From Acidobacteriota bacterium (GTDB taxonomy: Bacteria > Acidobacteriota > Terriglobia > UBA7540): 64,000 nt of DNA. The stretch covers positions 186,001 through 250,000 of the forward strand of contig JAKCCV010000001.1 in NCBI GenBank assembly GCA_021838785.1, in the 5' to 3' direction. This document shows, in pieces, positions 1-64,000 of this stretch (positions are counted from its first letter, which is position 1; the number at the start of each line of letters is the position of its first letter). The notes under the pieces were generated by a model. The model ran no database searches and was not told where the DNA came from. It saw only the letters and a program-made list of their open reading frames with translations. A program made the position numbers and the translations under genes.

Positions 1-498
1 GCTCTGCCCGGCGCTCTCGAGCGTGGGGGCCTGGTCGCCCGCCGTCGAAAAGTTCTGCGTAAACGTGCCGCCGGCCGCGACGGTGGCAATGGCAATCGTT
101 CCCGCCGCCGTGCCCGCGGTGGGCGCGACAGTGTAATCGGCGAGCGTCGCCGTCGCCGGTGGGTCGCTCGAGCTCATTGCCACCGCGGTCGGCGCCGTTC
201 CCGCCGTTCCGCCGCTGTCGGCGCTTGTCCGCTCGATCAGCGACACCACCACCTGAGCGCTCGCGCCGCTCACCGTCACCTGCTCCACGCGCACAACCTC
301 CGAGCCAAAGGAAATGGTCGCGCAGTCGCCCGTCCCGCCGCAGGAAACCGTAAAAGCCGCGCGATAGGTCGGCGCCGGAACGCCTCGCTGGGTCACCGTC
401 TGGGCGCGCAACATCGGCCCGCTCAAAGCGGCCAGCACCGCCGCCAGCCATCCTGCCGCCCGCACCGCTTTCGTCTTGCTTCTTGTCGTTGTTCTCAT
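1..498 (-). CDS. Distal prophage protein with signal peptide, C-terminus outside window
   Basis: The reading frame opens with ATG at 498 and runs off the left edge, so only the first 166 codons are seen. The N-terminus has several Arg/Lys residues, then a hydrophobic stretch (AAGWLAAVLAALSG) and a plausible signal-peptidase site near LRAQ. The rest is rich in Ala, Thr, Val and Gly, as in beta-sandwich surface proteins. Its ATG overlaps the stop of the upstream 58-codon gene (ATGA), so it belongs to the prophage late operon, downstream of the tail genes. A signal peptide is unusual for a virion protein; it could instead be a cargo gene exported from the lysogen. No family was recognised. Confidence 0.6.
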   Translation of the reverse strand, partial: MRTTTRSKTKAVRAAGWLAAVLAALSGPMLRAQTVTQRGVPAPTYRAAFTVSCGGTGDCATISFGSEVVRVEQVTVSGASAQVVVSLIERTSADSGGTAGTAPTAVAMSSSDPPATATLADYTVAPTAGTAAGTIAIATVAAGGTFTQNFSTAGDQAPTLESAGQS

Positions 499-671
499 TG
501 TCCATAGCCTCCTATCCCGTATCCCAAAACCCCGTAGCCGCCCGGCGGCGCCAAAAGCGCCGGATTGAAGCTCGAAAGAATCACCCCGGCCGTCGGAATC
601 TCCAGCGCATAAAGCGGCTGCTTTTCGAGCTGCCCCAGTTGCGTCAGCCACGTTTGGTTGCCCTGAATCAT
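495..671 (-). CDS. Small 58-residue prophage tail-region protein
   Basis: A short frame (ATG at 671, TGA overlapping the next ATG by 4 bases) starts MIQGNQTWLTQLGQLEKQPL and ends in a Gly/Tyr-rich tail with repeated GYG motifs. The ATGA overlap with the downstream gene supports translation as part of the late operon. It lies just past the gene at 724-1107, in the position of small distal-tail proteins. The sequence upstream of the ATG is occupied by a hairpin-forming repeat, so the natural 5' end may have been altered. No family was recognised. Confidence 0.5.
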   Translation of the reverse strand: MIQGNQTWLTQLGQLEKQPLYALEIPTAGVILSSFNPALLAPPGGYGVLGYGIGGYGQ

Positions 672-677
672 TCTCGT

Positions 678-730
678 GGCACGGCTATCCTGGCCGTGGC
701 CCCTCCTGAGCGCGAAGCCCCTGCTACGTC
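678..730. repeat. REP-like hairpin element between tail genes
   Basis: The arms CACGGC (680-685) and GCCGTG (693-698) can pair around a 7-base loop. Beside them is GC-rich sequence that on the minus strand reads TAGCAGGGGCTTCGCGCTC. It fills almost the whole gap between the genes at 724-1107 and 495-671. The composition and hairpin suggest a short dispersed intergenic repeat, but no second full copy was found in this window. Confidence 0.3.
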
Positions 731-1107
731 ACCACCTGGCGAAACTTCAGCTTGAATTTGTAAAGCCCCGGCGCGCGGTACGCCGCCTGCCACGTCGTCC
801 CTTCGAGCCAATAATTCGTGAAGCTCGATTGCGAGCTGTCCGGGTAATAGCTGAACTGGCCGCCTTGAAGCGCGTACTGCATGAACGTGTTCCAGTTCTG
901 CACGTCGGTGCCTGAGAGCACCGCCGCCATCGTGATTTCCAGGAAATTGTCAATGCGTTCCAGGATGGATTCCCGCACGCCGCTCGAGCTGAGGTTGTCG
1001 TGCCGCGTCGCCACCGCGTTGTACGCCGCGACGCCCGTCGGCGGATACGTGAACGGAAGCGTGTTCACCGCGCCGCCCACCGTGTAAGTGATCTTCGGAT
1101 AAGCCAT
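724..1107 (-). CDS. Prophage distal tail protein, hypothetical (127 aa)
   Basis: This is a complete frame starting MAYPKITYTVGG and ending FRQVV T, directly downstream of the tape measure gene (the tape measure stop is at 1109, so the two nearly touch). It is rich in aromatic residues and beta-forming segments, with no membrane segment or signal peptide. In siphovirus-like operons this slot usually holds a distal tail or minor tail protein, which is the basis of the call. The sequence itself has no motif that I can assign to a named family. Confidence 0.6.
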   Translation of the reverse strand: MAYPKITYTVGGAVNTLPFTYPPTGVAAYNAVATRHDNLSSSGVRESILERIDNFLEITMAAVLSGTDVQNWNTFMQYALQGGQFSYYPDSSQSSFTNYWLEGTTWQAAYRAPGLYKFKLKFRQVVT

Positions 1108-1108
1108 C

Positions 1109-2020
1109 TCAATGTCCTACCGGCGCGCCGCGCTCGACGGTGGTGGCGTGCAGATTCACGCTGCCGCTGCGCACCGCCTCAGAAATCGAAGGCACCAGCG
1201 CCGCCGCCGCCTGCCGGCCGTCAATGTGCAGATTCACCACCAGCGACGGCCCCATCGAGCCGGGCGCGAGCCCGGGAGCAATTTCTCCGCCGCCGTATTC
1301 CCCGCTCGTCTCGCCGCCGTATTCGCCCCGGCCGCGCTCGCGTCGCCCCGCTCGCTCCCCAAGCGGGCGCCCGCGACCTCCCGCGGCTCCGCGTCCCGCT
1401 CCCGGAATCGCCGCGCCCAGCCCTCCAGCGGCTCCCGCCACGGCGTAAAACAGCGCCGCCGACTCAAACGCCGCCGTCGCCGCCGGAGGATTCCAAAACA
1501 ATTCCGCAAACCCCACTGCCGTTTCGTAGATGGCGTGGACCAGCGCCTGCGCCGCAATCGAGGCCAGCGTTGCCTTCAACGCCTTCTCCATCGCCGCGCC
1601 AATCGAGCTGCCATAGACAATCGCCTGCGCCACGCTGGTGCCCATGGCCGAAGAGAACTTCATCAGCGAAATGCCGGACATTTCCGTGGCTTGCCGAATC
1701 TGCATCAGGCGCAGTTCCATCTCCGTGAACGCCGGCGCCGCGCTCTTCGCGTAATCCGTCGTCTGGCGCAATTGGAGATTGAACTGCCGCAGCGTCTCGC
1801 CGAGCGGCCCGTAGCCCCGCTGCGCGTTGCGAGTGAAGTTTTCAAGCGCCGCCGTCACCACCGCGAAATGCCGATGACTCTGCCGCGCCCACTCCGTCAA
1901 ATTCAGCCCCGCGTCCGCCCATCGCCCGCCAGAACTCGTCTGAAAATTGCGGACGTGTTCTTCCGCGTGGGCCGGGTCGGAGGCTATTCGAAATAACAGA
2001 TGGGTTCGGTGGTCGGTCAT
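1109..2020 (-). CDS. Short phage tail tape measure protein
   Basis: The 303-residue product has an amphipathic helical N-terminal half (to about residue 130). A strongly hydrophobic Ala-rich stretch follows (about residues 140-210, including ASIAAQALVHAIYETAVG and AAGGLGAAIPGAG), then a Gly/Arg-rich low-complexity linker and a C-terminal segment starting NLHIDGRQAAAALV. Hydrophobic helices followed by a flexible tail are typical of tape measure C-terminal halves, and the gene sits right after the tail-chaperone frames as in lambda-type operons. At about 300 residues it is much shorter than most tape measures (commonly 600-1500), which would predict a short tail if functional. An internally deleted tape measure is the alternative. 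Confidence 0.7.
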   Translation of the reverse strand: MTDHRTHLLFRIASDPAHAEEHVRNFQTSSGGRWADAGLNLTEWARQSHRHFAVVTAALENFTRNAQRGYGPLGETLRQFNLQLRQTTDYAKSAAPAFTEMELRLMQIRQATEMSGISLMKFSSAMGTSVAQAIVYGSSIGAAMEKALKATLASIAAQALVHAIYETAVGFAELFWNPPAATAAFESAALFYAVAGAAGGLGAAIPGAGRGAAGGRGRPLGERAGRRERGRGEYGGETSGEYGGGEIAPGLAPGSMGPSLVVNLHIDGRQAAAALVPSISEAVRSGSVNLHATTVERGAPVGH

Positions 2021-2109
2021 CGTTTCCTGCTCTCTTTAACGCGGTCGCGGCGGCTTTGGCCGCGCCGCGCTGATCGGCGCGCGGCTCGCGTCACGCCGTC
2101 TTGGTCGGC

Positions 2110-2382
2110 TCACCAAAAAATCTCCCTGGGCCGTTCGAGCGTTTCTTCGCTCCACTCATTGAGCGTCTGCCGTTCCCTTTCGAGCAGCCGCGCCGCCGCC
2201 GCCAAATCAAAATCGAGCGCCACCACGGGGTCGCGCAGCCGAATCATGGCGCTCGGTCGGCAGCCGAATTTTTCCGCCGCCAGCGCCAGCAACAAAAAGT
2301 TCTCACCGCGAACGAAACCCGTCGAGCCGGCGGCTCGCACTCTCCTCCGCGCGGCGGCGTCTCGGCTGCCGCAACCCCTCAT
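2110..2382 (-). CDS. Tail assembly chaperone, downstream (GT-like) frame
   Basis: This frame overlaps the end of the upstream chaperone gene by about 80 bases and lies in the +1 (equivalently -2) frame relative to it. Its core, FGCRPSAMIRLRDPVVALDF, resembles the short gpT-type segment that precedes tape measures in siphoviruses. By analogy with lambda G/GT and Mu 41/42, it may be made as a fusion by programmed frameshifting inside the overlap; an ATG at 2382 would also allow independent initiation. No slippery site was identified with certainty. Confidence 0.55.
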   Translation of the reverse strand: MRGCGSRDAAARRRVRAAGSTGFVRGENFLLLALAAEKFGCRPSAMIRLRDPVVALDFDLAAAARLLERERQTLNEWSEETLERPREIFW

Positions 2383-2785
2383 CGCTTTCGGCCTCTTCGG
2401 ATTCGCTCAAGGCGCGGCACGCCCACTCAAAGATGAACACGCAATCTTCCGCCGGAATATCGCGCAGCGAGATTTCTCCCGGCCCTTCGCCGATAGGCGG
2501 CTCGAGCACGCTAGCTTCCACCAAGTGGCTGGCGAACCCCGCCAACTCCAGCACCTCCTCCGTCGTCATCTCGTGCGCGGTGTCGCCTTCCGGCTCGACC
2601 GCCGCCGTTATCAGTCGCGCCGGCAACCGCCCCGCCACCACCCACTCGAGCGGTTCGGGCCGCGCCGCCAGGATGGTAGTTCCGCTGGGCAGCGTCAATC
2701 GCACGGCGCGGGCTCGGCGCTGCGCTTCGGCGGCCGCTTGCCAATCCCCCACGCTTGCAATGCCGTTTGGTTTTTTTTCGCTCAT
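2303..2785 (-). CDS. Tail assembly chaperone, upstream (G-like) frame
   Basis: I start it at the ATG at 2785 (MSEKKPNGIASVGDWQ), which has GAGG about 10 bases upstream; an in-frame ATG lies 15 bases earlier. The 160-residue product has a beta-rich N-terminal part (VRLTLPSGTTILAARPEP) and an acidic helical C-terminal part, ending in an Arg-rich stretch over the overlap with the next frame. Its position between tail tube and tape measure, together with an overlapping second frame, is the hallmark of the tail-chaperone pair. Chaperones of this type coat the tape measure during tail assembly and are absent from the virion. Confidence 0.65.
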   Translation of the reverse strand: MSEKKPNGIASVGDWQAAAEAQRRARAVRLTLPSGTTILAARPEPLEWVVAGRLPARLITAAVEPEGDTAHEMTTEEVLELAGFASHLVEASVLEPPIGEGPGEISLRDIPAEDCVFIFEWACRALSESEEAESDEGLRQPRRRRAEESASRRLDGFRSR

Positions 2786-2887
2786 GGTCAAGGTCCTCAT
2801 GCGTCGGATTTCACTTCTATGCCTTGCAGTCTTCGGCTCCCCGTTTTCCTCGAATGTCGCGCGAGCGCCGCTGGCGCAGCCTCCTCG

Positions 2888-3661
2888 TTACGTCTGCCGA
2901 TAAATCTTTCCCACCTGATCGCCGGCCGGCCGTGTCGCATCGGCGAGTCCGGTCAGCTTCACCTTGTACGTGGTCTCCTTGGCCCGCTGGAACGGAAGCT
3001 GCACGGCCTCAGCCTGGTAAGCCTGGTAGAGCTGGCTCACCACGAATTTGCTCGGCGCGTTGCGCCGCGGCGAAATCACCGCCACCGACATGCGCGGCAC
3101 GGCCAAAATGCCGCCAAAGGCGATTTCCTCGTAATTCTGCTCGCCCGCCGGCAGCCCGGCGTCCGTGCCCGTGGCGTAGGTGCCGTGGGTGATAAAGTTT
3201 TGCAGGTTGGCAAGGTCGGACTGCATCATCGTCAACTCCAACGTTGCCGCCTCCGCCGTCATAATGACGTCCACCGGCCCGGCCACCTGATCGGCGCTCA
3301 CTTCCTCGAGCTTGGGCGCCAATCCCACCGTGGCGGCGCCGGTCGTCGCCCCGGCAAAAACGTTGGAGCCGATTTCCGTCAACTGCCACGTCACGCTGCC
3401 GTCCGTGACCGTCGCGCCGAGCGTCGTGGGCCACGCGGGCGCCGCCGTCCCTGACGTTCCGGCCACCGTCACTTGCTCGATGTTCCCGTTCGCGTCAATG
3501 ATCTGCTGCCCGAGCGCGTAGGCCGTCGAGGCGGCCCACGGCACCGCCACCGGCGTCCCCGTTGCGTCAATCAGCAGCCGCTTGCCCGTCAGCGGCCGCA
3601 CCACCTTCATCCACAGCATTCCGGGCCCTTGATGAATCTTCGTGACATCCACCGTTGCCAT
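2888..3661 (-). CDS. Major tail tube protein with inserted carbohydrate-binding-like domain
   Basis: The 257-residue product starts MATVDVTKIHQGPGMLWMKV, as tail tube proteins of lambda-like phages do, and its second half has the alternating beta pattern of a tube subunit. Residues about 42-92 form a separate module with WAASTAYALGQQIIDANG, VTVAGTSGTAAPAW and VTDGSVTW. This resembles the small CBM5/12-like chitin-binding modules often inserted in phage structural proteins. No sheath gene lies between this gene and the terminator gene, which points to a non-contractile tail. The order terminator, tube, chaperones, tape measure supports the call. Confidence 0.75.
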   Translation of the reverse strand: MATVDVTKIHQGPGMLWMKVVRPLTGKRLLIDATGTPVAVPWAASTAYALGQQIIDANGNIEQVTVAGTSGTAAPAWPTTLGATVTDGSVTWQLTEIGSNVFAGATTGAATVGLAPKLEEVSADQVAGPVDVIMTAEAATLELTMMQSDLANLQNFITHGTYATGTDAGLPAGEQNYEEIAFGGILAVPRMSVAVISPRRNAPSKFVVSQLYQAYQAEAVQLPFQRAKETTYKVKLTGLADATRPAGDQVGKIYRQT

Positions 3662-3752
3662 GCATCCTCCAGCGATTGATTCATTCCTTCATGGCGTCAC
3701 GGGTTCCCTGCCTCGGCCACCCGACGACCCGATGAATCAATCGAACCCTCCC

Positions 3753-4304
3753 TCACTGCTCTTCCATTTCCACCACAAACTCGATTTGCGCCTGCCGGAG
3801 CGTCCCCGCGCCGCGCCGCGTCGTCAACTCGCTCCAATGGTGTTGGGTCACCCGCAGATCCAACAGGTGGCTGGTGGCGCTCAACCCCGACGTCGTGCCG
3901 CTCGGCGCGGTCGAAAGCGCGATGGGCAGCGGAAGATAAAAATCCGCGAGCGCCGCCGACGTCAGCACCATATCCACGGCCCGCGCGTAATCCATCGTGT
4001 CTTCGACCAGCCATTCCGGGTCCGTGCCGGGAACGAACAGCGTGCAGCTCATCTGCACGGTTTCCGCGCGCAACCCGATATCCGCCTGCGGATCGAAGGC
4101 GATCTGCTGCGCCGCCACCACGATGGCCGGCGCGTTCTGCACCGCCGACGCTTCCTTATAAAACCCGACAAACGGCCCGAGCGCCCGGCTCGCCGGCCGC
4201 GTCGCGTTCACCAGGTCAAGCGCCGCCTGCTGGTCGCGCTGCAAAATGGCGATCAGTTGATCCACCAGCGGCCTTGCGAATTGTGCCTGATACGTGGGAA
4301 TCAT
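3753..4304 (-). CDS. Tail terminator / head-tail joining protein
   Basis: This 183-residue protein (MIPTYQAQFARPLVDQLIAI) has a helical start, then beta segments and an acidic end (EFVVEMEEQ), a layout common to tail-terminator proteins of the lambda gpU/Mu gp37 type. It follows the gp36-like connector gene and precedes the tube gene, exactly where the terminator is found. Residues about 80-105 (TVQMSCTLFVPGTDPEWL) match the beta-hairpin part of such proteins in general style. The assignment rests mainly on gene order. Confidence 0.55.
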   Translation of the reverse strand: MIPTYQAQFARPLVDQLIAILQRDQQAALDLVNATRPASRALGPFVGFYKEASAVQNAPAIVVAAQQIAFDPQADIGLRAETVQMSCTLFVPGTDPEWLVEDTMDYARAVDMVLTSAALADFYLPLPIALSTAPSGTTSGLSATSHLLDLRVTQHHWSELTTRRGAGTLRQAQIEFVVEMEEQ

Positions 4305-4352
4305 CTTTCACCCGCGCCGCGCGCGGCTTCGCGCCCCGCCGCGCCGCCGCGC

Positions 4353-4838
4353 TTAATAAACGTCATTTTTGCGGAACGCCAAATTGAGGTTGTCTTCCGG
4401 ATCGGTCGGGTCGGTTTCCTGTCCGGCGATGCCGCCGAATTCCGGATAGACGTCGCCCGTCCGCGCCAGGGTGACGAACAATTTGTCGTAGGCGCCCTGA
4501 TTCAGCTCCGCCATCATGTTCTCGTAAGATTTGCGGAGCGTATTCGGATTGGCCCAGCCGGCCGCTGGCGCGCCCGGCCCCAGCATTGAAAGCAGCGCGT
4601 CCCCCAGATCCGCCGCGGCGCCGATTTCGTTCATCATGGAAAGCACGGCGTAGGCGGCGGGATTCACCGTTTCGAGTTCGCTCAACACGTAGCCGCGCGC
4701 CGTCGCCAGCGCCGTAATCCGCGCCGCCTGGTTGTCTATCCAACTTTGAATTTGAAGGTCGGGCGGGTTTTGATTCACCCCGCCCCGCTGAAATCCCGGA
4801 TAATGCGCCGCCACCGCCTCGACCGTGGTAAACGCCAT
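4353..4838 (-). CDS. Head-tail connector, Mu gp36-like (DUF1320 type)
   Basis: The 161-residue protein starts MAFTTVEAVAAHYPGFQRGG. It is largely helical and ends in an acidic segment (TDPTDPEDNLNLAFRKNDVY). Length, fold style and position directly after the major capsid gene match the gp36/DUF1320 head-completion proteins of Mu-like phages, which attach to the portal ring. The start has GGAGG about 7 bases upstream. A long 262-codon frame overlapping this gene and the capsid gene is a GC-driven shadow. Confidence 0.6.
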   Translation of the reverse strand: MAFTTVEAVAAHYPGFQRGGVNQNPPDLQIQSWIDNQAARITALATARGYVLSELETVNPAAYAVLSMMNEIGAAADLGDALLSMLGPGAPAAGWANPNTLRKSYENMMAELNQGAYDKLFVTLARTGDVYPEFGGIAGQETDPTDPEDNLNLAFRKNDVY

Positions 4839-4922
4839 AATCCGATCCTCCTTCCATGAAGCCTCGAAGGTCGAAAGGTCGCGCGCCCCTGGGCCACGCG
4901 CCCTTCGACCCTCCGCCGCTGT

Positions 4923-5858
4923 TTACGCCACCGCGCTCAGAAACAGATAAGCCGCTTGCGGCGCCACCAACTCCAAGTCGTAGTAGAGTTGCGTCTCCAC
5001 CACGTCCGCCGTGCGCGATTCGTCGCGATACCGCTTCACCAAAAAGCCGTTTGTGTTGGCCCCGAACAACCAGGTGAATTGATACCCCAGCGAAACGGTT
5101 CGCCGCCCCGGGGCGGGCGGCTTGTACCACAGCAGCGCGTTGTTGCCCCAAACGTTCACGAAGTTATCCGGCTCGCCTTCCCCGGCCGTGTTCATGATGG
5201 CCGAGGCCACGTAGAAGTAGTCCACGTTGAACGCGGCCTTCAAATGATCCGGCTGCAGCACGCCCACTTGCGTGTACTTGAACCGGTCAATGATGGCCGG
5301 ATGGTTCCGCAGCGCCGTGAACACCGGATAGCCGATCAGCAAGGCGTTCGGCACCAGCCCAATCTGCTGTTGGATAATCGGCTTCACTTCTTCCACCGTG
5401 GTCACCGGGTCGGGCGAGCTGGTGTCCGACCACTGATTGGTTCCCGAAAGCGTCGTGTTTTGGGTGATATTGGCGGGGTTGCTGGCTAAGTTGGCCGCCA
5501 AAATCTCCCGTTGCAAGAACAGCAAGTCGGTCAACGTTTCCGTCGTGTCCACGTCCACGTCAATGGCCTGGTCGGCGTTGGCGCGCAATTCATCCGGAAT
5601 GGCTTGCGCCAGCGCGTGGCCTTCGGCGTAGTACGTATTGGTGGAAAGCGTCCAATTGATTTCGTTGGCTCGCGCTCCCGGCCGTCGGGCATCGCTCATG
5701 ACCCGAAAGCGGTCCTTCGAATAGATAAAGTACTTGTTGGACTGCTTGGTCACGGGAATCGGCGGGAAAACCGCGTCCGCCACGAACTGAGCGTTGTGAT
5801 AAGCGATGGACACGTTGGTCAAGGCTGTATCCACGTGCACCATCGAGACATCAGGCAT
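4923..5858 (-). CDS. Major capsid protein
   Basis: I start the gene at ATG 5858 (MPDVSMVHVDTALTNVSIAY), preceded by GGGGAG at good spacing; a frame extending 30 codons further upstream is Arg-rich non-coding-like sequence. The 311-residue product has the HK97-fold style of capsid proteins: an N-arm, an E-loop-like segment (FRVMSDARRPGARANEINW), a helical spine (TLTDLLFLQREILAANLA) and a beta-rich P/A-domain region (LLIGYPVFTALRNHP). It follows the protease-scaffold and decoration genes, the standard head order. It is probably the most abundant virion protein. Confidence 0.85.
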   Translation of the reverse strand: MPDVSMVHVDTALTNVSIAYHNAQFVADAVFPPIPVTKQSNKYFIYSKDRFRVMSDARRPGARANEINWTLSTNTYYAEGHALAQAIPDELRANADQAIDVDVDTTETLTDLLFLQREILAANLASNPANITQNTTLSGTNQWSDTSSPDPVTTVEEVKPIIQQQIGLVPNALLIGYPVFTALRNHPAIIDRFKYTQVGVLQPDHLKAAFNVDYFYVASAIMNTAGEGEPDNFVNVWGNNALLWYKPPAPGRRTVSLGYQFTWLFGANTNGFLVKRYRDESRTADVVETQLYYDLELVAPQAAYLFLSAVA

Positions 5859-6104
5859 GGTTTTTTCTCCCCTAGCCGCTTCGAGCCGGCGCTCCGCGCG
5901 CGGGTCGTCGCGCCGCTTCCGCCCCCGGCGAAACCGGCGCTCCAACACGGAGACCTGTCAGCAGGTCGCCGAGCCTCGAGCGGGCTTAAAGTGCTCCGGC
6001 CGCTGACGACCGTGAGCCTGCCCCGCGAAAATCCATCGGCAAGGAGTCTGCGGCAGCTCTGAACCGTTCGCCCTCCACCTACCCCTTGCCGCCCCTGGCC
6101 ACGG

Positions 6105-6518
6105 TTAACTCACCGGCACCACGCACACCCCGGGCGTCAGGAAAACGAAAAAGATTTCCCCCGCCTGTGTCGCCGAGGATTCCGCGATGCCCACAATGTT
6201 GTGCGCTGTCGCCGAGGCCGGCACGGTGGTCAGATTCGACGCCTGCAATTGCCCTTGCGCGTTGGCGATTTCCACGTACTGCCCGGCCGTGATGGCGCTC
6301 GCGGCGATGGCGCGCGAAATCCCGTACTTGCGCACCGCCACGTTTTCGCCCTGCAAGATTTGGTTCTCCTGCGTGATCCCCAAGCAGACTTGATTCGCCC
6401 CCGAGGGCAGTGCGCAGTGTCCGTCCGCCGAGCCCGGCACCACCGCCGTGAACGTGGCCACGCCTCCCGCCGAGTCAATCGTGTAAGTCTTATCCAGAAC
6501 GTACGTTGCTCCTGCCAT
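6105..6518 (-). CDS. Capsid decoration/cement protein
   Basis: The ATG at 6518 (MAGATYVLDKTYTIDSAGG) has AGGAGAGG just upstream and is preferred over an ATG 27 bases earlier. The 137-residue protein is almost entirely beta strand and small residues, with a Gly/Ala/Val-rich C-terminal half (AVRKYGISRAIAASAITAGQ). This is the usual composition of small head-decoration (lambda gpD or DUF2190-like) proteins, which sit on the capsid surface and stabilise the expanded shell. Its place between protease-scaffold and major capsid genes fits that role. Confidence 0.7.
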   Translation of the reverse strand: MAGATYVLDKTYTIDSAGGVATFTAVVPGSADGHCALPSGANQVCLGITQENQILQGENVAVRKYGISRAIAASAITAGQYVEIANAQGQLQASNLTTVPASATAHNIVGIAESSATQAGEIFFVFLTPGVCVVPVS

Positions 6519-6632
6519 TTCCTCTCCTTCTGGTGCGCCGCTCAATCAAGCGGCGGATTTTGCTCGCTCCCGCCTCGGCGGGACCGGCTCGCTCAACCTT
6601 CCCGCTGCTCGGCTTCGCGCCGGCAACCGGCT

Positions 6633-7184
6633 CTACTCTCCGCTCACGGCCCGTCGGTATTTCTGAATCAGGTCGGGCTGCTCGCGCCCCAGCTCCGTCA
6701 GGGCTTGACCGTAACTGATGCCGCGCTCGCGCATTCGCTGCTCGGCCAAGAATTTGACTTGCGCGCCCACATCCGCCGGCCCCGCGCTCGCAAACCCCAC
6801 CGGCCGCAGCGGCACCCGCGCCGGTTGCTCGCTCAGCAGCTTGGAGAAGGTGGCAAAGTCTGACAATCCCACCCGCCGCCATTCGCCCCGCTGCCGCGGC
6901 AGGATTTTTCCGGATTTCACCGCCTCCTCCAGCGCCTCCTCCACCCGCGCCCGAAATATCTCTTCGGCCGCCACCCGCTTGCCGCGCGTTTCGGCTTCTG
7001 AGAGCGCCGCCGCCGCTTGCTCCAGCGGAATCTCCTCAACTCCCGCTTCCGCCGGATCCCCCGTCAGCCCCATTTCCTCCAACACTTCCTGCAACTCTTC
7101 CGGGTCGGCGTAGTACTCATCCGTGAAGTCCGGATGGGTCAGCGCCACTTTCCCGTCCGCCGCAGAAACTTCCACTTTTTTCAT
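6633..7184 (-). CDS. Nested scaffold protein, internal start in protease gene
   Basis: An in-frame ATG at 7184 (MKKVEVSAADGKVALTHPDF) is preceded by GGAGGAGG at ideal spacing, a stronger ribosome site than that of the full-length gene. It would yield the C-terminal 183 residues, an acidic helix-rich protein of the kind used as internal scaffold. Mu genes I and Z, and lambda C/Nu3, use the same nested arrangement. That the region is made separately is inference from the ribosome site; the frame and motif are seen directly. Confidence 0.6.
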   Translation of the reverse strand: MKKVEVSAADGKVALTHPDFTDEYYADPEELQEVLEEMGLTGDPAEAGVEEIPLEQAAAALSEAETRGKRVAAEEIFRARVEEALEEAVKSGKILPRQRGEWRRVGLSDFATFSKLLSEQPARVPLRPVGFASAGPADVGAQVKFLAEQRMRERGISYGQALTELGREQPDLIQKYRRAVSGE

Positions 7185-8483
7185 AAAGCCTCCTCCATGC
7201 TGTTTTGCCGGTTTGCGGCCGGCCTCCGCTTTGCCTGTCCCGCCGCTCCCGCCTCGGCGGGACCGGCGGCCTTCCCACGTCTCCGGAACGCCCACCGCCA
7301 CCGAGAAATCCGGCAATGACGTGTCCACATGAACGTCCCCCACGTCAATCAACTTGGTTGTCGCGCCGGTCCCTGCTCCAATCAGCCGGTACGACGGATC
7401 CGACAGATGAATCTGCGGCAGCTCCTCCAAAAACGGCCGGTTGGTCAAGGCCACGCTCGTGAGCGTCGCGCCCTGCGGCAGCCCTGTCCGCTTGGAGCGA
7501 GCGCCCCAATCAATCGCCGGCGAAATGTACCGATACTCTCGCCGCCGAATCAGCGCCCGCGCCCGCTCCGTCGGCTCGTACCACCCCCAGAGGATGTAAC
7601 GCGCCCCGGATAGTCGAGCCGCATGAGTGCCTGAAAATCGGGGCGTGAAGGCGTGGGAGATCGCCGCGCCGCTGCCGCGCACCTGACTTCTATTCCCTGC
7701 CGCCTTCGCGCCGCCATTCCCCGATGCCACGCCTCCATGGCTCCCCTGCCCCTCCGCCGCCTCCGGCGGGTCAATCTTCACAATCCGCCCGGCCGAAGGG
7801 ATCGGCCCGCCCGCCGCCACCTCCGGCATCTCGCTCGCGTGGTCGTAATCCACGTTGATTTCGCCGTTCTTCCGCCGCGCGAAATTCCGCGCGATGGCTT
7901 CCAGGTCTTGCCGCGTGATGGAAAACTTCTCCGCTCCGCGCGCCCACGTCCCCGTCACCGCCAGCGGAATCCGAACCAAACCCTGCGCTGGCGCCTCGGC
8001 CAGCGTGGCCACAAACTTCACCGCCGACCGACGGCCAGCGCTCATCGCCTCCGCGCCGGCCTGCTGCTTTTCCGTTTCTCGAGCCTTCGACGCTTCCTCT
8101 CCGCCACTCCCCGGCGTCTCCATGCCCTCGCTCTCATACAGCCGCTCGAGCCCTCGAAGGGCCTCTTGCTTGTTTGGCCCTTCGTACTTCTCGCCGCGAA
8201 AGCCGCCGTGCAGCGCCGCCCACGCCGCGCCCATCAATCGGTGGTCGAGTTGGCCGTCGGCGTCCCGCACCCGCAGGTGCCATGTGCTCGGACGCTTCGG
8301 ATCTCCCACCACCAGGTAATGGCTTGCCGGATGCTCGCCGTCCACTTCCTTCTTCCGCACGTCGCCGCTTCGCTTGTGGTCGCCGCGATGCGCGCCGCCC
8401 GTTGCCCGCGCTACGCGACCCTCCCCGAGCCATCCCTCGCGCCGGCCAACCGCCAGCCTCTGAACGTCAAAATTCACCCGCAC
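6633..8483 (-). CDS. Mu I-like prohead protease/scaffold with N-terminal accessory domain
   Basis: Translation likely begins at the GTG at 8483, with AGAGGGAG about 8 bases upstream. Three parts are visible. The first is an N-terminal module (about 55-120) with HLRVRDADGQLDHRLMGAAW, which I recall from other phage proteases and portals. The second is the Mu I-type core (about 150-400), with INVDYDHASEMPEVAAGGP and a segment starting RREYRYISPAIDW. The third is a helical scaffold region (about 431-616). The core is split by about 50 extra residues of low complexity before RYILWGWYEPTERAR. The C-terminal third can also be made alone from a nested start. At 616 residues it is much longer than Mu I. 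The enzyme would cleave scaffold and itself during prohead maturation. Confidence 0.8.
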   Translation of the reverse strand: MRVNFDVQRLAVGRREGWLGEGRVARATGGAHRGDHKRSGDVRKKEVDGEHPASHYLVVGDPKRPSTWHLRVRDADGQLDHRLMGAAWAALHGGFRGEKYEGPNKQEALRGLERLYESEGMETPGSGGEEASKARETEKQQAGAEAMSAGRRSAVKFVATLAEAPAQGLVRIPLAVTGTWARGAEKFSITRQDLEAIARNFARRKNGEINVDYDHASEMPEVAAGGPIPSAGRIVKIDPPEAAEGQGSHGGVASGNGGAKAAGNRSQVRGSGAAISHAFTPRFSGTHAARLSGARYILWGWYEPTERARALIRRREYRYISPAIDWGARSKRTGLPQGATLTSVALTNRPFLEELPQIHLSDPSYRLIGAGTGATTKLIDVGDVHVDTSLPDFSVAVGVPETWEGRRSRRGGSGGTGKAEAGRKPAKQHGGGFMKKVEVSAADGKVALTHPDFTDEYYADPEELQEVLEEMGLTGDPAEAGVEEIPLEQAAAALSEAETRGKRVAAEEIFRARVEEALEEAVKSGKILPRQRGEWRRVGLSDFATFSKLLSEQPARVPLRPVGFASAGPADVGAQVKFLAEQRMRERGISYGQALTELGREQPDLIQKYRRAVSGE

Positions 8484-8580
8484 CGCGTTTTCTCCCTCTG
8501 CGGCGTCCGACGCCGCCCGCCCGCGTCTCCCTCCGCCGTCGGGCCGCCGCCCCCAAATCTGCCGGAACGGCGGCCCACGG

Positions 8581-9930
8581 TTAGGGCCGCGCCGCGCTCC
8601 CCGCCTCGGGCGACCCGATTGCGCCCGTGGGAGGCGGCTGCGGCAACCCCATCTCGCGCGCCAAATATTGCGCCAGATCCGGAAACGGCGTAATCAATCC
8701 GGCTTGCGCCAACTGCGCCAGCGTTTGAAACACTTCCGTCAGCTTGCGCGCCTGCAAGTTCGCCACCGTCACCACCGGATACCGTCTGACCCCTTCCCAA
8801 TTGAAGTCCACCAGCCGCTTCACCGTGGTCGCCGTCAATTGCCGCGCCACGTAATCCGCCGTCGCCTGCACGGCCAAAAGGAAAAAGTCGGTCTGCGATT
8901 CTCCGAGCGCCCGGCTGCCGCTCGCGTGCGGCATTTGCCCCAAGTTCATAAAAAAGGCAAGTGCCGTTCTGGATATTTCTACGTTGTGGTGGTGTATCGT
9001 TTCAAAAAGGTTGCGCGTTTGCCCTTGCACGCCCTGCAAGCTGAATTTCCATCCCGCCGGCAGCACCATCCCCGTCTTTTCGTGCGTCGCCAGTTGCGTC
9101 ACCCACTGTTGCGCCGCTTGCCGGTCTTCCATTGAGCCGTCCGGCCCCTGCTCGATGGTCGGCACGCCCAAGCCGTTGCGCTCCCCGGCAATCGCGTCAA
9201 TGCGGTAGAGTTGCTGCTTGATGTACCAGTGCATGTACGCCGGCCGCAACATGGAGCGGCCAAAAAAGTTCGCTCCCTCCTGGTTGAAGGTGAACACGGC
9301 CAGCCGATCCGCCGGAATCTCCACGCTCTCAAAGTTGGCGTTGCGGTAGCCGTATTGGTTGAGCGCCAGCAGCGTCTCGCCGTCAAGGTCCGTGATCCAG
9401 CGGTAAAACGTCAGCGGCGGGCGCGGCGCCAGCTTCGCCAGCCGAATGCGCTCGCCGTCCACGGCGTAGATTTCCTCGTGCGCCGCCGCTCCAAACGTCA
9501 GCATCAACAGCGCGTTGCGCAGCACGTCGTCCCACGGCTGCGACGTCTTGACCCCGGAAGGCGATTCGTACTCGAGTCCGCCAAACAGATTTTCCCGCAC
9601 GTAATCCGCGATCTCTTGGTCCAGCGCATCGTCCGAAGCCGGCTGCACGTCCCAATTCGCCGTGCGAATCGGCAACTCGCACACCTCGATGGTCGCCGCC
9701 ACCTGCGCGTCCGAGCGCCGCATCATTTCGTAGGTTCGAATCGCCGATTGCCCCTCGAGCGTCGGGTTGTACTCGCCGGGGTCCATCATGAAGCCGTGGA
9801 AAAACGGCGTTCCCGGCAACCCCGACGGCCAGCCTTGCGCGCGCGTCGTCGTGCGCTCCAGCGGCACCACGTCTTCCGATTCCGCCAGCCTGGCTTTTCG
9901 CCAATTCACTTCAATCGGTCCAATTTTCAT
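8581..9930 (-). CDS. Portal protein, Mu gp29-like (DUF935 family)
   Basis: I start it at ATG 9930 (MKIGPIEVNWRKARLAESED), which has GGGAAGG just upstream; a frame 14 codons longer exists. The 449-residue product has typical portal features: an N-terminal segment with YEMMRRSDAQVAATIEVCEL, a wing region with two-layer repeats and aromatic-rich loops (FYRWITDLDGETLLALNQYG), and a helical stem/crown toward the C-terminus (TTVKRLVDFNWEGVRRYPVV). Twelve copies would form the DNA-entry ring contacted by the large terminase. No Mu F (minor head protein) homologue lies between this gene and the protease gene, where Mu has one. Confidence 0.88.
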   Translation of the reverse strand: MKIGPIEVNWRKARLAESEDVVPLERTTTRAQGWPSGLPGTPFFHGFMMDPGEYNPTLEGQSAIRTYEMMRRSDAQVAATIEVCELPIRTANWDVQPASDDALDQEIADYVRENLFGGLEYESPSGVKTSQPWDDVLRNALLMLTFGAAAHEEIYAVDGERIRLAKLAPRPPLTFYRWITDLDGETLLALNQYGYRNANFESVEIPADRLAVFTFNQEGANFFGRSMLRPAYMHWYIKQQLYRIDAIAGERNGLGVPTIEQGPDGSMEDRQAAQQWVTQLATHEKTGMVLPAGWKFSLQGVQGQTRNLFETIHHHNVEISRTALAFFMNLGQMPHASGSRALGESQTDFFLLAVQATADYVARQLTATTVKRLVDFNWEGVRRYPVVTVANLQARKLTEVFQTLAQLAQAGLITPFPDLAQYLAREMGLPQPPPTGAIGSPEAGSAARP

Positions 9931-10018
9931 AAGCCTTCCCAACGCCGCCACTTTTTTTCGCGCGGATTGCATTCCGTGCCCGGCGCGTTCGACGGCCTCG
10001 CGCTGCCGCCGACCGGCT

Positions 10019-11491
10019 TTACATCATCCCTGCCCAGCCCCGTGCGGTTTCCATGAACACCTTCGGATCCACCAACGCTTCGCCGACCAGCCAGCCTTCG
10101 CTCAACCTGCCTCGCGGCCTGGCGTCGTGCGCATAATCCGCCAGCGCCTTCGCCCAAAATTCATCCGCGTGGCCAGCTTCCGTGCGTGCCGCGTCAAAGC
10201 GCGCCTGGCCGCTGAGGGTCACGGTTTTTTTCACGGCGCGGAAGGCCCGCTCGATGCTTCGCTCCTCCGGCAGTCGCGTCGCTCCTGATTCCATGCGTCG
10301 CCGCGTGCGAAAGGCCAACTCTTCCTTCAACGCTGCCGTAAAATTCACCGCTTCGACCCGTGGCGCGAATTCCTGTTCCAACGTTTCCGCGAGCATGGCG
10401 CCCAGGCCCGTCGCGTCCACGGCGGCGCGCTGAATGAGTGGCCGTCCATCCGGCCGCCGCGCCGCCAGCAATTGCCGCGCCACCTCGAGCTGTTCGGCAA
10501 ACGGCGTTCGTTCAAGCGTTCGCACCAACCGCGTCACGGCCACGCCGCGCGGTCCCGCGTCGCTCGACCCGTGTCGCTCGGACGTCTCCTCGGCTCGTGC
10601 TTCATCCAGCCAAAACACCGTCCGGTCGTGTCGTCGTCCCACGTCCACGCCGAGATAAAATTCGGTCGTCCGCTTCGTCTCCCGGCATTCTTCAATCAAT
10701 CGCTCCAGCGGATAATCCGTCGTCGCCTCCGCGCTGAGGCATCGAGCCACCAGTTCCGGCGAGAAGAAGTTTTCCGCCGAGCTGACAAACACGCAGTTGT
10801 ATTCCTGCAGCCACGTGGTTTCGTCGTCGCAGCCGGCGCGCAGCGCCGCCAAATCGAGCCTCAGTCCTTGTCGCACGGCCTCATAGACATCGCACCAATG
10901 TCCCGACCACACGCCGCCTTCGCCTTCGCCTCGCGCCGCCCCGCCCTCCTCCGCCAATCCCGCGGCGCGCGCCAACTCGTAGAATTTCCCTTGCGTGCCG
11001 TTGGGCGTTGAAATCACTTCCATCGAGTAGCCGCGCGTAATCGAGGGAAACAGCGCCGTATAGATTTTTCCCGCGTCGGCGTGAAACGCGAACTCATCGA
11101 GCGTCACGTTCCCCGAATACCCCCGCGCCGTTTCCGGATTGGCCGGCAGCGCCGTAATGACGCTGCCGTTCGGAAACCGCGCCTCCAGTTGCCGCGCCGA
11201 CGTTCCCTCAAAAAACTCCGATTCTTGCCAGCGCGCCACCGCCCCACACGCCTGCACGTGCTCGCGCACCTTTTCCATCAGCAGCCGCGATTGCCGCTCG
11301 CCCTTCGACAGCAGAATCCACGTGGTTTTCCCTTCCAGGCACTTCAAGACGGCGCGCAGCGTGGCCGCGAAGGAAAATCCGATTTGCCGAGCCTTCACGG
11401 CAATCTTCAGCTTGGCGTTGTCCTCGACCCAGCGCTTCTGATACGCGAGCAACTGAAAGCGCGGTCGCGTCACGATTTCCACTCGGCTCAT
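10019..11491 (-). CDS. Terminase large subunit, Mu gp28-like
   Basis: The ATG at 11491 (MSRVEIVTRPRFQLLAYQKR) overlaps the stop of the small-subunit gene (ATGA), fixing the start. The 490-residue protein shows an ATPase half with a Walker A-like KARQIGFSFA (residues 34-43), a Walker B-like VTLDEFAF (129-135) and a coupling segment EVISTPNG. It also has an RNase H-like nuclease half beginning FYLGVDVGRRHDR, with Asp283 as the first predicted metal ligand and a second acidic region AAVDATGLG. It cuts and pumps DNA into proheads through the portal encoded next. Confidence 0.88.
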   Translation of the reverse strand: MSRVEIVTRPRFQLLAYQKRWVEDNAKLKIAVKARQIGFSFAATLRAVLKCLEGKTTWILLSKGERQSRLLMEKVREHVQACGAVARWQESEFFEGTSARQLEARFPNGSVITALPANPETARGYSGNVTLDEFAFHADAGKIYTALFPSITRGYSMEVISTPNGTQGKFYELARAAGLAEEGGAARGEGEGGVWSGHWCDVYEAVRQGLRLDLAALRAGCDDETTWLQEYNCVFVSSAENFFSPELVARCLSAEATTDYPLERLIEECRETKRTTEFYLGVDVGRRHDRTVFWLDEARAEETSERHGSSDAGPRGVAVTRLVRTLERTPFAEQLEVARQLLAARRPDGRPLIQRAAVDATGLGAMLAETLEQEFAPRVEAVNFTAALKEELAFRTRRRMESGATRLPEERSIERAFRAVKKTVTLSGQARFDAARTEAGHADEFWAKALADYAHDARPRGRLSEGWLVGEALVDPKVFMETARGWAGMM

Positions 11492-12150
11492 TCGCTTTGG
11501 CTTTCCTCTTTGGGAATTTCCGGCAAGAGCGTCAGCCCGTAGATATGCTCGATTTGCCGCCACACTTCCGGTTCCAGTCGCGTGCGGTCGCGGGCCGCCA
11601 GTTGGCGCAGTTGACGAATCTGTTCGGTCAGCAACTCGTTCTGCCGCTGGATATGTTCCACGCGCGCCGTCACCAGCCGTTTTTCGAGTTGCTCGCGCTC
11701 CGTCTTGACCTTCAGCAAGGCTTCCCGCGCCCGCAGCGTCTCGCGGCGCAGGGCGGCGTCGGCGGCGTCTTTCGGCCGCAGGCGTCGCGGGTGCTGATAC
11801 AAATCCGTCAGCCCGGCCATCAGCAGCGAATCCACCAGCAGCGCTTCCGCCGACCCCGCCTGGCCGAGCGACCGTCGCCATTCCTCCACCCGTTTTTTCT
11901 TCCACACCACGCGCTCCGCCCACAGCCGCGCATCCGACCAGAAAAAGTTTTCCACCGCCAGCGGCGTCACCCGATATTCCGACGATTCGCTGTTCACCGC
12001 TTCCGCCACGCCTTCCACCGTCCATCCCTCGCGCAAGCCCTTGATGACCAGGTTTTGCAGCGCTTCCGGCAACCGTTCCACCGGCACCGTTCGCGGCCCC
12101 GTCTCCGCCGCTTCGCGCTCTGCCCCGTTGCTCTGGCTTTCCTTGACCAT
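11488..12150 (-). CDS. Terminase small subunit, Mu gp27-like (DUF3486 type)
   Basis: The start is taken at ATG 12150 (MVKESQSNGAEREAAETGPR). The 220-residue protein has an N-terminal segment with a helix-turn-helix-like stretch (LVIKGLREGWTVEGVAEAVN) and a long charged helical/coiled-coil centre (about 110-190), including LLKVKTEREQLEKRLVTARV. This matches small terminase subunits of the DUF3486 family, which bind DNA and recruit the large subunit. Its stop overlaps the large-subunit ATG by four bases, implying coupled translation. Confidence 0.75.
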   Translation of the reverse strand: MVKESQSNGAEREAAETGPRTVPVERLPEALQNLVIKGLREGWTVEGVAEAVNSESSEYRVTPLAVENFFWSDARLWAERVVWKKKRVEEWRRSLGQAGSAEALLVDSLLMAGLTDLYQHPRRLRPKDAADAALRRETLRAREALLKVKTEREQLEKRLVTARVEHIQRQNELLTEQIRQLRQLAARDRTRLEPEVWRQIEHIYGLTLLPEIPKEESQSE

Positions 12151-12154
12151 CGTT

Positions 12155-12472
12155 CTAACGCTCTTCCGGTTCCAGATAGATGCCTTCGTCGCTCGGCGTC
12201 CGCCCGTCAAACGTGTCAATGCCGCGCGCCGTGATGCGCACCAGCGTCACCGGGCGATGGGCGCGCGGCCCGCGCGTCTTCTCCACCGCCACCAATCCCT
12301 TTTCCGCCAGATAGGCCACGTGGAAGTCCAGATCCTCCATCGGCACCGGATAGCCGAAAATATCCAGTTCGCCCTGCAGCAGCGGCAGCGTGGCGGCCTG
12401 CGGATAAATCAGCTTCAGGTAGTAAAGAATCTTGCCGCGCACAACTTCTTTTTGCCGAATCGTTCCCGTCAT
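12155..12472 (-). CDS. Mu gp26-like winged-helix protein
   Basis: The 105-residue product (MTGTIRQKEVVRGKILYYLK) reads as a winged helix: helices around KILYYLKLIYPQAATLPLLQ, a recognition-helix-like HVAYLAEKGLVAVEK and a beta wing ending TLVRITARGIDTFDG. A protein of this kind precedes the terminase genes in Mu-like prophages (gp26 position). It ends 5 bases before the small-terminase ATG. Whether it acts in DNA packaging or as a late regulator is unknown. A 215-codon frame spanning this and the next gene is a shadow. Confidence 0.6.
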   Translation of the reverse strand: MTGTIRQKEVVRGKILYYLKLIYPQAATLPLLQGELDIFGYPVPMEDLDFHVAYLAEKGLVAVEKTRGPRAHRPVTLVRITARGIDTFDGRTPSDEGIYLEPEER

Positions 12473-12529
12473 GGTTTCTCCCTGGCGCGCCCGACCGCTC
12501 CCGCAACGCGCGTCGCGGCCGGCCGCGCT

Positions 12530-12883
12530 TTACGCCTTGCCGTGCTCCCCCGCCCGGCGGTTGAGCCGCTCCACGTCTTCCCGCATGGCCTTGAGCCCGA
12601 TGATGATCTGCTGATGCTCCAGGCTCTCGCGCGAATCGCTCCGCTCCACCGAGGCCGCCAGCCGCGCCAGCGCGTCCGCCGCCGACCGCTGCGCGCCCAC
12701 GAATTGCTCCACGTACTGCCGCAACATGTCGAGCATCGCTTCCATCTGCCGCCGCTTGGCGCTCATGCTCTCCTCGATCCACAGCCGCGCCAGTCGCATC
12801 AACCCATACGCCACCATCACCAGCAGCAACGCTCCCGGCCCCCACCACAGCGCCATCCGCCACGCCTCTTCCGGCAATATCAC
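12530..12883 (-). CDS. Membrane-anchored coiled-coil protein, Mu gp25-like (DUF2730 style)
   Basis: The 117-residue product begins with one membrane segment (WWGPGALLLVMVAYGLMRLA, about residues 13-32). An amphipathic helical/coiled-coil region follows to the end, with ESMSAKRRQMEAMLDMLRQY and heptad-like Leu/Ala spacing. One N-terminal membrane anchor followed by coiled coil is how gp25/DUF2730 proteins of Mu-like phages look, and the gene lies in the same place. The role is unknown; spanin-like or lysis-associated functions are possible. Confidence 0.5.
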   Translation of the reverse strand: MILPEEAWRMALWWGPGALLLVMVAYGLMRLARLWIEESMSAKRRQMEAMLDMLRQYVEQFVGAQRSAADALARLAASVERSDSRESLEHQQIIIGLKAMREDVERLNRRAGEHGKA

Positions 12884-12899
12884 GCTTCTGCTCCTTCGC

Positions 12900-13892
12900 T
12901 CATCGCAACGCCACGCCCGCCACCAACCCCAGCGCCACGCCCAGCGCCACGTGCTCGGTGGCCCGCGCCAGCCGCTCCAAAAACGTTCCCCGCGCCGCCT
13001 TCAATTCCCTTTTGGCCTCCGCCTGCCGCGCCCGCCCGGCTTGCCGCTCGCTTTCGAGCGCCCGGCCAAGCTCCGCCGTCGCCGCCGCTTGCCGCTGGAG
13101 CGCCGCTTCATCCGCCGCCGCCCGCGCCCCGCTCGCCTTCAACTGTTGCGCTTGATTCGCCCGCTCGGCCCGGCAGGCATTCAATTCCGCGAGCGCCACG
13201 TCCACTTCACGCGCCCCCGCCGCGCTCAGCCCGATGGCCGCCTCCGAGCTCCCGCCGCCATGAACCCGACCCTTCAATAATTTCTCTTGCGGGCATCCCG
13301 CTTGCGGTATAATTTCGCTTCGTGGCGTCGGGTTCTGGCAAACGTCCCTCCCCACCGTGACGGTGTTCAACCTCACGGCTTGGGCAATGGCGCTAGCTTG
13401 CTCCCCCAAGCCGGTGCTGTTGCTTCCCGCTTGTCGGAGCTCCGACGCCACGTTCGCTTTACTTCCCGCCGCGCTTCCGAACGTCACCACCTCGCCGGCT
13501 CCCAACCGCGCTTCCAGTTGCCGCTCCACTTCGCCGAGGGGCAGCGTCGCCATCCGGCTCACCGCGGCGTGTTCGGCTGCCTCGAGCGCCGCCAACCGCT
13601 CGGCCAGTTTCTTCTCTTGCGCCATCGCCTTTTCCCGCCCCGCCTTCAGCCGCGCCATGGCCTGGGCTTGCTCCTCTTGGGCAGCTCGCGCCTCTTGCGC
13701 CGCCTGCCGCTCGAGCTGCGCGACTTCGGTTTGCGATTGCCGCTTCTCGACTCGGAGCGCCGCTTTCGCCCGTACTTGCGCGTCGTGCTCCCGCAGCCAG
13801 AAACCCGCCATCACCACCGCCGCCAACATTCCCAGCCAGCCGCTTCGCGACGCCATCGCCCAAGCCGAATTTGCCGCCTGCCGTAACTTCAC
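12900..13892 (-). CDS. Coiled-coil membrane protein of lysis region
   Basis: The likely start is the GTG at 13892, overlapping the holin-like gene's stop (GTGA); upstream codons in frame belong to that gene's region. The 330-residue product has an N-terminal hydrophobic segment (GWLGMLAAVVMAGFWL), long Ala/Glu/Gln-rich coiled coils (about 30-110 and 215-300), a central Cys-containing segment (VCQNPTPRSEIIPQAGC) and a hydrophobic C-terminus (HVALGVALGLVAGVALR). Next to holin-like and endolysin genes it could be an unusually large inner-membrane spanin-like protein, but no spanin family signature is evident. Confidence 0.5.
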   Translation of the reverse strand: MKLRQAANSAWAMASRSGWLGMLAAVVMAGFWLREHDAQVRAKAALRVEKRQSQTEVAQLERQAAQEARAAQEEQAQAMARLKAGREKAMAQEKKLAERLAALEAAEHAAVSRMATLPLGEVERQLEARLGAGEVVTFGSAAGSKANVASELRQAGSNSTGLGEQASAIAQAVRLNTVTVGRDVCQNPTPRSEIIPQAGCPQEKLLKGRVHGGGSSEAAIGLSAAGAREVDVALAELNACRAERANQAQQLKASGARAAADEAALQRQAAATAELGRALESERQAGRARQAEAKRELKAARGTFLERLARATEHVALGVALGLVAGVALR

Positions 13893-14113
13893 TGTTTCTT
13901 CCCGGCAATTCTCTGCACCGTCTCGCCCGTCTTTCCCAGCCCGTAGAGCGTGCCAATGAACAGCGTCAACCCTTGCAGGCTCGGCAGCGCGTGCGTCTTC
14001 CACACGATGTAGGAAACCCATCCACACGCCAGCAGCAGCGCCAAAAACGAACCGGTGCGGCTAAAGCTCGCTTCCCCCGATTCCGAAAACAATTGCTTCA
14101 GAAATTGCCTCAT
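13889..14113 (-). CDS. Holin-like small membrane protein
   Basis: From ATG 14113 the product is 74 residues (MRQFLKQLFSESGEASFSRT) with one clear membrane helix (FLALLLACGWVSYIVWKTH). A second hydrophobic stretch (LQGLTLFIGTLYGLGKTGET) follows, then a basic tail (RIAGKKQ). Two membrane segments with a charged C-terminus is the class II holin pattern and also resembles small phage proteins found beside endolysins. The ORF could be extended by 50 Arg-rich codons, but that part looks non-coding. Confidence 0.55.
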   Translation of the reverse strand: MRQFLKQLFSESGEASFSRTGSFLALLLACGWVSYIVWKTHALPSLQGLTLFIGTLYGLGKTGETVQRIAGKKQ

Positions 14114-14237
14114 CGCCGCCTCTTGCCGCGCCTCGCACCGCCGCCTTGTCCGCTCGCGCCCGAGCGGAGCGCGCGACGCGGCAGGTGAAACCAGGTCGGC
14201 CCGTTCGCCGCCCCGCCAGCCCCGCCGCGCGCCCGGC

Positions 14238-14369
14238 TCACAACGACCGAATTCTCGACTCAACCTCTTGCTTCAATTTCTCGAGTTCGGCTTTCGCCCG
14301 ACGGTAATAAACCGCCGTCGCTGCGCCGCCCACGACCGCCCCCATGATGAAGCTGATGATTTCCCGCAT
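14238..14369 (-). CDS. 43-residue single-span membrane protein
   Basis: A short frame starts at ATG 14369 with a near-perfect ribosome site (AAGGAGGG 6-7 bases upstream) and encodes MREIISFIMGAVVGGAATAV followed by a Lys/Glu-rich helix ending RIRSL. One N-terminal membrane helix with a glycine-rich face (GAVVGGAA) and a short charged cytoplasmic helix are visible. The context is the lysis cassette, between a small hydrophilic protein and the holin-like gene. It may be an antiholin or accessory holin; that is inference. Confidence 0.55.
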   Translation of the reverse strand: MREIISFIMGAVVGGAATAVYYRRAKAELEKLKQEVESRIRSL

Positions 14370-14389
14370 CCTGTTCCCTCCTTGGCCGT

Positions 14390-14596
14390 TCAGCGCCTGC
14401 TTTCAAATTCGCCCTTGGCGTTGCGCGGCGGTTCCTTGCGGCTCATGCGCTCGGCCGCTTTCTTGGCCGTCGCGTGATCCGGCGTGGTCGAAACGTGCTC
14501 CGTTTTGTGAATCACGTCGTGCTCGCGCACCGGCTCAAACTCGCCCTCCGCCGATTTGCTCTCAAATTGCCCTTTGGCATTGCGTGGTTGATCCAT
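14390..14596 (-). CDS. 68-residue hydrophilic prophage protein with duplicated motif
   Basis: The ATG at 14596 has GAGGAGG at ideal distance. The product starts MDQPRNAKGQFESKSAEGEF and ends PPRNAKGEFESRR, so the motif PRNAKGxFES occurs at both ends of the protein. The middle is charged and probably disordered (EHDVIHKTEHVSTTPDHATA). No signal peptide or membrane segment is visible. The symmetric motif suggests two copies of a short binding peptide, but no family was recognised. Confidence 0.5.
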   Translation of the reverse strand: MDQPRNAKGQFESKSAEGEFEPVREHDVIHKTEHVSTTPDHATAKKAAERMSRKEPPRNAKGEFESRR

Positions 14597-14762
14597 GATG
14601 CCTCCTCTCGTTTCAATTTGCCCCGACGCAGGCGCTCGGCGCCGGCCGGCGGCCTCGCGTTCTAACCGGCATCCGTCGTCGGCCCGTCGTGGGGTCGCAG
14701 CCGCTCGCTCGCGCCGGCGCTCGCCGGGGTCATCGGATGCGACCGCCTGCGACCCCAACCCC

Positions 14763-15599
14763 TCAGCCGTTCACCCGACGCCGCTCGCACACCCAGCGAT
14801 AAATCGCCATGCGGCGCAACCCCTTCTCCACGTACTGCGGGTCGGTCGTCTCGCCGTAGGGTCGGCCCGTGTTCCAACAACCCAACAGCTCTCGAAACTC
14901 CGAGCGCACGTCGAGTTGGTAACTCTCCGCAAACTGCGACAACAACTCGAGCGCCATCGTGAAGTGGAAATCCGGCACCAGCAGGTCGCGCGGCTCGCCG
15001 CCTCGCCAAAGCATGTGGTATCCCATGATCTGCGTGAAACCCCAGGAGGTGGCCAGCTCGCGCAACACCTCCTCCGGCGTTTCGGCCAGCCGAGCGCCGT
15101 TGCGCTCGGCAAAGGCGTCGGTCAAAAAATGGCGGTGAAAACTTTCCGCCTTCGGATGCAGCGCATCCTGAATCTCCGCCGCGAGCGCCTTGCCGCCAAT
15201 CGCCCCGTAGGCCGGTCGCGCCCCCTGCGACACCGCCGCCAAATGGTCGTAAACCTCCGGCTCAAAACGGACCGCCCGCCCATCCCCGCCCGATTCGTTC
15301 GCCGTCAGCGCCGCCAAGAATTCCACCGGCACGGAGGAAAACATGCACGCCTTTCGCATCACCCCATCGGCGACCGCAAAAATTCGCTCCATCAGCGTCC
15401 GCTCGGCCCGCGACGACTGCGCCACCAGCGCCGCCTCCGCCGCCGTCAACTGACTATCGCTCGGAGCTTCAACCGGGCTCGCCGGCTCGCTCGAACCCGC
15501 CACATTCGCGCTCGCTGGCTTGCCGGACGTCGAATTGACCGCCTTTGGCTCGTCGTTGCCGCCCGCCACGCCCGTCGAAGTCAAGCCACTCGCCGCCAT
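14763..15599 (-). CDS. Endolysin, N-acetylmuramidase/transglycosylase type
   Basis: The start is placed at ATG 15599 (MAASGLTSTGVAGGNDEPKA), which has GGAGGGG 5 bases upstream. After an unstructured 60-residue leader, a catalytic domain runs from about residue 75 to the end. TANESGGDGRAVRFEPEVYD supplies the probable catalytic Glu, and ATSWGFTQIMGYHMLW is the second signature of the DUF3380-like muramidase family. It would degrade peptidoglycan at lysis. Being the most upstream gene of the late operon, ahead of packaging and head genes, fits Mu-like order, where lysis precedes head genes. Confidence 0.75.
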   Translation of the reverse strand: MAASGLTSTGVAGGNDEPKAVNSTSGKPASANVAGSSEPASPVEAPSDSQLTAAEAALVAQSSRAERTLMERIFAVADGVMRKACMFSSVPVEFLAALTANESGGDGRAVRFEPEVYDHLAAVSQGARPAYGAIGGKALAAEIQDALHPKAESFHRHFLTDAFAERNGARLAETPEEVLRELATSWGFTQIMGYHMLWRGGEPRDLLVPDFHFTMALELLSQFAESYQLDVRSEFRELLGCWNTGRPYGETTDPQYVEKGLRRMAIYRWVCERRRVNG

Positions 15600-15951
15600 C
15601 GTCCCCTCCGCTTCCCACGGCACCAAGGCGCCAGCTTCCCCGCCCGAACCGGCGAATCGCCGCGCCCTTAACTTCATTCCCGACCGCCGCGCCACGCCGG
15701 GCCGAGCGATTGCAGCGGGCCATCCAACTGCCAGCGAAAGAACGGTCGCCGCGCCTAAGCCCTGCCAGCCTTTCCCGCGTCCGCCACCCGTTTCTCCGCT
15801 CCGCCGCTCCGGGCCCCACGCACACGTGAGCCGTCACCCGCTCGTTCGCGGCCGCGGCGAACAACTTGCCCCGCCCAACAGCCGCCGCGCCCGACCGCCG
15901 CGCTTCCCCTCACCTCTCAACGACCAGGCAAAGTGGCCTGACCGTGCGGCT

Positions 15952-16047
15952 CTCCAACCCACGCCTGCGCGAGCCGTCATCTGCCGGCCCCACCAGCGCC
16001 CTTCACCGTCGCCTCAACTGCCCCGCTCGCTTCCCTCAACTCACATA
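15952..16047. repeat. 97-bp direct repeat, copy 1
   Basis: The sequence from CTCCAACCC to CTCAACTCACATA recurs at 16206-16302 with only a few substitutions and a one-base length difference. The two copies face the same way, 254 bp apart, with a MITE-like element between them. The repeat probably duplicated within this intergenic region, or came from two insertions of a short repeat element. Confidence 0.85.
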
Positions 16048-16049
16048 AG

Positions 16050-16181
16050 CTAGTGTCCCGAGTCGTAAGAAGGATGAATAATTCCGGGCCGTCCGGCCTC
16101 CGGCAAGTCCTTTGCGATCTTTGCGCCTTGGCGTGAAACAGGCTTTTAGTTGTTCATCGAACCTCTGACTCAGGACACTAG
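16050..16181. mobile_element. MITE-like element with 15-bp terminal inverted repeats
   Basis: CTAGTGTCCCGAGTC at 16050-16064 is matched in inverted orientation by GACTCAGGACACTAG at 16167-16181, with one mismatch. The 132-bp interior has no ORF and includes CTTTGCGATCTTTGCGCCTT, a phrase of a kind I recall from dispersed non-autonomous repeats in several bacteria. Inverted ends, small size and lack of coding capacity make it MITE-like. It needs a transposase encoded elsewhere; none is in this window. Confidence 0.65.
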
Positions 16182-16205
16182 GCAACGTGGCTTGCCCTCG
16201 CTGCC

Positions 16206-16302
16206 CTCCAACCCGCGCCTGCGCGAGCCGTCATCTGCCGGCCCCGCCAGCGCCCTTCGGCCGTCGCCTCAACTGCCCCGCTCGCTTCCCTCAACTCACA
16301 TA
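16206..16302. repeat. 97-bp direct repeat, copy 2
   Basis: This second copy of the repeat at 15952-16047 runs from CTCCAACCC to CTCAACTCACATA. Both copies are followed within three bases by GCTAG, so the repeat unit may extend to that sequence. The MITE-like element lies immediately downstream of copy 1 and ends 24 bases before this copy. Confidence 0.85.
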
Positions 16303-16323
16303 GCTAGGGTAGCAGGCCAAAAT

Positions 16324-16346
16324 GGGACGATTGGGACGTTTGGGAC
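16324..16346. repeat. Three GGGAC motifs at 9-bp spacing
   Basis: GGGAC occurs at 16324, 16333 and 16342, each 9 bases after the last, within an A/T-rich stretch upstream of dtd. Such short-period repeats can be protein-binding sites, but 9 bp is not one helical turn. It may instead be a relic of a dispersed repeat. Confidence 0.4.
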
Positions 16347-16444
16347 AGTTTTTGGTGTGATTTTGTAAGGTGCTGATAATAAATGACTTATATTACTTAT
16401 GAGGCCCTGCTGGGGTCAAATTTCGTGAGATTTTGTTTCTTTCG

Positions 16445-16459
16445 GTTACATCGTGTAAC
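16445..16459. promoter_or_regulatory. 15-bp palindrome upstream of dtd, possible operator
   Basis: GTTACA-TCG-TGTAAC is a perfect inverted repeat with a 3-base centre, located 63 bases before the dtd start in an A/T-rich region. The form fits a dimeric regulator's site. Its distance from dtd would allow control of dtd or of an unseen promoter. There is no direct evidence for the regulator. Confidence 0.4.
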
Positions 16460-16521
16460 TTTTACATTGCCTTCGCATTATTCCTGTTTTTACCCGCCGA
16501 TAGCCCTTAAAATACTCTCCC

Positions 16522-16971
16522 ATGCGCGCCGTCATTCAAAGAGTCCTTCACGCTCGCGTTCGCGTCGGCCAACGCGTGGTCAGCGAAATTGGCCCCGGCT
16601 TGCTCATTTATCTCGCCATCGGTCGCAACGACACTTGCCGCGCCGCAGAAACCCTCGCCGCTAAAATCGCCAGCCTCCGAATCTTCAACGACGAGCACGG
16701 CAAAATGAATCGCTCTCTCATCGAATCCGATGGCGCTGCTTTAGTGGTGTCAGAATTCACCCTCTACGGCGATTGCCGCAAAGGTCGCAGACCGAATTAC
16801 ATGTTGGCCGCGCCTCACGCTCAAGCGCGCGAAATTTACGAATTTTTCGCTCGCGCCCTCGCATCCTGCGGCCTCAACGTTTCAACAGGAGAGTTCCACT
16901 CCATGATGGAAGTTGAATCGGTGAATGATGGTCCGGTGACGTTGCTTCTCGATTCCGATCGGCTCTTTTGA
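16522..16971 (+). CDS. dtd: D-aminoacyl-tRNA deacylase
   Basis: The 149-residue product has the standard Dtd length and start (MRAVIQRVLHARVRVGQRVV). It hydrolyses D-amino acids from mischarged tRNA in the cytoplasm. The two signature regions are present: VSEFTLYGDCRKGRRPNY (canonical SQFTLYGD, here with Glu instead of Gln) and VESVNDGPVTLLLDS, which carries the Gly-cisPro motif. The usual FGAxM is here FHSMM. These substitutions near the active site are unusual but do not disrupt the frame. It is a monocistronic host gene bordering the prophage. Confidence 0.92.
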   Translation: MRAVIQRVLHARVRVGQRVVSEIGPGLLIYLAIGRNDTCRAAETLAAKIASLRIFNDEHGKMNRSLIESDGAALVVSEFTLYGDCRKGRRPNYMLAAPHAQAREIYEFFARALASCGLNVSTGEFHSMMEVESVNDGPVTLLLDSDRLF

Positions 16972-17030
16972 CCTTCGCAACGCCGCTACAGGGTCTGTTG
17001 AACACCAGAATGACGGCCCAGGACTCGATT

Positions 17031-18578
17031 TTAAATGCCTGCTCCGCACTCGCCCCCATCGAATCTGGCGTGCCGAAATAACACCCGAACCTCTTCGCGC
17101 CAGTTCTCATTGATCCCCACTCGAATCACCTCTATGCTCGGATCAAAATACCGCAAAACGCTTTCGAGCGTTGAATGGAACCGAAACGCCGGCGCAACCA
17201 GATATAGCCGTGGCGCTGCCGTTTGCAACGCAATTCCAGGAAAATAGCCATACTTTTGCAAGGTGCCGAGCTTTGCCAAATGGGCCACGCGCATCCAATA
17301 GTCAAGCGCCTGAAACGGCAAATTAATTCCCTCCTCCAACTTCAGCTCCACCACGGCCAATCGCCCGTGGCGGCTAACGCTCAGGATGTCAATCACGCCG
17401 CGGTCATAACCCGTGAAAGAAGGCACCTGCGAATAGACAAATTGCGGAGAAAGTTCCGGATCAACCTTGGTGATGTCGTCAACCAGGATACTCTCGAGCC
17501 AACGCTCGCCCTGAAGCCGGTAAAATTCGTCCTCGTGGTTTGTATTCCGAGCCGTCCGCCGATCAAGACTCGCTCGAATAAAGGCAAGTAGCTTCGCGCG
17601 GTCTCGCGGATGGTACTCGCGAACATGCCCTTCCAAACCATAAAGAAGACGGGGTGAAAGGTCGCCCTCCACCCGAGCGATTTCAAGGCCAGCCACGCGA
17701 ATAGACAACGCGTTGCCGTTAGATTCGGGGACAAGGCAGATGCGGTCGAATAAATCCTCTAAAATCTCCCTCAACCATCCGTGATGCCGATTCAGCAAAA
17801 GCACGCCCTTCCGCCGGCCGACTAACCTCACCTCGAGTTCGGTGCAATTGTCAATGTTCACCTGACGCGGATTCGCCTCGCCAGGCCTCCACTCAAAAAG
17901 TTCCAACTTCGCTGCTCGGAGCCACCTAGCCCGCAACCGGTTTCGCTCAACTGCCTCTTTCGGCATAAACAGCCTCAGCCCGGGAACAATTACGGATTCG
18001 CCGTGATTTCTCACCCAATCGAGCCAGATCAATCCAAAAGCCAGCATGCTGTCCGGCGCAGCCGACGCCTCGCCTTCGTCCAATCCCATAACGGCCCACG
18101 CCGTTTGCCCTCGGCGGAGCAACCCGCGCGCGTACCACGTCGAAAATGAAAACTCACGGTCTGAACGGTGACTCACCCGCTCCAGCTTCCATCCAGGGTA
18201 ATGTCGTGCCAGCATCGCAACGAGTTCCCGAGAGAATTCGCCGCGGCTCCTCGTTCGACGACGGTCGGCTGGAGCAGGTGCCTGCTCGCAAAATTCTAAG
18301 GTGGTCGTTCGGCCAGTTCGCGACGATTGGCTAAAAACACCAATGCGCGCAGCATCCCGATAGGCAAGTTCCTCAATTCGCCGGCAAACACTCCGCGAGG
18401 CATTCCACGCCTCAAAAATCAGCTTCCCAAATTGAATGGAAATCCGCCACTCGACCGCAGAAAGGTCAAATAGTTCTTCTTCATCTTCCACGACGACAGG
18501 ATGGGCAAGCGAGCGGATAAAGCCTTCCAATTCACGCCCAAGCTCTGCAAGCCCTTTTCGATCCTTGGCCGTCCTCAT
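17031..18578 (-). CDS. Predicted PD-(D/E)XK-type nuclease domain protein
   Basis: The 515-residue protein has no signal peptide or membrane segment. Its C-terminal third carries a PD-(D/E)XK-like core: DRGVIDILSVSRHG (Asp), then LAVVELKLEEGINLPFQ (E-x-K), followed by ALDYWMRVAHLA, which reads like the conserved helix after the core. The N-terminal two thirds are charged, mixed alpha/beta and unrecognised. Genes of this kind occur as stand-alone proteins of unknown function; a DNA-processing or defence role is possible. Its start codon overlaps, on the opposite strand, the first in-frame ATG of the truncated array gene (shared CATG at 18576-18579). Confidence 0.6.
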   Translation of the reverse strand: MRTAKDRKGLAELGRELEGFIRSLAHPVVVEDEEELFDLSAVEWRISIQFGKLIFEAWNASRSVCRRIEELAYRDAARIGVFSQSSRTGRTTTLEFCEQAPAPADRRRTRSRGEFSRELVAMLARHYPGWKLERVSHRSDREFSFSTWYARGLLRRGQTAWAVMGLDEGEASAAPDSMLAFGLIWLDWVRNHGESVIVPGLRLFMPKEAVERNRLRARWLRAAKLELFEWRPGEANPRQVNIDNCTELEVRLVGRRKGVLLLNRHHGWLREILEDLFDRICLVPESNGNALSIRVAGLEIARVEGDLSPRLLYGLEGHVREYHPRDRAKLLAFIRASLDRRTARNTNHEDEFYRLQGERWLESILVDDITKVDPELSPQFVYSQVPSFTGYDRGVIDILSVSRHGRLAVVELKLEEGINLPFQALDYWMRVAHLAKLGTLQKYGYFPGIALQTAAPRLYLVAPAFRFHSTLESVLRYFDPSIEVIRVGINENWREEVRVLFRHARFDGGECGAGI

Positions 18579-20232
18579 GACAGGCCATTATACCGAACCT
18601 CGACCAACGGCATTATCCGCGCATCAACCTCTTCCCCCACGTCGCCCCCGTTCCTTCACGGGCCACGCGGGCGATCTGATCATCGCCACCGGCAGCGTGG
18701 ACAACACGGGCACGTACGTCTTTGAGGTTGAGCCGGAGGGCGTCAGCCCCACCGACTCCAAGCAAGTCGCCTACTGGACCACGGCCAACGGCTTTGACAC
18801 GATGTATTCGCTCTGGAACCCGACCGCCCAGGCCGAAGACCTGACGGTGACGTTTTATTATGGCGACGGTTCGGGCAGCTACGTCTTGCCCGTGCATCTG
18901 GCCGCGAACGGTTCTACAATGATTGACGTGATGATGCTGATCGAAAGCGGCCAGCCGGACGCGAACGGCCACATGTTTCCGATGACGGAAACCGCAGGCA
19001 GCGCGATCATTCGCAATACGGTAGCTGGAAACGTGAAGACAGTTTCTGGAACGAGCCTGCCGGCTCCAATGACGCTGGTGGCGGCAGGCGGAACGTTCAA
19101 CGTTGAGACGGCCACCTGCGGCGTGACCTGCATTACCTGCTCCGGCTACTCCAACCCGGCAGTCACGCCCAACCCTGTCTTGTGCCCGGTCGGTGACAGC
19201 ATGCAACTCACCTTCGAAGCGACGGATTCCAACGGCGATGTCGTGTACCCCTCGGCTACCTGGTCAAGCACCGACACATCGGTGATGACGGTGAACTCAA
19301 ACGGATTAGCCACGGCCATCATGCCGGGAGCGTGCTCCATCATAGCGACGTTCAGCACGACCGTCGAAATCAGCACGGGACAGTATTGCAGCGGTACGGA
19401 CCCGGTCTGCCCCACGGGCCAACCCAGCGCCGGCTCCAATGCCACGGTCGGCAATGTCGTGATCACCTCCGTTGACCTGCCCTCGGACCAGGTGAGTGTC
19501 ACGCTGAGCACCGGCTCAGCGACCGCCAGTGGGACTCTGACGGTAACTTGGAACGGGCCGAGCGGCAACGCCGACATCGCCGATCAGACGGAAGGCCCCG
19601 GCGGCTACACCTTCAATCCCAGCCTCGGCGGGCTGGTGACGGGCCAGTATAGCGGGGTCTCGGCCACATGGAGGGTTGACGACGTAAACGACAGCACCAG
19701 CTACAGCGACAGCTTTAATGTGCTGGGAACCTATTTGAACACACAGTACAATACGCCCGCCGAATCGCAGTGCACAGGCAGCTCCGCCACGGCCTACCTG
19801 ACCACCGGGCCGACCGCGTGCCCCTGGTCAACGGTTAGCCTGATAAGCGCGTTCATAGGCCAAGCCTGGGAGAACGGAAGCGGGGCGACCAACAACTACG
19901 GGTTAATTCAGGAATACCTGGCCGGATGCAGCGCCCCACCCGGAGGGAACATGAACTACTTCCGAGAGGTAAGCTTGATTCAGCCAGCCTGCGCTGGGGG
20001 CTCCCTGAGCAACACGACGGTCGCCATCAACGCATCGAACGCGAGCCTTCAGTGCGGGGACCAAGTGCTGATCGTCGGGCTGGGGTCTGGCCTCGGGACG
20101 GTCAAGGAGGTGACCGATCATGGGGGAGGCCTCTCACTGACGCAGCTAGATAATTACAACACCAGTGGGGCGTGCTCCACGACGGCATTGCCCAGCTTCG
20201 GAAACCTGCAGACGATCAGAATCAACCGATAG
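18577..20232 (+). pseudogene. Array unit A: 5'-truncated BIG2-type secreted protein with C-terminus A
   Basis: The ORF is open for 551 codons from ATG 18577, but protein-like sequence begins only near 18655 (GHAGDLIIATGSVDNTGTYV). No signal peptide or ribosome site precedes it, so the N-terminal part of the original gene seems lost at the junction with the nuclease gene. Domains in order are a beta-sandwich segment (MYSLWNPTAQAEDLTVTFYY), the conserved block (GTFNVETATCGVTCITCSGY) with paired CxxC-type cysteines, a BIG2-like Ig domain (ATWSSTDTSVMTVNSNGLAT), another beta domain, and a C-terminal domain with about six cysteines ending FGNLQTIRINR. I recognise the general family from acidobacterial secreted proteins. 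Expression from here would need an unseen start. Confidence 0.6.
18892..19296 (+). repeat. Conserved array block, copy A
   Basis: This 405-bp stretch (GTGCATCTG to GTGAAC) recurs almost unchanged at 24431-24829. Its inner 245 bp (18994-19238) recur at 22593-22837. Differences are mostly third-position changes plus a 6-bp deletion in copy C (loss of GCCGCG). Such identity among otherwise different genes indicates recent duplication or continuing gene conversion. Confidence 0.9.
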
Positions 20233-20305
20233 GGGTCCGTCACGAGTGGCCCCGTAAGAGGATGGGATGCTCACGAGGCGGCGACGAGACCGAGGGGGGG
20301 CATTC

Positions 20306-21286
20306 ATGGTGTCCCTATGCAGGGCCGCGCTCGTTGGAGCGGCAGTATTGCTGGGCCCAGCCTCATGGAGCGTGCGGGCACGCTTGTCCGCCGCGTCGCC
20401 CCGATGGGCCGTCTCCCTCGAACGCGCCAGGCCGTGCCCGGTCTGCCCGGCTGGCGTGTCATTTGAGTTCAGCGTAACGGATAGGCTCACGGGCACGGTG
20501 AGCCGGTTTACCCTCGCCAACGCGATGTCAGGAGTGACCGAGATAAGGGTCCCTCGCGGCGGCAACACTGCCGCTCTTGTGGAAAGGTCTCAGGAGGGAT
20601 GGGCGTTTGTAACCGTCGTCGCGCTGCCCTCAGGCAGGGTCAGGGACGCCTTCCTCTGCGTATGGCCGAGTTTTTCGCCGGGCGACCGCTTCATGGCCTT
20701 CCGCAAGTGGTTTCCGGCGCACCTGCCTCCCGAGGTGCACTTCAGTGACGAATATCTGATCTACGATCTGATGAAGGGACCGTTGGAAAACCGGGCGCCG
20801 GGGCCGGGGTGCCCCTGCGGGCCGGGCTTCGTACTCTACCCACCAGGCGCCTTGAACGGGACCGGGCCGAACATTGTCCGCGGTCGAGGTTCCGGGCGGG
20901 CCCATCGCATCGCCTCCACAAGCTTCTTCTGGCTGGGGGCCGACACGGTGGCGTTTGTTGACCGGTATAGAGGTGTCAACCGCTTAATTGTCGCCGATCT
21001 CAGGCGAGGAGTTCGAGACCCGCGCGTAAACGCCGTCCCCCTGGCAGCGTCTGGGCTGGTTGACTTCACCACGTGCGCGGAGAAAGTTGCGCCGTCAGAC
21101 CTCGCGAGGTGGCAGAGGGACCCGGCCCTGCTCATCTTCGCGAAATCCATAAGGGAACTTCGGGGACAGCCTCCGGTGGTCCAGGTCGACCTGTTCCCGA
21201 ACCCTTGCCTCGCGAGTTCGGTCGTGGATGTCCGCGCACCGTGGCTTGTTCGCTCCAGGCGGCCTTCCCACGCGCGGTCCCCATAG
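20306..21286 (+). CDS. Array partner 1: secreted protein of unknown function
   Basis: The ATG at 20306 (MVSLCRAALVGAAVLLGPAS) has GAGGGGGGG upstream and begins with a signal peptide. The 326-residue product starts 73 bp after the stop of array unit A. It reads as a beta-rich protein with VVALPSGRVRDAFLCVWPSF, HLPPEVHFSDEYLIYDLM and FFWLGADTVAFVDRYRGV. It is clearly paralogous to partner 2, with the same order of motifs (LPPxxxxSDEYLxYDL; FxWLGAxxVAFxDxxxG; LxVADLxxGxRxP). The pattern could be that of a propeller-like scaffold, but this is not certain. The function is unknown; an accessory or antidote for the protein encoded just upstream is one hypothesis. Confidence 0.7.
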   Translation: MVSLCRAALVGAAVLLGPASWSVRARLSAASPRWAVSLERARPCPVCPAGVSFEFSVTDRLTGTVSRFTLANAMSGVTEIRVPRGGNTAALVERSQEGWAFVTVVALPSGRVRDAFLCVWPSFSPGDRFMAFRKWFPAHLPPEVHFSDEYLIYDLMKGPLENRAPGPGCPCGPGFVLYPPGALNGTGPNIVRGRGSGRAHRIASTSFFWLGADTVAFVDRYRGVNRLIVADLRRGVRDPRVNAVPLAASGLVDFTTCAEKVAPSDLARWQRDPALLIFAKSIRELRGQPPVVQVDLFPNPCLASSVVDVRAPWLVRSRRPSHARSP

Positions 21287-21342
21287 AGCTGAGCATCCCG
21301 GCCGTCGCATTGGGTCGTTAGAAGCTTCCGCAAATTGGCTTG

Positions 21343-21498
21343 AATAGCCTGTGCGGATGAGGTGGCAAAGACCGTGACCGACCGATCCGGCGACTGCACG
21401 GGGCAGCGCATGTGGACGACTACAATACGAGTAACGCGTGCGAGCCCGGGAGCATGGGCAGCCTTGGCAATTTTCAGACGATTCGGATCAACCGGTAG
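21343..21498 (+). pseudogene. Remnant of a second C-terminus A
   Basis: The last 28 codons read DDYNTSNACEPGSMG, then SLGNFQTIRINR and a stop. This parallels the end of array unit A (LDNYNTSGACSTTALPSFGNLQTIRINR split as LDNYNTSGACSTT and FGNLQTIRINR). Upstream similarity continues in another frame (AKTVTDRSGDCTGQRM against VKEVTDHGGG), so a frameshift near 21410 and a 5' truncation have inactivated it. It directly precedes partner 2, as unit A precedes partner 1. Confidence 0.7.
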
Positions 21499-21534
21499 CG
21501 TGCCGGCGAGAGCACGTCCCGGCACGGGTAGCCT

Positions 21535-22584
21535 ATGAACCTGCGTCCCATGATCCTCGGCGTGTCCTTACTAGCGAGTTCGGCGCTTCTGCAGCCGTGC
21601 CGAGTCACAGCTCTTCCTGAGGGCGGAGCCGCTATGGGCCCGGGGTGCTCGGCCAGCTGGAATCGCGCGTACATATCGCCGTTCGGTACAAAATACCAAC
21701 GGCACGTGTCGGCTCGCTCCAAGTGGTGGGACGTGACACTGCATCGTTGGAGTGCTTGCCCGGGAGAGGCGGTGAGCCACGAGTGCTTCCACTTCAGGGC
21801 CGTTGGGAGATCCACGGGGGAGCAGGTTCGGTTCGAGATCAAAAACGAGACCGCAATGGTTGATGCCATCACGCTCGTGGGGCGCTCCCGTGCGGCCATA
21901 CTGGGGCGCGTCTCCGCAAACGTCGCCGTTGTCAGCGTGGTGGACCTCGCCGCTGGGAGAGTGGCCGATAGGTTTGTTTGCCTCTCTCCCCAGATTTCAC
22001 CGAGAGGGAGGTTCGTGGCCTTCGTTAAATGGTCCTCGCGCGAACTCCCCCCACACCTTTCGGTTAGTGACGAATATTTGGCCTACGACCTGAGCCGTAC
22101 GCCAGGCTACAATCGCACCCCCGCTGGCCGGGGCCCGTCGGATATCTACGACGCGGGGTGGCCCATGTACCCGCCCGGGGCCGCAAACGCGCCCTTGGAC
22201 AACGTCGTCCAGCGGACGGCCGTCGCGAGCGCGCACGTGATGTCGTCGGATGGATTTTGGTGGCTTGGCGCGGCCAGGGTAGCTTTCGCGGACACCTTCG
22301 AGGGGACCGTGTCTCTCGTGGTGGCAGACCTCGCCAGCGGGATCCGACACCCGGCGGTCTCCGTCACCTCGCTCATGGGGCTGGGCGTTCTCAATCCGGC
22401 CAAGTGCAGTAACTTATCGCCCGCCGCCTTCTTCGTCAAAGACATTTCCCGGATTAAGGGCAATCCAAACCGGGTCTGCCTGCTATTCAGGACATGGGAG
22501 CCAGCATGTCTCGCCCGGAGATCGGCCGTGGTTGAGCTTTCGAAAGCCACAGGGCCCGCGGCGACGGGTACACTTCCCCGTTGA
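21535..22584 (+). CDS. Array partner 2: secreted protein paralogous to partner 1
   Basis: The 349-residue product starts MNLRPMILGVSLLASSALLQ, a good signal peptide. The motifs shared with partner 1 are LPPHLSVSDEYLAYDLSRT, FWWLGAARVAFADTFEGTV and LVVADLASGIRHPAVSV, with overall similarity at the level of distant duplicates. It follows the remnant of a unit A-type C-terminus by 36 bp, so the C-terminus/partner pairing is conserved in two copies. The C-terminal 20 codons run right up to the junction with array unit B and may be read-through rather than native sequence. No family was recognised. Confidence 0.7.
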   Translation: MNLRPMILGVSLLASSALLQPCRVTALPEGGAAMGPGCSASWNRAYISPFGTKYQRHVSARSKWWDVTLHRWSACPGEAVSHECFHFRAVGRSTGEQVRFEIKNETAMVDAITLVGRSRAAILGRVSANVAVVSVVDLAAGRVADRFVCLSPQISPRGRFVAFVKWSSRELPPHLSVSDEYLAYDLSRTPGYNRTPAGRGPSDIYDAGWPMYPPGAANAPLDNVVQRTAVASAHVMSSDGFWWLGAARVAFADTFEGTVSLVVADLASGIRHPAVSVTSLMGLGVLNPAKCSNLSPAAFFVKDISRIKGNPNRVCLLFRTWEPACLARRSAVVELSKATGPAATGTLPR

Positions 22585-23405
22585 CGCGGGCTGCAGGCAG
22601 CGCGATCATTCGGAATACGGTGGCTGGAAACGTAAAGACAGTTTCTGGAACGAGTCTGCCGGCTCCAATGACGCTGGTGGCGGCGGGCGGAACGTTCAAT
22701 GTTGAGACGGCCACCTGCGGCGTGACCTGCATTACCTGCTCCGGCTACTCCAACCCGGCAGTCACGCCCAACCCTGTCCTGTGCCCGGTCGGTGACAGCA
22801 TGCAACTCACCTTCGAAGCGACGGATTCCAACGGCGACGTAGTCAGCCTTCCGGCCAACTGGGCCAGCTCGGATACGACGGTGATGACCGTGGGCGAGAC
22901 CACGGGCATAGTGACGGGCTTGGAGGCAGGCACGCCGACCATAACCGCGCAGTCCTCCACCCCGATCATCGTCAACACCGGGACGATCTGCTCCTCTGTC
23001 GACCCCAGTTGCCAGTACGCCCAGCCGAGCGCCGGCGCCAACGCCGAGACGATGGACTTCTCCATCTGGCTCGACAACCGCAATGTAGACTGCACCGGGC
23101 AGACGGAGAGTTACCAGAAGTTCCAAGCGACCCCCTCTTCAACGAACCTGAACATTTCGGCCTCCGGGTCGTCGTGTAAGGTGACGGGTACGACGGGCAA
23201 CATAGATCTGGACGCAAAGAACCCCACCAGCTTTAGCGTTGTTACCGGCATCGGGGAGTGCCAGGTTAATTTCTACGCCGGCCCGGCGCAGTCGAACGGG
23301 TACGCAGGGACGATCACGGTACAGATAACCGCGGCCTTCGCCGAAGGGCCAGGGACAGTCACCCATAGCTTTACCGGGAACATTGCATGTGGGAGCAGCC
23401 CATGA
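22581..23405 (+). pseudogene. Array unit B: 5'-truncated secreted protein with C-terminus B
   Basis: The frame opens with a TTG that overlaps the stop of partner 2. Protein similarity to unit A starts abruptly at 22593 (AGSAIIRNTVAGNVKT) and lasts to 22837, so the N-terminus is missing. After the shared block it diverges: a BIG2-like domain of different sequence (NWASSDTTVMTVGETTGIVT), CSSVDPSCQYAQPSAGA, then a C-terminal beta domain with three more cysteines ending GNIACGSSP. Its stop overlaps the start of partner 3 (ATGA), so if read it would be translationally coupled to that gene. Start codon and secretion signal are absent, hence the pseudogene/cassette call. Confidence 0.6.
22593..22837 (+). 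repeat. Conserved array block, copy B (inner part)
   Basis: These 245 bp align base for base in length with 18994-19238. The copy begins at GCAGGCAGCGCGATCATT and ends at AACGGCGA, so it lacks about 100 bp at the 5' side and about 60 bp at the 3' side compared with copies A and C. Its left edge lies 8 bp after the stop of partner 2. Confidence 0.9.
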
Positions 23406-24406
23406 CCGTCCAGCGGCCGCGCGGCCCTCTGCCGATTTTAGGGCACGGCCTGGTCTCGGCTGTCCTGGCGTGGTCCTCGTGTGTCGGGCTGGCGCACGCT
23501 GCCGTTCCGAGCTGGGTCGCAACGCCCCTCAAGGTTGAGCCGGGGCCCGGCATCGACAGCGGATGGAGGGTCGAGCGGGCGAGCGTGACCGAGAACTTCC
23601 GCCAGATCGAGGTCGAGGTAACGGTTGAGAGCGTCGCGCCCGCTCCGATTGAGACGGCCACGTTCTACGGCGAATTGTACGACGGCTCCGGCCGCCTCTG
23701 CTTCACGGCGCTGTTCAGCCTGACGACCAACACCCAAAGGCTTAAGGGGCCGATCCTCCCGGGCCAGGCGAGGACGTTGTATTCGAGCAGCGTCTTCCTC
23801 GCCAGCGCGACCCAGCCGCGGCTCATGCGGTTTTATTTAACTCACCAGTACCCGCCACCGGGGTCGGTCCTGGGGAGGGAGGTCGCGCCGCGTGTGTGGT
23901 CTCCCGCCGCTTTGAGCCCCATCTCACTTTATCCCTCGGGACAGTGGGACCGACTGTGCCTTGGAGGGACTGGGGTCTCAAGCTCCGCGCCCCTGGTGGA
24001 CGTGGCCCTGGGTCTGGCTGATGTCGGGCCGACCGGCAAGCTGGAGCACTTCCAAGTCCTCGACGCCCTTGGTACCTGGCCGTTCGCTGCATGGACTGAG
24101 GTGTTCATGTCGCGCGTGCGCTTCAGGCCCGCACGCCTGGGAGGCAGGCCAACCGCCGCAAAGACGCTGGTCCTCTTCCGGGTCGTCCTACGAGAATGGA
24201 ATAAGGGGGATGCACCCTACTTGCCGAGGTCAAGCGCGTGGGTCAAGTCCTACACGCAGTCGTTCCCCGGCGGCCAAGTTCCCGTGATAGACGTTATCCA
24301 GCTTAACCGCCCTCCGCAAACAGCGCCCCCTGGAGCTTCGAACGGCTCGGCGCCGTGTTTCGAAGACGACTTCACCCCGTACTGGTCGCAGGGCATAAGC
24401 AGGTAG
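23402..24406 (+). CDS. Array partner 3: secreted FxLYD/TonB-C-like protein
   Basis: The start at ATG 23402 overlaps the stop of unit B. The 334-residue product has an N-terminal export signal (ILGHGLVSAVLAWSSCVGLA). A middle beta domain follows with IEVEVTVESVAPAPIETATF and TLYSSSVFLASATQPRLMRF, resembling the FxLYD type. A C-terminal region with AAWTEVFMSRVRFRPARLGG recalls the TonB C-terminal fold (rFxPAxxxGxP). It is unlike partners 1 and 2, so partner identity changes with the C-terminus. Domain assignments are by eye and tentative. Confidence 0.65.
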   Translation: MTVQRPRGPLPILGHGLVSAVLAWSSCVGLAHAAVPSWVATPLKVEPGPGIDSGWRVERASVTENFRQIEVEVTVESVAPAPIETATFYGELYDGSGRLCFTALFSLTTNTQRLKGPILPGQARTLYSSSVFLASATQPRLMRFYLTHQYPPPGSVLGREVAPRVWSPAALSPISLYPSGQWDRLCLGGTGVSSSAPLVDVALGLADVGPTGKLEHFQVLDALGTWPFAAWTEVFMSRVRFRPARLGGRPTAAKTLVLFRVVLREWNKGDAPYLPRSSAWVKSYTQSFPGGQVPVIDVIQLNRPPQTAPPGASNGSAPCFEDDFTPYWSQGISR

Positions 24407-24430
24407 GCCGGGCCGGAGGACGTTCTGCCG

Positions 24431-24829
24431 GTGCATCTGAATGGTTCTACAATGATTGACGTGATGATGCTGATCGAAAGCGGCCAGCCGGACGCGAACG
24501 GCCACACGTTCCCGATGACCGAGACCGCAGGCAGCGCAATCATTCGGAATACGGTGGCCGGAAACGTAAAGACAGCTTCGGGAACGAGTCTGCCGGCTCC
24601 AATGACGCTGGTGGCGGCGGGCGGAACGTTCAATGTTGAGACGGCCACCTGCGGCGTGACCTGCATTACCTGCTCCGGCTACTCCAACCCGGCGGTCACG
24701 CCCAACCCTGACCTGTGCCCGGTCGGTGACAGCATGCAACTCACCTTCGAAGCGACGGATTCCAACGGCGATGTCGTGTACCCCTCGGCCACCTGGTCAA
24801 GCACCGACACGTTGGTAATGACGGTGAAC
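24431..24829 (+). repeat. Conserved array block, copy C
   Basis: These 399 bp match 18892-19296 apart from a 6-bp deletion near the 5' end and scattered changes. Similarity begins about 12-20 bp after the stop of partner 3. At 24831 the sequence changes abruptly to the segment that is also found, from the same base, at 27446. Confidence 0.9.
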
Positions 24830-24830
24830 G

Positions 24831-24976
24831 CGGCGGGGGATTTGGTCGTGGACGCGCATATGGCGAACGAAGGCGATGGTTGGAGTGGCTCCGGCGCGAA
24901 CCCGTGGCATCTCGACGCCACGACCGACTCGGTTTTGTTCCTGACGAATGAAAGCAATCAGCCGGCCCGCGTCGGG
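24831..24976 (+). repeat. Second array repeat, copy in unit C
   Basis: The 146 bp from CGGCGGGGGATTTGG to CCCGCGTCGGG recur at 27446-27591 with a single visible mismatch (GCGAACG against GCCAACG). Here the sequence encodes the segment AGDLVVDAHMANEGDG of unit C and continues into its next domain. Confidence 0.9.
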
Positions 24977-26402
24977 CTTTCCATCACCGCCGAGAATGTG
25001 CATTACTATTTGACCTCGCTCGAACTTGCGCCCTACGAAACGCGGGCCATCAGCATTCGCCAACTCCGCGACGCGCAGGTGGCTGACTTCAAGGGCAACA
25101 AGATTCCTCCCAACGCCACGGACGGCTCGGTCAATTGGGTTAGAATAGACGATGTTCCCATGAGCGGCCGCTTAATGGTCATCCGCCGGGGCCAAGGCAC
25201 CGTATCGAGCTACGATTGTTGCACATGCGTCTGTCCACTGAGCTTTACGACGGTCACGGTGACCCCGTCGCCGAGCTTTGACACGCTGGCTGGCGGGACG
25301 ACGGCTTGTACCTGCACGGCCGACTACTATAGCTGCAACAGCACCCCCTACTATTACGATGAGACCGTGGGTGCCAGCTGGAGCTCCAGCGACACCAGCG
25401 TGGCGACCATGGACGGCAGCGTCAATGGCCAAGTCGACGCGGTGGCCGCGGGCAGCGCCACCATCCAGGCCGCTTACAGCGGCGACCAGTGGTACTACTA
25501 CTCGCCCCAAGCCCGCTGCGTCTCCAACTTGATCCACGCCACCGGCAGCAACACCGCCAACGTCTGCGGGCTATCCATTTCCAGCCCCGCCGCCAACGCC
25601 GTGTACAGCCTGGGCGGGGCGAACTACAACCAGGCGACCGTGCCCCTGGAGGCGGATTCCTCCTGCTCCGGCGCAGCGAGCTGGACGCTCAACTTTACCT
25701 ATACGCCCAAGACCGGCGGTCCGTTCACCGCATCGCCGACCACTTCCACGACGATCAACCAAAGCACGAACTACACCACGAACGTCGGTCAGGGTGGACA
25801 GGTGAACGCTCAGGCGTCGGCCACGCTAGACGGGCAGGCGTTCAACGCCTCGGTCACGTTCTACGTGCTCGGGCCCAGCGGCGGCATTCCGAACTCGACC
25901 ATCAGCGCGCGGCTCTACGGCCTCTACTCGGGAACCACGTCGGGCCTGTTGACGGGCATCGCCATGCACGAGAGCCACTACGCGCAGTTCTACAACTATT
26001 CCGAAATGGGCTTTACCGGCCTGTGGCCGCAAGGGAACCGGGTGGGCACGCTCGACCTCTTCGTGGGGTTAATGCAGATTCCAAACAATATGCCCGACGG
26101 CTTCGACTGGCTGACCAACACTCAGGGCGGCGCAAATACCTTTCAGGACAAGCTGAGTGCCGTAGCCAGTTGGGTGGCGGGCTTGCAGAAGCAATATCCG
26201 AGCCTGCCCAATCTGAGCGGTACGCAGCAGGAGGACAACGCGCTGGTGCTGTACGGGGGCTACGACGCGTTGGATTATCCGGCCAAGTATTACATCTGGC
26301 AGCCGAATAGCAGCGACAACGGATGGGTTGAAGACACTAGCAGCCCGGCTTACGCTTATGTTTATGCGCAGGCCACTACGAACCAACAAGCTGGGGTTCG
26401 CA

Positions 26403-27389
26403 ATGAAATTCAGGCGCAGTAGGCCGGAACTAGTCTGGTTCACCGCAGCGGCCCTCCTCGCGTGCGCGGCGCGGGCGGCCTCAGCGGCACCGTATCGGTT
26501 CTACGCCAGCCCGCCGTTCGCTTGGCCCGTAACGGCGCGGGGCGCGTGGGCCGCGAACCAGAGGGTGACCAAGGCGGCGCTGAACGCCTTTCTTCCGCAG
26601 CCGATAATCCGTGACTTTCGCTTCGCGCAGCTTGGCCCCGGCGAGATTTGCCTTATCGAAGCCTGGCAGGGTCGCGGGGCGCACCAGATGGAGGTGGTGT
26701 GTCCGGCGAGGGGAGGCGGCTACTGGGACACCTCGCTGCCGTACTACGCGCCCGTCCCGCTGGCTTGGTGCGTCACCGAGCTCAAGGGCGACGGGAACTC
26801 TGAGGTTATCTCGTCAGAGGGGGACGGCTCACCATACAGCCCACCGCTGTACTGGTACACGATCTACAGCTTCAAGAAGGGTGTGCCGCTGGACGTCAGC
26901 AGCGCGTTCCCGGGCTTCTATCGGGCGGTCCTGCTGGCGCAAGTCTCCGCAGCGGACTACCTGCTCAAGCCCCCGTTCGCCGCCGAGCCCCTGTCCCCTG
27001 CGGCGCGCTACCTCAAAATGGGCCTGCAGTTTATGGTGCTGAAGTACAAGCGTCGAGTCCTGGGCCAGAAAAAGGCGGGCCTGCGCCACGGACTCGCGTG
27101 GATCAAATCCCCGTACACGGATGTGCAGGGTCTAGGGTTTAGCACGCTGGCTGACATCAGCGACCCGCGCTCCATAGCGGCGCTTCGACGGCTGGGGGCA
27201 AGGACGCAAAACCAGGGGACGTGCGTGGCCGTCGTCAACGCGCTGGCGCGCCTCGAGGGGCGTGCGCCCCGCGGCATCGTCGGCGATCCAGCGGACGTGA
27301 AGAAGATCCTAAAATGCGACTCAATGAAGCCATCCGCGCCGTGCCTGCTCCAACAGGGATGCGTCGTCCCGGCCCAAAGACCCTATTGA
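26403..27389 (+). CDS. Array partner 4: secreted protein of unknown function
   Basis: The ATG at 26403 lies 20 bases inside the 3' end of unit C, in another frame. The 328-residue product starts MKFRRSRPELVWFTAAALLA, a signal peptide cleaved near ASA. The mature part is mixed, with FAQLGPGEICLIEAWQGRGA, ELKGDGNSEVISSEGDGSPY (an Asp-rich, possibly calcium-binding loop) and aromatic-rich strands. Helices from about 205 onward include LKMGLQFMVLKYKRRVLGQK. It is not similar to partners 1-3. No family was recognised. Confidence 0.65.
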   Translation: MKFRRSRPELVWFTAAALLACAARAASAAPYRFYASPPFAWPVTARGAWAANQRVTKAALNAFLPQPIIRDFRFAQLGPGEICLIEAWQGRGAHQMEVVCPARGGGYWDTSLPYYAPVPLAWCVTELKGDGNSEVISSEGDGSPYSPPLYWYTIYSFKKGVPLDVSSAFPGFYRAVLLAQVSAADYLLKPPFAAEPLSPAARYLKMGLQFMVLKYKRRVLGQKKAGLRHGLAWIKSPYTDVQGLGFSTLADISDPRSIAALRRLGARTQNQGTCVAVVNALARLEGRAPRGIVGDPADVKKILKCDSMKPSAPCLLQQGCVVPAQRPY

Positions 27390-27445
27390 TACAGCGGGCC
27401 GCCGCGGACAATGATTGCCCAAGTCCCGCCACGGCAGGATGAACT

Positions 27446-27591
27446 CGGCGGGGGATTTGGTCGTGGACGCGCATATGGCCAACGAAGGCGATGGTTGGAG
27501 TGGCTCCGGCGCGAACCCGTGGCATCTCGACGCCACGACCGACTCGGTTTTGTTCCTGACGAATGAAAGCAATCAGCCGGCCCGCGTCGGG
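27446..27591 (+). repeat. Second array repeat, orphan copy at array end
   Basis: This fragment starts 57 bp after partner 4 and repeats 24831-24976. It is in an open frame from 27441 to a stop near 27636, but the sequence after 27591 is unrelated to unit C. No partner gene follows. It marks the right edge of the array and is a gene relic. Confidence 0.85.
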
Positions 27592-27790
27592 GCCAGGGAG
27601 TTCCGTCAATTCTTCCCATCGCGGCATGGCATCTGAACAACCCCAATGACGCTGATGGTGCCTACCCGTAAACCGAGACGTCTCAGAGCGACGACGATAT
27701 TCACGATTGAGTCGCCCGGCGACCGATCACCGAACCACCCACGGCTCGAGGCCATTCTACCAGCTTACGGGAAACCCCTCGGGTCGGTTC

Positions 27791-28801
27791 TCAGTCGAGG
27801 GCGACCGGCCCGGCTTGACGGTAGGATTGTTCGGCCGCCAGGGCCACGGCCAGCGCCTGACGACCATCCTTGCCATTGACCCGCACCGGCGCATCAGATC
27901 GAATGGAGCGCACAAAGTCGCGCAGCTCGGCCAAGTAGGCGTCGGCAAAGCGGACGAGCCAGTGCTCCACCACATCGTGCGCAATGCCCGTTGAGGTCAA
28001 AACCTGAAGAGGAGTCTGCTGGAGATAGCCGACCTGCACAGCGCCTCGCGTCCCCAAAATCTCCGTGCGAATGTCGTAACCGTAGCTCGATTTACGAAAC
28101 GCCTCAATGTTGCCGATCCCGCCGCGCGCGAACCGGAGATTCACCAAGGCGGCGTCCACATCGCCAAAGGGAGCCAGCTCTGGGCAGGCCAGTACCCCCG
28201 CGTACGCGTGCACCGCGGCCACTTCGTCGCTCATCATCCAGCGCGCCAAATCAAAGTCGTGAATGGCCGCATCGCTGAACAAGGTGCCGTTAATCCCGGC
28301 TTCAAAGAAGCTGACCGGCGGCGGCTGCCGGTCGCGCCCGACCGACTTGAATATCACCGGCTCGCCAATCTCCCCCGCTTCAATCCGCCGGAAAGCAGCG
28401 GCGTAGCCAGGGTCATAGCGCCGCATAAATCCAATTTGAAGCTGGACGCCGGCAGCGCCGACAGCCGCCAACGCCAGGTCGGACTGAGCGAGGCTGAGTG
28501 CCAGTGGCTTCTCGCAGAAGATGTGCTTGCCGGCCCGAGCCAGAGCCTCGATCTGCTCGGCATGAAACTTGGATGGAGTGGCAATGACGACGGCTTGAAT
28601 GTCCTTGCGATGGAGGATCTCGTCGAGGCGATCGGTAGCCTGCTCGACTTCAAGGTCCGCAGCAACTTCGAGGGAGCGGGAACGGCTGGAGTCACACACC
28701 GCGAGGAGCTGTGCTTCCGGCACGTGGCGGCGCAAATTCTCGGCGTGTCGCCGCCCAAGCATTCCAACACCCACCACGGCCACGCCCAACCTTGCCTGCA
28801 C
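27791..28801 (-). CDS. Gfo/Idh/MocA-family oxidoreductase, inositol-dehydrogenase-like
   Basis: The 336-residue product has an N-terminal Rossmann fold with GVAVVGVGMLGRRHAENL (GxGxxG). The family's EKP motif is present (IFCEKPLALSLAQSD, Lys near residue 97), and the C-terminal alpha/beta domain shows SDAAIHDFDLARWMM, with the conserved Asp/His-type active-site pair. Such enzymes oxidise cyclitols or sugars with NAD(P). The next gene downstream on the same strand is a GRP-family sugar transporter gene, 103 bp away in the reverse direction of transcription order. A myo-inositol-type substrate is possible, but no other iol genes are present. Confidence 0.85.
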   Translation of the reverse strand: MQARLGVAVVGVGMLGRRHAENLRRHVPEAQLLAVCDSSRSRSLEVAADLEVEQATDRLDEILHRKDIQAVVIATPSKFHAEQIEALARAGKHIFCEKPLALSLAQSDLALAAVGAAGVQLQIGFMRRYDPGYAAAFRRIEAGEIGEPVIFKSVGRDRQPPPVSFFEAGINGTLFSDAAIHDFDLARWMMSDEVAAVHAYAGVLACPELAPFGDVDAALVNLRFARGGIGNIEAFRKSSYGYDIRTEILGTRGAVQVGYLQQTPLQVLTSTGIAHDVVEHWLVRFADAYLAELRDFVRSIRSDAPVRVNGKDGRQALAVALAAEQSYRQAGPVALD

Positions 28802-28904
28802 GGTGCCTCCTGTCCGCTTAATTTCTAACCGCTTAGGTTGCGCTGGTATCTTAAAACGCTCGCCGCCCTTTATCCAAGAAATTTCTGCTGGGCCGAGCCT
28901 CCCA

Positions 28905-30188
28905 CTACGAAAACCTTGTGCGCTTCCACAAGAGCCAACCGCTGCCGACCAGGAACACCAGCATCAAAAGCACTAAACCAAGCATCCAGCCTTGCCGCAA
29001 GTGGAGCGCAGGAACCTGAGCGTTGGCCCCCAGCCACAAGAAAATCCCGCCGGCAGCCGCGACCACCACTGCATCCCACCCTCGGTGCGACGGCGCCGCG
29101 CGCGCCACCACGTCTTCACCCTGCTGGGCGGCTTGGGCATCTTCCAAACTAATTCCGTAGCGATGGCACTCGCGCGCGATGGCCTGTTGGGTGGAAACTT
29201 GTTCTCCCTCGGGGGCCGCGGCGCTGCTGATGGCAGCCGCACCCAGAATCATCGCCACCGAACCGGCGACGACCATCATCAGCGTTAACCTGCCGTGTCC
29301 GGCGAATTCGCTGAAGACCAACGCACCCCAGGCAAGTCCCCAAAGTTGGTTGGTATTGGAAAGGGGCACGCCGCGTCCGATCCCGATATATTTGGCGGCA
29401 TAGTTCTGGAAGAGATCGCCGACCACCCAGCAGAATCCCCCCAGGAAGAGCCAAAATAGAGCGGGTCGAGCCTCCCGCAGTTGGGCAACCACCGAGGCGG
29501 CACCGCCGCTGAAGGCGATCGCCAACGCCGACATCGTGATCACCTCGCCCACGGTGAAAACGGTGACGAACGAGATGGGGTTCATGCCGCTCAGATAGGC
29601 TTTACGGTAAGGAATATACATCGTCCCGAACATCAGTCCAGCGCCCACGGCGGCCGCGATTCCAGAAAGGGCGCGATGGGGCGAGGTGGAGGCTTCATGG
29701 GAAGAGGCGTAGGCCAGGACGACGGCTCCTCCCAGAATAGCAATCGCGCCACCAACGACCTTCACAGCCGTCTCGGTTCCGGCCCCGCGCAACTCCCGGA
29801 AGAAAAACCATCCCCAGAAAACCCCTACCAGGCTGTTGACATTCCAGAGCGGAAACGCGATTGAAAGGCCAATGTCGCGCACCGCGAACACGGTCAGCGT
29901 GTTGCCCACCGCCCAGAGTGCACCAGCCAATACAGCCCACACCATCAGGTAGGATTTCTGGCGAAGATCGGCGAAGACGTAACCCGTCCCTTTCAAAACG
30001 GTCGGCAGCGTCCACCGAGCCACGAACACGCCGGCCACCATGGCGAGGGAAACGAGGAAGGGCGAAAGGCCGACGGTCACCAGCTTGGTGGGCGCTTCCG
30101 CGCCTGCCAACCAAGCCCCCGCCGCCAGTCCGCAGACCACCCCCAGCTCGTGCAAGGATTGAGCCGTATTGACTGGACGTTGTTCCAC
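28905..30188 (-). CDS. GRP-family sugar transporter (RhaT/GlcU-like)
   Basis: The 427-residue protein has about ten membrane segments in two DMT-like halves. They include LVSLAMVAGVFVARW, SYLMVWAVLAGALWAVG, the short motif FPLWNVNSLVGVFWGWFFF and, in the second half, FWLFLGGFCWVVGDLFQNYA followed by PLSNTNQLWGLAWGALVFSE. These repeats are typical of glucose/ribose porters of the drug/metabolite transporter superfamily. A soluble loop (about 315-365) with charged residues precedes a last pair of membrane helices, an extension beyond the usual fold. It lies upstream of the oxidoreductase gene on the same strand. Confidence 0.8.
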   Translation of the reverse strand: MEQRPVNTAQSLHELGVVCGLAAGAWLAGAEAPTKLVTVGLSPFLVSLAMVAGVFVARWTLPTVLKGTGYVFADLRQKSYLMVWAVLAGALWAVGNTLTVFAVRDIGLSIAFPLWNVNSLVGVFWGWFFFRELRGAGTETAVKVVGGAIAILGGAVVLAYASSHEASTSPHRALSGIAAAVGAGLMFGTMYIPYRKAYLSGMNPISFVTVFTVGEVITMSALAIAFSGGAASVVAQLREARPALFWLFLGGFCWVVGDLFQNYAAKYIGIGRGVPLSNTNQLWGLAWGALVFSEFAGHGRLTLMMVVAGSVAMILGAAAISSAAAPEGEQVSTQQAIARECHRYGISLEDAQAAQQGEDVVARAAPSHRGWDAVVVAAAGGIFLWLGANAQVPALHLRQGWMLGLVLLMLVFLVGSGWLLWKRTRFS

Positions 30189-30213
30189 CGATGCTCGCAG
30201 TGGCGTTGGCCCC

Positions 30214-30396
30214 TCAATGAAGATAAATCAGCAGCAGGATTCCGAGTGCCAGCACCGCCACGGGAACCCAGAATTGACTGTCTGTGAAAATAGCTCGAGT
30301 CGTGGAGGATGGCACACTCTCTTTGAGCTTCTGCATAGGCTCCGCGCTCCCTAAACCTTTCGACCCTCCCGTGAATTGATTGCCGCCCATAGGCAT
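30214..30396 (-). CDS. Small C-tail-anchored membrane protein (60 aa)
   Basis: The product starts MPMGGNQFTGGSKGLGSAEP and ends with one membrane helix (FWVPVAVLALGILLLIYLH), preceded by the polar stretch SVPSSTTRAIFTDSQ. It ends 25 bp before the GRP transporter start and may be cotranscribed with it. The upstream ribosome site is weak. Composition and the clear C-terminal anchor argue for a real gene; no family was recognised. Confidence 0.45.
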   Translation of the reverse strand: MPMGGNQFTGGSKGLGSAEPMQKLKESVPSSTTRAIFTDSQFWVPVAVLALGILLLIYLH

Positions 30397-30481
30397 TTCA
30401 TCTTACGCAAGAGGGCAGAAGAAGTGGCGCCGGACGTTAGCATGCCAGCGCCTCTGCCTCCCCCATTGAAGCCCACAGCCT

Positions 30482-32269
30482 CTATCGCCTCCCTGAGCGC
30501 CGTTTGCGGCCAACCTGAGCCCGGGCGCGATGCGATGGACGGTTGCGCGGCCGAGGATTGAATCCAGCGGGCGGATGGGTCCCCGCGCCGGGCACGCGAA
30601 CGGGCATGACGCCGGTCTGGCGGCAGGTCATGGCGGGTGGAAAATGGTCCACGATGGCGTTGGGAATTTCCGCCGTTGAGGCAGGGATGGGCGGCCGCCG
30701 GCCCGCCAGCCGCGCCGGATCAAATCCTCCCAGCAAATTCGTCAGGCGCGGATTGGCGTCGCGCGGGCCTTCGGGAAGATACGGCTTTTCATCCGGCAAC
30801 GAGGCCAGCGGCGGAAGGCCGAATAAAACGTCGAGAAATTTGGCAAACGAAGCATGATCGCCGGGAGCGGAGACGATGGCTCCCGACTTGGCATATGGAG
30901 AAATCAGAATCAACGGAATCCGGGGGCCGTCCCCGCAAGGATGGCCGTCGGGGCAGCGTTCAAATTGTGGCGGTGGAACGTGATCGTAAAAGCCGCCGGG
31001 ATCGTCCCAAAAGATAATGATGACCGAACTCGGCCAGTACGGGCTGTGCGCAATCAGGTTGACATAGTGCGCCACAAAGGATTCGGCAATTTGGGAGTCG
31101 GAAGAGGCTGGATGGTCGTCGTCACCGCTGTAGTGCGCCTGGACCCATGGGCTAGGGTTGGCGGGCTTCCAGCCAAAAGGATTCCCGCCGCCACCCTTAA
31201 TGAAATCCACGCTCCGCGGCGGCAGGCGACGCTGCTGGATGACCCTCGAGAAATCGCTCAAGCCATGAACGCCGCTCCAGATCGGGGCGTTCAAACGGAT
31301 GTAGCCGAAGTATTGCGGCGCGTTGTGGTGCGGAACATAACCGGGGTGGTAGTTGCCCTGGCCGTTCCCAAAGCCTTGCTGATACCACCCCCAAGGAATG
31401 GCGCGGCGGTCTAGCTTGGCGAGTTCTGTGATGTCCTGCTTGACCCCGGCATTGTCCCTTTTGGCCAAGGTGGCTTTTTTGCCAAGCAACGTCAATAGGA
31501 CCGTGGCATAGGTTTGGTCCAAGGCAGGATGTCGGGGCACTCGGCCGCTGGCATAAGGGCCCCACGGGGGATTATGGTCATTCACAATCGGCTCGCCCAC
31601 CCCTTTATCGTCAGGGGCAACCGCTTGGTTGGGGTTTCGCGCCCACTGCGTCTGCCCGGTCTGCGCAGCAATCAAGTCAATGTTGCCCGGCGTCGAAGGG
31701 CCGTACATCCCCTCAAAAATGTGGTCGTAAAGAGCGAAATGATGAGCGTAAAACCAGAGGAAAGGGACCGTGTGGCAATCCTCAAAGGCCATGGTCAATA
31801 GGCCCATCTGGCGCGCATATTGTGTGCTCCGGCCGTGCTGCTTCAACCCCAGTTCCTCGGCGGCCACGAAGCGATCCATGCGCCCATTGTCGGATTTGGC
31901 AATCAGCGATGGACGCGAGTGGTTGGGGCTGGCCACGTCAGGGGTTTCGAGGAAAAATGGCGTGACCCACGTGTGGCCGAGGGGGTCCCATTGACGAAAG
32001 CCGTGCTGGCGAGCTTCGGCGGTGGTGAGATTGTCTGCCCCCGGATAATCCCCAAAATAAAAGTCAAACGAACGATTCTCCTGATAAATCACAAATACAT
32101 GCCGGATGCGCGCCCGCAGATGGGCAATCATTTGCGCCCGTGATTCGTTGCCGTGCCGACCGCTCGAGGCCCCCATCCTCATGCAGCCGAACATTAGCAG
32201 AATGGGGACCAGCATCACTCCGGATCTTCGACCTCCTCGCCTCCGCCCTTGGCCATGAATGTCTGTCAT
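30482..32269 (-). CDS. Phospholipase C/phosphoesterase-family lipoprotein
   Basis: The start is set at ATG 32269 (MTDIHGQGRRRGGRRSGVML), with GGAGGACGAGG upstream; a frame 53 codons longer lacks a leader. The export signal (VMLVPILLMFGCMRMG) includes a lipobox-like Cys. The mature protein shows the phosphoesterase hallmark VFVIYQENRSFDFYFGDYPG, the central HNAPQYFGY and the metal-site region SSVIIIFWDDPGGFYDHVPP, matching bacterial non-haemolytic phospholipase C/acid phosphatase-type enzymes. It would hydrolyse phosphate esters at the cell surface or in the periplasm. The last 50 residues are Pro/Arg-rich, beyond the usual domain end. Confidence 0.85.
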   Translation of the reverse strand: MTDIHGQGRRRGGRRSGVMLVPILLMFGCMRMGASSGRHGNESRAQMIAHLRARIRHVFVIYQENRSFDFYFGDYPGADNLTTAEARQHGFRQWDPLGHTWVTPFFLETPDVASPNHSRPSLIAKSDNGRMDRFVAAEELGLKQHGRSTQYARQMGLLTMAFEDCHTVPFLWFYAHHFALYDHIFEGMYGPSTPGNIDLIAAQTGQTQWARNPNQAVAPDDKGVGEPIVNDHNPPWGPYASGRVPRHPALDQTYATVLLTLLGKKATLAKRDNAGVKQDITELAKLDRRAIPWGWYQQGFGNGQGNYHPGYVPHHNAPQYFGYIRLNAPIWSGVHGLSDFSRVIQQRRLPPRSVDFIKGGGGNPFGWKPANPSPWVQAHYSGDDDHPASSDSQIAESFVAHYVNLIAHSPYWPSSVIIIFWDDPGGFYDHVPPPQFERCPDGHPCGDGPRIPLILISPYAKSGAIVSAPGDHASFAKFLDVLFGLPPLASLPDEKPYLPEGPRDANPRLTNLLGGFDPARLAGRRPPIPASTAEIPNAIVDHFPPAMTCRQTGVMPVRVPGAGTHPPAGFNPRPRNRPSHRARAQVGRKRRSGRR

Positions 32270-32467
32270 TCCTCGTCCTCCTTCTGTCACGGCTCCGGCA
32301 GTATACGCCAGGAGACCCTCTGTGCGGCACCCCTTACCACCAGAATGATTGGTAGTTGGCTCCAAGGGGTTTCGTTCCTGCCTGCCAATTTGGGACCGGC
32401 GAATCCTCTCGCCACGCAAGAGCTTCATGGCGCAGCACCTGACATGAATGGTTTATTGCGATAAGTG

Positions 32468-32910
32468 CTAGCCGTGGATATCGCCACTGTTCTCAATCGC
32501 AACTCCCCCGTCCGCACTCCTCAATCCGCTCCAGGGCGTGTAAACGACCCCGCCCGTGTAACCTGCGTACTGCCCGAGCACATTCTTCCGCACTTCCGCG
32601 CGCGCCGCCTGGAGCCCGAGGACCGCGAGCGGCACCAGATTGAAGCTGACACCAAAGCCGTTCGGTCCGAACGGTCCTCCTGGAGGCGGTGTGGCGAGGA
32701 AAGCACTCTGCTCAGGCGGCCGCCGCGGATATAGGCCTCAAATGTCTCCTTCGCAGGCTGAAAGCGAACGCCATAAATCTGAACGTTGGCGTCACTCGCC
32801 GCGCGGACGACCTCGACGGGCCCGGTTACGCTCCGGCGGCGGCCCGACCCATCAGAAAAGACGATGCTGACTCGACGGTCGGCACCCGGTTGATGCCCCA
32901 GCGTTGATGA
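32468..32910 (-). pseudogene. Remnant of VWFA-domain protein (acidobacterial type)
   Basis: Two adjacent frames carry parts of one protein. The first (about 32910-32690) includes STLGHQPGADRRVSIVFSDG and EVVRAASDANVQIYGVRF, the DxS-type region of a von Willebrand A domain. The second (about 32690-32468) includes NGFGVSFNLVPLAVLG and RKNVLGQYAGYTGGVVYTPW and then a stop, the characteristic C-terminal end of VWFA-related proteins in Acidobacteriota. A frameshift near 32690 and loss of the N-terminal domain make it non-functional. Confidence 0.6.
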
Positions 32911-33135
32911 ACCTTCCGCCGCAACCTCGCGCCCCTCCGCCGCAGGGCGATCATACCTCTCACCCGTTGGGTACGGGGGGCGATTTTGGCGCTCGGATTT
33001 GCGACGGTGGGCGTGGTTGGTGCGGGGCTGGCCTGGTGGCTGGTCGTTGGGGGGATTTGTGTCTGCGACCAGGCCAAGGCCCCGCGTATTGGGCAATCGT
33101 CGGCTAAACTCAGTATTGATCAGGCAAAGGCCCGT

Positions 33136-33188
33136 CGCCGCTCATAGAGCGGCGCTACAGGAGCGGCGCTACAGGAGCGGCGCTACAG
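33136..33188. repeat. Hairpin plus three tandem 14-bp repeats
   Basis: GAGCGGCGCTACAG occurs three times head to tail (33147, 33161, 33175). The first copy also pairs with the upstream CGCCGCTC to form a perfect 8-bp stem with an ATA loop (33136-33154). It lies downstream of glnA and could act as its transcription terminator, although no T-run follows. It looks like a REP-type intergenic repeat. Confidence 0.6.
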
Positions 33189-33215
33189 GGGCGGCCCGAC
33201 AGACCATGCCGCCGG

Positions 33216-34652
<1,437 letters not shown>

Positions 34653-34753
34653 CCCCCTTCAACGTTGAATTATCAGGCGTGGAGCGCCTGGAAACTATCT
34701 TCACAGGGTGTCGCGCGCCGCGTTCGGGCCGCCGCGCAGCCGGGTCCCTCGGT

Positions 34754-36034
34754 TCAGAACACAAAGCCGGATTCAATCACACCCCGCAGTTGGCTCTTGT
34801 TAAGCCCCAACGGACCGAAAGCGTCGCCTGGGGTAATGTTCTGTGCCTCCACGAAGCCGACCTCTACGCGGAGGAAGAAGCGGTGCTTTTGATAGGTCGG
34901 CGTCAGGGTCAGCGACCACGCTGAACTCCCCGGCCCGTAGATCAAATTCACGGCGTTTTCGGCGACATTTCCCGAACTGGCGATGTATTCTCCGCGGCCG
35001 CACATCGAGAAACCGTTCTTGAAATTGTAGGTCAGCAGCAACGCGCCCCCGGTGGTCGAAGCCCCGTGCGCGATGCCGATCTGGGCGTTGGTGGGAACGT
35101 CCGTATATTGAAAGTACGGATTGATGACCCATGCCTTGTGCGTGTACGTGTAAATGACGTTGTAGATTTGAGAGTTGTTCTGCACAGGAGTCGCGAATGT
35201 GGTGAATTTTGTTTGCCCGAGGTTGCCCGCTCCCACGAAGGTGATGGAGTTGGCGGGATTGGGCGCGTAACTCAGCGATCCCGAGATCCACGTGTAACGG
35301 TTAGAATAAAATCCGTCGTTCCACGAAATAGAGCCGCTGAAGTGACCCCAGGAATCGTTGAGTTGCACGCCACGATTGACCGCGTTCTCCTGGTTCCATA
35401 AAATGCCGCGGGAGATGTTGACGTTCTCGAAGTCGAAGGTGGTCTCGGCTCCGATGAGCGTCGGCAGCGCGCCGATTTCCATCGAGAAATTGCTTTTGGC
35501 GCTCGGTTGAATCTTCAGGAACCCCTGGGGAAAGGGACCATAAAGCTGCTTGACCCAATCCGAGGTGGATAACGTGGGCAAGCCCAGGTCAGGAATGTTG
35601 TACGCTCCGGCTTGAATGAAGTACTGCCACCAGCCATTGTTCTTTTCGATAAAAACCTGGCCGTTGTCCAAATCCCATCGGCTGGCTTGATCTCCAGGAA
35701 CCCAGTTGTTCTGGACGACGCCAATACCGCTCACCACGCCTCCCACGTTCACCTTGCCGAGCGGTCCGGCGTTAAACATCAGCAGGGAGGGCAGCGTCAG
35801 CGGCCCGCCCATCGAGGGATAGGGCATGGGTTGCGGGCTCGGCGCGGCCGGCGCTGGGGTGGTGGTGATGGGCGCCGCCGAAGAGACACCCGCCGCCGGA
35901 TTCGCAGTTGCTGGTGTTGATGTCGGACTCGCCGTGGGTGTTGTGGACGGGGCCGAATCCTGTCCATAGGCGCAAAGCGTCGCCGCCAAAAGCATTAGGA
36001 GAACCACTAGCCAAATTCGTTGTTGAAGCTTCAT
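34754..36034 (-). CDS. Outer-membrane beta-barrel porin (BBP2-like)
   Basis: I start at ATG 36034 (MKLQQRIWLVVLLMLLAATL), a clear signal peptide; 25 further in-frame codons upstream look non-coding. After a Pro/Thr/Ala-rich linker (about 25-70), residues from about 75 to the end (FVF) form alternating amphipathic strands with many aromatics. Examples are NNGWWQYFIQAGAYNIPDLG, AWVINPYFQYTDVP and QKHRFFLRVEVGFVEAQNIT, with a C-terminal Phe as needed for barrel assembly. This fits the BBP2/OmpL-like porin family. A good sigma70-type promoter lies about 85 bases upstream of the ATG. Confidence 0.8.
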   Translation of the reverse strand: MKLQQRIWLVVLLMLLAATLCAYGQDSAPSTTPTASPTSTPATANPAAGVSSAAPITTTPAPAAPSPQPMPYPSMGGPLTLPSLLMFNAGPLGKVNVGGVVSGIGVVQNNWVPGDQASRWDLDNGQVFIEKNNGWWQYFIQAGAYNIPDLGLPTLSTSDWVKQLYGPFPQGFLKIQPSAKSNFSMEIGALPTLIGAETTFDFENVNISRGILWNQENAVNRGVQLNDSWGHFSGSISWNDGFYSNRYTWISGSLSYAPNPANSITFVGAGNLGQTKFTTFATPVQNNSQIYNVIYTYTHKAWVINPYFQYTDVPTNAQIGIAHGASTTGGALLLTYNFKNGFSMCGRGEYIASSGNVAENAVNLIYGPGSSAWSLTLTPTYQKHRFFLRVEVGFVEAQNITPGDAFGPLGLNKSQLRGVIESGFVF

Positions 36035-36119
36035 CGGATTGGTTGTCGCTTTCTCCCCCCGCCGACCCATGCAAAAAGAACTCACCAGCGTCTTCTCCAG
36101 ATCCGTCACTGGCTACTTC

Positions 36120-36148
36120 ACATTAAAGACAGGAACCTCAGCGGTCAA
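36120..36148 (-). promoter_or_regulatory. Sigma70-type promoter for porin gene
   Basis: On the minus strand TTGACC (36148-36143) and TAATGT (36125-36120) are separated by exactly 17 bases, close to the consensus. Transcription would start near 36112, leaving an untranslated leader of about 78 bases before the porin ATG at 36034. Confidence 0.5.
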
Positions 36149-36287
36149 ATGAATAGATTTTCTGGCAGGTATAAAGAATGGTTTGGCAACATTGAGGGAT
36201 CAACGGCGCTCGTCCGTTGCATCCGTTGTTCGGCGCCAGGCGGGAGCGGTCGTGGGTTAGCGGATGGCGTGGCCAACGATAAGGTGA

Positions 36288-36980
36288 TTATTCCTGGACA
36301 ATCTCTGTGCCGGCCGGTGCGTGAAATTTGAAAGTGCCCGGCGGGATTGGCGGGTTACGCTTGATCTGATCAAAATGGAAGTCCATGCGACTGCCGTCCG
36401 TATAAGTGATGACGAGGCGCCGCAAGTTGAGACGCGGGTCGAATTCCATCAGGACTTCGCGGTAGCCGGCACGAGCGCCGCCCTTCGGAATTCCGAGGAG
36501 CACACGATCTTCCGCCGGATGAGGCAGCGCCTTGCCACCATCTTTAATCTTGGAAAAATATTTGTGGAGATGAAGGCGGGTTAGCAGCAAACGGAAGGGA
36601 ACGCGATAATCTTCACTTTTTTTGACCGAGGACCGGTCAAGCTGGCCTTCGGAGGGGAGATAGAGCAAAACCTGCTTCCCATCGGAGAGGAACAGCTTTG
36701 GTTGAGGCTGAAGATAATCCCACCTCATGCGGCCGCCCCTGGCGAGCAGAACCGTTCCTGATTCGGTTCGGCGGCTGCCACCGGAAATGTAGGTCTGAAC
36801 AAAATGGGCGCGCAAAGCGCGCACGCCGTTGTAACTGCGCTCCACTTTGCGGACAAGGCCCTTGAGAGGAAGCTGTGAGAAGCTTGGGCTCGCGCCCCGG
36901 GCCGTAGCAGCTGCCGGCAAAAATGCTAACAGCATGGCAAGTCGTAACCCGGAAGCAGCTCGCTTAGGGGCGATGGTCAT
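36288..36980 (-). CDS. lolA: LolA-like outer-membrane lipoprotein carrier
   Basis: The 230-residue product has a signal peptide (LRLAMLLAFLPAAATARGAS) and the LolA beta-barrel pattern. Visible are RALRAHFVQTYISGG, GRMRWDYLQPQPKLFLSDGK, LYLPSEGQLD and MEFDPRLNLRRLVITYTDGS. In this family a hydrophobic pocket carries lipoproteins across the periplasm. It begins within the 3' end of the upstream TMTC-like gene (17-base overlap), so the two are cotranscribed. The sequence signature is solid; the exact cargo is inferred from the family. Confidence 0.85.
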   Translation of the reverse strand: MTIAPKRAASGLRLAMLLAFLPAAATARGASPSFSQLPLKGLVRKVERSYNGVRALRAHFVQTYISGGSRRTESGTVLLARGGRMRWDYLQPQPKLFLSDGKQVLLYLPSEGQLDRSSVKKSEDYRVPFRLLLTRLHLHKYFSKIKDGGKALPHPAEDRVLLGIPKGGARAGYREVLMEFDPRLNLRRLVITYTDGSRMDFHFDQIKRNPPIPPGTFKFHAPAGTEIVQE

Positions 36981-38955
36981 GGTGAGCTTGCGCCTCCAGT
37001 TTTTCGACGGCGGTGAGCGCCACCGAGTTGCGCGGGTCGGTTTTAAGGCCGAGCTGATACTCCCGGAGAGCCGTCGCGGGGTCGCCGGAAGCTAGAGCCA
37101 CTTTCGCCAGCGCAAAGTGCGCACGACTATCGAACGGATTCAGAGCAACCGCGCGCTGAAAATTCTGTTCGGCAGCGGCAAGATTCCCTTCGCGCAACTG
37201 AATTTCCCCCAGACCATAATAACCCTCCTCGTTACGTTGCGCGCTGAGGGAAGCCTGATACTGCTCCTTGGCCAGGCGTAACTTCCCTTCTTTGAGATAG
37301 ATTTTGGCGAGGTCATTGTGAGTGGAGGGAAGAAAGGGCGACAAAATGGCAGCCGCCTCAAATTGCAACTCAGCTTGGGCAAGTTTGCCTTCCTTCTCAT
37401 ACACGTTGCCGAGGTTCGTGTGGGGGTCGGTGTAATTGGGCTTAAGATGCATGGCTTGACGAAAACAGCGCGCGGCTTTGCGATATCGTTTCTCGTTCGT
37501 GTAAAAGAGGCCCAGATTCGACCGAGCGATGGGATCATCGGGAGTGAGGTCCAAGATTAAGCGCCACTGTTCCGCCGAACGGGCAAACTCGCCCCGATTC
37601 CAATAAACAGTTCCCAAATTGTTGCGGATGTGAGTTGCCGTGGGAGAAACCTTCAAAGTCTCCGTATAAAGAACAATGTCATTTCGCCAGACTCGATTCC
37701 GTTTCACAATGCGCATGAAACAAAGCGCGGCCACGCTTGCAGAGGCGAAGGCCAGGCCCCACCGCGCCAGCGGGCGGCCTTGAAGCGCTTGCCAGAGGTG
37801 GGCTGCGAGCCATCCGAAACACCAGGCAAAGCCAACCGAGGGCAAGTACAGATACCTTTCCGCAAAGACGTTGCCGGCGAGCAACCGCGCGTCCAGCACC
37901 GGACTCAGCGTGACGAACATCCAAACCAGCCCGAAGGACACGATGCGCTCCCGCTTCCAGAGCTGCATAAAGACCACCGCCGAAATCAACAGGCCAAGCA
38001 CGCCGGCCAGCACGCGGGGGTCCGACCAGGATGCGCTTTTGTGAAAGACGTAGTAGGCGCATAGATGAACCGGCCAAAGAAGCTTGCCGAGATATTTTCC
38101 CACCAAGGCGATTCCAGAAAGGAAAATCTGGGTTAATGTGAGGCTGCTCATCTGCTCTTGAGGTGCAAACGCCCCCAGAAATCGAACCCGGAGGAGCACG
38201 TAGGCCAAGTCCATCAGCCAAAGGGCCCCGTAGCGCGCGACCTTTTGGCTCCAGGAGGTTTGAGAGCGATCTTCACGGTAGAAATGCTCATAAACCGTGG
38301 CCAACAAGGGAAAGGTGAGGGATTGTTCCTTGGAAAGGAGGGTCAGCACAAAGCTGACCACCATGGCCAGTTCGATTTTCTCGGAGCGGCCTCCGCCTTT
38401 CGTTGGGAGCCAAAGAAACAGGGCAAACGTGAGGAGATAAAAAAACGTCACCTCCAGGTCCGTGACGGCGGCGATCCAGGCGACGGCCTCGGTGTGGATG
38501 GGGTGCAAGGCGAAAAGCACGGCGGCGATCAGCGCGGGCGCATCCTGGCGAAACAACCGACGAGCGACCCAGAAGACCAGCAGTGTCACCCCAACGTTTA
38601 GGAGTAAATTGACCAAATGGAAGGGATAGGCAATTGGCCCAAAAAGTTGATAACAGAAGAGGTAGCCGAGGGTCATCACGGGGCGATAATAGTTGGAAAC
38701 ACCCTGGGCTCCTGTAAACGACCACACATTGGTGGCGAATACCTTGGGCAGGTACCGCCAACTACGCAGGTAGGGATTAGCCAAGATTTGGCGCTTGTCG
38801 TCATAGACGAAACCGTTGAGCAGAGTGTTCAGATAAGGCAGCGCTGCCGCGGCAATGAGGAGGGCGAGGACGGCAGGGCGCATTGCCTCAGGCCGGTCGG
38901 AAGAGCGATTGACCTCGGCCGGCAACGACGGAGAACCTGGAGCGAATTCGGTCAT
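36964..38955 (-). CDS. TMTC-like membrane protein with C-terminal TPRs (paralogue 1)
   Basis: I start it at ATG 38955 (MTEFAPGSPSLPAEVNRSSD). The 663-residue product has a GT-C-like half of about nine membrane helices with the early-loop signature NGFVYDDKRQILANPYLRSW. LFALHPIHTEAVAWIAAVTD follows, as in TMTC/DUF1736 proteins, and KLSKEQSLTF-like LLSKEQSLTFPLLA. From about residue 430 a series of TPRs follows (NLGTVYWNRGEFARSAEQWR, NLGNVYEKEGKLAQAELQFE). In animals such proteins are O-mannosyltransferases; in bacteria they are presumed protein or envelope glycosyltransferases. It shares architecture with the protein at 41908-43746. Confidence 0.8.
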   Translation of the reverse strand: MTEFAPGSPSLPAEVNRSSDRPEAMRPAVLALLIAAAALPYLNTLLNGFVYDDKRQILANPYLRSWRYLPKVFATNVWSFTGAQGVSNYYRPVMTLGYLFCYQLFGPIAYPFHLVNLLLNVGVTLLVFWVARRLFRQDAPALIAAVLFALHPIHTEAVAWIAAVTDLEVTFFYLLTFALFLWLPTKGGGRSEKIELAMVVSFVLTLLSKEQSLTFPLLATVYEHFYREDRSQTSWSQKVARYGALWLMDLAYVLLRVRFLGAFAPQEQMSSLTLTQIFLSGIALVGKYLGKLLWPVHLCAYYVFHKSASWSDPRVLAGVLGLLISAVVFMQLWKRERIVSFGLVWMFVTLSPVLDARLLAGNVFAERYLYLPSVGFAWCFGWLAAHLWQALQGRPLARWGLAFASASVAALCFMRIVKRNRVWRNDIVLYTETLKVSPTATHIRNNLGTVYWNRGEFARSAEQWRLILDLTPDDPIARSNLGLFYTNEKRYRKAARCFRQAMHLKPNYTDPHTNLGNVYEKEGKLAQAELQFEAAAILSPFLPSTHNDLAKIYLKEGKLRLAKEQYQASLSAQRNEEGYYGLGEIQLREGNLAAAEQNFQRAVALNPFDSRAHFALAKVALASGDPATALREYQLGLKTDPRNSVALTAVEKLEAQAHHDHRP

Positions 38956-39153
38956 GTCAGCTCTACGGGAGCGTTGCTCGCGCGGCACACGATGGTCCAT
39001 GCACGCGTCGCGTAAACCATCAATTCAATGAGACGACACTCGAGCTGTGCACGGCGCGCGTCGAAATTACCCGAAGGTTGGAGCCTTTGAGCATCCATCG
39101 CCCCTCCCATCGTTTGATGTTGGATGAAGTCGGCCAACATACGGCTTCCCAGC

Positions 39154-40056
39154 CTAGGGCAGAAGGCTTAACTCGACCTTCGAGTGCGGCCCCAAGGTCA
39201 CTTTGCCTTGCGGCGTCAGAACATATGGCACGCCGGTCGGATCTTTGGGAACGGAGGTCAGGTAGCCCGCCGTTATCATGTCCTCAAATGAGCGCGGCCA
39301 ATGGCCCGTGGCCTGGCGGTAGCGCTCGACGAGCTGGTTGAGTTGAGATAGTTGCTGGGCGGCATCGAGGGCGATGAGATGCGCCACGGCGCTAGCACGC
39401 ACATCCTTGCCTTGGGCTGTTTGATAGATTTCAGTCCAAAGTAACCGGGAGGTGCTCAACTCTCCGCCTCGAGCGGCTACCGCCGCCGCCATGGCCTTCA
39501 TCCAGATATAAGCGCCGGGCCGTTCGCTCCCCGTCTCGAACGCGCGGGCTGCCATAGGATAATCTTTCAGATCCCAATAGTAGATGAACCCGAGGTCTTC
39601 CCACAGACGCCAATAGCTGGGGTTGGCGACGATACCGCGCCGAACAAGCTGTAAGGCAGCCTCCGGCTCGCCCGCGCCTTCCGGAGATTTCTCGGCCAGA
39701 AAAATCTCGCCAAACCGATAGGCAATCAGCAGATGCGGATCAAGGTCGGTCGCAATCCGCAATAGGTTGCCGAGAAGCGGATAGTGAGCGGCGTGAGCCA
39801 GGCGCCTTCGGCCGTAGTATTGCACGGCGCGCGTCCAGTAAAGATCAGCTAACAGACCGTTATAACCCAGGGACAATCGGCGAAGAAGGTGGCCCGAGGT
39901 GAAATAGAGATTTTCCGCGGTGGGTGGCAGCTTCTCCCGCTCCCGATTGATGGCCCGCTGCAACGGCCAGAGCGCAGCGAAGGCTCCCAAGATGAGAAGC
40001 GCGCAGAGCCGTCGAGCAACTTGGCCGGATTGCAGAGAGGATGATTCGGGCTTCAA
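39154..40056 (-). CDS. TPR-like membrane-anchored protein of ABC cluster
   Basis: The 300-residue product has one N-terminal membrane segment (RRLCALLILGAFAALWPL) and then helical repeats. These include LLADLYWTRAVQYYGRRRLA, LRIATDLDPHLLIAYRFGEI and IVANPSYWRLWEDLGFIYYW. Its C-terminal part ends in a short beta segment (VLTPQGKVTLGPHSKVELSL), similar to the end of pilin-like or secretin-accessory proteins. It overlaps the ABC-2 permease stop by 4 bases and belongs to that operon. The function is unknown; a periplasmic scaffold for export is plausible. Confidence 0.65.
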   Translation of the reverse strand: MKPESSSLQSGQVARRLCALLILGAFAALWPLQRAINREREKLPPTAENLYFTSGHLLRRLSLGYNGLLADLYWTRAVQYYGRRRLAHAAHYPLLGNLLRIATDLDPHLLIAYRFGEIFLAEKSPEGAGEPEAALQLVRRGIVANPSYWRLWEDLGFIYYWDLKDYPMAARAFETGSERPGAYIWMKAMAAAVAARGGELSTSRLLWTEIYQTAQGKDVRASAVAHLIALDAAQQLSQLNQLVERYRQATGHWPRSFEDMITAGYLTSVPKDPTGVPYVLTPQGKVTLGPHSKVELSLLP

Positions 40057-40832
40057 CGGAATTCCCTAGTTTCAAAAATCAATACCGACGCGCTGACCAG
40101 AATCGTGACGTAAAGCAGGGCATAGCAAGTATTGGCGGTAACGAGATAAGGTGGCGAGGGCAAGCCGTGGGCGGTTCGGGAAATCGTTTCGAAATTACTA
40201 AAGTTGGGCAAAAGGTACGACACGACGATGGTCACCTTCTGAAGCGTTGCGCTCCCGCTCTCCTGACCGAAACCGCGAATATCCGAAAGAAAATTGCCAA
40301 TCACATATACACAAAATGCAAAGGTCGCCGAAAGAATCGGCGTGGAAAGGCAGGAGAAAAACAAAGCCACGCCCACCACAATGGCAAACTCGAGCAGGAG
40401 GAAGTAGATGCACTGCAGGGGAACCCAATCGGCAAGAACCAGATGTCGTTGGATGTAAAACAAGGCAGCGTAAAAGCCCACCGTCATGATGGCCGTGTTG
40501 ATCGTGAGGGTTAACAGCAGCCCCAGATACTTCCCGATGATGAACTCAAATCGGGCCACGGGTTTTGAAAGAATGTTGTATATCGTTCGCCGCTCAATTT
40601 CCTTGGAAACCAAGCCAATCCCGATGAAAATAGCCATCAGCAACCCAAAGACGCTGATGGAACTCAGCCCCAGATTGACCAAAAACATTTGGCTTATACC
40701 CAGGGAGATGCTGCCAAACAACACCGCTGCCCCAATCAAGAGCAAGGCAAAGGCGACCAAATTGTAAAGAACCTTCTCACGAACTGACTCCTTGTACGTG
40801 TGAAGGGCAATCGTTTTGATTCTCGAGATCAT
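40053..40832 (-). CDS. ABC-2 type transporter permease
   Basis: The start is at ATG 40832 (MISRIKTIALHTYKESVREK), 8 bases after the ATPase stop; a longer frame with 72 Arg/Pro-rich codons is not supported. The 259-residue protein has six membrane helices, among them VLYNLVAFALLLIGAAVLFG and FGLLMAIFIGIGLVSKEIE. The conserved cytoplasmic motif SKEIERRTIYNILSKPVARF is also present, characteristic of ABC-2 permeases of the gliding/copper (NosY-like) type. It pairs with the adjacent ATPase to export an unknown substrate or lipid-linked molecule. Confidence 0.88.
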   Translation of the reverse strand: MISRIKTIALHTYKESVREKVLYNLVAFALLLIGAAVLFGSISLGISQMFLVNLGLSSISVFGLLMAIFIGIGLVSKEIERRTIYNILSKPVARFEFIIGKYLGLLLTLTINTAIMTVGFYAALFYIQRHLVLADWVPLQCIYFLLLEFAIVVGVALFFSCLSTPILSATFAFCVYVIGNFLSDIRGFGQESGSATLQKVTIVVSYLLPNFSNFETISRTAHGLPSPPYLVTANTCYALLYVTILVSASVLIFETREFR

Positions 40833-40840
40833 ACGGGTCC

Positions 40841-41803
40841 TCACGACCCCTTCGGCTCCGGCTCGCCGCGATGTTCGGCAGGGGTGCCCACCTGAGCCAT
40901 GAAAAAGTCTTCGAGTGACATCCCTACGGGATTCAGGGAGATGAGTTTGGCACGGAGGCGAAGAACAACCTCCAGGCATCTTTCCACGTCGGATTCCCTT
41001 GGAAGGGTCACTCGCACTCGAGCGCCCGTTCGAACAGTGGAGGAGCAAAAAGGGGCCAGCGCATGGAGCACTTCATCCGTCGGGTTTTCCAGCACCATTT
41101 CGATGGCCGAGGCCCGCGACTGCAACAGGGTTCGCAGTTCGCCGCAGCCGTGCAACCGTCCTCGGTGCAGGACGGCCACTCGATCGCACAGGGCCTCCGC
41201 ATCGGGCAAAATATGCGTGGAAAAGAACACCGTCTTTCCTTGCGCTTTCAACTGTAGAATCAGATTTCTCACGTCCCGACGGCCCAACGCATCGAGGCCC
41301 GACATCGGTTCATCAAGAAAGACCAGTTGAGGATCGTTGACAAGGGCCTGTGCAATCCCCACCCGCTGAATCATCCCTTTGGAAAACTTACGCAGAGCCA
41401 CGCCGCGAAAATCTGTCAGACCCACCTGCTCGAGTAACGCTTCCACGCGGCGGCGCAGGGGCGGGCCCTGCAGCCCGCAGAGTTGTCCGAAGTAGCGTAA
41501 CAATTCTTCGGCGGTCAGGTGGTCATAAAAATAGGGATTTTCGGGCAGATAGCCGATTTGCCGGTGGAGTCGAAGATCGTGCAGATCGTAGCCCAGCAGG
41601 CGGGCCCTTCCCGCCGTGGGGAAAACCAGTCGCAACAGGATTTTGAGCGTCGAGGTCTTTCCTGCACCGTTTGGGCCGAGCAAGCCGAATACTTCCCCGG
41701 CTTCCACTTGGAGGCTCACGTGGTCCAGGGCGCGTCGCGGCCGCTTTCGCCAGAAACCCACAGAATAATCTTTGGTCAGGTCGGTAATTTCGACGGCTAG
41801 CAT
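40841..41803 (-). CDS. ABC transporter ATP-binding protein
   Basis: From ATG 41803 the 320-residue product begins MLAVEITDLTKDYSVGFWRK. It has Walker A (GLLGPNGAGKTSTLKILLRL), the Q-loop (LPENPYFYDHLTAEELLRYF), the signature RKFSKGMIQRVGIAQALVND, Walker B (QLVFLDEPMSGLDALGRRDV) and the H-loop (FFSTHILPDAEALCDRVAVL). A C-terminal domain of about 90 residues follows, typical of ABC-2 exporter ATPases. It sits directly upstream of the permease and is cotranscribed with it. Confidence 0.92.
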   Translation of the reverse strand: MLAVEITDLTKDYSVGFWRKRPRRALDHVSLQVEAGEVFGLLGPNGAGKTSTLKILLRLVFPTAGRARLLGYDLHDLRLHRQIGYLPENPYFYDHLTAEELLRYFGQLCGLQGPPLRRRVEALLEQVGLTDFRGVALRKFSKGMIQRVGIAQALVNDPQLVFLDEPMSGLDALGRRDVRNLILQLKAQGKTVFFSTHILPDAEALCDRVAVLHRGRLHGCGELRTLLQSRASAIEMVLENPTDEVLHALAPFCSSTVRTGARVRVTLPRESDVERCLEVVLRLRAKLISLNPVGMSLEDFFMAQVGTPAEHRGEPEPKGS

Positions 41804-41847
41804 CGTTGACGAATTTCCCAAACCTCATCACGGGAAAACGTTGGGTT

Positions 41848-41874
41848 CGCTTCCTACGCTTCCTACGCTTCCTA
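41848..41874. repeat. Three tandem 9-bp repeats
   Basis: CGCTTCCTA is repeated three times without interruption, 45-70 bases upstream of the ABC ATPase start and just past the end of the TMTC-like gene at 41908. It is followed by an A/T-rich stretch (ATATAAATCAA), so it could lie in a promoter region, but no function is evident. Confidence 0.6.
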
Positions 41875-41907
41875 ATATAAATCAAGTTGCCGCGAAACGG
41901 GGGCGCT

Positions 41908-43746
41908 TCAGCCCGCTGGCTTTTGCTGGACGTGCTCGAGTTGGCGGATTTGTTCGATCGCCGCCTTTTCGTGCGGGTGGTACTTATGCTCCAATTCGAA
42001 CTGCTGCAAAGCACCCTGCAGGTTGCCGTGTTGCTTTAGTAAAAGCCCAAGGGCCAGATGATAGGCGAGTCCGCCGGGGTCAAGCTGAATGGCACGCCGG
42101 ATGGAGGCCTCGGCCATATCGTCATGGCCGCGCTTGAGGGCGGTCAACCCCAAAAAGAAGAAAGCCGACGGGAAAGTGTCCTTGATGGCCACCGCGCGGC
42201 GCAAATACTTGTCGGCTCCGGTCAGGTTCCCCAGGCGATAGTCAGTGTAGCCGAGGTTGTAATTCGCCGGCCAGTAGCCGGGGTCGCGCTTCAGCACAGC
42301 ATGGTAGAGCGCCAAAGCCGCGCCGAATTGATTCAGCCCGCCGTAAACATCGGCCAGATTCGTTACCGCGGCGTTGTTGCTTGGCACAACTTCGGCGCCC
42401 CGCGTAAAAAAAAGGAAATTGTTGGCCCAATAGATGTCCTGCGCAGTGGTCAAAGTGCCTAGCACCGCGGCCAGCAGAAGAAATGCAACGCATTGGAAAG
42501 CGGGCTCGCCAAAAGCACGAAGGGGTAAGCGGCTCAAAGGTCGGAGCGCCAAGCCCACCAGTATGCCAAAACCAATCATCGGGAGATAAAGATATCGGTC
42601 ATGGGCGATTTCCCCCCGCGCCAGCAGCGAAAGATCGGCTAGCGGCATCAGCGGCACCACCAGCCAGGCGCAGGCGAACGCTTGCACGCGCGCGAGCTCA
42701 GGAGAGCTTCGGGCCAACTGATGGTGCCACACGCCGAGGCTAATGGCCACGGCGATCACCACGGCCAGAGGAACGAAAAAGTTCGGAGAACTGGCTTGCG
42801 TGACATACGGCAGGTGAACAAACGCGCAAAGGCCCAGCGGCCACACCAAGTGTTTGATGTAAAAGAAGAGCAGAGAAGGCCAGGTGAAAACAATGGTCGA
42901 AACGGGCATCAGGGTGACCGGATGCGCGAACCCCCCAAGCACGCGATAGCGAATGCCGACATACGCCAGGGTCACCAAAGCGTAAGGCAGCAGCCGGAGG
43001 ATATTCCTTCCGAATCGCCGGGCCCATCGCCGGATCCGCGGTTCGATGGTTCGATCATCAGCCCAAATCCAGTCATAGACAAAGATCAGGACAGGCAAGA
43101 TGATTCCTGTCTCCTTGCTCAAAAGCGCCAGAGCGTAGAAAACCACTGAAGCCACCAGATATCGGCGGCGTCGGTTCTGGCGCCAATTGATATAAAACAT
43201 CAAGGAAGGGATCAACCATAGGGCCAACAAGGGATCCGTTACCCCCGATACCCATGCCACAGACTCGGTATGCGCGGGATGAAGGCCGAAAACGAGAGCC
43301 GCTATGAGAGCCATCCAGCGGTCCTGAGCGACCCTTCGCACCAACCAGTAAACCATCAGCGTGACAGCCATCTGCACCAAAACCGTGGTCAAATGCCAGC
43401 CCATCGGGTTTAATCCAAAGGCCGTGTGGTTCAAGAGAAACCAAAATAGGAAAATCGGACGATAGTAATTGGCGGGCAAGGGAGGACTGACAAAGATCCA
43501 AACCTGCTTCGTGAAGAGAATCCGGAGATATCGCCATGAATGCACGTAGCGGTTCTGCAAGACCTGGCCGCTGTCGTCGAAAACAAAGTGGAACCACAGC
43601 GTTCCCAGATAGGTCGCCAAGGTCAGCAGGAGCACCAGCCCCACGGGAATCCAAGTCGGAAGCGGCGGTTTTGGCGGAGGAGATGAAGGTTTGATCTCCG
43701 CTGGGGCAGGTTCAAGAGCTTTAAGCGATGTGGAGATCGGCTCCAA
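41908..43746 (-). CDS. TMTC-like membrane protein with TPRs (paralogue 2)
   Basis: The 612-residue protein has the same layout as the protein at 36964-38955. The N-terminal loop is HFVFDDSGQVLQNRYVHSWR, followed by YYRPIFLFWFLLNHTAF and the signature VFGLHPAHTESVAWVSGVTD. LLSKETGIILPVLIFVYDWI then precedes several further membrane helices. TPRs occupy about 435-600 (NLADVYGGLNQFGAALALYH, NLGYTDYRLGNLTGADKYLR). The acidic FDD motif of GT-C enzymes is intact. It is a putative dolichol-type lipid-phosphate-sugar glycosyltransferase; acceptor and sugar are unknown. It is the first gene past the pilR gene, separated by only 11 bp. Confidence 0.8.
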   Translation of the reverse strand: MEPISTSLKALEPAPAEIKPSSPPPKPPLPTWIPVGLVLLLTLATYLGTLWFHFVFDDSGQVLQNRYVHSWRYLRILFTKQVWIFVSPPLPANYYRPIFLFWFLLNHTAFGLNPMGWHLTTVLVQMAVTLMVYWLVRRVAQDRWMALIAALVFGLHPAHTESVAWVSGVTDPLLALWLIPSLMFYINWRQNRRRRYLVASVVFYALALLSKETGIILPVLIFVYDWIWADDRTIEPRIRRWARRFGRNILRLLPYALVTLAYVGIRYRVLGGFAHPVTLMPVSTIVFTWPSLLFFYIKHLVWPLGLCAFVHLPYVTQASSPNFFVPLAVVIAVAISLGVWHHQLARSSPELARVQAFACAWLVVPLMPLADLSLLARGEIAHDRYLYLPMIGFGILVGLALRPLSRLPLRAFGEPAFQCVAFLLLAAVLGTLTTAQDIYWANNFLFFTRGAEVVPSNNAAVTNLADVYGGLNQFGAALALYHAVLKRDPGYWPANYNLGYTDYRLGNLTGADKYLRRAVAIKDTFPSAFFFLGLTALKRGHDDMAEASIRRAIQLDPGGLAYHLALGLLLKQHGNLQGALQQFELEHKYHPHEKAAIEQIRQLEHVQQKPAG

Positions 43747-43757
43747 AAACTCTCTCC

Positions 43758-45128
43758 CTAAATTCCGTGTTTTTTGGCGTAATGCCGGAAAGATCGGTAG
43801 GACATGTGCAGAAGCTCAGCCGCGTGAAGCCGCACGCCGTTGGTCAACCGGAGGGCTTCCGTCAAATAGTGTTTCTCCACGCGGTTCAAAAGAGACTCGA
43901 AATCGAGGCCCTCTTTGGGAATTTGCATATCCCGCAACTCATGCGCCGTAAATCCCCGCACCGCTTCCGGTAGTTGCTTTAAGCCGATGGCGCCGTCCCG
44001 TTCGCCACTGACCGCCACCGCGTGCTCGATGGCATTTTCGAGCTCCCGCACGTTGCCGGGCCAATGGTAATCCTTCAGCCGAGCGAGCGCCTCGGAGTCA
44101 AACTCCCGAATCGGCTTGCCCATTTGGAGCGTAAATTTCTTCAAGAAATGGTGGGCCAGTGGCTCGATGTCCTCCTGCCGTTCTCTCAGCGGGGGAACGT
44201 GGATAGGAATCACGCTGATGCGGTAGTAAAAATCCTCTCGAAACTGCCCGTTCGCCACCATGCTCTTCAGATCGCGGTTGGTTGACGCAATCAGCCGCAC
44301 ATCCACGGGAACGTCCTGCGTTCCTCCGAGGGGCCGAATGACTCTTTCCTGAAGCACGCGAAGCAGTTTCACTTGCATGGTGGGACTGGTTTCTCCGATT
44401 TCGTCCAGGAAGAGCGTTCCGCCGTTGGCCGATTCAATGATTCCCTTCTTGTTGGTGTCCGCGCCCGTGAAGGCTCCCTTCAAATATCCAAAAAGCTCGC
44501 TTTCCAGCAACGTTTCCGGAAAGGCCCCGCAGTTAATGGACACAAAGGCCTTTTCGCGGCGGAGGCTGGATTCGTGAATGGCTCGCGCCACCAATTCCTT
44601 GCCCGTTCCACTCTCGCCGGTAATCAACACCGTGCTGGTGGTCGGTCCGACGGTGCGGACCATTTCGAGAATGGCAGCGATTTTCTGACTGTGGCCGACA
44701 ATGTTCTCGTGCGCGAACACTCGAAGCAGTTCGCGCCGAAGCCGGGTATTTTCTTCCCGAAGCGCGAGATCTTCCAGGGCCCGCTTCACCACCAACGTCA
44801 GTTCTTCCACCAGTTTATCGGTTTTGATGACGTAGCGGTAGGCACCCAGATTCAATGCCTGGATGGCGGTCGGCATGGTGGGCACTGCGGTAATCAGAAT
44901 GAAAGCCGCAGGGTTCCGTGTAGCCCGCGCGTACTCGAGCAATTCAATGCCTGTCAGGTCAGGCATCCGAATGTCTGAAATAATGACGTCGTAAACTTGG
45001 GATTCGATCTTCTTTTTGGCCGTGTGGCCGCTCGAGGTGGTCTCCACTAAATGGCCCGCCTTGCGAAAGGCAATTTCCATGAGTTGGCAAATGGATCTTT
45101 CGTCGTCAACAATGAGCAGTCGTGCCAT
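43758..45128 (-). CDS. pilR: Sigma54-dependent response regulator, PilR-like
   Basis: From ATG 45128 (MARLLIVDDERSICQLMEIA) the 456-residue product has three domains. A receiver occupies 1-120 (Asp in DVIISDIRMPDL; Lys in the usual switch region). An AAA+ sigma54-interaction domain follows with GESGTGKE (about 165), the GAFTGA loop (YLKGAFTGADTNKKGIIESA), Walker B (GTLFLDEIG) and the R-finger region. A Fis-type HTH ends the protein (HAAELLHMSYRSFRHYAKKH). It is preceded by the pilS kinase gene and lies in the pil cluster; in this family it activates pilin transcription from sigma54 promoters. No pilA is present here. Confidence 0.88.
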   Translation of the reverse strand: MARLLIVDDERSICQLMEIAFRKAGHLVETTSSGHTAKKKIESQVYDVIISDIRMPDLTGIELLEYARATRNPAAFILITAVPTMPTAIQALNLGAYRYVIKTDKLVEELTLVVKRALEDLALREENTRLRRELLRVFAHENIVGHSQKIAAILEMVRTVGPTTSTVLITGESGTGKELVARAIHESSLRREKAFVSINCGAFPETLLESELFGYLKGAFTGADTNKKGIIESANGGTLFLDEIGETSPTMQVKLLRVLQERVIRPLGGTQDVPVDVRLIASTNRDLKSMVANGQFREDFYYRISVIPIHVPPLRERQEDIEPLAHHFLKKFTLQMGKPIREFDSEALARLKDYHWPGNVRELENAIEHAVAVSGERDGAIGLKQLPEAVRGFTAHELRDMQIPKEGLDFESLLNRVEKHYLTEALRLTNGVRLHAAELLHMSYRSFRHYAKKHGI

Positions 45129-45175
45129 AGCTTGGGCAGTTCCTGGCCGGGAAAAGTTGCGCGGCAAGCCCTGAC

Positions 45176-46885
45176 TCAAACCGAGGAAGCTTGTAGCCTT
45201 CCTATCTCCTCCGCCGCGGGAGTTTTGGGAAGGGTCATCACAAAGGAAGTCCCCTGATTCGGGGCGGATTGAACATGAATCTTCCCTCCGTGCCCTCGGA
45301 CAATCTGGTAAACAATCGCCAGGCCCAGTCCCGTGCCATTCCGAAAACCCGGCTGAAACGGTTCAAACAACTTCTCTAGCTGAGAGGGCGTGAAGCCGAT
45401 GCCGGTGTCGGAAACAAGAATCTGCACCTCGCGGTCGTCCAGGTCTTTAACCTCAACGGCAAGCGTGCCCTGCTCTCCCATTGCCTTCACCGCGTTGTCA
45501 CAGATATTCCAGAAGACCTGCCGCAGTTTGTCGGGATCGGCCATCATCCGGACCGGATGGTCGGGAAAACGCTTTTCCACCCTGAAATGTTCATGGAAGC
45601 AAGGATTGTGGCTTAGGAGGAGCACGGTTTCCTCCAAAAGCGCCACCACATTCACCTCCCGAAACTCGAACCGTTGCTCGCGGGAATAGAGAAGAAAATC
45701 AGAAACCAGCTTATTTAGACGCTCGGACTCCTGGCTCACGATTCCGATGAGTTTTTGTTGATCTTCATCCGTTTCGGCCAACGATTGCAGGACCTTGGCT
45801 GAACCCGCGATCGAAGCCAGGGGGTTCCGAATCTCATGAGCAATCCCAGCCGCCAGACGCCCTAACGTCGCCATGCGGTCCTTCAAGCGGTACTCCGCTT
45901 CCAGCTTCTTCTCCAAGGTTAGGTCTTGCACAGCATAAACGCAGCCGACAGCTCCAATCTCAGGAATGGTCAGCGGCGACGCCGACAAGCCGAATATTCG
46001 TCTCTCACCCTGGGGATTCCGATAATGAATCTCCGTTCTTGCGTATTCTGGGGCCGGGCGCTCGGCAAAGGGGTCCGGCAGGTCCACATCGGGGAAAATG
46101 GCTCGCATCGGCCGGCCAATCACTGCCAGCCGCGAGCAACCCAGAATCGCGGCCCCGGCGGGGTTGAGTTCGGTGACGGTTCCCTCCAGGTCCGTGGTGA
46201 TGAGCCCATCTCTCATGCTGCGAATGATGTTTTCATTGATCGCTTGGAGGCTGGCCACCTGACCGCTCTTGTCCCGCAATTCCGCTCCCGTCTTGCGCAG
46301 ATTCTCCGCAAGGAAGCTCGAGAGGTAAGCGACGGCAAAAAAACCGAAAAGGCTGACGCCGATTTTGACTTGGAGGGTTCCGAGGTCCACGGGCGTCAGA
46401 GAGGTGGTCGCGAAAACATTCAGGAAGGAGTGCCGCGACACAAAATGGGAATATAAACTCGGCAGATAAGCCAGCTCGAGCAGCGACCCCATTAAGATAA
46501 AACTCACACCCGCCACAAGAAACGCTTGCGAGCGCGGAAGAAGGATGCTGGCGAGGATGATAGCGACCAAATAAAGCGAGAAATAATTACTGTCGAGGTC
46601 GCCCGTGACATGCACAATGGCCGTGATGATGACGAGGTCGGCATAAATTTGTAGGTGCGCCTGCAACAAGTAGTCTTGGCTAATCTGGTTATAGATCAAG
46701 AAAAAAAGGTTCAGGATGTACCAGAGAATGACCGCCATTCCAAGATACACAATCGAATGAGGGTCGCTGGAGGTCGGAGCCACTTGCTGGATCGCATAGT
46801 CAATGGCGAAGACAAAACTGATGATCACGAAGCGAATCCGGATCACCCAGGGGAGCCAAGTTTTCAAATCACTCGAGAGATCCAC
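45176..46885 (-). CDS. pilS: Sensor histidine kinase, PilS-like
   Basis: The 569-residue membrane protein has six N-terminal helices, among them IRFVIISFVFAIDYAIQQ, YLGMAVILWYILNLFFLIYN and LYLVAIILASILLP. A PAS domain (DGLITTDLEGTVTELNPAGA) and a HisKA domain with the phosphoacceptor in IAHEIRNPLASIAGSAKVLQ (His about residue 349) follow. The HATPase domain has NICDNAVKAMGEQG, SDTGIGFTPSQLEKLFEPF and GTGLGLAIVYQIVRG. It lies 47 bp upstream of pilR, so the two form a two-component pair for pilus gene control. Confidence 0.9.
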   Translation of the reverse strand: MDLSSDLKTWLPWVIRIRFVIISFVFAIDYAIQQVAPTSSDPHSIVYLGMAVILWYILNLFFLIYNQISQDYLLQAHLQIYADLVIITAIVHVTGDLDSNYFSLYLVAIILASILLPRSQAFLVAGVSFILMGSLLELAYLPSLYSHFVSRHSFLNVFATTSLTPVDLGTLQVKIGVSLFGFFAVAYLSSFLAENLRKTGAELRDKSGQVASLQAINENIIRSMRDGLITTDLEGTVTELNPAGAAILGCSRLAVIGRPMRAIFPDVDLPDPFAERPAPEYARTEIHYRNPQGERRIFGLSASPLTIPEIGAVGCVYAVQDLTLEKKLEAEYRLKDRMATLGRLAAGIAHEIRNPLASIAGSAKVLQSLAETDEDQQKLIGIVSQESERLNKLVSDFLLYSREQRFEFREVNVVALLEETVLLLSHNPCFHEHFRVEKRFPDHPVRMMADPDKLRQVFWNICDNAVKAMGEQGTLAVEVKDLDDREVQILVSDTGIGFTPSQLEKLFEPFQPGFRNGTGLGLAIVYQIVRGHGGKIHVQSAPNQGTSFVMTLPKTPAAEEIGRLQASSV

Positions 46886-47053
46886 TCTTCCGATCTCCTC
46901 ACCGCGCGAGTATCAGCTCTAGCCCACACTCGCACCGGCTGTCAGCGCTCTTGAACCCTAAACGGTTACGCGGCGATTGCTCACACCCCCGCTGCAGCCG
47001 CGAGCTCTCGGCTGCCACATGCCCCCTCGCACCATCTTAGCGAAAAACAAAAC

Positions 47054-47092
47054 GGGTTCCCCCTCGGTGTCGTTGGCCCTTGGAGGGAACCC
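47054..47092 (-). terminator. Possible terminator hairpin after pilC
   Basis: GGGTTCCC (47054-47061) and GGGAACCC (47085-47092) form an 8-bp perfect stem around a 23-base loop, about 80 bp downstream of the pilC stop on the minus strand. No strong U-run follows, so it may be a weak terminator or an unrelated hairpin. Confidence 0.35.
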
Positions 47093-47169
47093 GGTTTGGG
47101 GATGGCGAAGTACGCTGCGAAACCGAGCCGAGTGGACGCCGAGGCCCGGTTCTTCGCAACCGAAACGTT

Positions 47170-48384
47170 TCATCCTTTTGCCAATTGGCCGTAGAGACTG
47201 AACAAGGGCATGTACATTGAAATCACGACGCCGCCGACGACAATGCCCAACAAAAGAATAATCAGCGGTTCCATGGCCGTCAACAAGTCCCCGACGGCAA
47301 CGTCCACTTCATCCTCGTAAAAGTCGGCAACTTTCTGGAGCATGGCATCGAGCGCGCCCGTCTGCTCGCCGACGCCAATCATCTGCACCACCATGTTCGG
47401 GAAGACGCCAGTCTCCCGGAGGGGATCCACTATCGTTCGTCCGGCCTCGATGGCTTTCCGCACTGACAGGATAGCTTTCTCCACCACCGCATTGCCGGCG
47501 GTCCGCGCCGTAATGTCCATCGCTTCCAGCATTGGAACTCCGCTCGTGACCAGCGTCCCCAGGGTTCGAGTGAACCTCGCCACGGCGATTTTCCGCAGCA
47601 AGGGGCCAATTATGACGAGCTTCAGCATCAACGAGTCAATCATCATGCGCCCGTCGGGGGTCCCGTAGTACCATTTCACCCCAAAGCCAAGCAAAATAAG
47701 GACGACGATCGCCGGCAACGCAAAGGTCCCGACGAAACGGCTCAGACCGATCACGATCCGCGTCGGCAGGGGCAACTGAACGCCCATACCGGCGAAAAGC
47801 GTGGCAAAAATCGGCACCACTTTCCACAGCAGCAGCGTGATCACTCCGGCGGCAATGCTCAAAACGGAAACTGGGTAGATCATGGCAGACTTCACAGCAC
47901 GCTTTAACTTGACAGCCTTCTCAATGTAAGCCGCCAGCCGTTGCAAGATGGTGTCCAAAATACCGCCCGTCTCGCCGGCTTCCACCATGTTCGTGTACAA
48001 ACCATCGAAGACTTTGGGGTACTGGCGTAGGGCGTTGGCGAGCGTCGAGCCGCTCTCCACCGAGCTGCGCACCCCCGACAACACTCGGGCGAAAACCTTG
48101 TTCTCCTGCTGCGAGGAAAGGATTTCGAGGCATTGAACCAGAGGGAGACCCGCATCAATCATGACGGAAAACTGACGGGTGAAAATGGCCAAGTCTTTCG
48201 AACCCACTCGGCCTCCGACCTTGGGCTTCGGGATGGCAATTTCTCGCCCCTTTTCAACAATTCGCGTCGGAGTAATCATCTCGCGGCGCAAAAGGGCGTC
48301 CAACGCATCCCGGTTGGCTGCGACTCGCACCCCCGCCACCGGCTGCCCGGTGCGGGACGTTCCACGAAATTCAAATTGCGGCAT
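47170..48384 (-). CDS. pilC: Type IV pilus inner-membrane platform protein
   Basis: The 404-residue protein starts MPQFEFRGTSRTGQPVAGVR and has two repeated T2SSF domains. Each shows the characteristic patterns FTRQFSVMIDAGLPLVQCLE and FTRTLGTLVTSGVPMLEAMD, and each is followed by a membrane helix (IYPVSVLSIAAGVITLLLWK and LIILLLGIVVGGVVISMYM). The platform anchors the PilB/PilT ATPases and moves pilin. It is encoded in the same operon, 90 bp from pilT. Confidence 0.95.
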   Translation of the reverse strand: MPQFEFRGTSRTGQPVAGVRVAANRDALDALLRREMITPTRIVEKGREIAIPKPKVGGRVGSKDLAIFTRQFSVMIDAGLPLVQCLEILSSQQENKVFARVLSGVRSSVESGSTLANALRQYPKVFDGLYTNMVEAGETGGILDTILQRLAAYIEKAVKLKRAVKSAMIYPVSVLSIAAGVITLLLWKVVPIFATLFAGMGVQLPLPTRIVIGLSRFVGTFALPAIVVLILLGFGVKWYYGTPDGRMMIDSLMLKLVIIGPLLRKIAVARFTRTLGTLVTSGVPMLEAMDITARTAGNAVVEKAILSVRKAIEAGRTIVDPLRETGVFPNMVVQMIGVGEQTGALDAMLQKVADFYEDEVDVAVGDLLTAMEPLIILLLGIVVGGVVISMYMPLFSLYGQLAKG

Positions 48385-48474
48385 AACGGACTTACCTCCT
48401 CAATGAATTCCTTGGATCCGGTTACATCTGTTTCCATGGGGGCTCGACCACTGAACTGTGCCCCGCGTGACTTA

Positions 48475-49602
48475 CTATCTCTTGGCCGCTGGCACGTACT
48501 GGCTCACCGGGCGAGTGGAAACCGTCGGACTGCCTCGGCTGATCATATCCTGAAGCTCGTCTGTGTTGCTCGAGCGTGCCAAGGCGGTTTCCAGGCTAAT
48601 CACCTTTTGCTGATATAGAGTAAAAAGCGACTGATTAAAGGTTTGCATCCCGAATTTATCCTGGCCGGTTTGCATCGCCGAATAGATTTGATGAATTTTG
48701 TCCTCCCGAACGAGGTTCCGTATGGCGGAGTTCGGGATGAGGATCTCCATCGCCATGGCTCGCCCGCGGCCGTCGGCCCGCGGCAGCAACGATTGGCACA
48801 TGATCCCCTCAAGAACCAGAGAGAGCTGGGCGCGGATCTGAGATTGTTGATGGGAAGGGAAAACGTCAATAATCCGGTTGATGGTGGAAGAGGCGGAGTT
48901 GGTATGCAAGGTTCCGAAGGTGAGGTGCCCGGTTTCAGCAATCCGCAGAGCGGATTCAATCGTTTCGAGGTCGCGCATCTCACCGATGAGCACGACATCG
49001 GGGTCTTCCCGCAGCGCCGCTCGAAGCGCGTTGGAAAAAGAGTGGGTGTCGGAGTGAACTTCGCGTTGGTTCACCAGGCATTTCTTGTGGGGATGGATAA
49101 ATTCAATCGGATCCTCGATGGTGATCATATGCTCGTAGCGCGTTTGATTGATCAAGTCGAGCATCGTCGCCAGGGTGGTTGATTTTCCGCTTCCGGTCGG
49201 GCCGGTCACCAAAATGAGCCCGCGCGGCTTTTCGCAGAGGCGGCGCAGTATGGGCGGCAAGCCCAATTGCTCAAAGGTTTTGATTTCGAAAGGGATCACC
49301 CGGAACACCCCACCCACTGCTCCGCGCTGGTTGAAGAGGTTGCCGCGAAATCGGGCAATATTCTTGATGCCAAAGGAAAAATCCAGCTCCAGGTTTTCCT
49401 CAAAACGGTGTTTCTGAGCGTCGGTCAGCACGCTATAACAGAGCTGCTTGGTTTCGGCGGGGCCTAGCGACGGCAAGTCTTCGCAGGGTTTTAGCTCCCC
49501 GTGCACGCGGATTCGAGGTGGGGAATTCGTCGTAATGTGGAGGTCCGAACCTCCACTATCCACCATGCGCTTGAGGAGTTCGCTTAAGGACGGGATCGCC
49601 AT
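48475..49602 (-). CDS. pilT: Pilus retraction ATPase
   Basis: The 375-residue protein begins MAIPSLSELLKRMVDSGGSD. It has the Walker A motif GPTGSGKSTTLATMLDLI (about 131), the Asp box (MITIEDPIEFIHPHKKCLVN), Walker B (VVLIGEMRDLETI) and the His box (TGHLTFGTLHTNSASSTINR). The PilT-specific AIRNLVRED motif near the C-terminus separates PilT from PilB. It powers retraction for twitching motility. It is followed downstream by pilC. Confidence 0.96.
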   Translation of the reverse strand: MAIPSLSELLKRMVDSGGSDLHITTNSPPRIRVHGELKPCEDLPSLGPAETKQLCYSVLTDAQKHRFEENLELDFSFGIKNIARFRGNLFNQRGAVGGVFRVIPFEIKTFEQLGLPPILRRLCEKPRGLILVTGPTGSGKSTTLATMLDLINQTRYEHMITIEDPIEFIHPHKKCLVNQREVHSDTHSFSNALRAALREDPDVVLIGEMRDLETIESALRIAETGHLTFGTLHTNSASSTINRIIDVFPSHQQSQIRAQLSLVLEGIMCQSLLPRADGRGRAMAMEILIPNSAIRNLVREDKIHQIYSAMQTGQDKFGMQTFNQSLFTLYQQKVISLETALARSSNTDELQDMISRGSPTVSTRPVSQYVPAAKR

Positions 49603-49668
49603 GTTCCCTTACCTCCGATTTGCAGGTTCCCGGTTTGTGCTCCGGCGTCAGCCCGCCTTCACGGGCGG

Positions 49669-51399
49669 CTATAGAACAGTCTCACGAATCACTTCCTCCA
49701 AGGTCGTTTGGCCCGCCGCGACCTTGGTGAGACCGCTGCGGCGAAGAGAAATCATTCCCTGTTCGATGGCCTTCTTCCTCAGCTCCAAGGCCGAAGCTCC
49801 TACCAGAATCAACTCCCGCATTTCATCCGTCACCTCTAAAACCTCGTAAAGCCCGACCCGACCGCGGTATCCTTTGTTGCCACAGGCTGAACATCCTTGT
49901 CCTTTATAAACCTTGACGGTCTTGACCTCTTCGGGTGTGAATCCTGCGTCAATCAGCACCTGCGGGCTCACCGGATCCTCAACCCGACATTCCGTGCAGA
50001 TGCGGCGCACCAACCGCTGCGCACAGATCAAATGGACGGAAGTGGCGACCAGAAAGGGCTCAATGCCCATGTTCATGAGGCGGGAGATTGTCGCAGGAGC
50101 GTCATTGGTGTGCAGCGTGGAGAGCACCAAGTGGCCCGTGAGGGCCGCCTTAATGGCGATTTCAGCGGTTTCAAAGTCCCGAATTTCCCCCACCAGAATA
50201 ATGTTCGGGTCTTGCCGCAGGAAGGACCGCAGAGCGGCGGCGAAGTTGAGTCCGATCTGCTCCTTCATCTGCACCTGATTGATTCCCGGCAACTGAAATT
50301 CCACCGGGTCTTCCGCCGTGATGATGTTGGTATCCGCTTTATTCAACTGCGCGATGGAAGAATACAGCGTATTGGTTTTGCCGCTGCCCGTCGGCCCAGT
50401 AACCAGTACCATCCCGTAAGGTTTGAAGATCGCCTTTTGAAACTTCTCGAGCGATTCCGGCTCAAAGCCGAGCTTGGTCATGTCCAGACGGAGGTTTTCC
50501 TTGTCGAGCAGCCGCATCACGATCTTCTCGCCGTGAAGCGTCGGCAGGACGGAAACTCGAAAGTCGAGTTGTTTTTTCCTTCCGTTGTGCATCATCTTGA
50601 TCATGATGCGACCGTCCTGCGGAAGCCGCTTTTCGGAGATATCCAGCTTGGCCATAATTTTCACGCGGCTGATGATGGCGTCCCGCAGCTTGACCGGCGG
50701 ATTCATGATGGTCTGCAGAAGGCCGTCAATTCGGTAGCGCACTCGGTATTCTTTCTCGTAAGGCTCCATGTGGATGTCGCTGGCGCCGCGCTTCACCGCA
50801 TCGGTCAGGATGTAGTTGACCAGCTTAATGACCGGCGCCTCCTCTGCCGCCCTCTCGAGCTGGGCTAGGTTGAGCGTGGACTCATCCTCGGCTTCCAATT
50901 CCACGCTTTCGGTCTGGCCTTCGTCAATAAAGCTGACCAGTTCTTCGATTTCCTTCTTTCGTTCGACGTCCTCGATGCTGCCATAATGTTTCTTAATGGC
51001 ATCGGTGATGGCGGTTTCGGAAGCGACCACGGGCTCGATATTGAAGCCCGTCATAAACTTGATGTCATCCATCGCGAAGACATTGGTTGGGTCGGCCATG
51101 GCCAAGGTCAGCGACGATCCCACCCGGCTCAACGGCAGCACCTGATACTTCATGGCCGTTTCTATTGGCACCAGCTTGATGACGTTCGGGTCCACTTCAA
51201 AATACGCCAGGTTGATGGAAGGAACCCCGTATTGGCGGGACAACACCGCCGTCACCTCATCGTCGCTGAGAAAGCCCAATTTCACCAGGCTGTTCCCAAG
51301 TCTCCCGCCATTGGCCCTCTGGTGTTCAAGGGCCTGCTTGAGTTGCTCAGCCGAGATGAGGTTTTCCTTGACGAGAATTTCCCCCAGCTTTCCCGACAT
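49669..51399 (-). CDS. pilB: Pilus extension ATPase
   Basis: The 576-residue protein has an N-terminal MshEN-type domain of the c-di-GMP-binding family, with LGEILVKENLISAEQLKQAL, GNSLVKLGFLSDDEVTAVLS and LVPIETAMKYQVLPLSRVG. Walker A is GPTGSGKTNTLYSSIAQLNK (about 333), Walker B VGEIRDFETAEIAIKAALTG, and the Cys-rich zinc site has CTECRVEDP and CSACGNKGY. It assembles pilins. Dependence on c-di-GMP is inferred from the MshEN-like domain. It is the first gene of the pil group, with start MSGKLGEILVKE. Confidence 0.95.
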   Translation of the reverse strand: MSGKLGEILVKENLISAEQLKQALEHQRANGGRLGNSLVKLGFLSDDEVTAVLSRQYGVPSINLAYFEVDPNVIKLVPIETAMKYQVLPLSRVGSSLTLAMADPTNVFAMDDIKFMTGFNIEPVVASETAITDAIKKHYGSIEDVERKKEIEELVSFIDEGQTESVELEAEDESTLNLAQLERAAEEAPVIKLVNYILTDAVKRGASDIHMEPYEKEYRVRYRIDGLLQTIMNPPVKLRDAIISRVKIMAKLDISEKRLPQDGRIMIKMMHNGRKKQLDFRVSVLPTLHGEKIVMRLLDKENLRLDMTKLGFEPESLEKFQKAIFKPYGMVLVTGPTGSGKTNTLYSSIAQLNKADTNIITAEDPVEFQLPGINQVQMKEQIGLNFAAALRSFLRQDPNIILVGEIRDFETAEIAIKAALTGHLVLSTLHTNDAPATISRLMNMGIEPFLVATSVHLICAQRLVRRICTECRVEDPVSPQVLIDAGFTPEEVKTVKVYKGQGCSACGNKGYRGRVGLYEVLEVTDEMRELILVGASALELRKKAIEQGMISLRRSGLTKVAAGQTTLEEVIRETVL

Positions 51400-51921
51400 T
51401 GCTCATTCCCTCACAGCCTGACACCCTGATGAGTTCGCCCCACCCGACGCGCCGGAAAGTGTCCTCGCAATCGCTGCATCGCCACACAGAAACTTGGCCT
51501 CATCCTAGTGGAGTACTGCTGGCTTGTCAAGGTTTTCCACAAATTGGAGGCGGAAGCTTAAGCGGACTGAGGCCATCCGGGACGTTACACTCTGACCATA
51601 GGGAGGAGCCTGAATGAATGCACAAGGCGAGTCAGAACTGCCTGGGGGGAGCGGCGGCGGAATATGAAAGGGCCTTCGCGCGGCTCGCGGATCAAGCCTC
51701 TTCCGCCCCCCGCGCCTGGCCATTTCATTCTATCAGCGGGCAGGAGCTGAAGTTGGATACATCCCTGAACCTTCACGACCACCCGGTTGCGCCCGACAAC
51801 GAGGAGGCTGCCGCCCAGCCCATGGCAAATCCTGATTTGGCAAGCAATTGCCGAAGCAGGAATCTCTTACCTTCCATCAACTTTTTGCTCTGCGAAACAC
51901 AAGCCGCTATCCGCCCGCCAA
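51400..51921. other. Intergenic region upstream of pilB
   Basis: No credible gene was found here. The frames on the plus strand (for example 51618-52127) have no coding-like product and overlap the OmpA gene. The region presumably holds the promoter of the pil operon; no convincing sigma70 or sigma54 element was seen. Confidence 0.5.
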
Positions 51922-52677
51922 CTACTTCAGGTTGGACGAACCCGAGGCGGATGGGAGCGCTTCGGCTGAAGCAGATTGCGGGGCCGGAATCTGCGGCACC
52001 ATCACCGTCACCGTCACGCGGCGATTTAACTCGCGCCCTCGCAGGGTTCGATTGGAGTGAGCGGGTGCATCTTCCCCGTATCCCATCCGGTAGATTTTCA
52101 CCAGGGGGATATTACCGCGCAAGGTGATGTATCGAACCACGGCGTCGGCTCGTTCCTTGCTCAGCATCAAGTTGTACTGCCGCGGACCCGTCGTGTCAGT
52201 GTAGCCCTTTACCTGGAGCGCATAGTGCTTCAGCGATTGCACCTGTTGAACGAGCTGCTCAAGTTTCTGTTTATCCCTGGACGTCAGCTTGGCCTGATTG
52301 AAGCCGAACAACACCGTCACGCGCCCGCTCGGCGCGTAATTGTCAATGTTCTCCGCCACCTCGGTGGCCTGTTGGGCTTTGGCCAGCCCCTTCTCAGCCG
52401 TCTGGTTTGCTGTCCAGGCGTGTTTGTCGGCTGTTTGGGCAGCCTCGTTGGCTTTATCGGCGTCGTTTTCTGCTTCGGCAATCCCTGTTTCCGAGCGACG
52501 GTCCACAGCCTTGATATTCCGTGCATTTCGGGAGGTTTCCCGTTTCAAATCGTGAATGCCGGCCTCGAGTGGGGCCACGGAGTTGCGGACAAACTTCTTG
52601 GTGGCGCACCCCGCGGTCGTCAGCGCGAGGGCGGCGACGAAAATAGCAGCAGATTTTATCCGTTGCGTAATGACCAT
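51922..52677 (-). CDS. OmpA-like lipoprotein
   Basis: The ATG at 52677 (MVITQRIKSAAIFVAALALT) is preceded by GGGAGG. The lipoprotein signal ends in TTAGCATKKF, where Cys would be acylated. A long charged Ala-rich helical region follows (about 40-125, KANEAAQTADKHAWTANQTA), then an OmpA-type peptidoglycan-binding domain (about 135-235) with VTVLFGFNQAKLTSRDKQKL, VKGYTDTTGPRQYNLMLSKE and the typical Asp/Arg pair. The last 25 residues are Ser/Pro-rich. It links outer membrane and cell wall. It is transcribed alone. Confidence 0.88.
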   Translation of the reverse strand: MVITQRIKSAAIFVAALALTTAGCATKKFVRNSVAPLEAGIHDLKRETSRNARNIKAVDRRSETGIAEAENDADKANEAAQTADKHAWTANQTAEKGLAKAQQATEVAENIDNYAPSGRVTVLFGFNQAKLTSRDKQKLEQLVQQVQSLKHYALQVKGYTDTTGPRQYNLMLSKERADAVVRYITLRGNIPLVKIYRMGYGEDAPAHSNRTLRGRELNRRVTVTVMVPQIPAPQSASAEALPSASGSSNLK

Positions 52678-52980
52678 TGGCAATCCTCCCGAAGGTGATG
52701 GCCCCTCCAACTCTGCTTGCAGCGGCCTGAATTTGTGCATGTGGAGTGCCAAAGGTGGTGTTTGGAACCTGCGGCGAATCAGTAAAGAAGGGAGGGGTTG
52801 CGACCGCGCGGAAGGTAAAGAAGGCGCTATCCAGGTAAAATTTTCCTTGGCCGCAGGCTCAATGAACCCTCAACAACCAGCCCCTCAGCATGAAGATTAC
52901 GGAGTTGTTATGGGACGACAGTGGTTGTCCGACCTTCCAGCGCTCACCTGGCCGGTTGCCTGAGCATCGAGCAGCAACCG

Positions 52981-53994
52981 TCAATTGCCGATGTACTTTG
53001 CGTATAATCCGCGGGCCACGCTTTCGCTGTCCGTTCCCCTGAAAATGGCCCGTCCGTCCGCAAAAATCGTCATTTCATAACGCGGGAGATGACATCGCAG
53101 AAGGTAGTCATTGCCTCGCACGCTGCCCGCGCTTTCCAGCCGCTTTCGTAGGTCTTGTAGGTCCAAGGCGCGCGGTTCGGGCGGCCGGATTTGCACCGCA
53201 TGGCGTCCGCAAAGCACCGTGGCATGGCTCGTCGCGCCCCTTAAATAGGCAAAATTGGCCTGCCCGCAAGCTCGGCACTGAGGGTCTTTTCTCGGACGAA
53301 GCTGATGAAGCTGGTGGTTCCAAATGTCGTAACTCAGGAGAAAGCCGTGCAGGTCCTGTTTCCCCCCGATTAAGACTTTTAACGCCTCGGTCACTTGAAC
53401 CGACGCCGTCCACATCACCGCCGGCCCAATCACCCCCACCGTGTCGCAGGTTTCAACGGCTCCGGATGGGAGCGTCGGCAGGACACAATTAAGACAAGCC
53501 GTCCGACCGGGAAGAATCGTCATCGTAGCCCCCAGGCTGCCCACCACAGCCCCATAAATCCACGGGACACCGTGCTTCACCGAAACATCGTTCAGAAGAT
53601 ATCGAGTCTCAAAATTATCCGTCCCATCCAGAATCAGATCAAACCCCCGAGTCAACTCTTCGACGTTACGGGACATCACATCTGCCACCGAGTCTTCTAT
53701 CTGTATCTCGGCATTGATGCTCCTTAATCGGCGTGCAGCCGCGACGGCTTTGGGCAGGCATTGGACGGCGTCTTCTTCCTCAAACAGCCACTGCCGTGCC
53801 AGATTGCTCTCTTCCACAAAGTCACGGTCCACCAGCCGCAGCCGCCCGATACCCGCGCGCGCCAACAGCGTGGCGTGAACTGTTCCGAGTGCTCCACAAC
53901 CGACAATGACCACGTTCGAGTGCGCCAACCGCTCCTGACCCTGGCGGCCAATCGGCGCAAAAAGAATCTGCCGGGAGTATCTTTCGGAATTCAT
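52981..53994 (-). CDS. ThiF/MoeB-family E1-like adenylyltransferase
   Basis: The 337-residue enzyme has the ATP-binding site VVIVGCGALGTVHATLLARA, the Asp/Arg region IGRLRLVDRDFVEESNLARQ (catalytic Arg), KAVAAARRLRSINA, and LILDGTDNFETRYLLNDVSV. Two CxxC zinc motifs follow (ACLNC, QCRACG). It would adenylate the C-terminal Gly of a ubiquitin-like ThiS/MoaD protein for sulfur transfer. A C-terminal extension of about 80 residues lacks a rhodanese active Cys and is unassigned. No ThiS or MoaD partner is adjacent; the exact pathway is unknown. Confidence 0.8.
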   Translation of the reverse strand: MNSERYSRQILFAPIGRQGQERLAHSNVVIVGCGALGTVHATLLARAGIGRLRLVDRDFVEESNLARQWLFEEEDAVQCLPKAVAAARRLRSINAEIQIEDSVADVMSRNVEELTRGFDLILDGTDNFETRYLLNDVSVKHGVPWIYGAVVGSLGATMTILPGRTACLNCVLPTLPSGAVETCDTVGVIGPAVMWTASVQVTEALKVLIGGKQDLHGFLLSYDIWNHQLHQLRPRKDPQCRACGQANFAYLRGATSHATVLCGRHAVQIRPPEPRALDLQDLRKRLESAGSVRGNDYLLRCHLPRYEMTIFADGRAIFRGTDSESVARGLYAKYIGN

Positions 53995-54057
53995 GCCTTG
54001 TCTTTATTATACTCTCAGTGCGAGGCGCGGCCCTTTCAGGCCGGCCGCCCGATCCTG

Positions 54058-54726
54058 ATGGAACAGAATTTCGCCTTCGGCGTTCAGCGTCGTGCCATGG
54101 TCGAGCAGCAATTACGCCGACGCGGAGTTCACGACGAGCGGGTTTTGGAAGCCATGCTGAAGGTGCCTCGCCACGAGTTTGTCCCCCCGGACTATCGCCA
54201 TCTCGCCTATGACGATCGCCCGTTACCCATCGGCGAATCTGAAACCATTTCTCAGCCCTATATGGTTGCCGCCATGACCGAGGCTGCCCGAATCAAGCCC
54301 GGTGACTCGGTGCTGGAAGTGGGCACCGGCTCCGGCTACCAAGCCGCCATCCTAGCCGAGCTCGGCGGGCGCATCGTTACCATCGAGCGCAATCCGGTGC
54401 TTGCTGCCAACGCCCGCGACCGGCTGGATCGTCTCGGTTATTCCCACGTTCAAGTGGTCACAGGGGACGGCTCGCTCGGCTACCCGCCCGCCGCGCCCTA
54501 CCACGCCATCGTGGTTACCGCCGGTTCGCCGCGCGTGCCTCAACCGCTTCTCGACCAACTCGCCGATGGTGGTCGCCTGGTCATTCCCATTGGCAGCCTT
54601 CACCAGCAAATGCTTCGGCTGATTTTCAAACATCAGGGGCAAGTGGCGCAGCGTGACCTCGATGCCTGCCAATTCGTTCCCTTGGTTGGCCAACACGCCT
54701 GGCAAGACGAAGGTGATTCTGACTGA
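54058..54726 (+). CDS. pcm: Protein-L-isoaspartate O-methyltransferase
   Basis: The start is set at ATG 54058 (MEQNFAFGVQRRAMVEQQLR); longer frames overlap the divergent E1 gene. The 222-residue enzyme shows the PCMT signature VPRHEFVPPDYRHLAYDDRP and PIGESETISQPYMVAAMTEA. The SAM-binding loop (VLEVGTGSGYQAAILAELGG), ERNPVLAANA and the late motif TAGSPRVPQPLLDQLADGG are also present. It repairs isoaspartyl residues of damaged proteins using S-adenosylmethionine. It is transcribed away from the E1 gene. Confidence 0.92.
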   Translation: MEQNFAFGVQRRAMVEQQLRRRGVHDERVLEAMLKVPRHEFVPPDYRHLAYDDRPLPIGESETISQPYMVAAMTEAARIKPGDSVLEVGTGSGYQAAILAELGGRIVTIERNPVLAANARDRLDRLGYSHVQVVTGDGSLGYPPAAPYHAIVVTAGSPRVPQPLLDQLADGGRLVIPIGSLHQQMLRLIFKHQGQVAQRDLDACQFVPLVGQHAWQDEGDSD

Positions 54727-54778
54727 CTTAGGGTTTCTCGACCCGGCCTTAAGCAGCCCCTCCAGTCCGGCAGCAGAG

Positions 54779-56023
54779 TCAGACAGGAATTTTGGTGACG
54801 CGCGCGTCATGGGGATCGGCCCAGCGGGTGTTTGGAATTGTCGGCGTCCAGCCCGGCCGCAAGGGGTCCTGATCGTAAGGGTAAGGACCCAGGCGGCGGT
54901 AAAGTTCGCGGTATTCTGCCAGCTTCTGTCGGTTCAGCTTGACCCCGAGCCCGGGCTCCGTCGGCACCCGCAGGCTCCCGTCTTGGTAGCGCAACTTTCC
55001 GCCCTCGATGATGTCGTCGGTGAGATGGTGGTAATGAGCATCGGCAGCGAAGGTTAGATTGGGTAGAACGGCGCCGAGGTGAAGCATCGTGGCCAGTTGA
55101 ATGCCCAACTCACCCGATGAGTGGACGGAAATACCCAGTTGAAAGGCCTCGCAAAGTGACGCCGCTTTCACACAGGGGCGAATCCCGCCCCAGAATGTGG
55201 TGTCCAGCAGGATGACGTCCACAGCCGGGTGCAGAACATTGGCGGCCAACTGCTCGAAATTGACTACCACGGTGTTGGTTGCAAGCGGGAGTCGAATCTT
55301 CTGGCGTAACCAGCGCATTCCATTCAGCCCAAAGACGGGATCCTCCAGGTAGTCATTGTTAAGGTCCTCGATGCCGCGCGCAAAACGCAAGCCTTCCTCC
55401 ACGGACCACAAACAGTTAGGGTCAAAGCGCAATTGGTCGCGCGGAAACGCCGCCGCCAAGGCTCGGTAGCACTCCAGCTCATACGCAGGGGGGAAAACGC
55501 CGCCCTTCAGCTTGTGCGTGGTAAAGCCGAATTCGCCCTTCTCGCGCCGCGCGTATTCCACCAGTTGCTCGGGAGTACGCACTTCCCCTGCCCCATCCTG
55601 AGGCCGGGGATAACGGAAGAAAAGATAGGTTGCGAACGGCACCGCATCGCGCAATCGCCCGCCCAGGATTTCCGATATGGGAACGCCCCACGCCTGACCG
55701 ACAATATCCAAACAAGCAAATTCAATCGCCGCCAGAATCTGCGTTCGGTTGTTGTAAAGCGAGGCGGTCGGATTGGCAATCAAGAAGCGCAGCTCCTCTA
55801 AGCGGCGCGGATCACGGCCCACCAAATAGGATTTGAGGCCGCGAAAGACGGCCTCACTCGACTCGCCCCCGCCGCCCATTTCGCCCAACCCTACCAGTCC
55901 GGTATCTGTTTCGACCTCCACGACGGTGCGGACAAAGCGACCCCAATGGCAGCCGTTGCCATGCCGCAAAGGCGCCTCCAGCGGAACCGTCACCGTGGTC
56001 GCGCGCACGTCGCTAATTTTCAT
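54779..56023 (-). CDS. Enolase-superfamily enzyme, glucarate-dehydratase-like
   Basis: The 414-residue protein has the N-terminal capping domain ([20 protein letters not shown]) and a barrel with the full set of catalytic positions. These are K171-x-K173 (THKLKGG), D201 and N203 (RFDPNCLW), E227 and D228 (YLEDPVF), N250 ([11 protein letters not shown]), D274 ([10 protein letters not shown]) and H301 ([11 protein letters not shown]). This pattern fits the glucarate/galactarate dehydratase group, which removes water from sugar diacids using Mg2+. The C-terminal extension with [14 protein letters not shown] is typical of that group. No sugar-acid transport genes are adjacent, so the substrate remains open. 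Confidence 0.8.
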
Positions 56024-56098
56024 CCGTGACTTCCCTGCTCCTTCTCAGCTCGGCTACGGAGCAACACTTTCGGCCGGCGCGGAGTCTTGAGGCCGCCC

Positions 56099-56740
56099 TC
56101 AAACGATCTCGACCAAGCAATTCTTAACGAGCGCCTTGAATTTCTCAGCGTCAGCGGCGCTGCCCACAATCGCTCCATAGTGCATCGGCACGGCGATTTT
56201 GGGACGGATCGTTTCGGCCGCTTCCGCCGCCTCTTCCGGTGTCATCACGTAGGTTCCTGACACGGGCAGAAGCGCGATATCGCATCGAATGTTTTTCATT
56301 TCGGGAATCAAGTCCGTATCCCCGGCATAGTAGATCGAAGTTCCATCCAGCCGAACCACAAACCCCAGTCTTTTTTCACCCTGGGGATGGAAGGCCTTGC
56401 CCGGCTCCCGGAATTTGTTGACGTTGTACGCGGGCACCGTTTCGATCTCAACTTTTCCAACTTTCACCTTGGCATTGGGATCCATAAAAAGTTTCTCTTT
56501 GACACGAAGATTCTTCACCCCATCGGCGCAGAGCGGACTCGCTACGATGGTCGTGCCGGGCGTGCAGACTTTTTCCAAGTCTTCCACGCTAAGGTGGTCA
56601 AAGTGCTCGTGCGAAAGAAGCACGATATCCGCATCTTCCCGCCGCGAAAGCTTGAATGGGTCGGTATAAATGATTTTCGACCCAGCAATGCGGAACGTAT
56701 CGTGCCCCACGCGAGTTATCTCCAAATTCAACAGTTTCAT
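56099..56740 (-). CDS. Metallo-beta-lactamase-fold hydrolase, UPF0173 type
   Basis: The 213-residue protein has the HxHxDH motif in LLSHEHFDHL (H44, H46, D48, H49), followed by YYAGDTDLIPEMKNI (Asp ligand) and PMHYGAIVG (late His). This places it in the UPF0173/MBL-fold group of small stand-alone hydrolases. It is cytoplasmic, with no export signal. The substrate is unknown. Confidence 0.85.
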   Translation of the reverse strand: MKLLNLEITRVGHDTFRIAGSKIIYTDPFKLSRREDADIVLLSHEHFDHLSVEDLEKVCTPGTTIVASPLCADGVKNLRVKEKLFMDPNAKVKVGKVEIETVPAYNVNKFREPGKAFHPQGEKRLGFVVRLDGTSIYYAGDTDLIPEMKNIRCDIALLPVSGTYVMTPEEAAEAAETIRPKIAVPMHYGAIVGSAADAEKFKALVKNCLVEIV

Positions 56741-56889
56741 GTTGTACCTCCCTGTTTGGCGCCCTTGTTGTCGCTTTGAGGGCCGTCAAACGTTCAGAAT
56801 AACACCAAACGCTGCGCACAGTTTTCAGCCGGCGGCTGACTTTCGCACGCCGCGAGAACCAACCGCCGAGGCCGCGGTTCCTGGCGGCT

Positions 56890-58488
56890 TCAGGGCACCG
56901 TGCGAGCAATTTGAACGTGAAAGCGTTCGAGGAGCCCGCCCGTCGCGTGTTCGAGCGTGGCCACGGCCAACTGGTAGCCCACTTGCGCCGAAACCAGACT
57001 TGCCTCGGCCTGCGCCAATTGCGTTTGGGCTTGTAAAACCAAAAACATCAGGCCGGAGCCCAACTCATATTCTTCCTGCTGTGCCTGAACGTTCTTTTCC
57101 GCCAGATGCTCCGCGACCTGAGCGGCGGCCATGGAGAGCTTGGCCTGCTCAAGCTCGTTGACCGCATTCTTCACATCGAGAGCGACCTGTTCCTGGCTGT
57201 GCCGGATGGTGTAAAGGGTCTGCTCCCGAGCCACTCGCGCGTCCGCCAGGTCTGCCTCGGCTTCATGATTCCTTAGCGGAAGGCTCAACTGCACGCTGAC
57301 GCCGTAAGTTGGGAAGCCAAATCCAAACACTTGCCCCAGCGCATCGCCGATGCCTCCGTGGGCGAGGATAGTCCGCGGCGTCGTCGAACTCAGTTCGTTG
57401 CCGCCCAGACCGTTGCTGGCATAGAGCGCCGTAACACTCAAATCGGGCTGCAAACGGTTTTGGGCCACGCGCAAGCTGGTACGGGTGTTTTGAAGTTGAC
57501 TTTCGAGCGCCTTCAGATCAGGCCGGCTCGCCAGTGCTTCCTGCACCAGCCTCTTCAAGTGAGGCTTAAGCAGGGGCTTCGAGGGCTTCGAGGGTTCCAC
57601 CAAATCCAGCTTCAGCGCAGCCGCCTGCGCATCCAAGTCGGCACCAATCAACATCCGAAATTGATCCTCATCTTGTTTGAGCGCATACTGCGCCTGAATC
57701 ACCGCGACCCGCCGCGTGGCCACCTCAGCTTCCGACTGGTAGATGTCGAGCGGCGAAAGAGCCCCCAACTGCAAGGCGCGCTGATCGTATTCATAGCTGG
57801 CCTTGGCCGCCCGAAGCGATTGTTGCAGCACTTGAAGTTGTTCCCGATCCTCCACTACTTGCCAATACTGCCGAATCGCCTGCAGCATGGAGTCGTTGAT
57901 TTCCTCCTCGAACTGCAACCGCGATTGATCCAGGTTGCGCTCCGCAATGACGATGGGGGCACGATTCACAAATCTTCCAAAGTTCCTTAACAGCGGTTGC
58001 GTCAACGAAATATTCAGGGTGGAAAATACGGACGGGTTAAACGTATTGAAAATACTGTTTGAGGAAGTTCGCGTGGCACTCAGGCCGGTTTGCAACTGCG
58101 CGCCGGTTGAGAAGGTTTGCTGGAACCGCGTCTCGGCGCTCTGCGATAGACTGCTGAGCGTGGACGCGCCGGACAACTGCGAAAAGGTCGGTTGCGTCTC
58201 GCGCGTGGGAGAAAAGCCCGAGACAAAAAGCGGGTCAAAGGGGGCATAGGCACGCGTCACAGCGTCCTGCGCCTGCTTTACGTTCTGTTGTTCCACCCGA
58301 ACGCTCGAATTGTTGAGCAGCATGAGGCGCACGGCGTCTGCTAAGGTAAGCCGCAGCGTGTCACCGACAATGTACTTGCGGAAGCCGCGGGCTCTTGCGA
58401 GCGTGGGGCGAGGCAGGGCGGCTCGAGTCATGCCCGCGCTCAGCGCGAAGACGATGACCCATGCTGCAACCTTGCATCGCTGCATCAA
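56890..58488 (-). CDS. TolC-like outer-membrane efflux protein
   Basis: The 532-residue product has a signal peptide (VAAWVIVFALSAGMTRAA) and two outer-membrane-factor repeats. In order these are FDPLFVSGFSPTRETQPTFS, LDQSRLQFEEEINDSMLQAI (long coiled-coil helix), EYDQRALQLGALSPLDIYQS and SVQLSLPLRNHEAEADLADA, then the second helical hairpin (LAEKNVQAQQEEYELGSGLM). It would form the exit duct of the efflux system encoded just upstream, 28 bp from the permease gene. It is the last gene of the operon. Confidence 0.92.
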   Translation of the reverse strand: MMQRCKVAAWVIVFALSAGMTRAALPRPTLARARGFRKYIVGDTLRLTLADAVRLMLLNNSSVRVEQQNVKQAQDAVTRAYAPFDPLFVSGFSPTRETQPTFSQLSGASTLSSLSQSAETRFQQTFSTGAQLQTGLSATRTSSNSIFNTFNPSVFSTLNISLTQPLLRNFGRFVNRAPIVIAERNLDQSRLQFEEEINDSMLQAIRQYWQVVEDREQLQVLQQSLRAAKASYEYDQRALQLGALSPLDIYQSEAEVATRRVAVIQAQYALKQDEDQFRMLIGADLDAQAAALKLDLVEPSKPSKPLLKPHLKRLVQEALASRPDLKALESQLQNTRTSLRVAQNRLQPDLSVTALYASNGLGGNELSSTTPRTILAHGGIGDALGQVFGFGFPTYGVSVQLSLPLRNHEAEADLADARVAREQTLYTIRHSQEQVALDVKNAVNELEQAKLSMAAAQVAEHLAEKNVQAQQEEYELGSGLMFLVLQAQTQLAQAEASLVSAQVGYQLAVATLEHATGGLLERFHVQIARTVP

Positions 58489-58516
58489 ACTCGCACCCCC
58501 ATTAAAAGCTTGCCTC

Positions 58517-59815
58517 CTACTCGTACCGCAGCGCCTCCACCGGGTCTAACCGCGCCGCCTGCACCGCCGGATAGATTCCCGACGCCAACCCGACCGAGAG
58601 CGAGACCAAAAACGCCAACAGCACGGAAGCCAACGTGACAATGGTGGACCACCCCGCCGCCAGCGCAATGATGCGCGACATCACCATGCCCACCAAGATG
58701 CCCACCCCGCCGCCCAAGACCGAAATGAGCAGGGCCTCGGTGACAAATTGCCGCACAATGTCGCTCCGACGCGCCCCCACGGCGCGCCGCACCCCAATCT
58801 CGCGCGTCCGCTCCAGGATGCTCGCCAGCATGATATTCATAATGCCAATTCCGCCCACCAATAGCGAAATGGAAGCGATGGCCACCATCACGGTTTCAAA
58901 CAGCCGTTGGGTGCGCCGCTGTTGCGCCAATAATTCCGCGGGCACGATCACGCTAAAGTCGCCGGCATGATGATGTGATTGATTCAACACGGCTTGCACC
59001 ACCGAAGCCGCTTCGGGCGTCTCCGCGCCGCTCTTCAGTTGGAGGTAGATGCCGTCAATCTGGTCATGAAATTGGCTTTGGGCATCTTCCAGACGGGTAA
59101 TAGCCGCATTCAACGGCACATAGATCAGGTCGTTCAAGTCCTCCGACGGAAGACCGGAAACCCCGCTGCCGCCCGTCAGCCGCGGTCCCACTACGCCGAT
59201 CACTTCAAACCATTGATCATCAATCTTCACCGAACGGCCCACGGGATCTCCCGGCCCGAACACCGAGCGGCTGGCGCCTTCGCCCAGAACGCAAACCGGG
59301 GCCGCTTCGGCCGCCTCGTGAGTCCCAAAAAAGCGCCCTCGTTCCAACCGCAGCCCCGCTATCTGCCGATAGCTTGGCTCGACCCCATAAACCACCGGCA
59401 CGCCACGCTGCGGTTTGGGAATCAATTTAGCGGGTGTAAATCGCTTGAGCGGCGTCGCGGCTGTAATGTTTTTCGTGTCTTGCTCAATCACGCGGAAGTC
59501 CTGGAACGTCAGTCCCGGCGAGATAGCTCGCATCTTGCGGTAAGATTGCCAATCGCTCGCTTCCTTCGCTTGGACAATCAGGTTGCGCACGCCCAATTGC
59601 TGGATAAAAGCCATCACTTTCTGCTGTGCTCCAGCTCCAATCGAAAGCATCGCCACCACCGCTGCCACGCCAAAAATCATTCCCAACATGGTGAGCATCG
59701 AGCGCAGCTTGTGAATCCGCAGGTTTTCAAGCCCCAACGCGAGGTCGGGCCCGACCTGCGCCCAGTGGGGTCGCTCAATGGCCAGCGCTTGGTCGCTCGC
59801 AGGCGCGGTTCTCAT
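58517..59815 (-). CDS. MacB-type ABC permease (no ATPase domain)
   Basis: The 432-residue protein has the MacB/FtsX layout: a first membrane helix (HKLRSMLTMLGMIFGVAAVV), a periplasmic MacB_PCD domain (about 60-290) and three C-terminal helices. The FtsX part has IASISLLVGGIGIMNIMLAS and SILERTREIGVRRAVGARRS, the characteristic coupling helix. The C-terminus is YPAVQAARLDPVEALRYE. It lacks the N-terminal ATPase of E. coli MacB, so it needs a separate ATPase. It overlaps the preceding adaptor gene by four bases (ATGA). Confidence 0.93.
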   Translation of the reverse strand: MRTAPASDQALAIERPHWAQVGPDLALGLENLRIHKLRSMLTMLGMIFGVAAVVAMLSIGAGAQQKVMAFIQQLGVRNLIVQAKEASDWQSYRKMRAISPGLTFQDFRVIEQDTKNITAATPLKRFTPAKLIPKPQRGVPVVYGVEPSYRQIAGLRLERGRFFGTHEAAEAAPVCVLGEGASRSVFGPGDPVGRSVKIDDQWFEVIGVVGPRLTGGSGVSGLPSEDLNDLIYVPLNAAITRLEDAQSQFHDQIDGIYLQLKSGAETPEAASVVQAVLNQSHHHAGDFSVIVPAELLAQQRRTQRLFETVMVAIASISLLVGGIGIMNIMLASILERTREIGVRRAVGARRSDIVRQFVTEALLISVLGGGVGILVGMVMSRIIALAAGWSTIVTLASVLLAFLVSLSVGLASGIYPAVQAARLDPVEALRYE

Positions 59816-61119
59816 GGCGTTGCGCCTCCGCCGGCAACCGAGGGCCCTGATGCCCCGCCGTCGGCTACATGACCCCTCCCGCGCGGGCTGACCAATGCCA
59901 CCGCCATCCCTTTTTGCAGCCCTTCAATCACCGCCCAGGTAGAGGTTTCCTCCAGCACGCTTACCGTCTGCCGCTCAAATTTCCCGCCCCGCCCGACATA
60001 GACATAAGGCTTGCCCGGCTCCCCAAAAACCGCCACGCGCGGAATGTACAGTGTCCCGCCAAGCCGCCGCCCTTCCAGGATGAGGTGAGCGGAAAAACCT
60101 GGATGAAGGCTTGGGTCTGGCCGATCCAGCGCCACCGTCACATCAAATCTTCGGTTGGGATTGGGGGAGAACAGCGGTCGCAACGCCATGCCGGAGATCG
60201 TCTCGATGTGGCCACGCAGAATTACCCCCGGCATCGCGTCCACAAGAATCTTTACCGGCTCGCTCACGCTCACCAACGGCCGGTCCCTTTCCGGGATATG
60301 CGTGGCGATGGTCATGTGGCTCAGGTCAAGAATTTGAACAATGGGCGTTCCGGGCTGCGCCTGGTCGCCGGCGCGGAACTCAGGTAGTGTCATGCCGTTA
60401 AAAAAGACTCCGCCGGCCGCCATGCGATTCTCTTCTACCTTGACCACGCCCGCGATGGGGGACCGCAGGGTCATGTTGTGAATATTTCGCTCCGCCCGCT
60501 CCATCTCGACACGGGCTTTGGCATACTTGGTTTCCGCCAACTCAAGCGCCGCCTGATTGGACGCAGCATGAGATTGGATATCCTGCTGAAGTTCAGCCAG
60601 CGAGCGCTTGGCCTCCGCCAGCGCCAACAGGTTCTTCTTGGCGTCAATTGCCGCCAGGATAGGATTCTCCTGCACCTGAAGCTCAGCCTGCCGCACGGCA
60701 AACTGAGCCTTCAGCAGCGCCAAGCGGTCGTCCGAATTCTGCACATCCGCCTGCGCCTTGGCTTGGGCAATTTCCTGCTCCGCTTCCTCCAGCGTTGATT
60801 GATTGTTTTCGACATTGTATTCCTGCTCGCTGGGGTCAAATTGGAGCACAATGTCTCCTTTGCGAACCACTGTTCCGGTTGGATCCAAGCGAACGATTTG
60901 CAGCGTTCCTCCGCCGACAGGTGGCGCTACCAGCGTGGCGATTTGGCCGGTTTCGAGTTCACCCGTGGTATGCACATTCAGACGAACCGTGCCTTCCCGG
61001 ACCCGTGCCGTAGGAATCGGGTCCGCCGCCTCCTTCAGCCCGGCAGCTCCGCGCTTGACCCACCAAACGATTCCCACAATGAGGAGCGCCGACAACACCC
61101 ATGCTTTCTGCCATCGCAT
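59812..61119 (-). CDS. HlyD-family membrane fusion protein 1
   Basis: From ATG 61119 (MRWQKAWVLSALLIVGIVWW) the 435-residue adaptor has one N-terminal membrane anchor and a barrel-sandwich half (TARVREGTVRLNVHTTGELE). A long coiled-coil hairpin follows (about 105-200, LEEAEQEIAQAKAQADVQNS), then a beta-barrel end (DVTVALDRPDPSLHPGFSAH). It would bridge the MacB-type permease and TolC. Its stop overlaps the permease ATG. It starts 4 bp after the stop of adaptor 2, with which it shares architecture. Confidence 0.9.
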   Translation of the reverse strand: MRWQKAWVLSALLIVGIVWWVKRGAAGLKEAADPIPTARVREGTVRLNVHTTGELETGQIATLVAPPVGGGTLQIVRLDPTGTVVRKGDIVLQFDPSEQEYNVENNQSTLEEAEQEIAQAKAQADVQNSDDRLALLKAQFAVRQAELQVQENPILAAIDAKKNLLALAEAKRSLAELQQDIQSHAASNQAALELAETKYAKARVEMERAERNIHNMTLRSPIAGVVKVEENRMAAGGVFFNGMTLPEFRAGDQAQPGTPIVQILDLSHMTIATHIPERDRPLVSVSEPVKILVDAMPGVILRGHIETISGMALRPLFSPNPNRRFDVTVALDRPDPSLHPGFSAHLILEGRRLGGTLYIPRVAVFGEPGKPYVYVGRGGKFERQTVSVLEETSTWAVIEGLQKGMAVALVSPRGRGHVADGGASGPSVAGGGATP

Positions 61120-61123
61120 CGCG

Positions 61124-62386
61124 CTACTCTCCCAGCGTCGGGTCTTTAAGCGCCACACGCTCGCCTGGCTTTAACCCTTGCGTCACAACCAGGACGCCAT
61201 TTCCCCGCTCACCCACCTTGACGGGCTGCGCTCGGAACTTGCCACCTTGCTCTACATAAGCCACCGTGCCGCGGTTCTTCTCAAACACCGCTTGGGCCGG
61301 GACCAAAATGGCATGGTGCACGGTTTGCAGGGTGACACGGGCTGTGGCGCTCATTCCCGGCCGCAACTTGGCGAGCGATTGGCCCGTCAGGTGAATCGCC
61401 ACCTCGAAATCTCGAGGAAAGGGCCACGGGGCGGAAAAATCCACGCTGGCCAGCGTGCTAATCATTTGCACGCTGCCTTTGAATTGTCGCCCCGGCGTAG
61501 CCGCGACCGTCACCACGGCCGGTTGCCCCACCTTCAGCCGGCTCCGGTCAATTTCATCGGCCCGCGCGCTAAAGTAAAGCGTGGAAAGATCCGGCAGTTC
61601 GGCAATGGCGGCCCCCGGCCAAGCCTGGTCGCCGGGCCGAAAGGTCTGCCGACCGTTGGGTGTCCAGTGGCTGAGAATGGTCACGCTGCCGGCGATGGGG
61701 GCGCGCAGGGTCATTTTGGCGAGCGCCTCCTCGTCGCGCCGCACATTGAAGGCGGCTTCGGCACGTTTTTGCTTCTGGTCAACAACCGCCGCGGCGTCCG
61801 AAGCGCGGTCCATTTTCAATTTCTCTTTAGCCTGCCGCAGCGCCAACTTGTCATCGGCGACCTTCAGCAGGGCCTCCTCACCGTCAATTTTGGAGAGAAT
61901 GGCTTGTTTACTGGCGTCCAGCTTGGCCGCCTCCAGTGTGTACTCGGCGGTCTTGACGGCGGTCACGTCCTGCTGTTCCGTCAATCTTCCCTGCGCCTCG
62001 GCCTGCCGAATCTCGGCTTCCGCCGTGGCCAGCGTTGATTCGTCTTCGGCCAATTGCTCCTTAAGTTGGCTGGAATCAAACTGCACGATGACCGTTCCCG
62101 GACGGACGTTGGTTCCGTCCGGAATGAGGTTAATAACTTGAAGCTGGCCCGCGCCCATCGGCGCCGACAAGATAATGGAACGGTTTGCCTTGAGTTCACC
62201 GCGCAGCGGGAGTTGGTCGCGAAAAACGCCTTGCCTCACGACCGCCGTAGGAATCGCGGCGGCAGGGCGCGCCGTGCGAGTTCCGCTCATCAGCGCCACC
62301 AGCGCAACGCCGACCGCGCCAGCCGCAGCCCACAATCTCCACGGGCTGTGCCGTTCGCCGCCCCTCATTGAATCGTCCGACTTCAT
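61124..62386 (-). CDS. HlyD-family membrane fusion protein 2
   Basis: The 420-residue protein has an N-terminal anchor (WRLWAAAGAVGVALVALMSG) and a lipoyl-like half (IPTAVVRQGVFRDQLPLRGE). A coiled-coil hairpin (about 100-200, TAEAEIRQAEAQGRLTEQQD) and a beta-barrel follow, with DKLALRQAKEKLKM near the hairpin end. The start overlaps the stop of adaptor 3 by four bases. It is one of three consecutive paralogues; sequence divergence among them suggests distinct roles or a mixed adaptor ring. Confidence 0.9.
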   Translation of the reverse strand: MKSDDSMRGGERHSPWRLWAAAGAVGVALVALMSGTRTARPAAAIPTAVVRQGVFRDQLPLRGELKANRSIILSAPMGAGQLQVINLIPDGTNVRPGTVIVQFDSSQLKEQLAEDESTLATAEAEIRQAEAQGRLTEQQDVTAVKTAEYTLEAAKLDASKQAILSKIDGEEALLKVADDKLALRQAKEKLKMDRASDAAAVVDQKQKRAEAAFNVRRDEEALAKMTLRAPIAGSVTILSHWTPNGRQTFRPGDQAWPGAAIAELPDLSTLYFSARADEIDRSRLKVGQPAVVTVAATPGRQFKGSVQMISTLASVDFSAPWPFPRDFEVAIHLTGQSLAKLRPGMSATARVTLQTVHHAILVPAQAVFEKNRGTVAYVEQGGKFRAQPVKVGERGNGVLVVTQGLKPGERVALKDPTLGE

Positions 62387-63681
62387 GGCCGAGCCACCAC
62401 CTCACCTGCTCGAAGTCCGGATTTCACCACCGCCACCAAGGGATTTTCCGGACCTAGTAGGATTGCGCGTTGCTGAAATCCTACAGCCGAGCGTACCCGG
62501 ACATAACTTCGTCCGTCCCGTTCAAACACGCACTCGCGTGGTATCAGAAGAACGTTTTTCTGCCGTTCCAGCCGGACGTCCACGGCAGCCGAGAGATCCG
62601 GCATCAGCTTCGAGTTCTGTCCTCGGATGGAAAAAATGGCCCGAAACGTTCGCACCGTGCTCGAAAATTGCCCGCGGGCGCCGACGGGACTCAGTTGGGT
62701 GAGCGTTGCCGGAAAAATGAGCTTCGGATAAGCGTCCAATCGCACCCGCGCCGGTTGACCCAAATGCAGGCGCAGAACATCCATTTGATTGACGTTGGCC
62801 AGAACCTCCATCGCTGCCGGGTTGACCACTTGCATGAAGCCGGTTCCGGGGTACACCTGGTCGCCCTCTTCCACCTGTGCCAGGCGACCTTGTTTCCAAA
62901 TGCTTTGGAGAACCACGACGCCGGATATCGGCGAGGCAATCGCCATCCGCTCCTCGTTGTGTTTGGAGTGGAGCATATTGGCCCGCGCCTGCTGAGCTTG
63001 AATTTCGAGGTCTCGCAGTCCTGCCGCAGCCGCCTGCCGCCTCCAAGCGTAAGTCTGCCGGAGTTCTTTCAACGTCGCCCGCGCCTCCGCCAACTGCTCG
63101 CGCGTGATCTCCTGTTGAATACGCGGCAAAATTTCAAGCCTTTGCATCTCAAGTTGGGCGGTCCGAAGCTGATCCTTGGCCGTCTGGATATTGGTCTCAT
63201 CCTGCGCCAGAGCAGCGGCGGCAGCGGCTTTTTGCTCCGCAATCTGATGTAGGAGGTCCAGGTAGGTGGCTCGATTGGCCAAGTAACTCTTAATTTCATT
63301 CTGCCGATCGAATTCCACCAACAATTCGCCCCGCTTCACGCGCGCCCCATTGGTTTGGAGCCGGACTATCGTCAGAGCCGAACCCGGCTCTCCGGCCAGT
63401 CGCGGCGCGACAATGGGATAAGCTTCTACCGCCTGCGTCGAGCCGCTGAGTCGGAGGACGTCGGTGAAGGTTCCGACCTCTGCCTTGGCCGTTCGCGTGG
63501 GCGCGCCGACTGGGGCCCGAGCCGCCGTGCGCGCCCGCCACAGACCCGCCGCCGCAGCCACACTCAGCGCCGCCGCGCCCGCCCACAAAACACGGCGCCG
63601 CCTTGGGCGTGGAGAAGGGCTCGGCGACGTGGACACGCTGGGCGGAGGTGCCGTCGCTACGCTCTGAGATTCGCTCTCCAT
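62383..63681 (-). CDS. HlyD-family membrane fusion protein 3
   Basis: The 432-residue product is the first gene of the efflux operon in this window. After a Ser/Pro-rich cytoplasmic tail it has a membrane anchor (RRRVLWAGAAALSVAAAAGL) and the lipoyl-like segment TAKAEVGTFTDVLRLSGSTQ. A long coiled coil (about 130-230, IAEQKAAAAAALAQDETNIQ) and the barrel end with VRLDAYPKLIFPATLTQLSP follow. Upstream sequence to the window end has no ATPase gene, so the partner ATPase must lie further out or elsewhere. Confidence 0.88.
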   Translation of the reverse strand: MESESQSVATAPPPSVSTSPSPSPRPRRRRVLWAGAAALSVAAAAGLWRARTAARAPVGAPTRTAKAEVGTFTDVLRLSGSTQAVEAYPIVAPRLAGEPGSALTIVRLQTNGARVKRGELLVEFDRQNEIKSYLANRATYLDLLHQIAEQKAAAAAALAQDETNIQTAKDQLRTAQLEMQRLEILPRIQQEITREQLAEARATLKELRQTYAWRRQAAAAGLRDLEIQAQQARANMLHSKHNEERMAIASPISGVVVLQSIWKQGRLAQVEEGDQVYPGTGFMQVVNPAAMEVLANVNQMDVLRLHLGQPARVRLDAYPKLIFPATLTQLSPVGARGQFSSTVRTFRAIFSIRGQNSKLMPDLSAAVDVRLERQKNVLLIPRECVFERDGRSYVRVRSAVGFQQRAILLGPENPLVAVVKSGLRAGEVVARP

Positions 63682-64000
63682 CGCATTATCGGCTCGTTAG
63701 CTTAAGCCGGGCAGGGTCTTCAAGTTTCTCTTCTAGGGTTGGCAGCAGCGGGATTTGCGAGCCGTCGCCGCAACGCCGTCGAGTGAGGTCTCGGGGCCAT
63801 CAAGAGGCCATAAGGGCTAGGTCGTTTCGTCCGGACTACGGAAAACCTCGGGTGCTCCGCTCGGACCCCAACCTGAAAGCGTGCCTTTTCATTGGAGCGC
63901 CGATGATTCCGCTCTCCATCTTACAAGGTTGCCACATTGCGCCCAGCGAGACAAGGGGGGCACATCGAGACTTGGTCGGCGCCGCTCCGCTCGGTCAAGA
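63682..64000. other. Non-coding sequence upstream of efflux operon
   Basis: No credible ORF was found in these 319 bp on either strand. The region presumably contains the promoter of the efflux operon (transcription toward the left), but no clear promoter or repressor site was recognised. Confidence 0.5.

Follow-up and report, generated by a model that had tools for sequence, protein, structure and literature searches.

A headless array of C-terminal cassettes and exported partners points to a polymorphic-toxin-like system in Acidobacteriota

The window analyzed here, a 64,000-nucleotide stretch of an Acidobacteriota genome, carries an array (positions 18652-27591) of 5′-truncated pieces of a secreted scaffold, each with a different C-terminus (CT) followed by an exported partner (Table 1). 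We consider it probable that this array is part of a polymorphic-toxin-like system of Acidobacteriota, in which the CTs would be directed at the periplasm or cell wall and the partners would be exported immunity proteins, and that it is here a headless orphan array. The observations behind this reading are the anatomy of the array, its synteny, a deletion junction at its left end, the co-inheritance of CTs with partners, the export-type N-termini of the partners and constraint between species.

Units A, B and C have a block in common, with unit A 92.5% identical to unit C (18881-19296 versus 24420-24829) and 91.7% identical to unit B (18994-19293 versus 22593-22892), and units B and C alike over 329 bp at 89.7% identity. 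The initial annotation had described three open reading frames with a nearly identical block, and the common block is indeed present, although at an identity of about 90-93%. It also stated correctly that the C-termini diverge after the block, where we detected no DNA similarity among the three units, that no unit begins with a signal peptide, and that the partner genes abut the next block; the gaps as measured here are 8 bp from PA2 to unit B, 13 bp from PB to unit C and 47 bp from PC to the terminal fragment. Its claim of one secreted reading frame after each unit holds for PA1, PB and PC, but unit A has two partners behind it, the homologues PA1 and PA2 (36% identical), with a CT-A-type relic between them; this relic and second partner (21368-22584), together with the terminal block fragment, had been missed and are now added to the array. 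Unit C is a chimera that follows the unit-A scaffold until about 24825 and a second scaffold type thereafter. The three CT reading frames and the four partners are all open. Chance does not produce repeats that are 150-400 bp long and 90-99% identical, and the organization recurs in independent genomes, so we regard the repeats as genuine.

Table 1. Features of the array and its flanks; positions are those of the window.
Feature	Position	Strand	Basis or remark
Left flank gene, 515 aa	17031-18578	-	Weak PADLOC match to PDC-S11; intact and syntenic in same-genus G024
Deletion junction, 6-bp microhomology TCCTTC, left flank to type-1 scaffold interior	18652-18657	.	Window, G024:C174 and G024:C162 aligned together
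Unit A scaffold remnant, type-1 scaffold	18658-19170	+	94% aa identical to G024 gene
Big_2 domain of unit A	19159-19353	+	Pfam PF02368, E 2.1e-6
CT-A, RlpA/3D double-psi-barrel-like C-terminus	19714-20232	+	Weak profile matches
Partner PA1, 339 aa, exported by predicted N-terminus	20267-21286	+	G024 orthologue follows CT tail only
Relic, end part of CT-A-type domain, tail type beta	21368-21498	+	Alignment; 92% identical to L010:1050-1185
Partner PA2, 349 aa, exported by predicted N-terminus	21535-22584	+	PA1 homologue, closer to the G024 partner after the beta tail
Unit B: block, Big_2 and CT-B (no fold identity)	22593-23405	+	Repeat comparison, Pfam
Partner PB, exported by predicted N-terminus, overlaps unit B end	23402-24406	+	G003:C231 has a homologue (28% aa) behind a different unit
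Unit C first scaffold remnant, type-1 block	24420-24829	+	Repeat comparison
Unit C second scaffold remnant, of type 2; Cys motif in its last domain	24825-25230	+	Sequence comparison
CT-C, tentatively lysozyme/SLT-like, by motif only	25880-26422	+	Motif
Partner PC, exported by predicted N-terminus, overlaps unit C end	26403-27389	+	C-terminal half HEAT-like, low confidence
Terminal type-2 block fragment	27437-27591	+	152 bp (27440-27591) 99% identical to unit C interior; same breakpoints in G024:C166
Right flank gene, by eye a Gfo/Idh-like oxidoreductase	27791-28801	-	Syntenic in G024

The same locus could be identified in a metagenome-assembled genome (MAG) of the same genus, YP1.bin18 (G024). 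Window positions 16205-18657 align at 93% to G024:C174, where the left flank is followed by a signal-peptide gene with a full scaffold and then by CT/partner cassettes; positions 27425-29000 align at 92% to G024:C166, where the right flank is preceded by a different CT, two tandem partners and a terminal block fragment with matching breakpoints. Since both flanks match while the cassettes differ, the two species have the same locus with different contents, in a comparison that covers the ends of a G024 array spread over several contigs. In a third species (G022) the left flank is followed by a head-gene stub alone, and no head gene was found at the syntenic site of G023. The type-2 head of G024 has a 10-nt frameshifting insertion and its type-1 head an in-frame TAG, from which the G024 array may be decaying too. 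Both heads with the type-1 scaffold have a single in-frame TAG with the frame open on either side (L011 at about 8367-8369, L012 at about 8211-8213). In L011 (G024:C162), positions 1-5721, the type-1 head adjoins genes on the opposite strand that by eye resemble those for a MobF-type relaxase, a TrwB-like coupling protein and a VirB11-like ATPase; judging by these neighbors, a conjugative element may house one of the arrays.

The left flank of the window continues to 18657, and unit A matches the type-1 scaffold interior of G024:C162 from 18652, the overlap being TCCTTC. The alignment indicates that the head of the window array was lost through a deletion at this 6-bp microhomology, and the junction looks like an end-joining-type deletion that would have taken out the promoter and signal peptide along with the greater part of the scaffold. 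The window's own genome, 3.42 Mb in size and 98.45% complete, was searched with the block and unit C as queries; this returned the array only and found no full-length scaffold gene elsewhere, which gives no support in this genome to the early suggestion of a silent library serving such a gene.

Several side observations concern the surroundings of the array. The left-flank gene directly abuts it, and the match of that gene to the PADLOC candidate defence model PDC-S11 is weak (2.7e-7). A direct repeat with 254-bp spacing lies upstream of dtd (15923-16047 and 16177-16302, with 82 nt at 88% and 42 nt at 100%), and a related repeat occurs at the same place in G024:C174. GC content drops from about 0.65 to 0.55-0.58 at 16001-18000 and 34001-54000, suggesting compositional islands. 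No Rfam RNA families were found in the window, and promoter and terminator scans gave results close to shuffled expectation.

Relatives elsewhere in the phylum have a conserved N-terminal scaffold with variable C-termini, and full-length head genes with a signal peptide are present in G037 (985 aa), G009 (885 aa), G033 (849 aa), G047 (894 aa) and others. Displaced CT cassettes lie downstream of the full-length gene in G024:C174, G033, G047 and G415; arrays of a similar kind occur in G003, G033, G035, G047 and G415, with the tandem cassettes of G047 and G415 lying outside the family. A scaffold profile matched 13 of 396 genomes from the phylum (the window's own counted), 13 of the 39 family genomes searched had relatives of unit C, and a plasmid collection yielded no scaffold relatives. 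Most type-2 heads have a Cys motif, [ST][NS][YF]xCx2CxCP, at the end of the scaffold, directly ahead of the Big_2/CT part. Searches with Pfam, NCBIfam and PADLOC recognized Big_2 only in the scaffold and units, with no match to a known trafficking domain (TpsA, Rhs, LXG, VgrG/PAAR, MafB-N), and we recognized no dedicated translocation gene beside the heads. The window's own genome encodes two secretins, which makes type II-like export conceivable.

Much as in the window, block copies flank CT/partner modules on both sides in L047, L048 and L051 and adjoin both partners in L087 (79-96% identity), and the two units of L086 have a common block at 98% identity. Four type-2 block copies of G024 (L043, L044, L045) carry the same GC-rich, frame-shifting 10-nt insertion, which neither of the window copies has, the syntenic terminal fragment being one of them. 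This common insertion indicates homogenization between block copies within a genome, and would reflect either concerted decay or frameshifting.

CTs and partners are inherited together. Among 34 cassettes from Acidobacteriota, 37 of 41 CT pairs that were similar by BLAST also had similar partners, compared with a maximum of 14 in 20,000 permutations, which make no correction for kinship among the cassettes. The CT-A family shows this pairing down to the tail types: PA1 stands behind tail alpha in both the window and G024, and tail beta is followed by PA2 in the window and by the relative of PA2 in G024. In G319, from another taxonomic family, a different scaffold carries a CT-C homologue, and the partner behind this CT still belongs to the PC family; upstream of that homologue, L104 (reverse strand, 1-2238) has a 746-aa NHL-repeat-like reading frame. 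All 34 partners have a signal-peptide-like hydrophobic N-terminus, as judged by a hydropathy criterion rather than a trained predictor, and in most of the cassettes the partner start is close to or overlaps the CT stop. Intact partners also stand behind CTs of which no more than a short tail is left (PA1 in L010, PA2 in the window), and partners occur in tandem in G024:C166, L047 and L087. The predicted model of partner PC (pLDDT 62) has a helical-repeat C-terminal half, and a Foldseek search of this model against the PDB returned nothing at E<=0.001.

Coding sequences of the array are constrained between the window and G024, with dN/dS values of 0.28 for PA1 (0.16-0.46), 0.15 for unit A and 0.27 for unit C, compared to 0.32 for a flanking gene; these values also cover the period in which the window array still had its head. 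PA1 in G024 is preceded by a CT tail only, so its constraint there is independent of an intact adjacent CT.

The CT activities that could be identified suggest a target in the wall or periplasm, a location that exported partners could reach. The G033 head has as its CT a Peptidase_M15_3 domain (Pfam PF08291, 7.9e-16, above the curated cut-off) that also matches a muramoyl-pentapeptide carboxypeptidase (PDB 1lbu, 3.7e-7). The CT-A family profile matched an RlpA-like structure (PDB 9ce9) at E 0.033, and the CT of L012, a CT-A homologue, matched Pfam 3D at 0.0077, below the cut-off; a search for Pfam 3D in relatives found none. HExxH motifs are present in CTs of G170 and G415 (L088, L097), with a weak Met-zincin match for one of them. 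CT-C has an ES that is invariant in five sequences and a GLM-type motif resembling SLT lysozymes, and comparison with 10 SLT sequences by hhalign gave a probability of 4%, yet a score above that of 60 shuffles. CT-C had no Pfam match, AlphaFold2 modeling from a five-row alignment gave a mean pLDDT of 39, and PDB sequence searches with CT-C and with the CT of L051, which resembles SleB by eye only, returned nothing credible. The searches run assigned no identity to CT-B, a beta-domain CT paired with STN-like partners showed no obvious enzyme, and most CTs and partners had no match to known toxin or immunity families in the libraries used.

In the mechanism that we propose, the head gene would produce an exported scaffold composed of a signal peptide, repeated domains, the Cys boundary motif, a Big_2-like part and an exchangeable CT whose likely site of action is the periplasm or the cell wall. 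The CTs would be toxic and delivered to other cells, and the exported partner after each CT would most likely be its cognate immunity protein. Crossovers between the scaffold blocks on either side of a block-CT-partner module would allow such modules to be gained, lost or swapped, and in this way may actively switch the head. Displaced CTs would become truncated while their partners are retained. With the head deleted in this genome, the CTs would no longer be exportable and the four partners still would be, such that the headless array may work as an immunity store. A more tentative extension, which we hold to be possible but somewhat doubtful, is that Acidobacteriota use a family of exported polymorphic toxins of their own against the periplasm or wall, with exported immunity and modules that recombine into the head, and that headless arrays are either immunity-only shields against kin or a start-less store that is re-armed when a head re-enters.

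The cassettes could instead encode secreted enzymes that act on the wall or extracellular substrates of their own producer, for remodeling or nutrition, with the partners serving as helpers in folding, anchoring or control. The CTs with an identity are hydrolases suited to remodeling and helpers would likewise be co-inherited with CTs, but self-acting enzymes leave unexplained why intact partners are kept behind short CT tails, why partners occur in tandem and why CT diversity at one locus is so high, and we consider this reading unlikely.

Less likely still is that the array is plain debris of a recombination-prone, repetitive gene family and now has no function, as in the decayed expansion first offered as one option. 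That option is half right, in that the head is deleted, and in its favor are that no other head was found in the genome, that the units lack signal peptides and that the G022 locus is reduced further, to a stub; against it stand the open reading frames of all CTs and partners and dN/dS values well below 1 across the window and G024 branches together, including that of PA1, which in G024 has no intact CT upstream. The assembly of a repeat-rich genome could also have created the array as an artefact, another of the early suggestions, given that repeats of this length and identity could mislead an assembler. We reject this explanation as highly improbable: the window lies within a 382-kb contig, the relation of flanks to array, the cassette layout and the terminal fragment recur in the independently assembled G024, and similar arrays are found in other families.

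The polymorphic-toxin-like reading, which extends the likeness to polymorphic toxins or orphan cassettes seen by the initial annotation, is strengthened by the signal-peptide heads of relatives, the co-traveling CT/partner pairs and the differing contents of the syntenic locus in another species. Wall-degrading effectors with exported partners are familiar from the Tae/Tai and Tge/Tgi pairs of T6SSs and the X-Tfe/X-Tfi pairs of the Xanthomonas T4SS, and the cassettes resemble these in joining a candidate wall-directed CT to an exported partner; those effectors are delivered by a T6SS or T4SS. In the MafB/MafI islands of Neisseria, a secreted full-length head (here found in relatives) is likewise followed by start-less CT pieces, each with a partner of its own, CTs that are near-identical go with near-identical partners, and a conserved motif marks the CT boundary (PMC4287609). 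Like the silent MafB cassettes, the CT cassettes described here have no export signal and keep their partner genes. Unlike in those islands, no MafB domain was recognized in the scaffold, the head is deleted in this genome, the partners have signal peptides and the identifiable CTs are wall- or periplasm-type hydrolases. Orphan immunity arrays at T6SS loci of V. cholerae similarly keep displaced effector 3′ ends with intact immunity genes behind them (PMC5361080), but no T6SS component was recognized in the genes described here, the units retain scaffold blocks, and heads and partners are predicted to be Sec-exported. The constant N-terminus, variable C-terminus, adjacent partner and standalone cassettes also match the polymorphic toxins of Zhang et al. 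(2012), including CdiA/Rhs orphan modules, whereas no CdiA, Rhs, LXG or pre-toxin domain was recognized here; in the sections of that survey drawn on here, Acidobacteria appear under other classes, with no mention of BIG2 or lytic transglycosylases (PMC3482391). We do not claim membership among polymorphic toxins, because toxicity and immunity are what we infer and no known trafficking domain was found.

The scaffold family has no name in any library used here, and in the open-access literature we found neither a description of the scaffold nor a paper devoted to an antagonism system of this kind in Acidobacteriota. Acidobacteriota are abundant soil bacteria, and an unnamed scaffold family with exchangeable, partly wall-directed domains and exported partners offers many toxin and immunity candidates. 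One locus within one genus presents a head with an array, a headless array and a head stub, leaving the growth and loss of orphan arrays open to direct test. Taken together, the data suggest that Acidobacteriota have a so far undescribed system that resembles a weapon with its antidote and has swappable parts.
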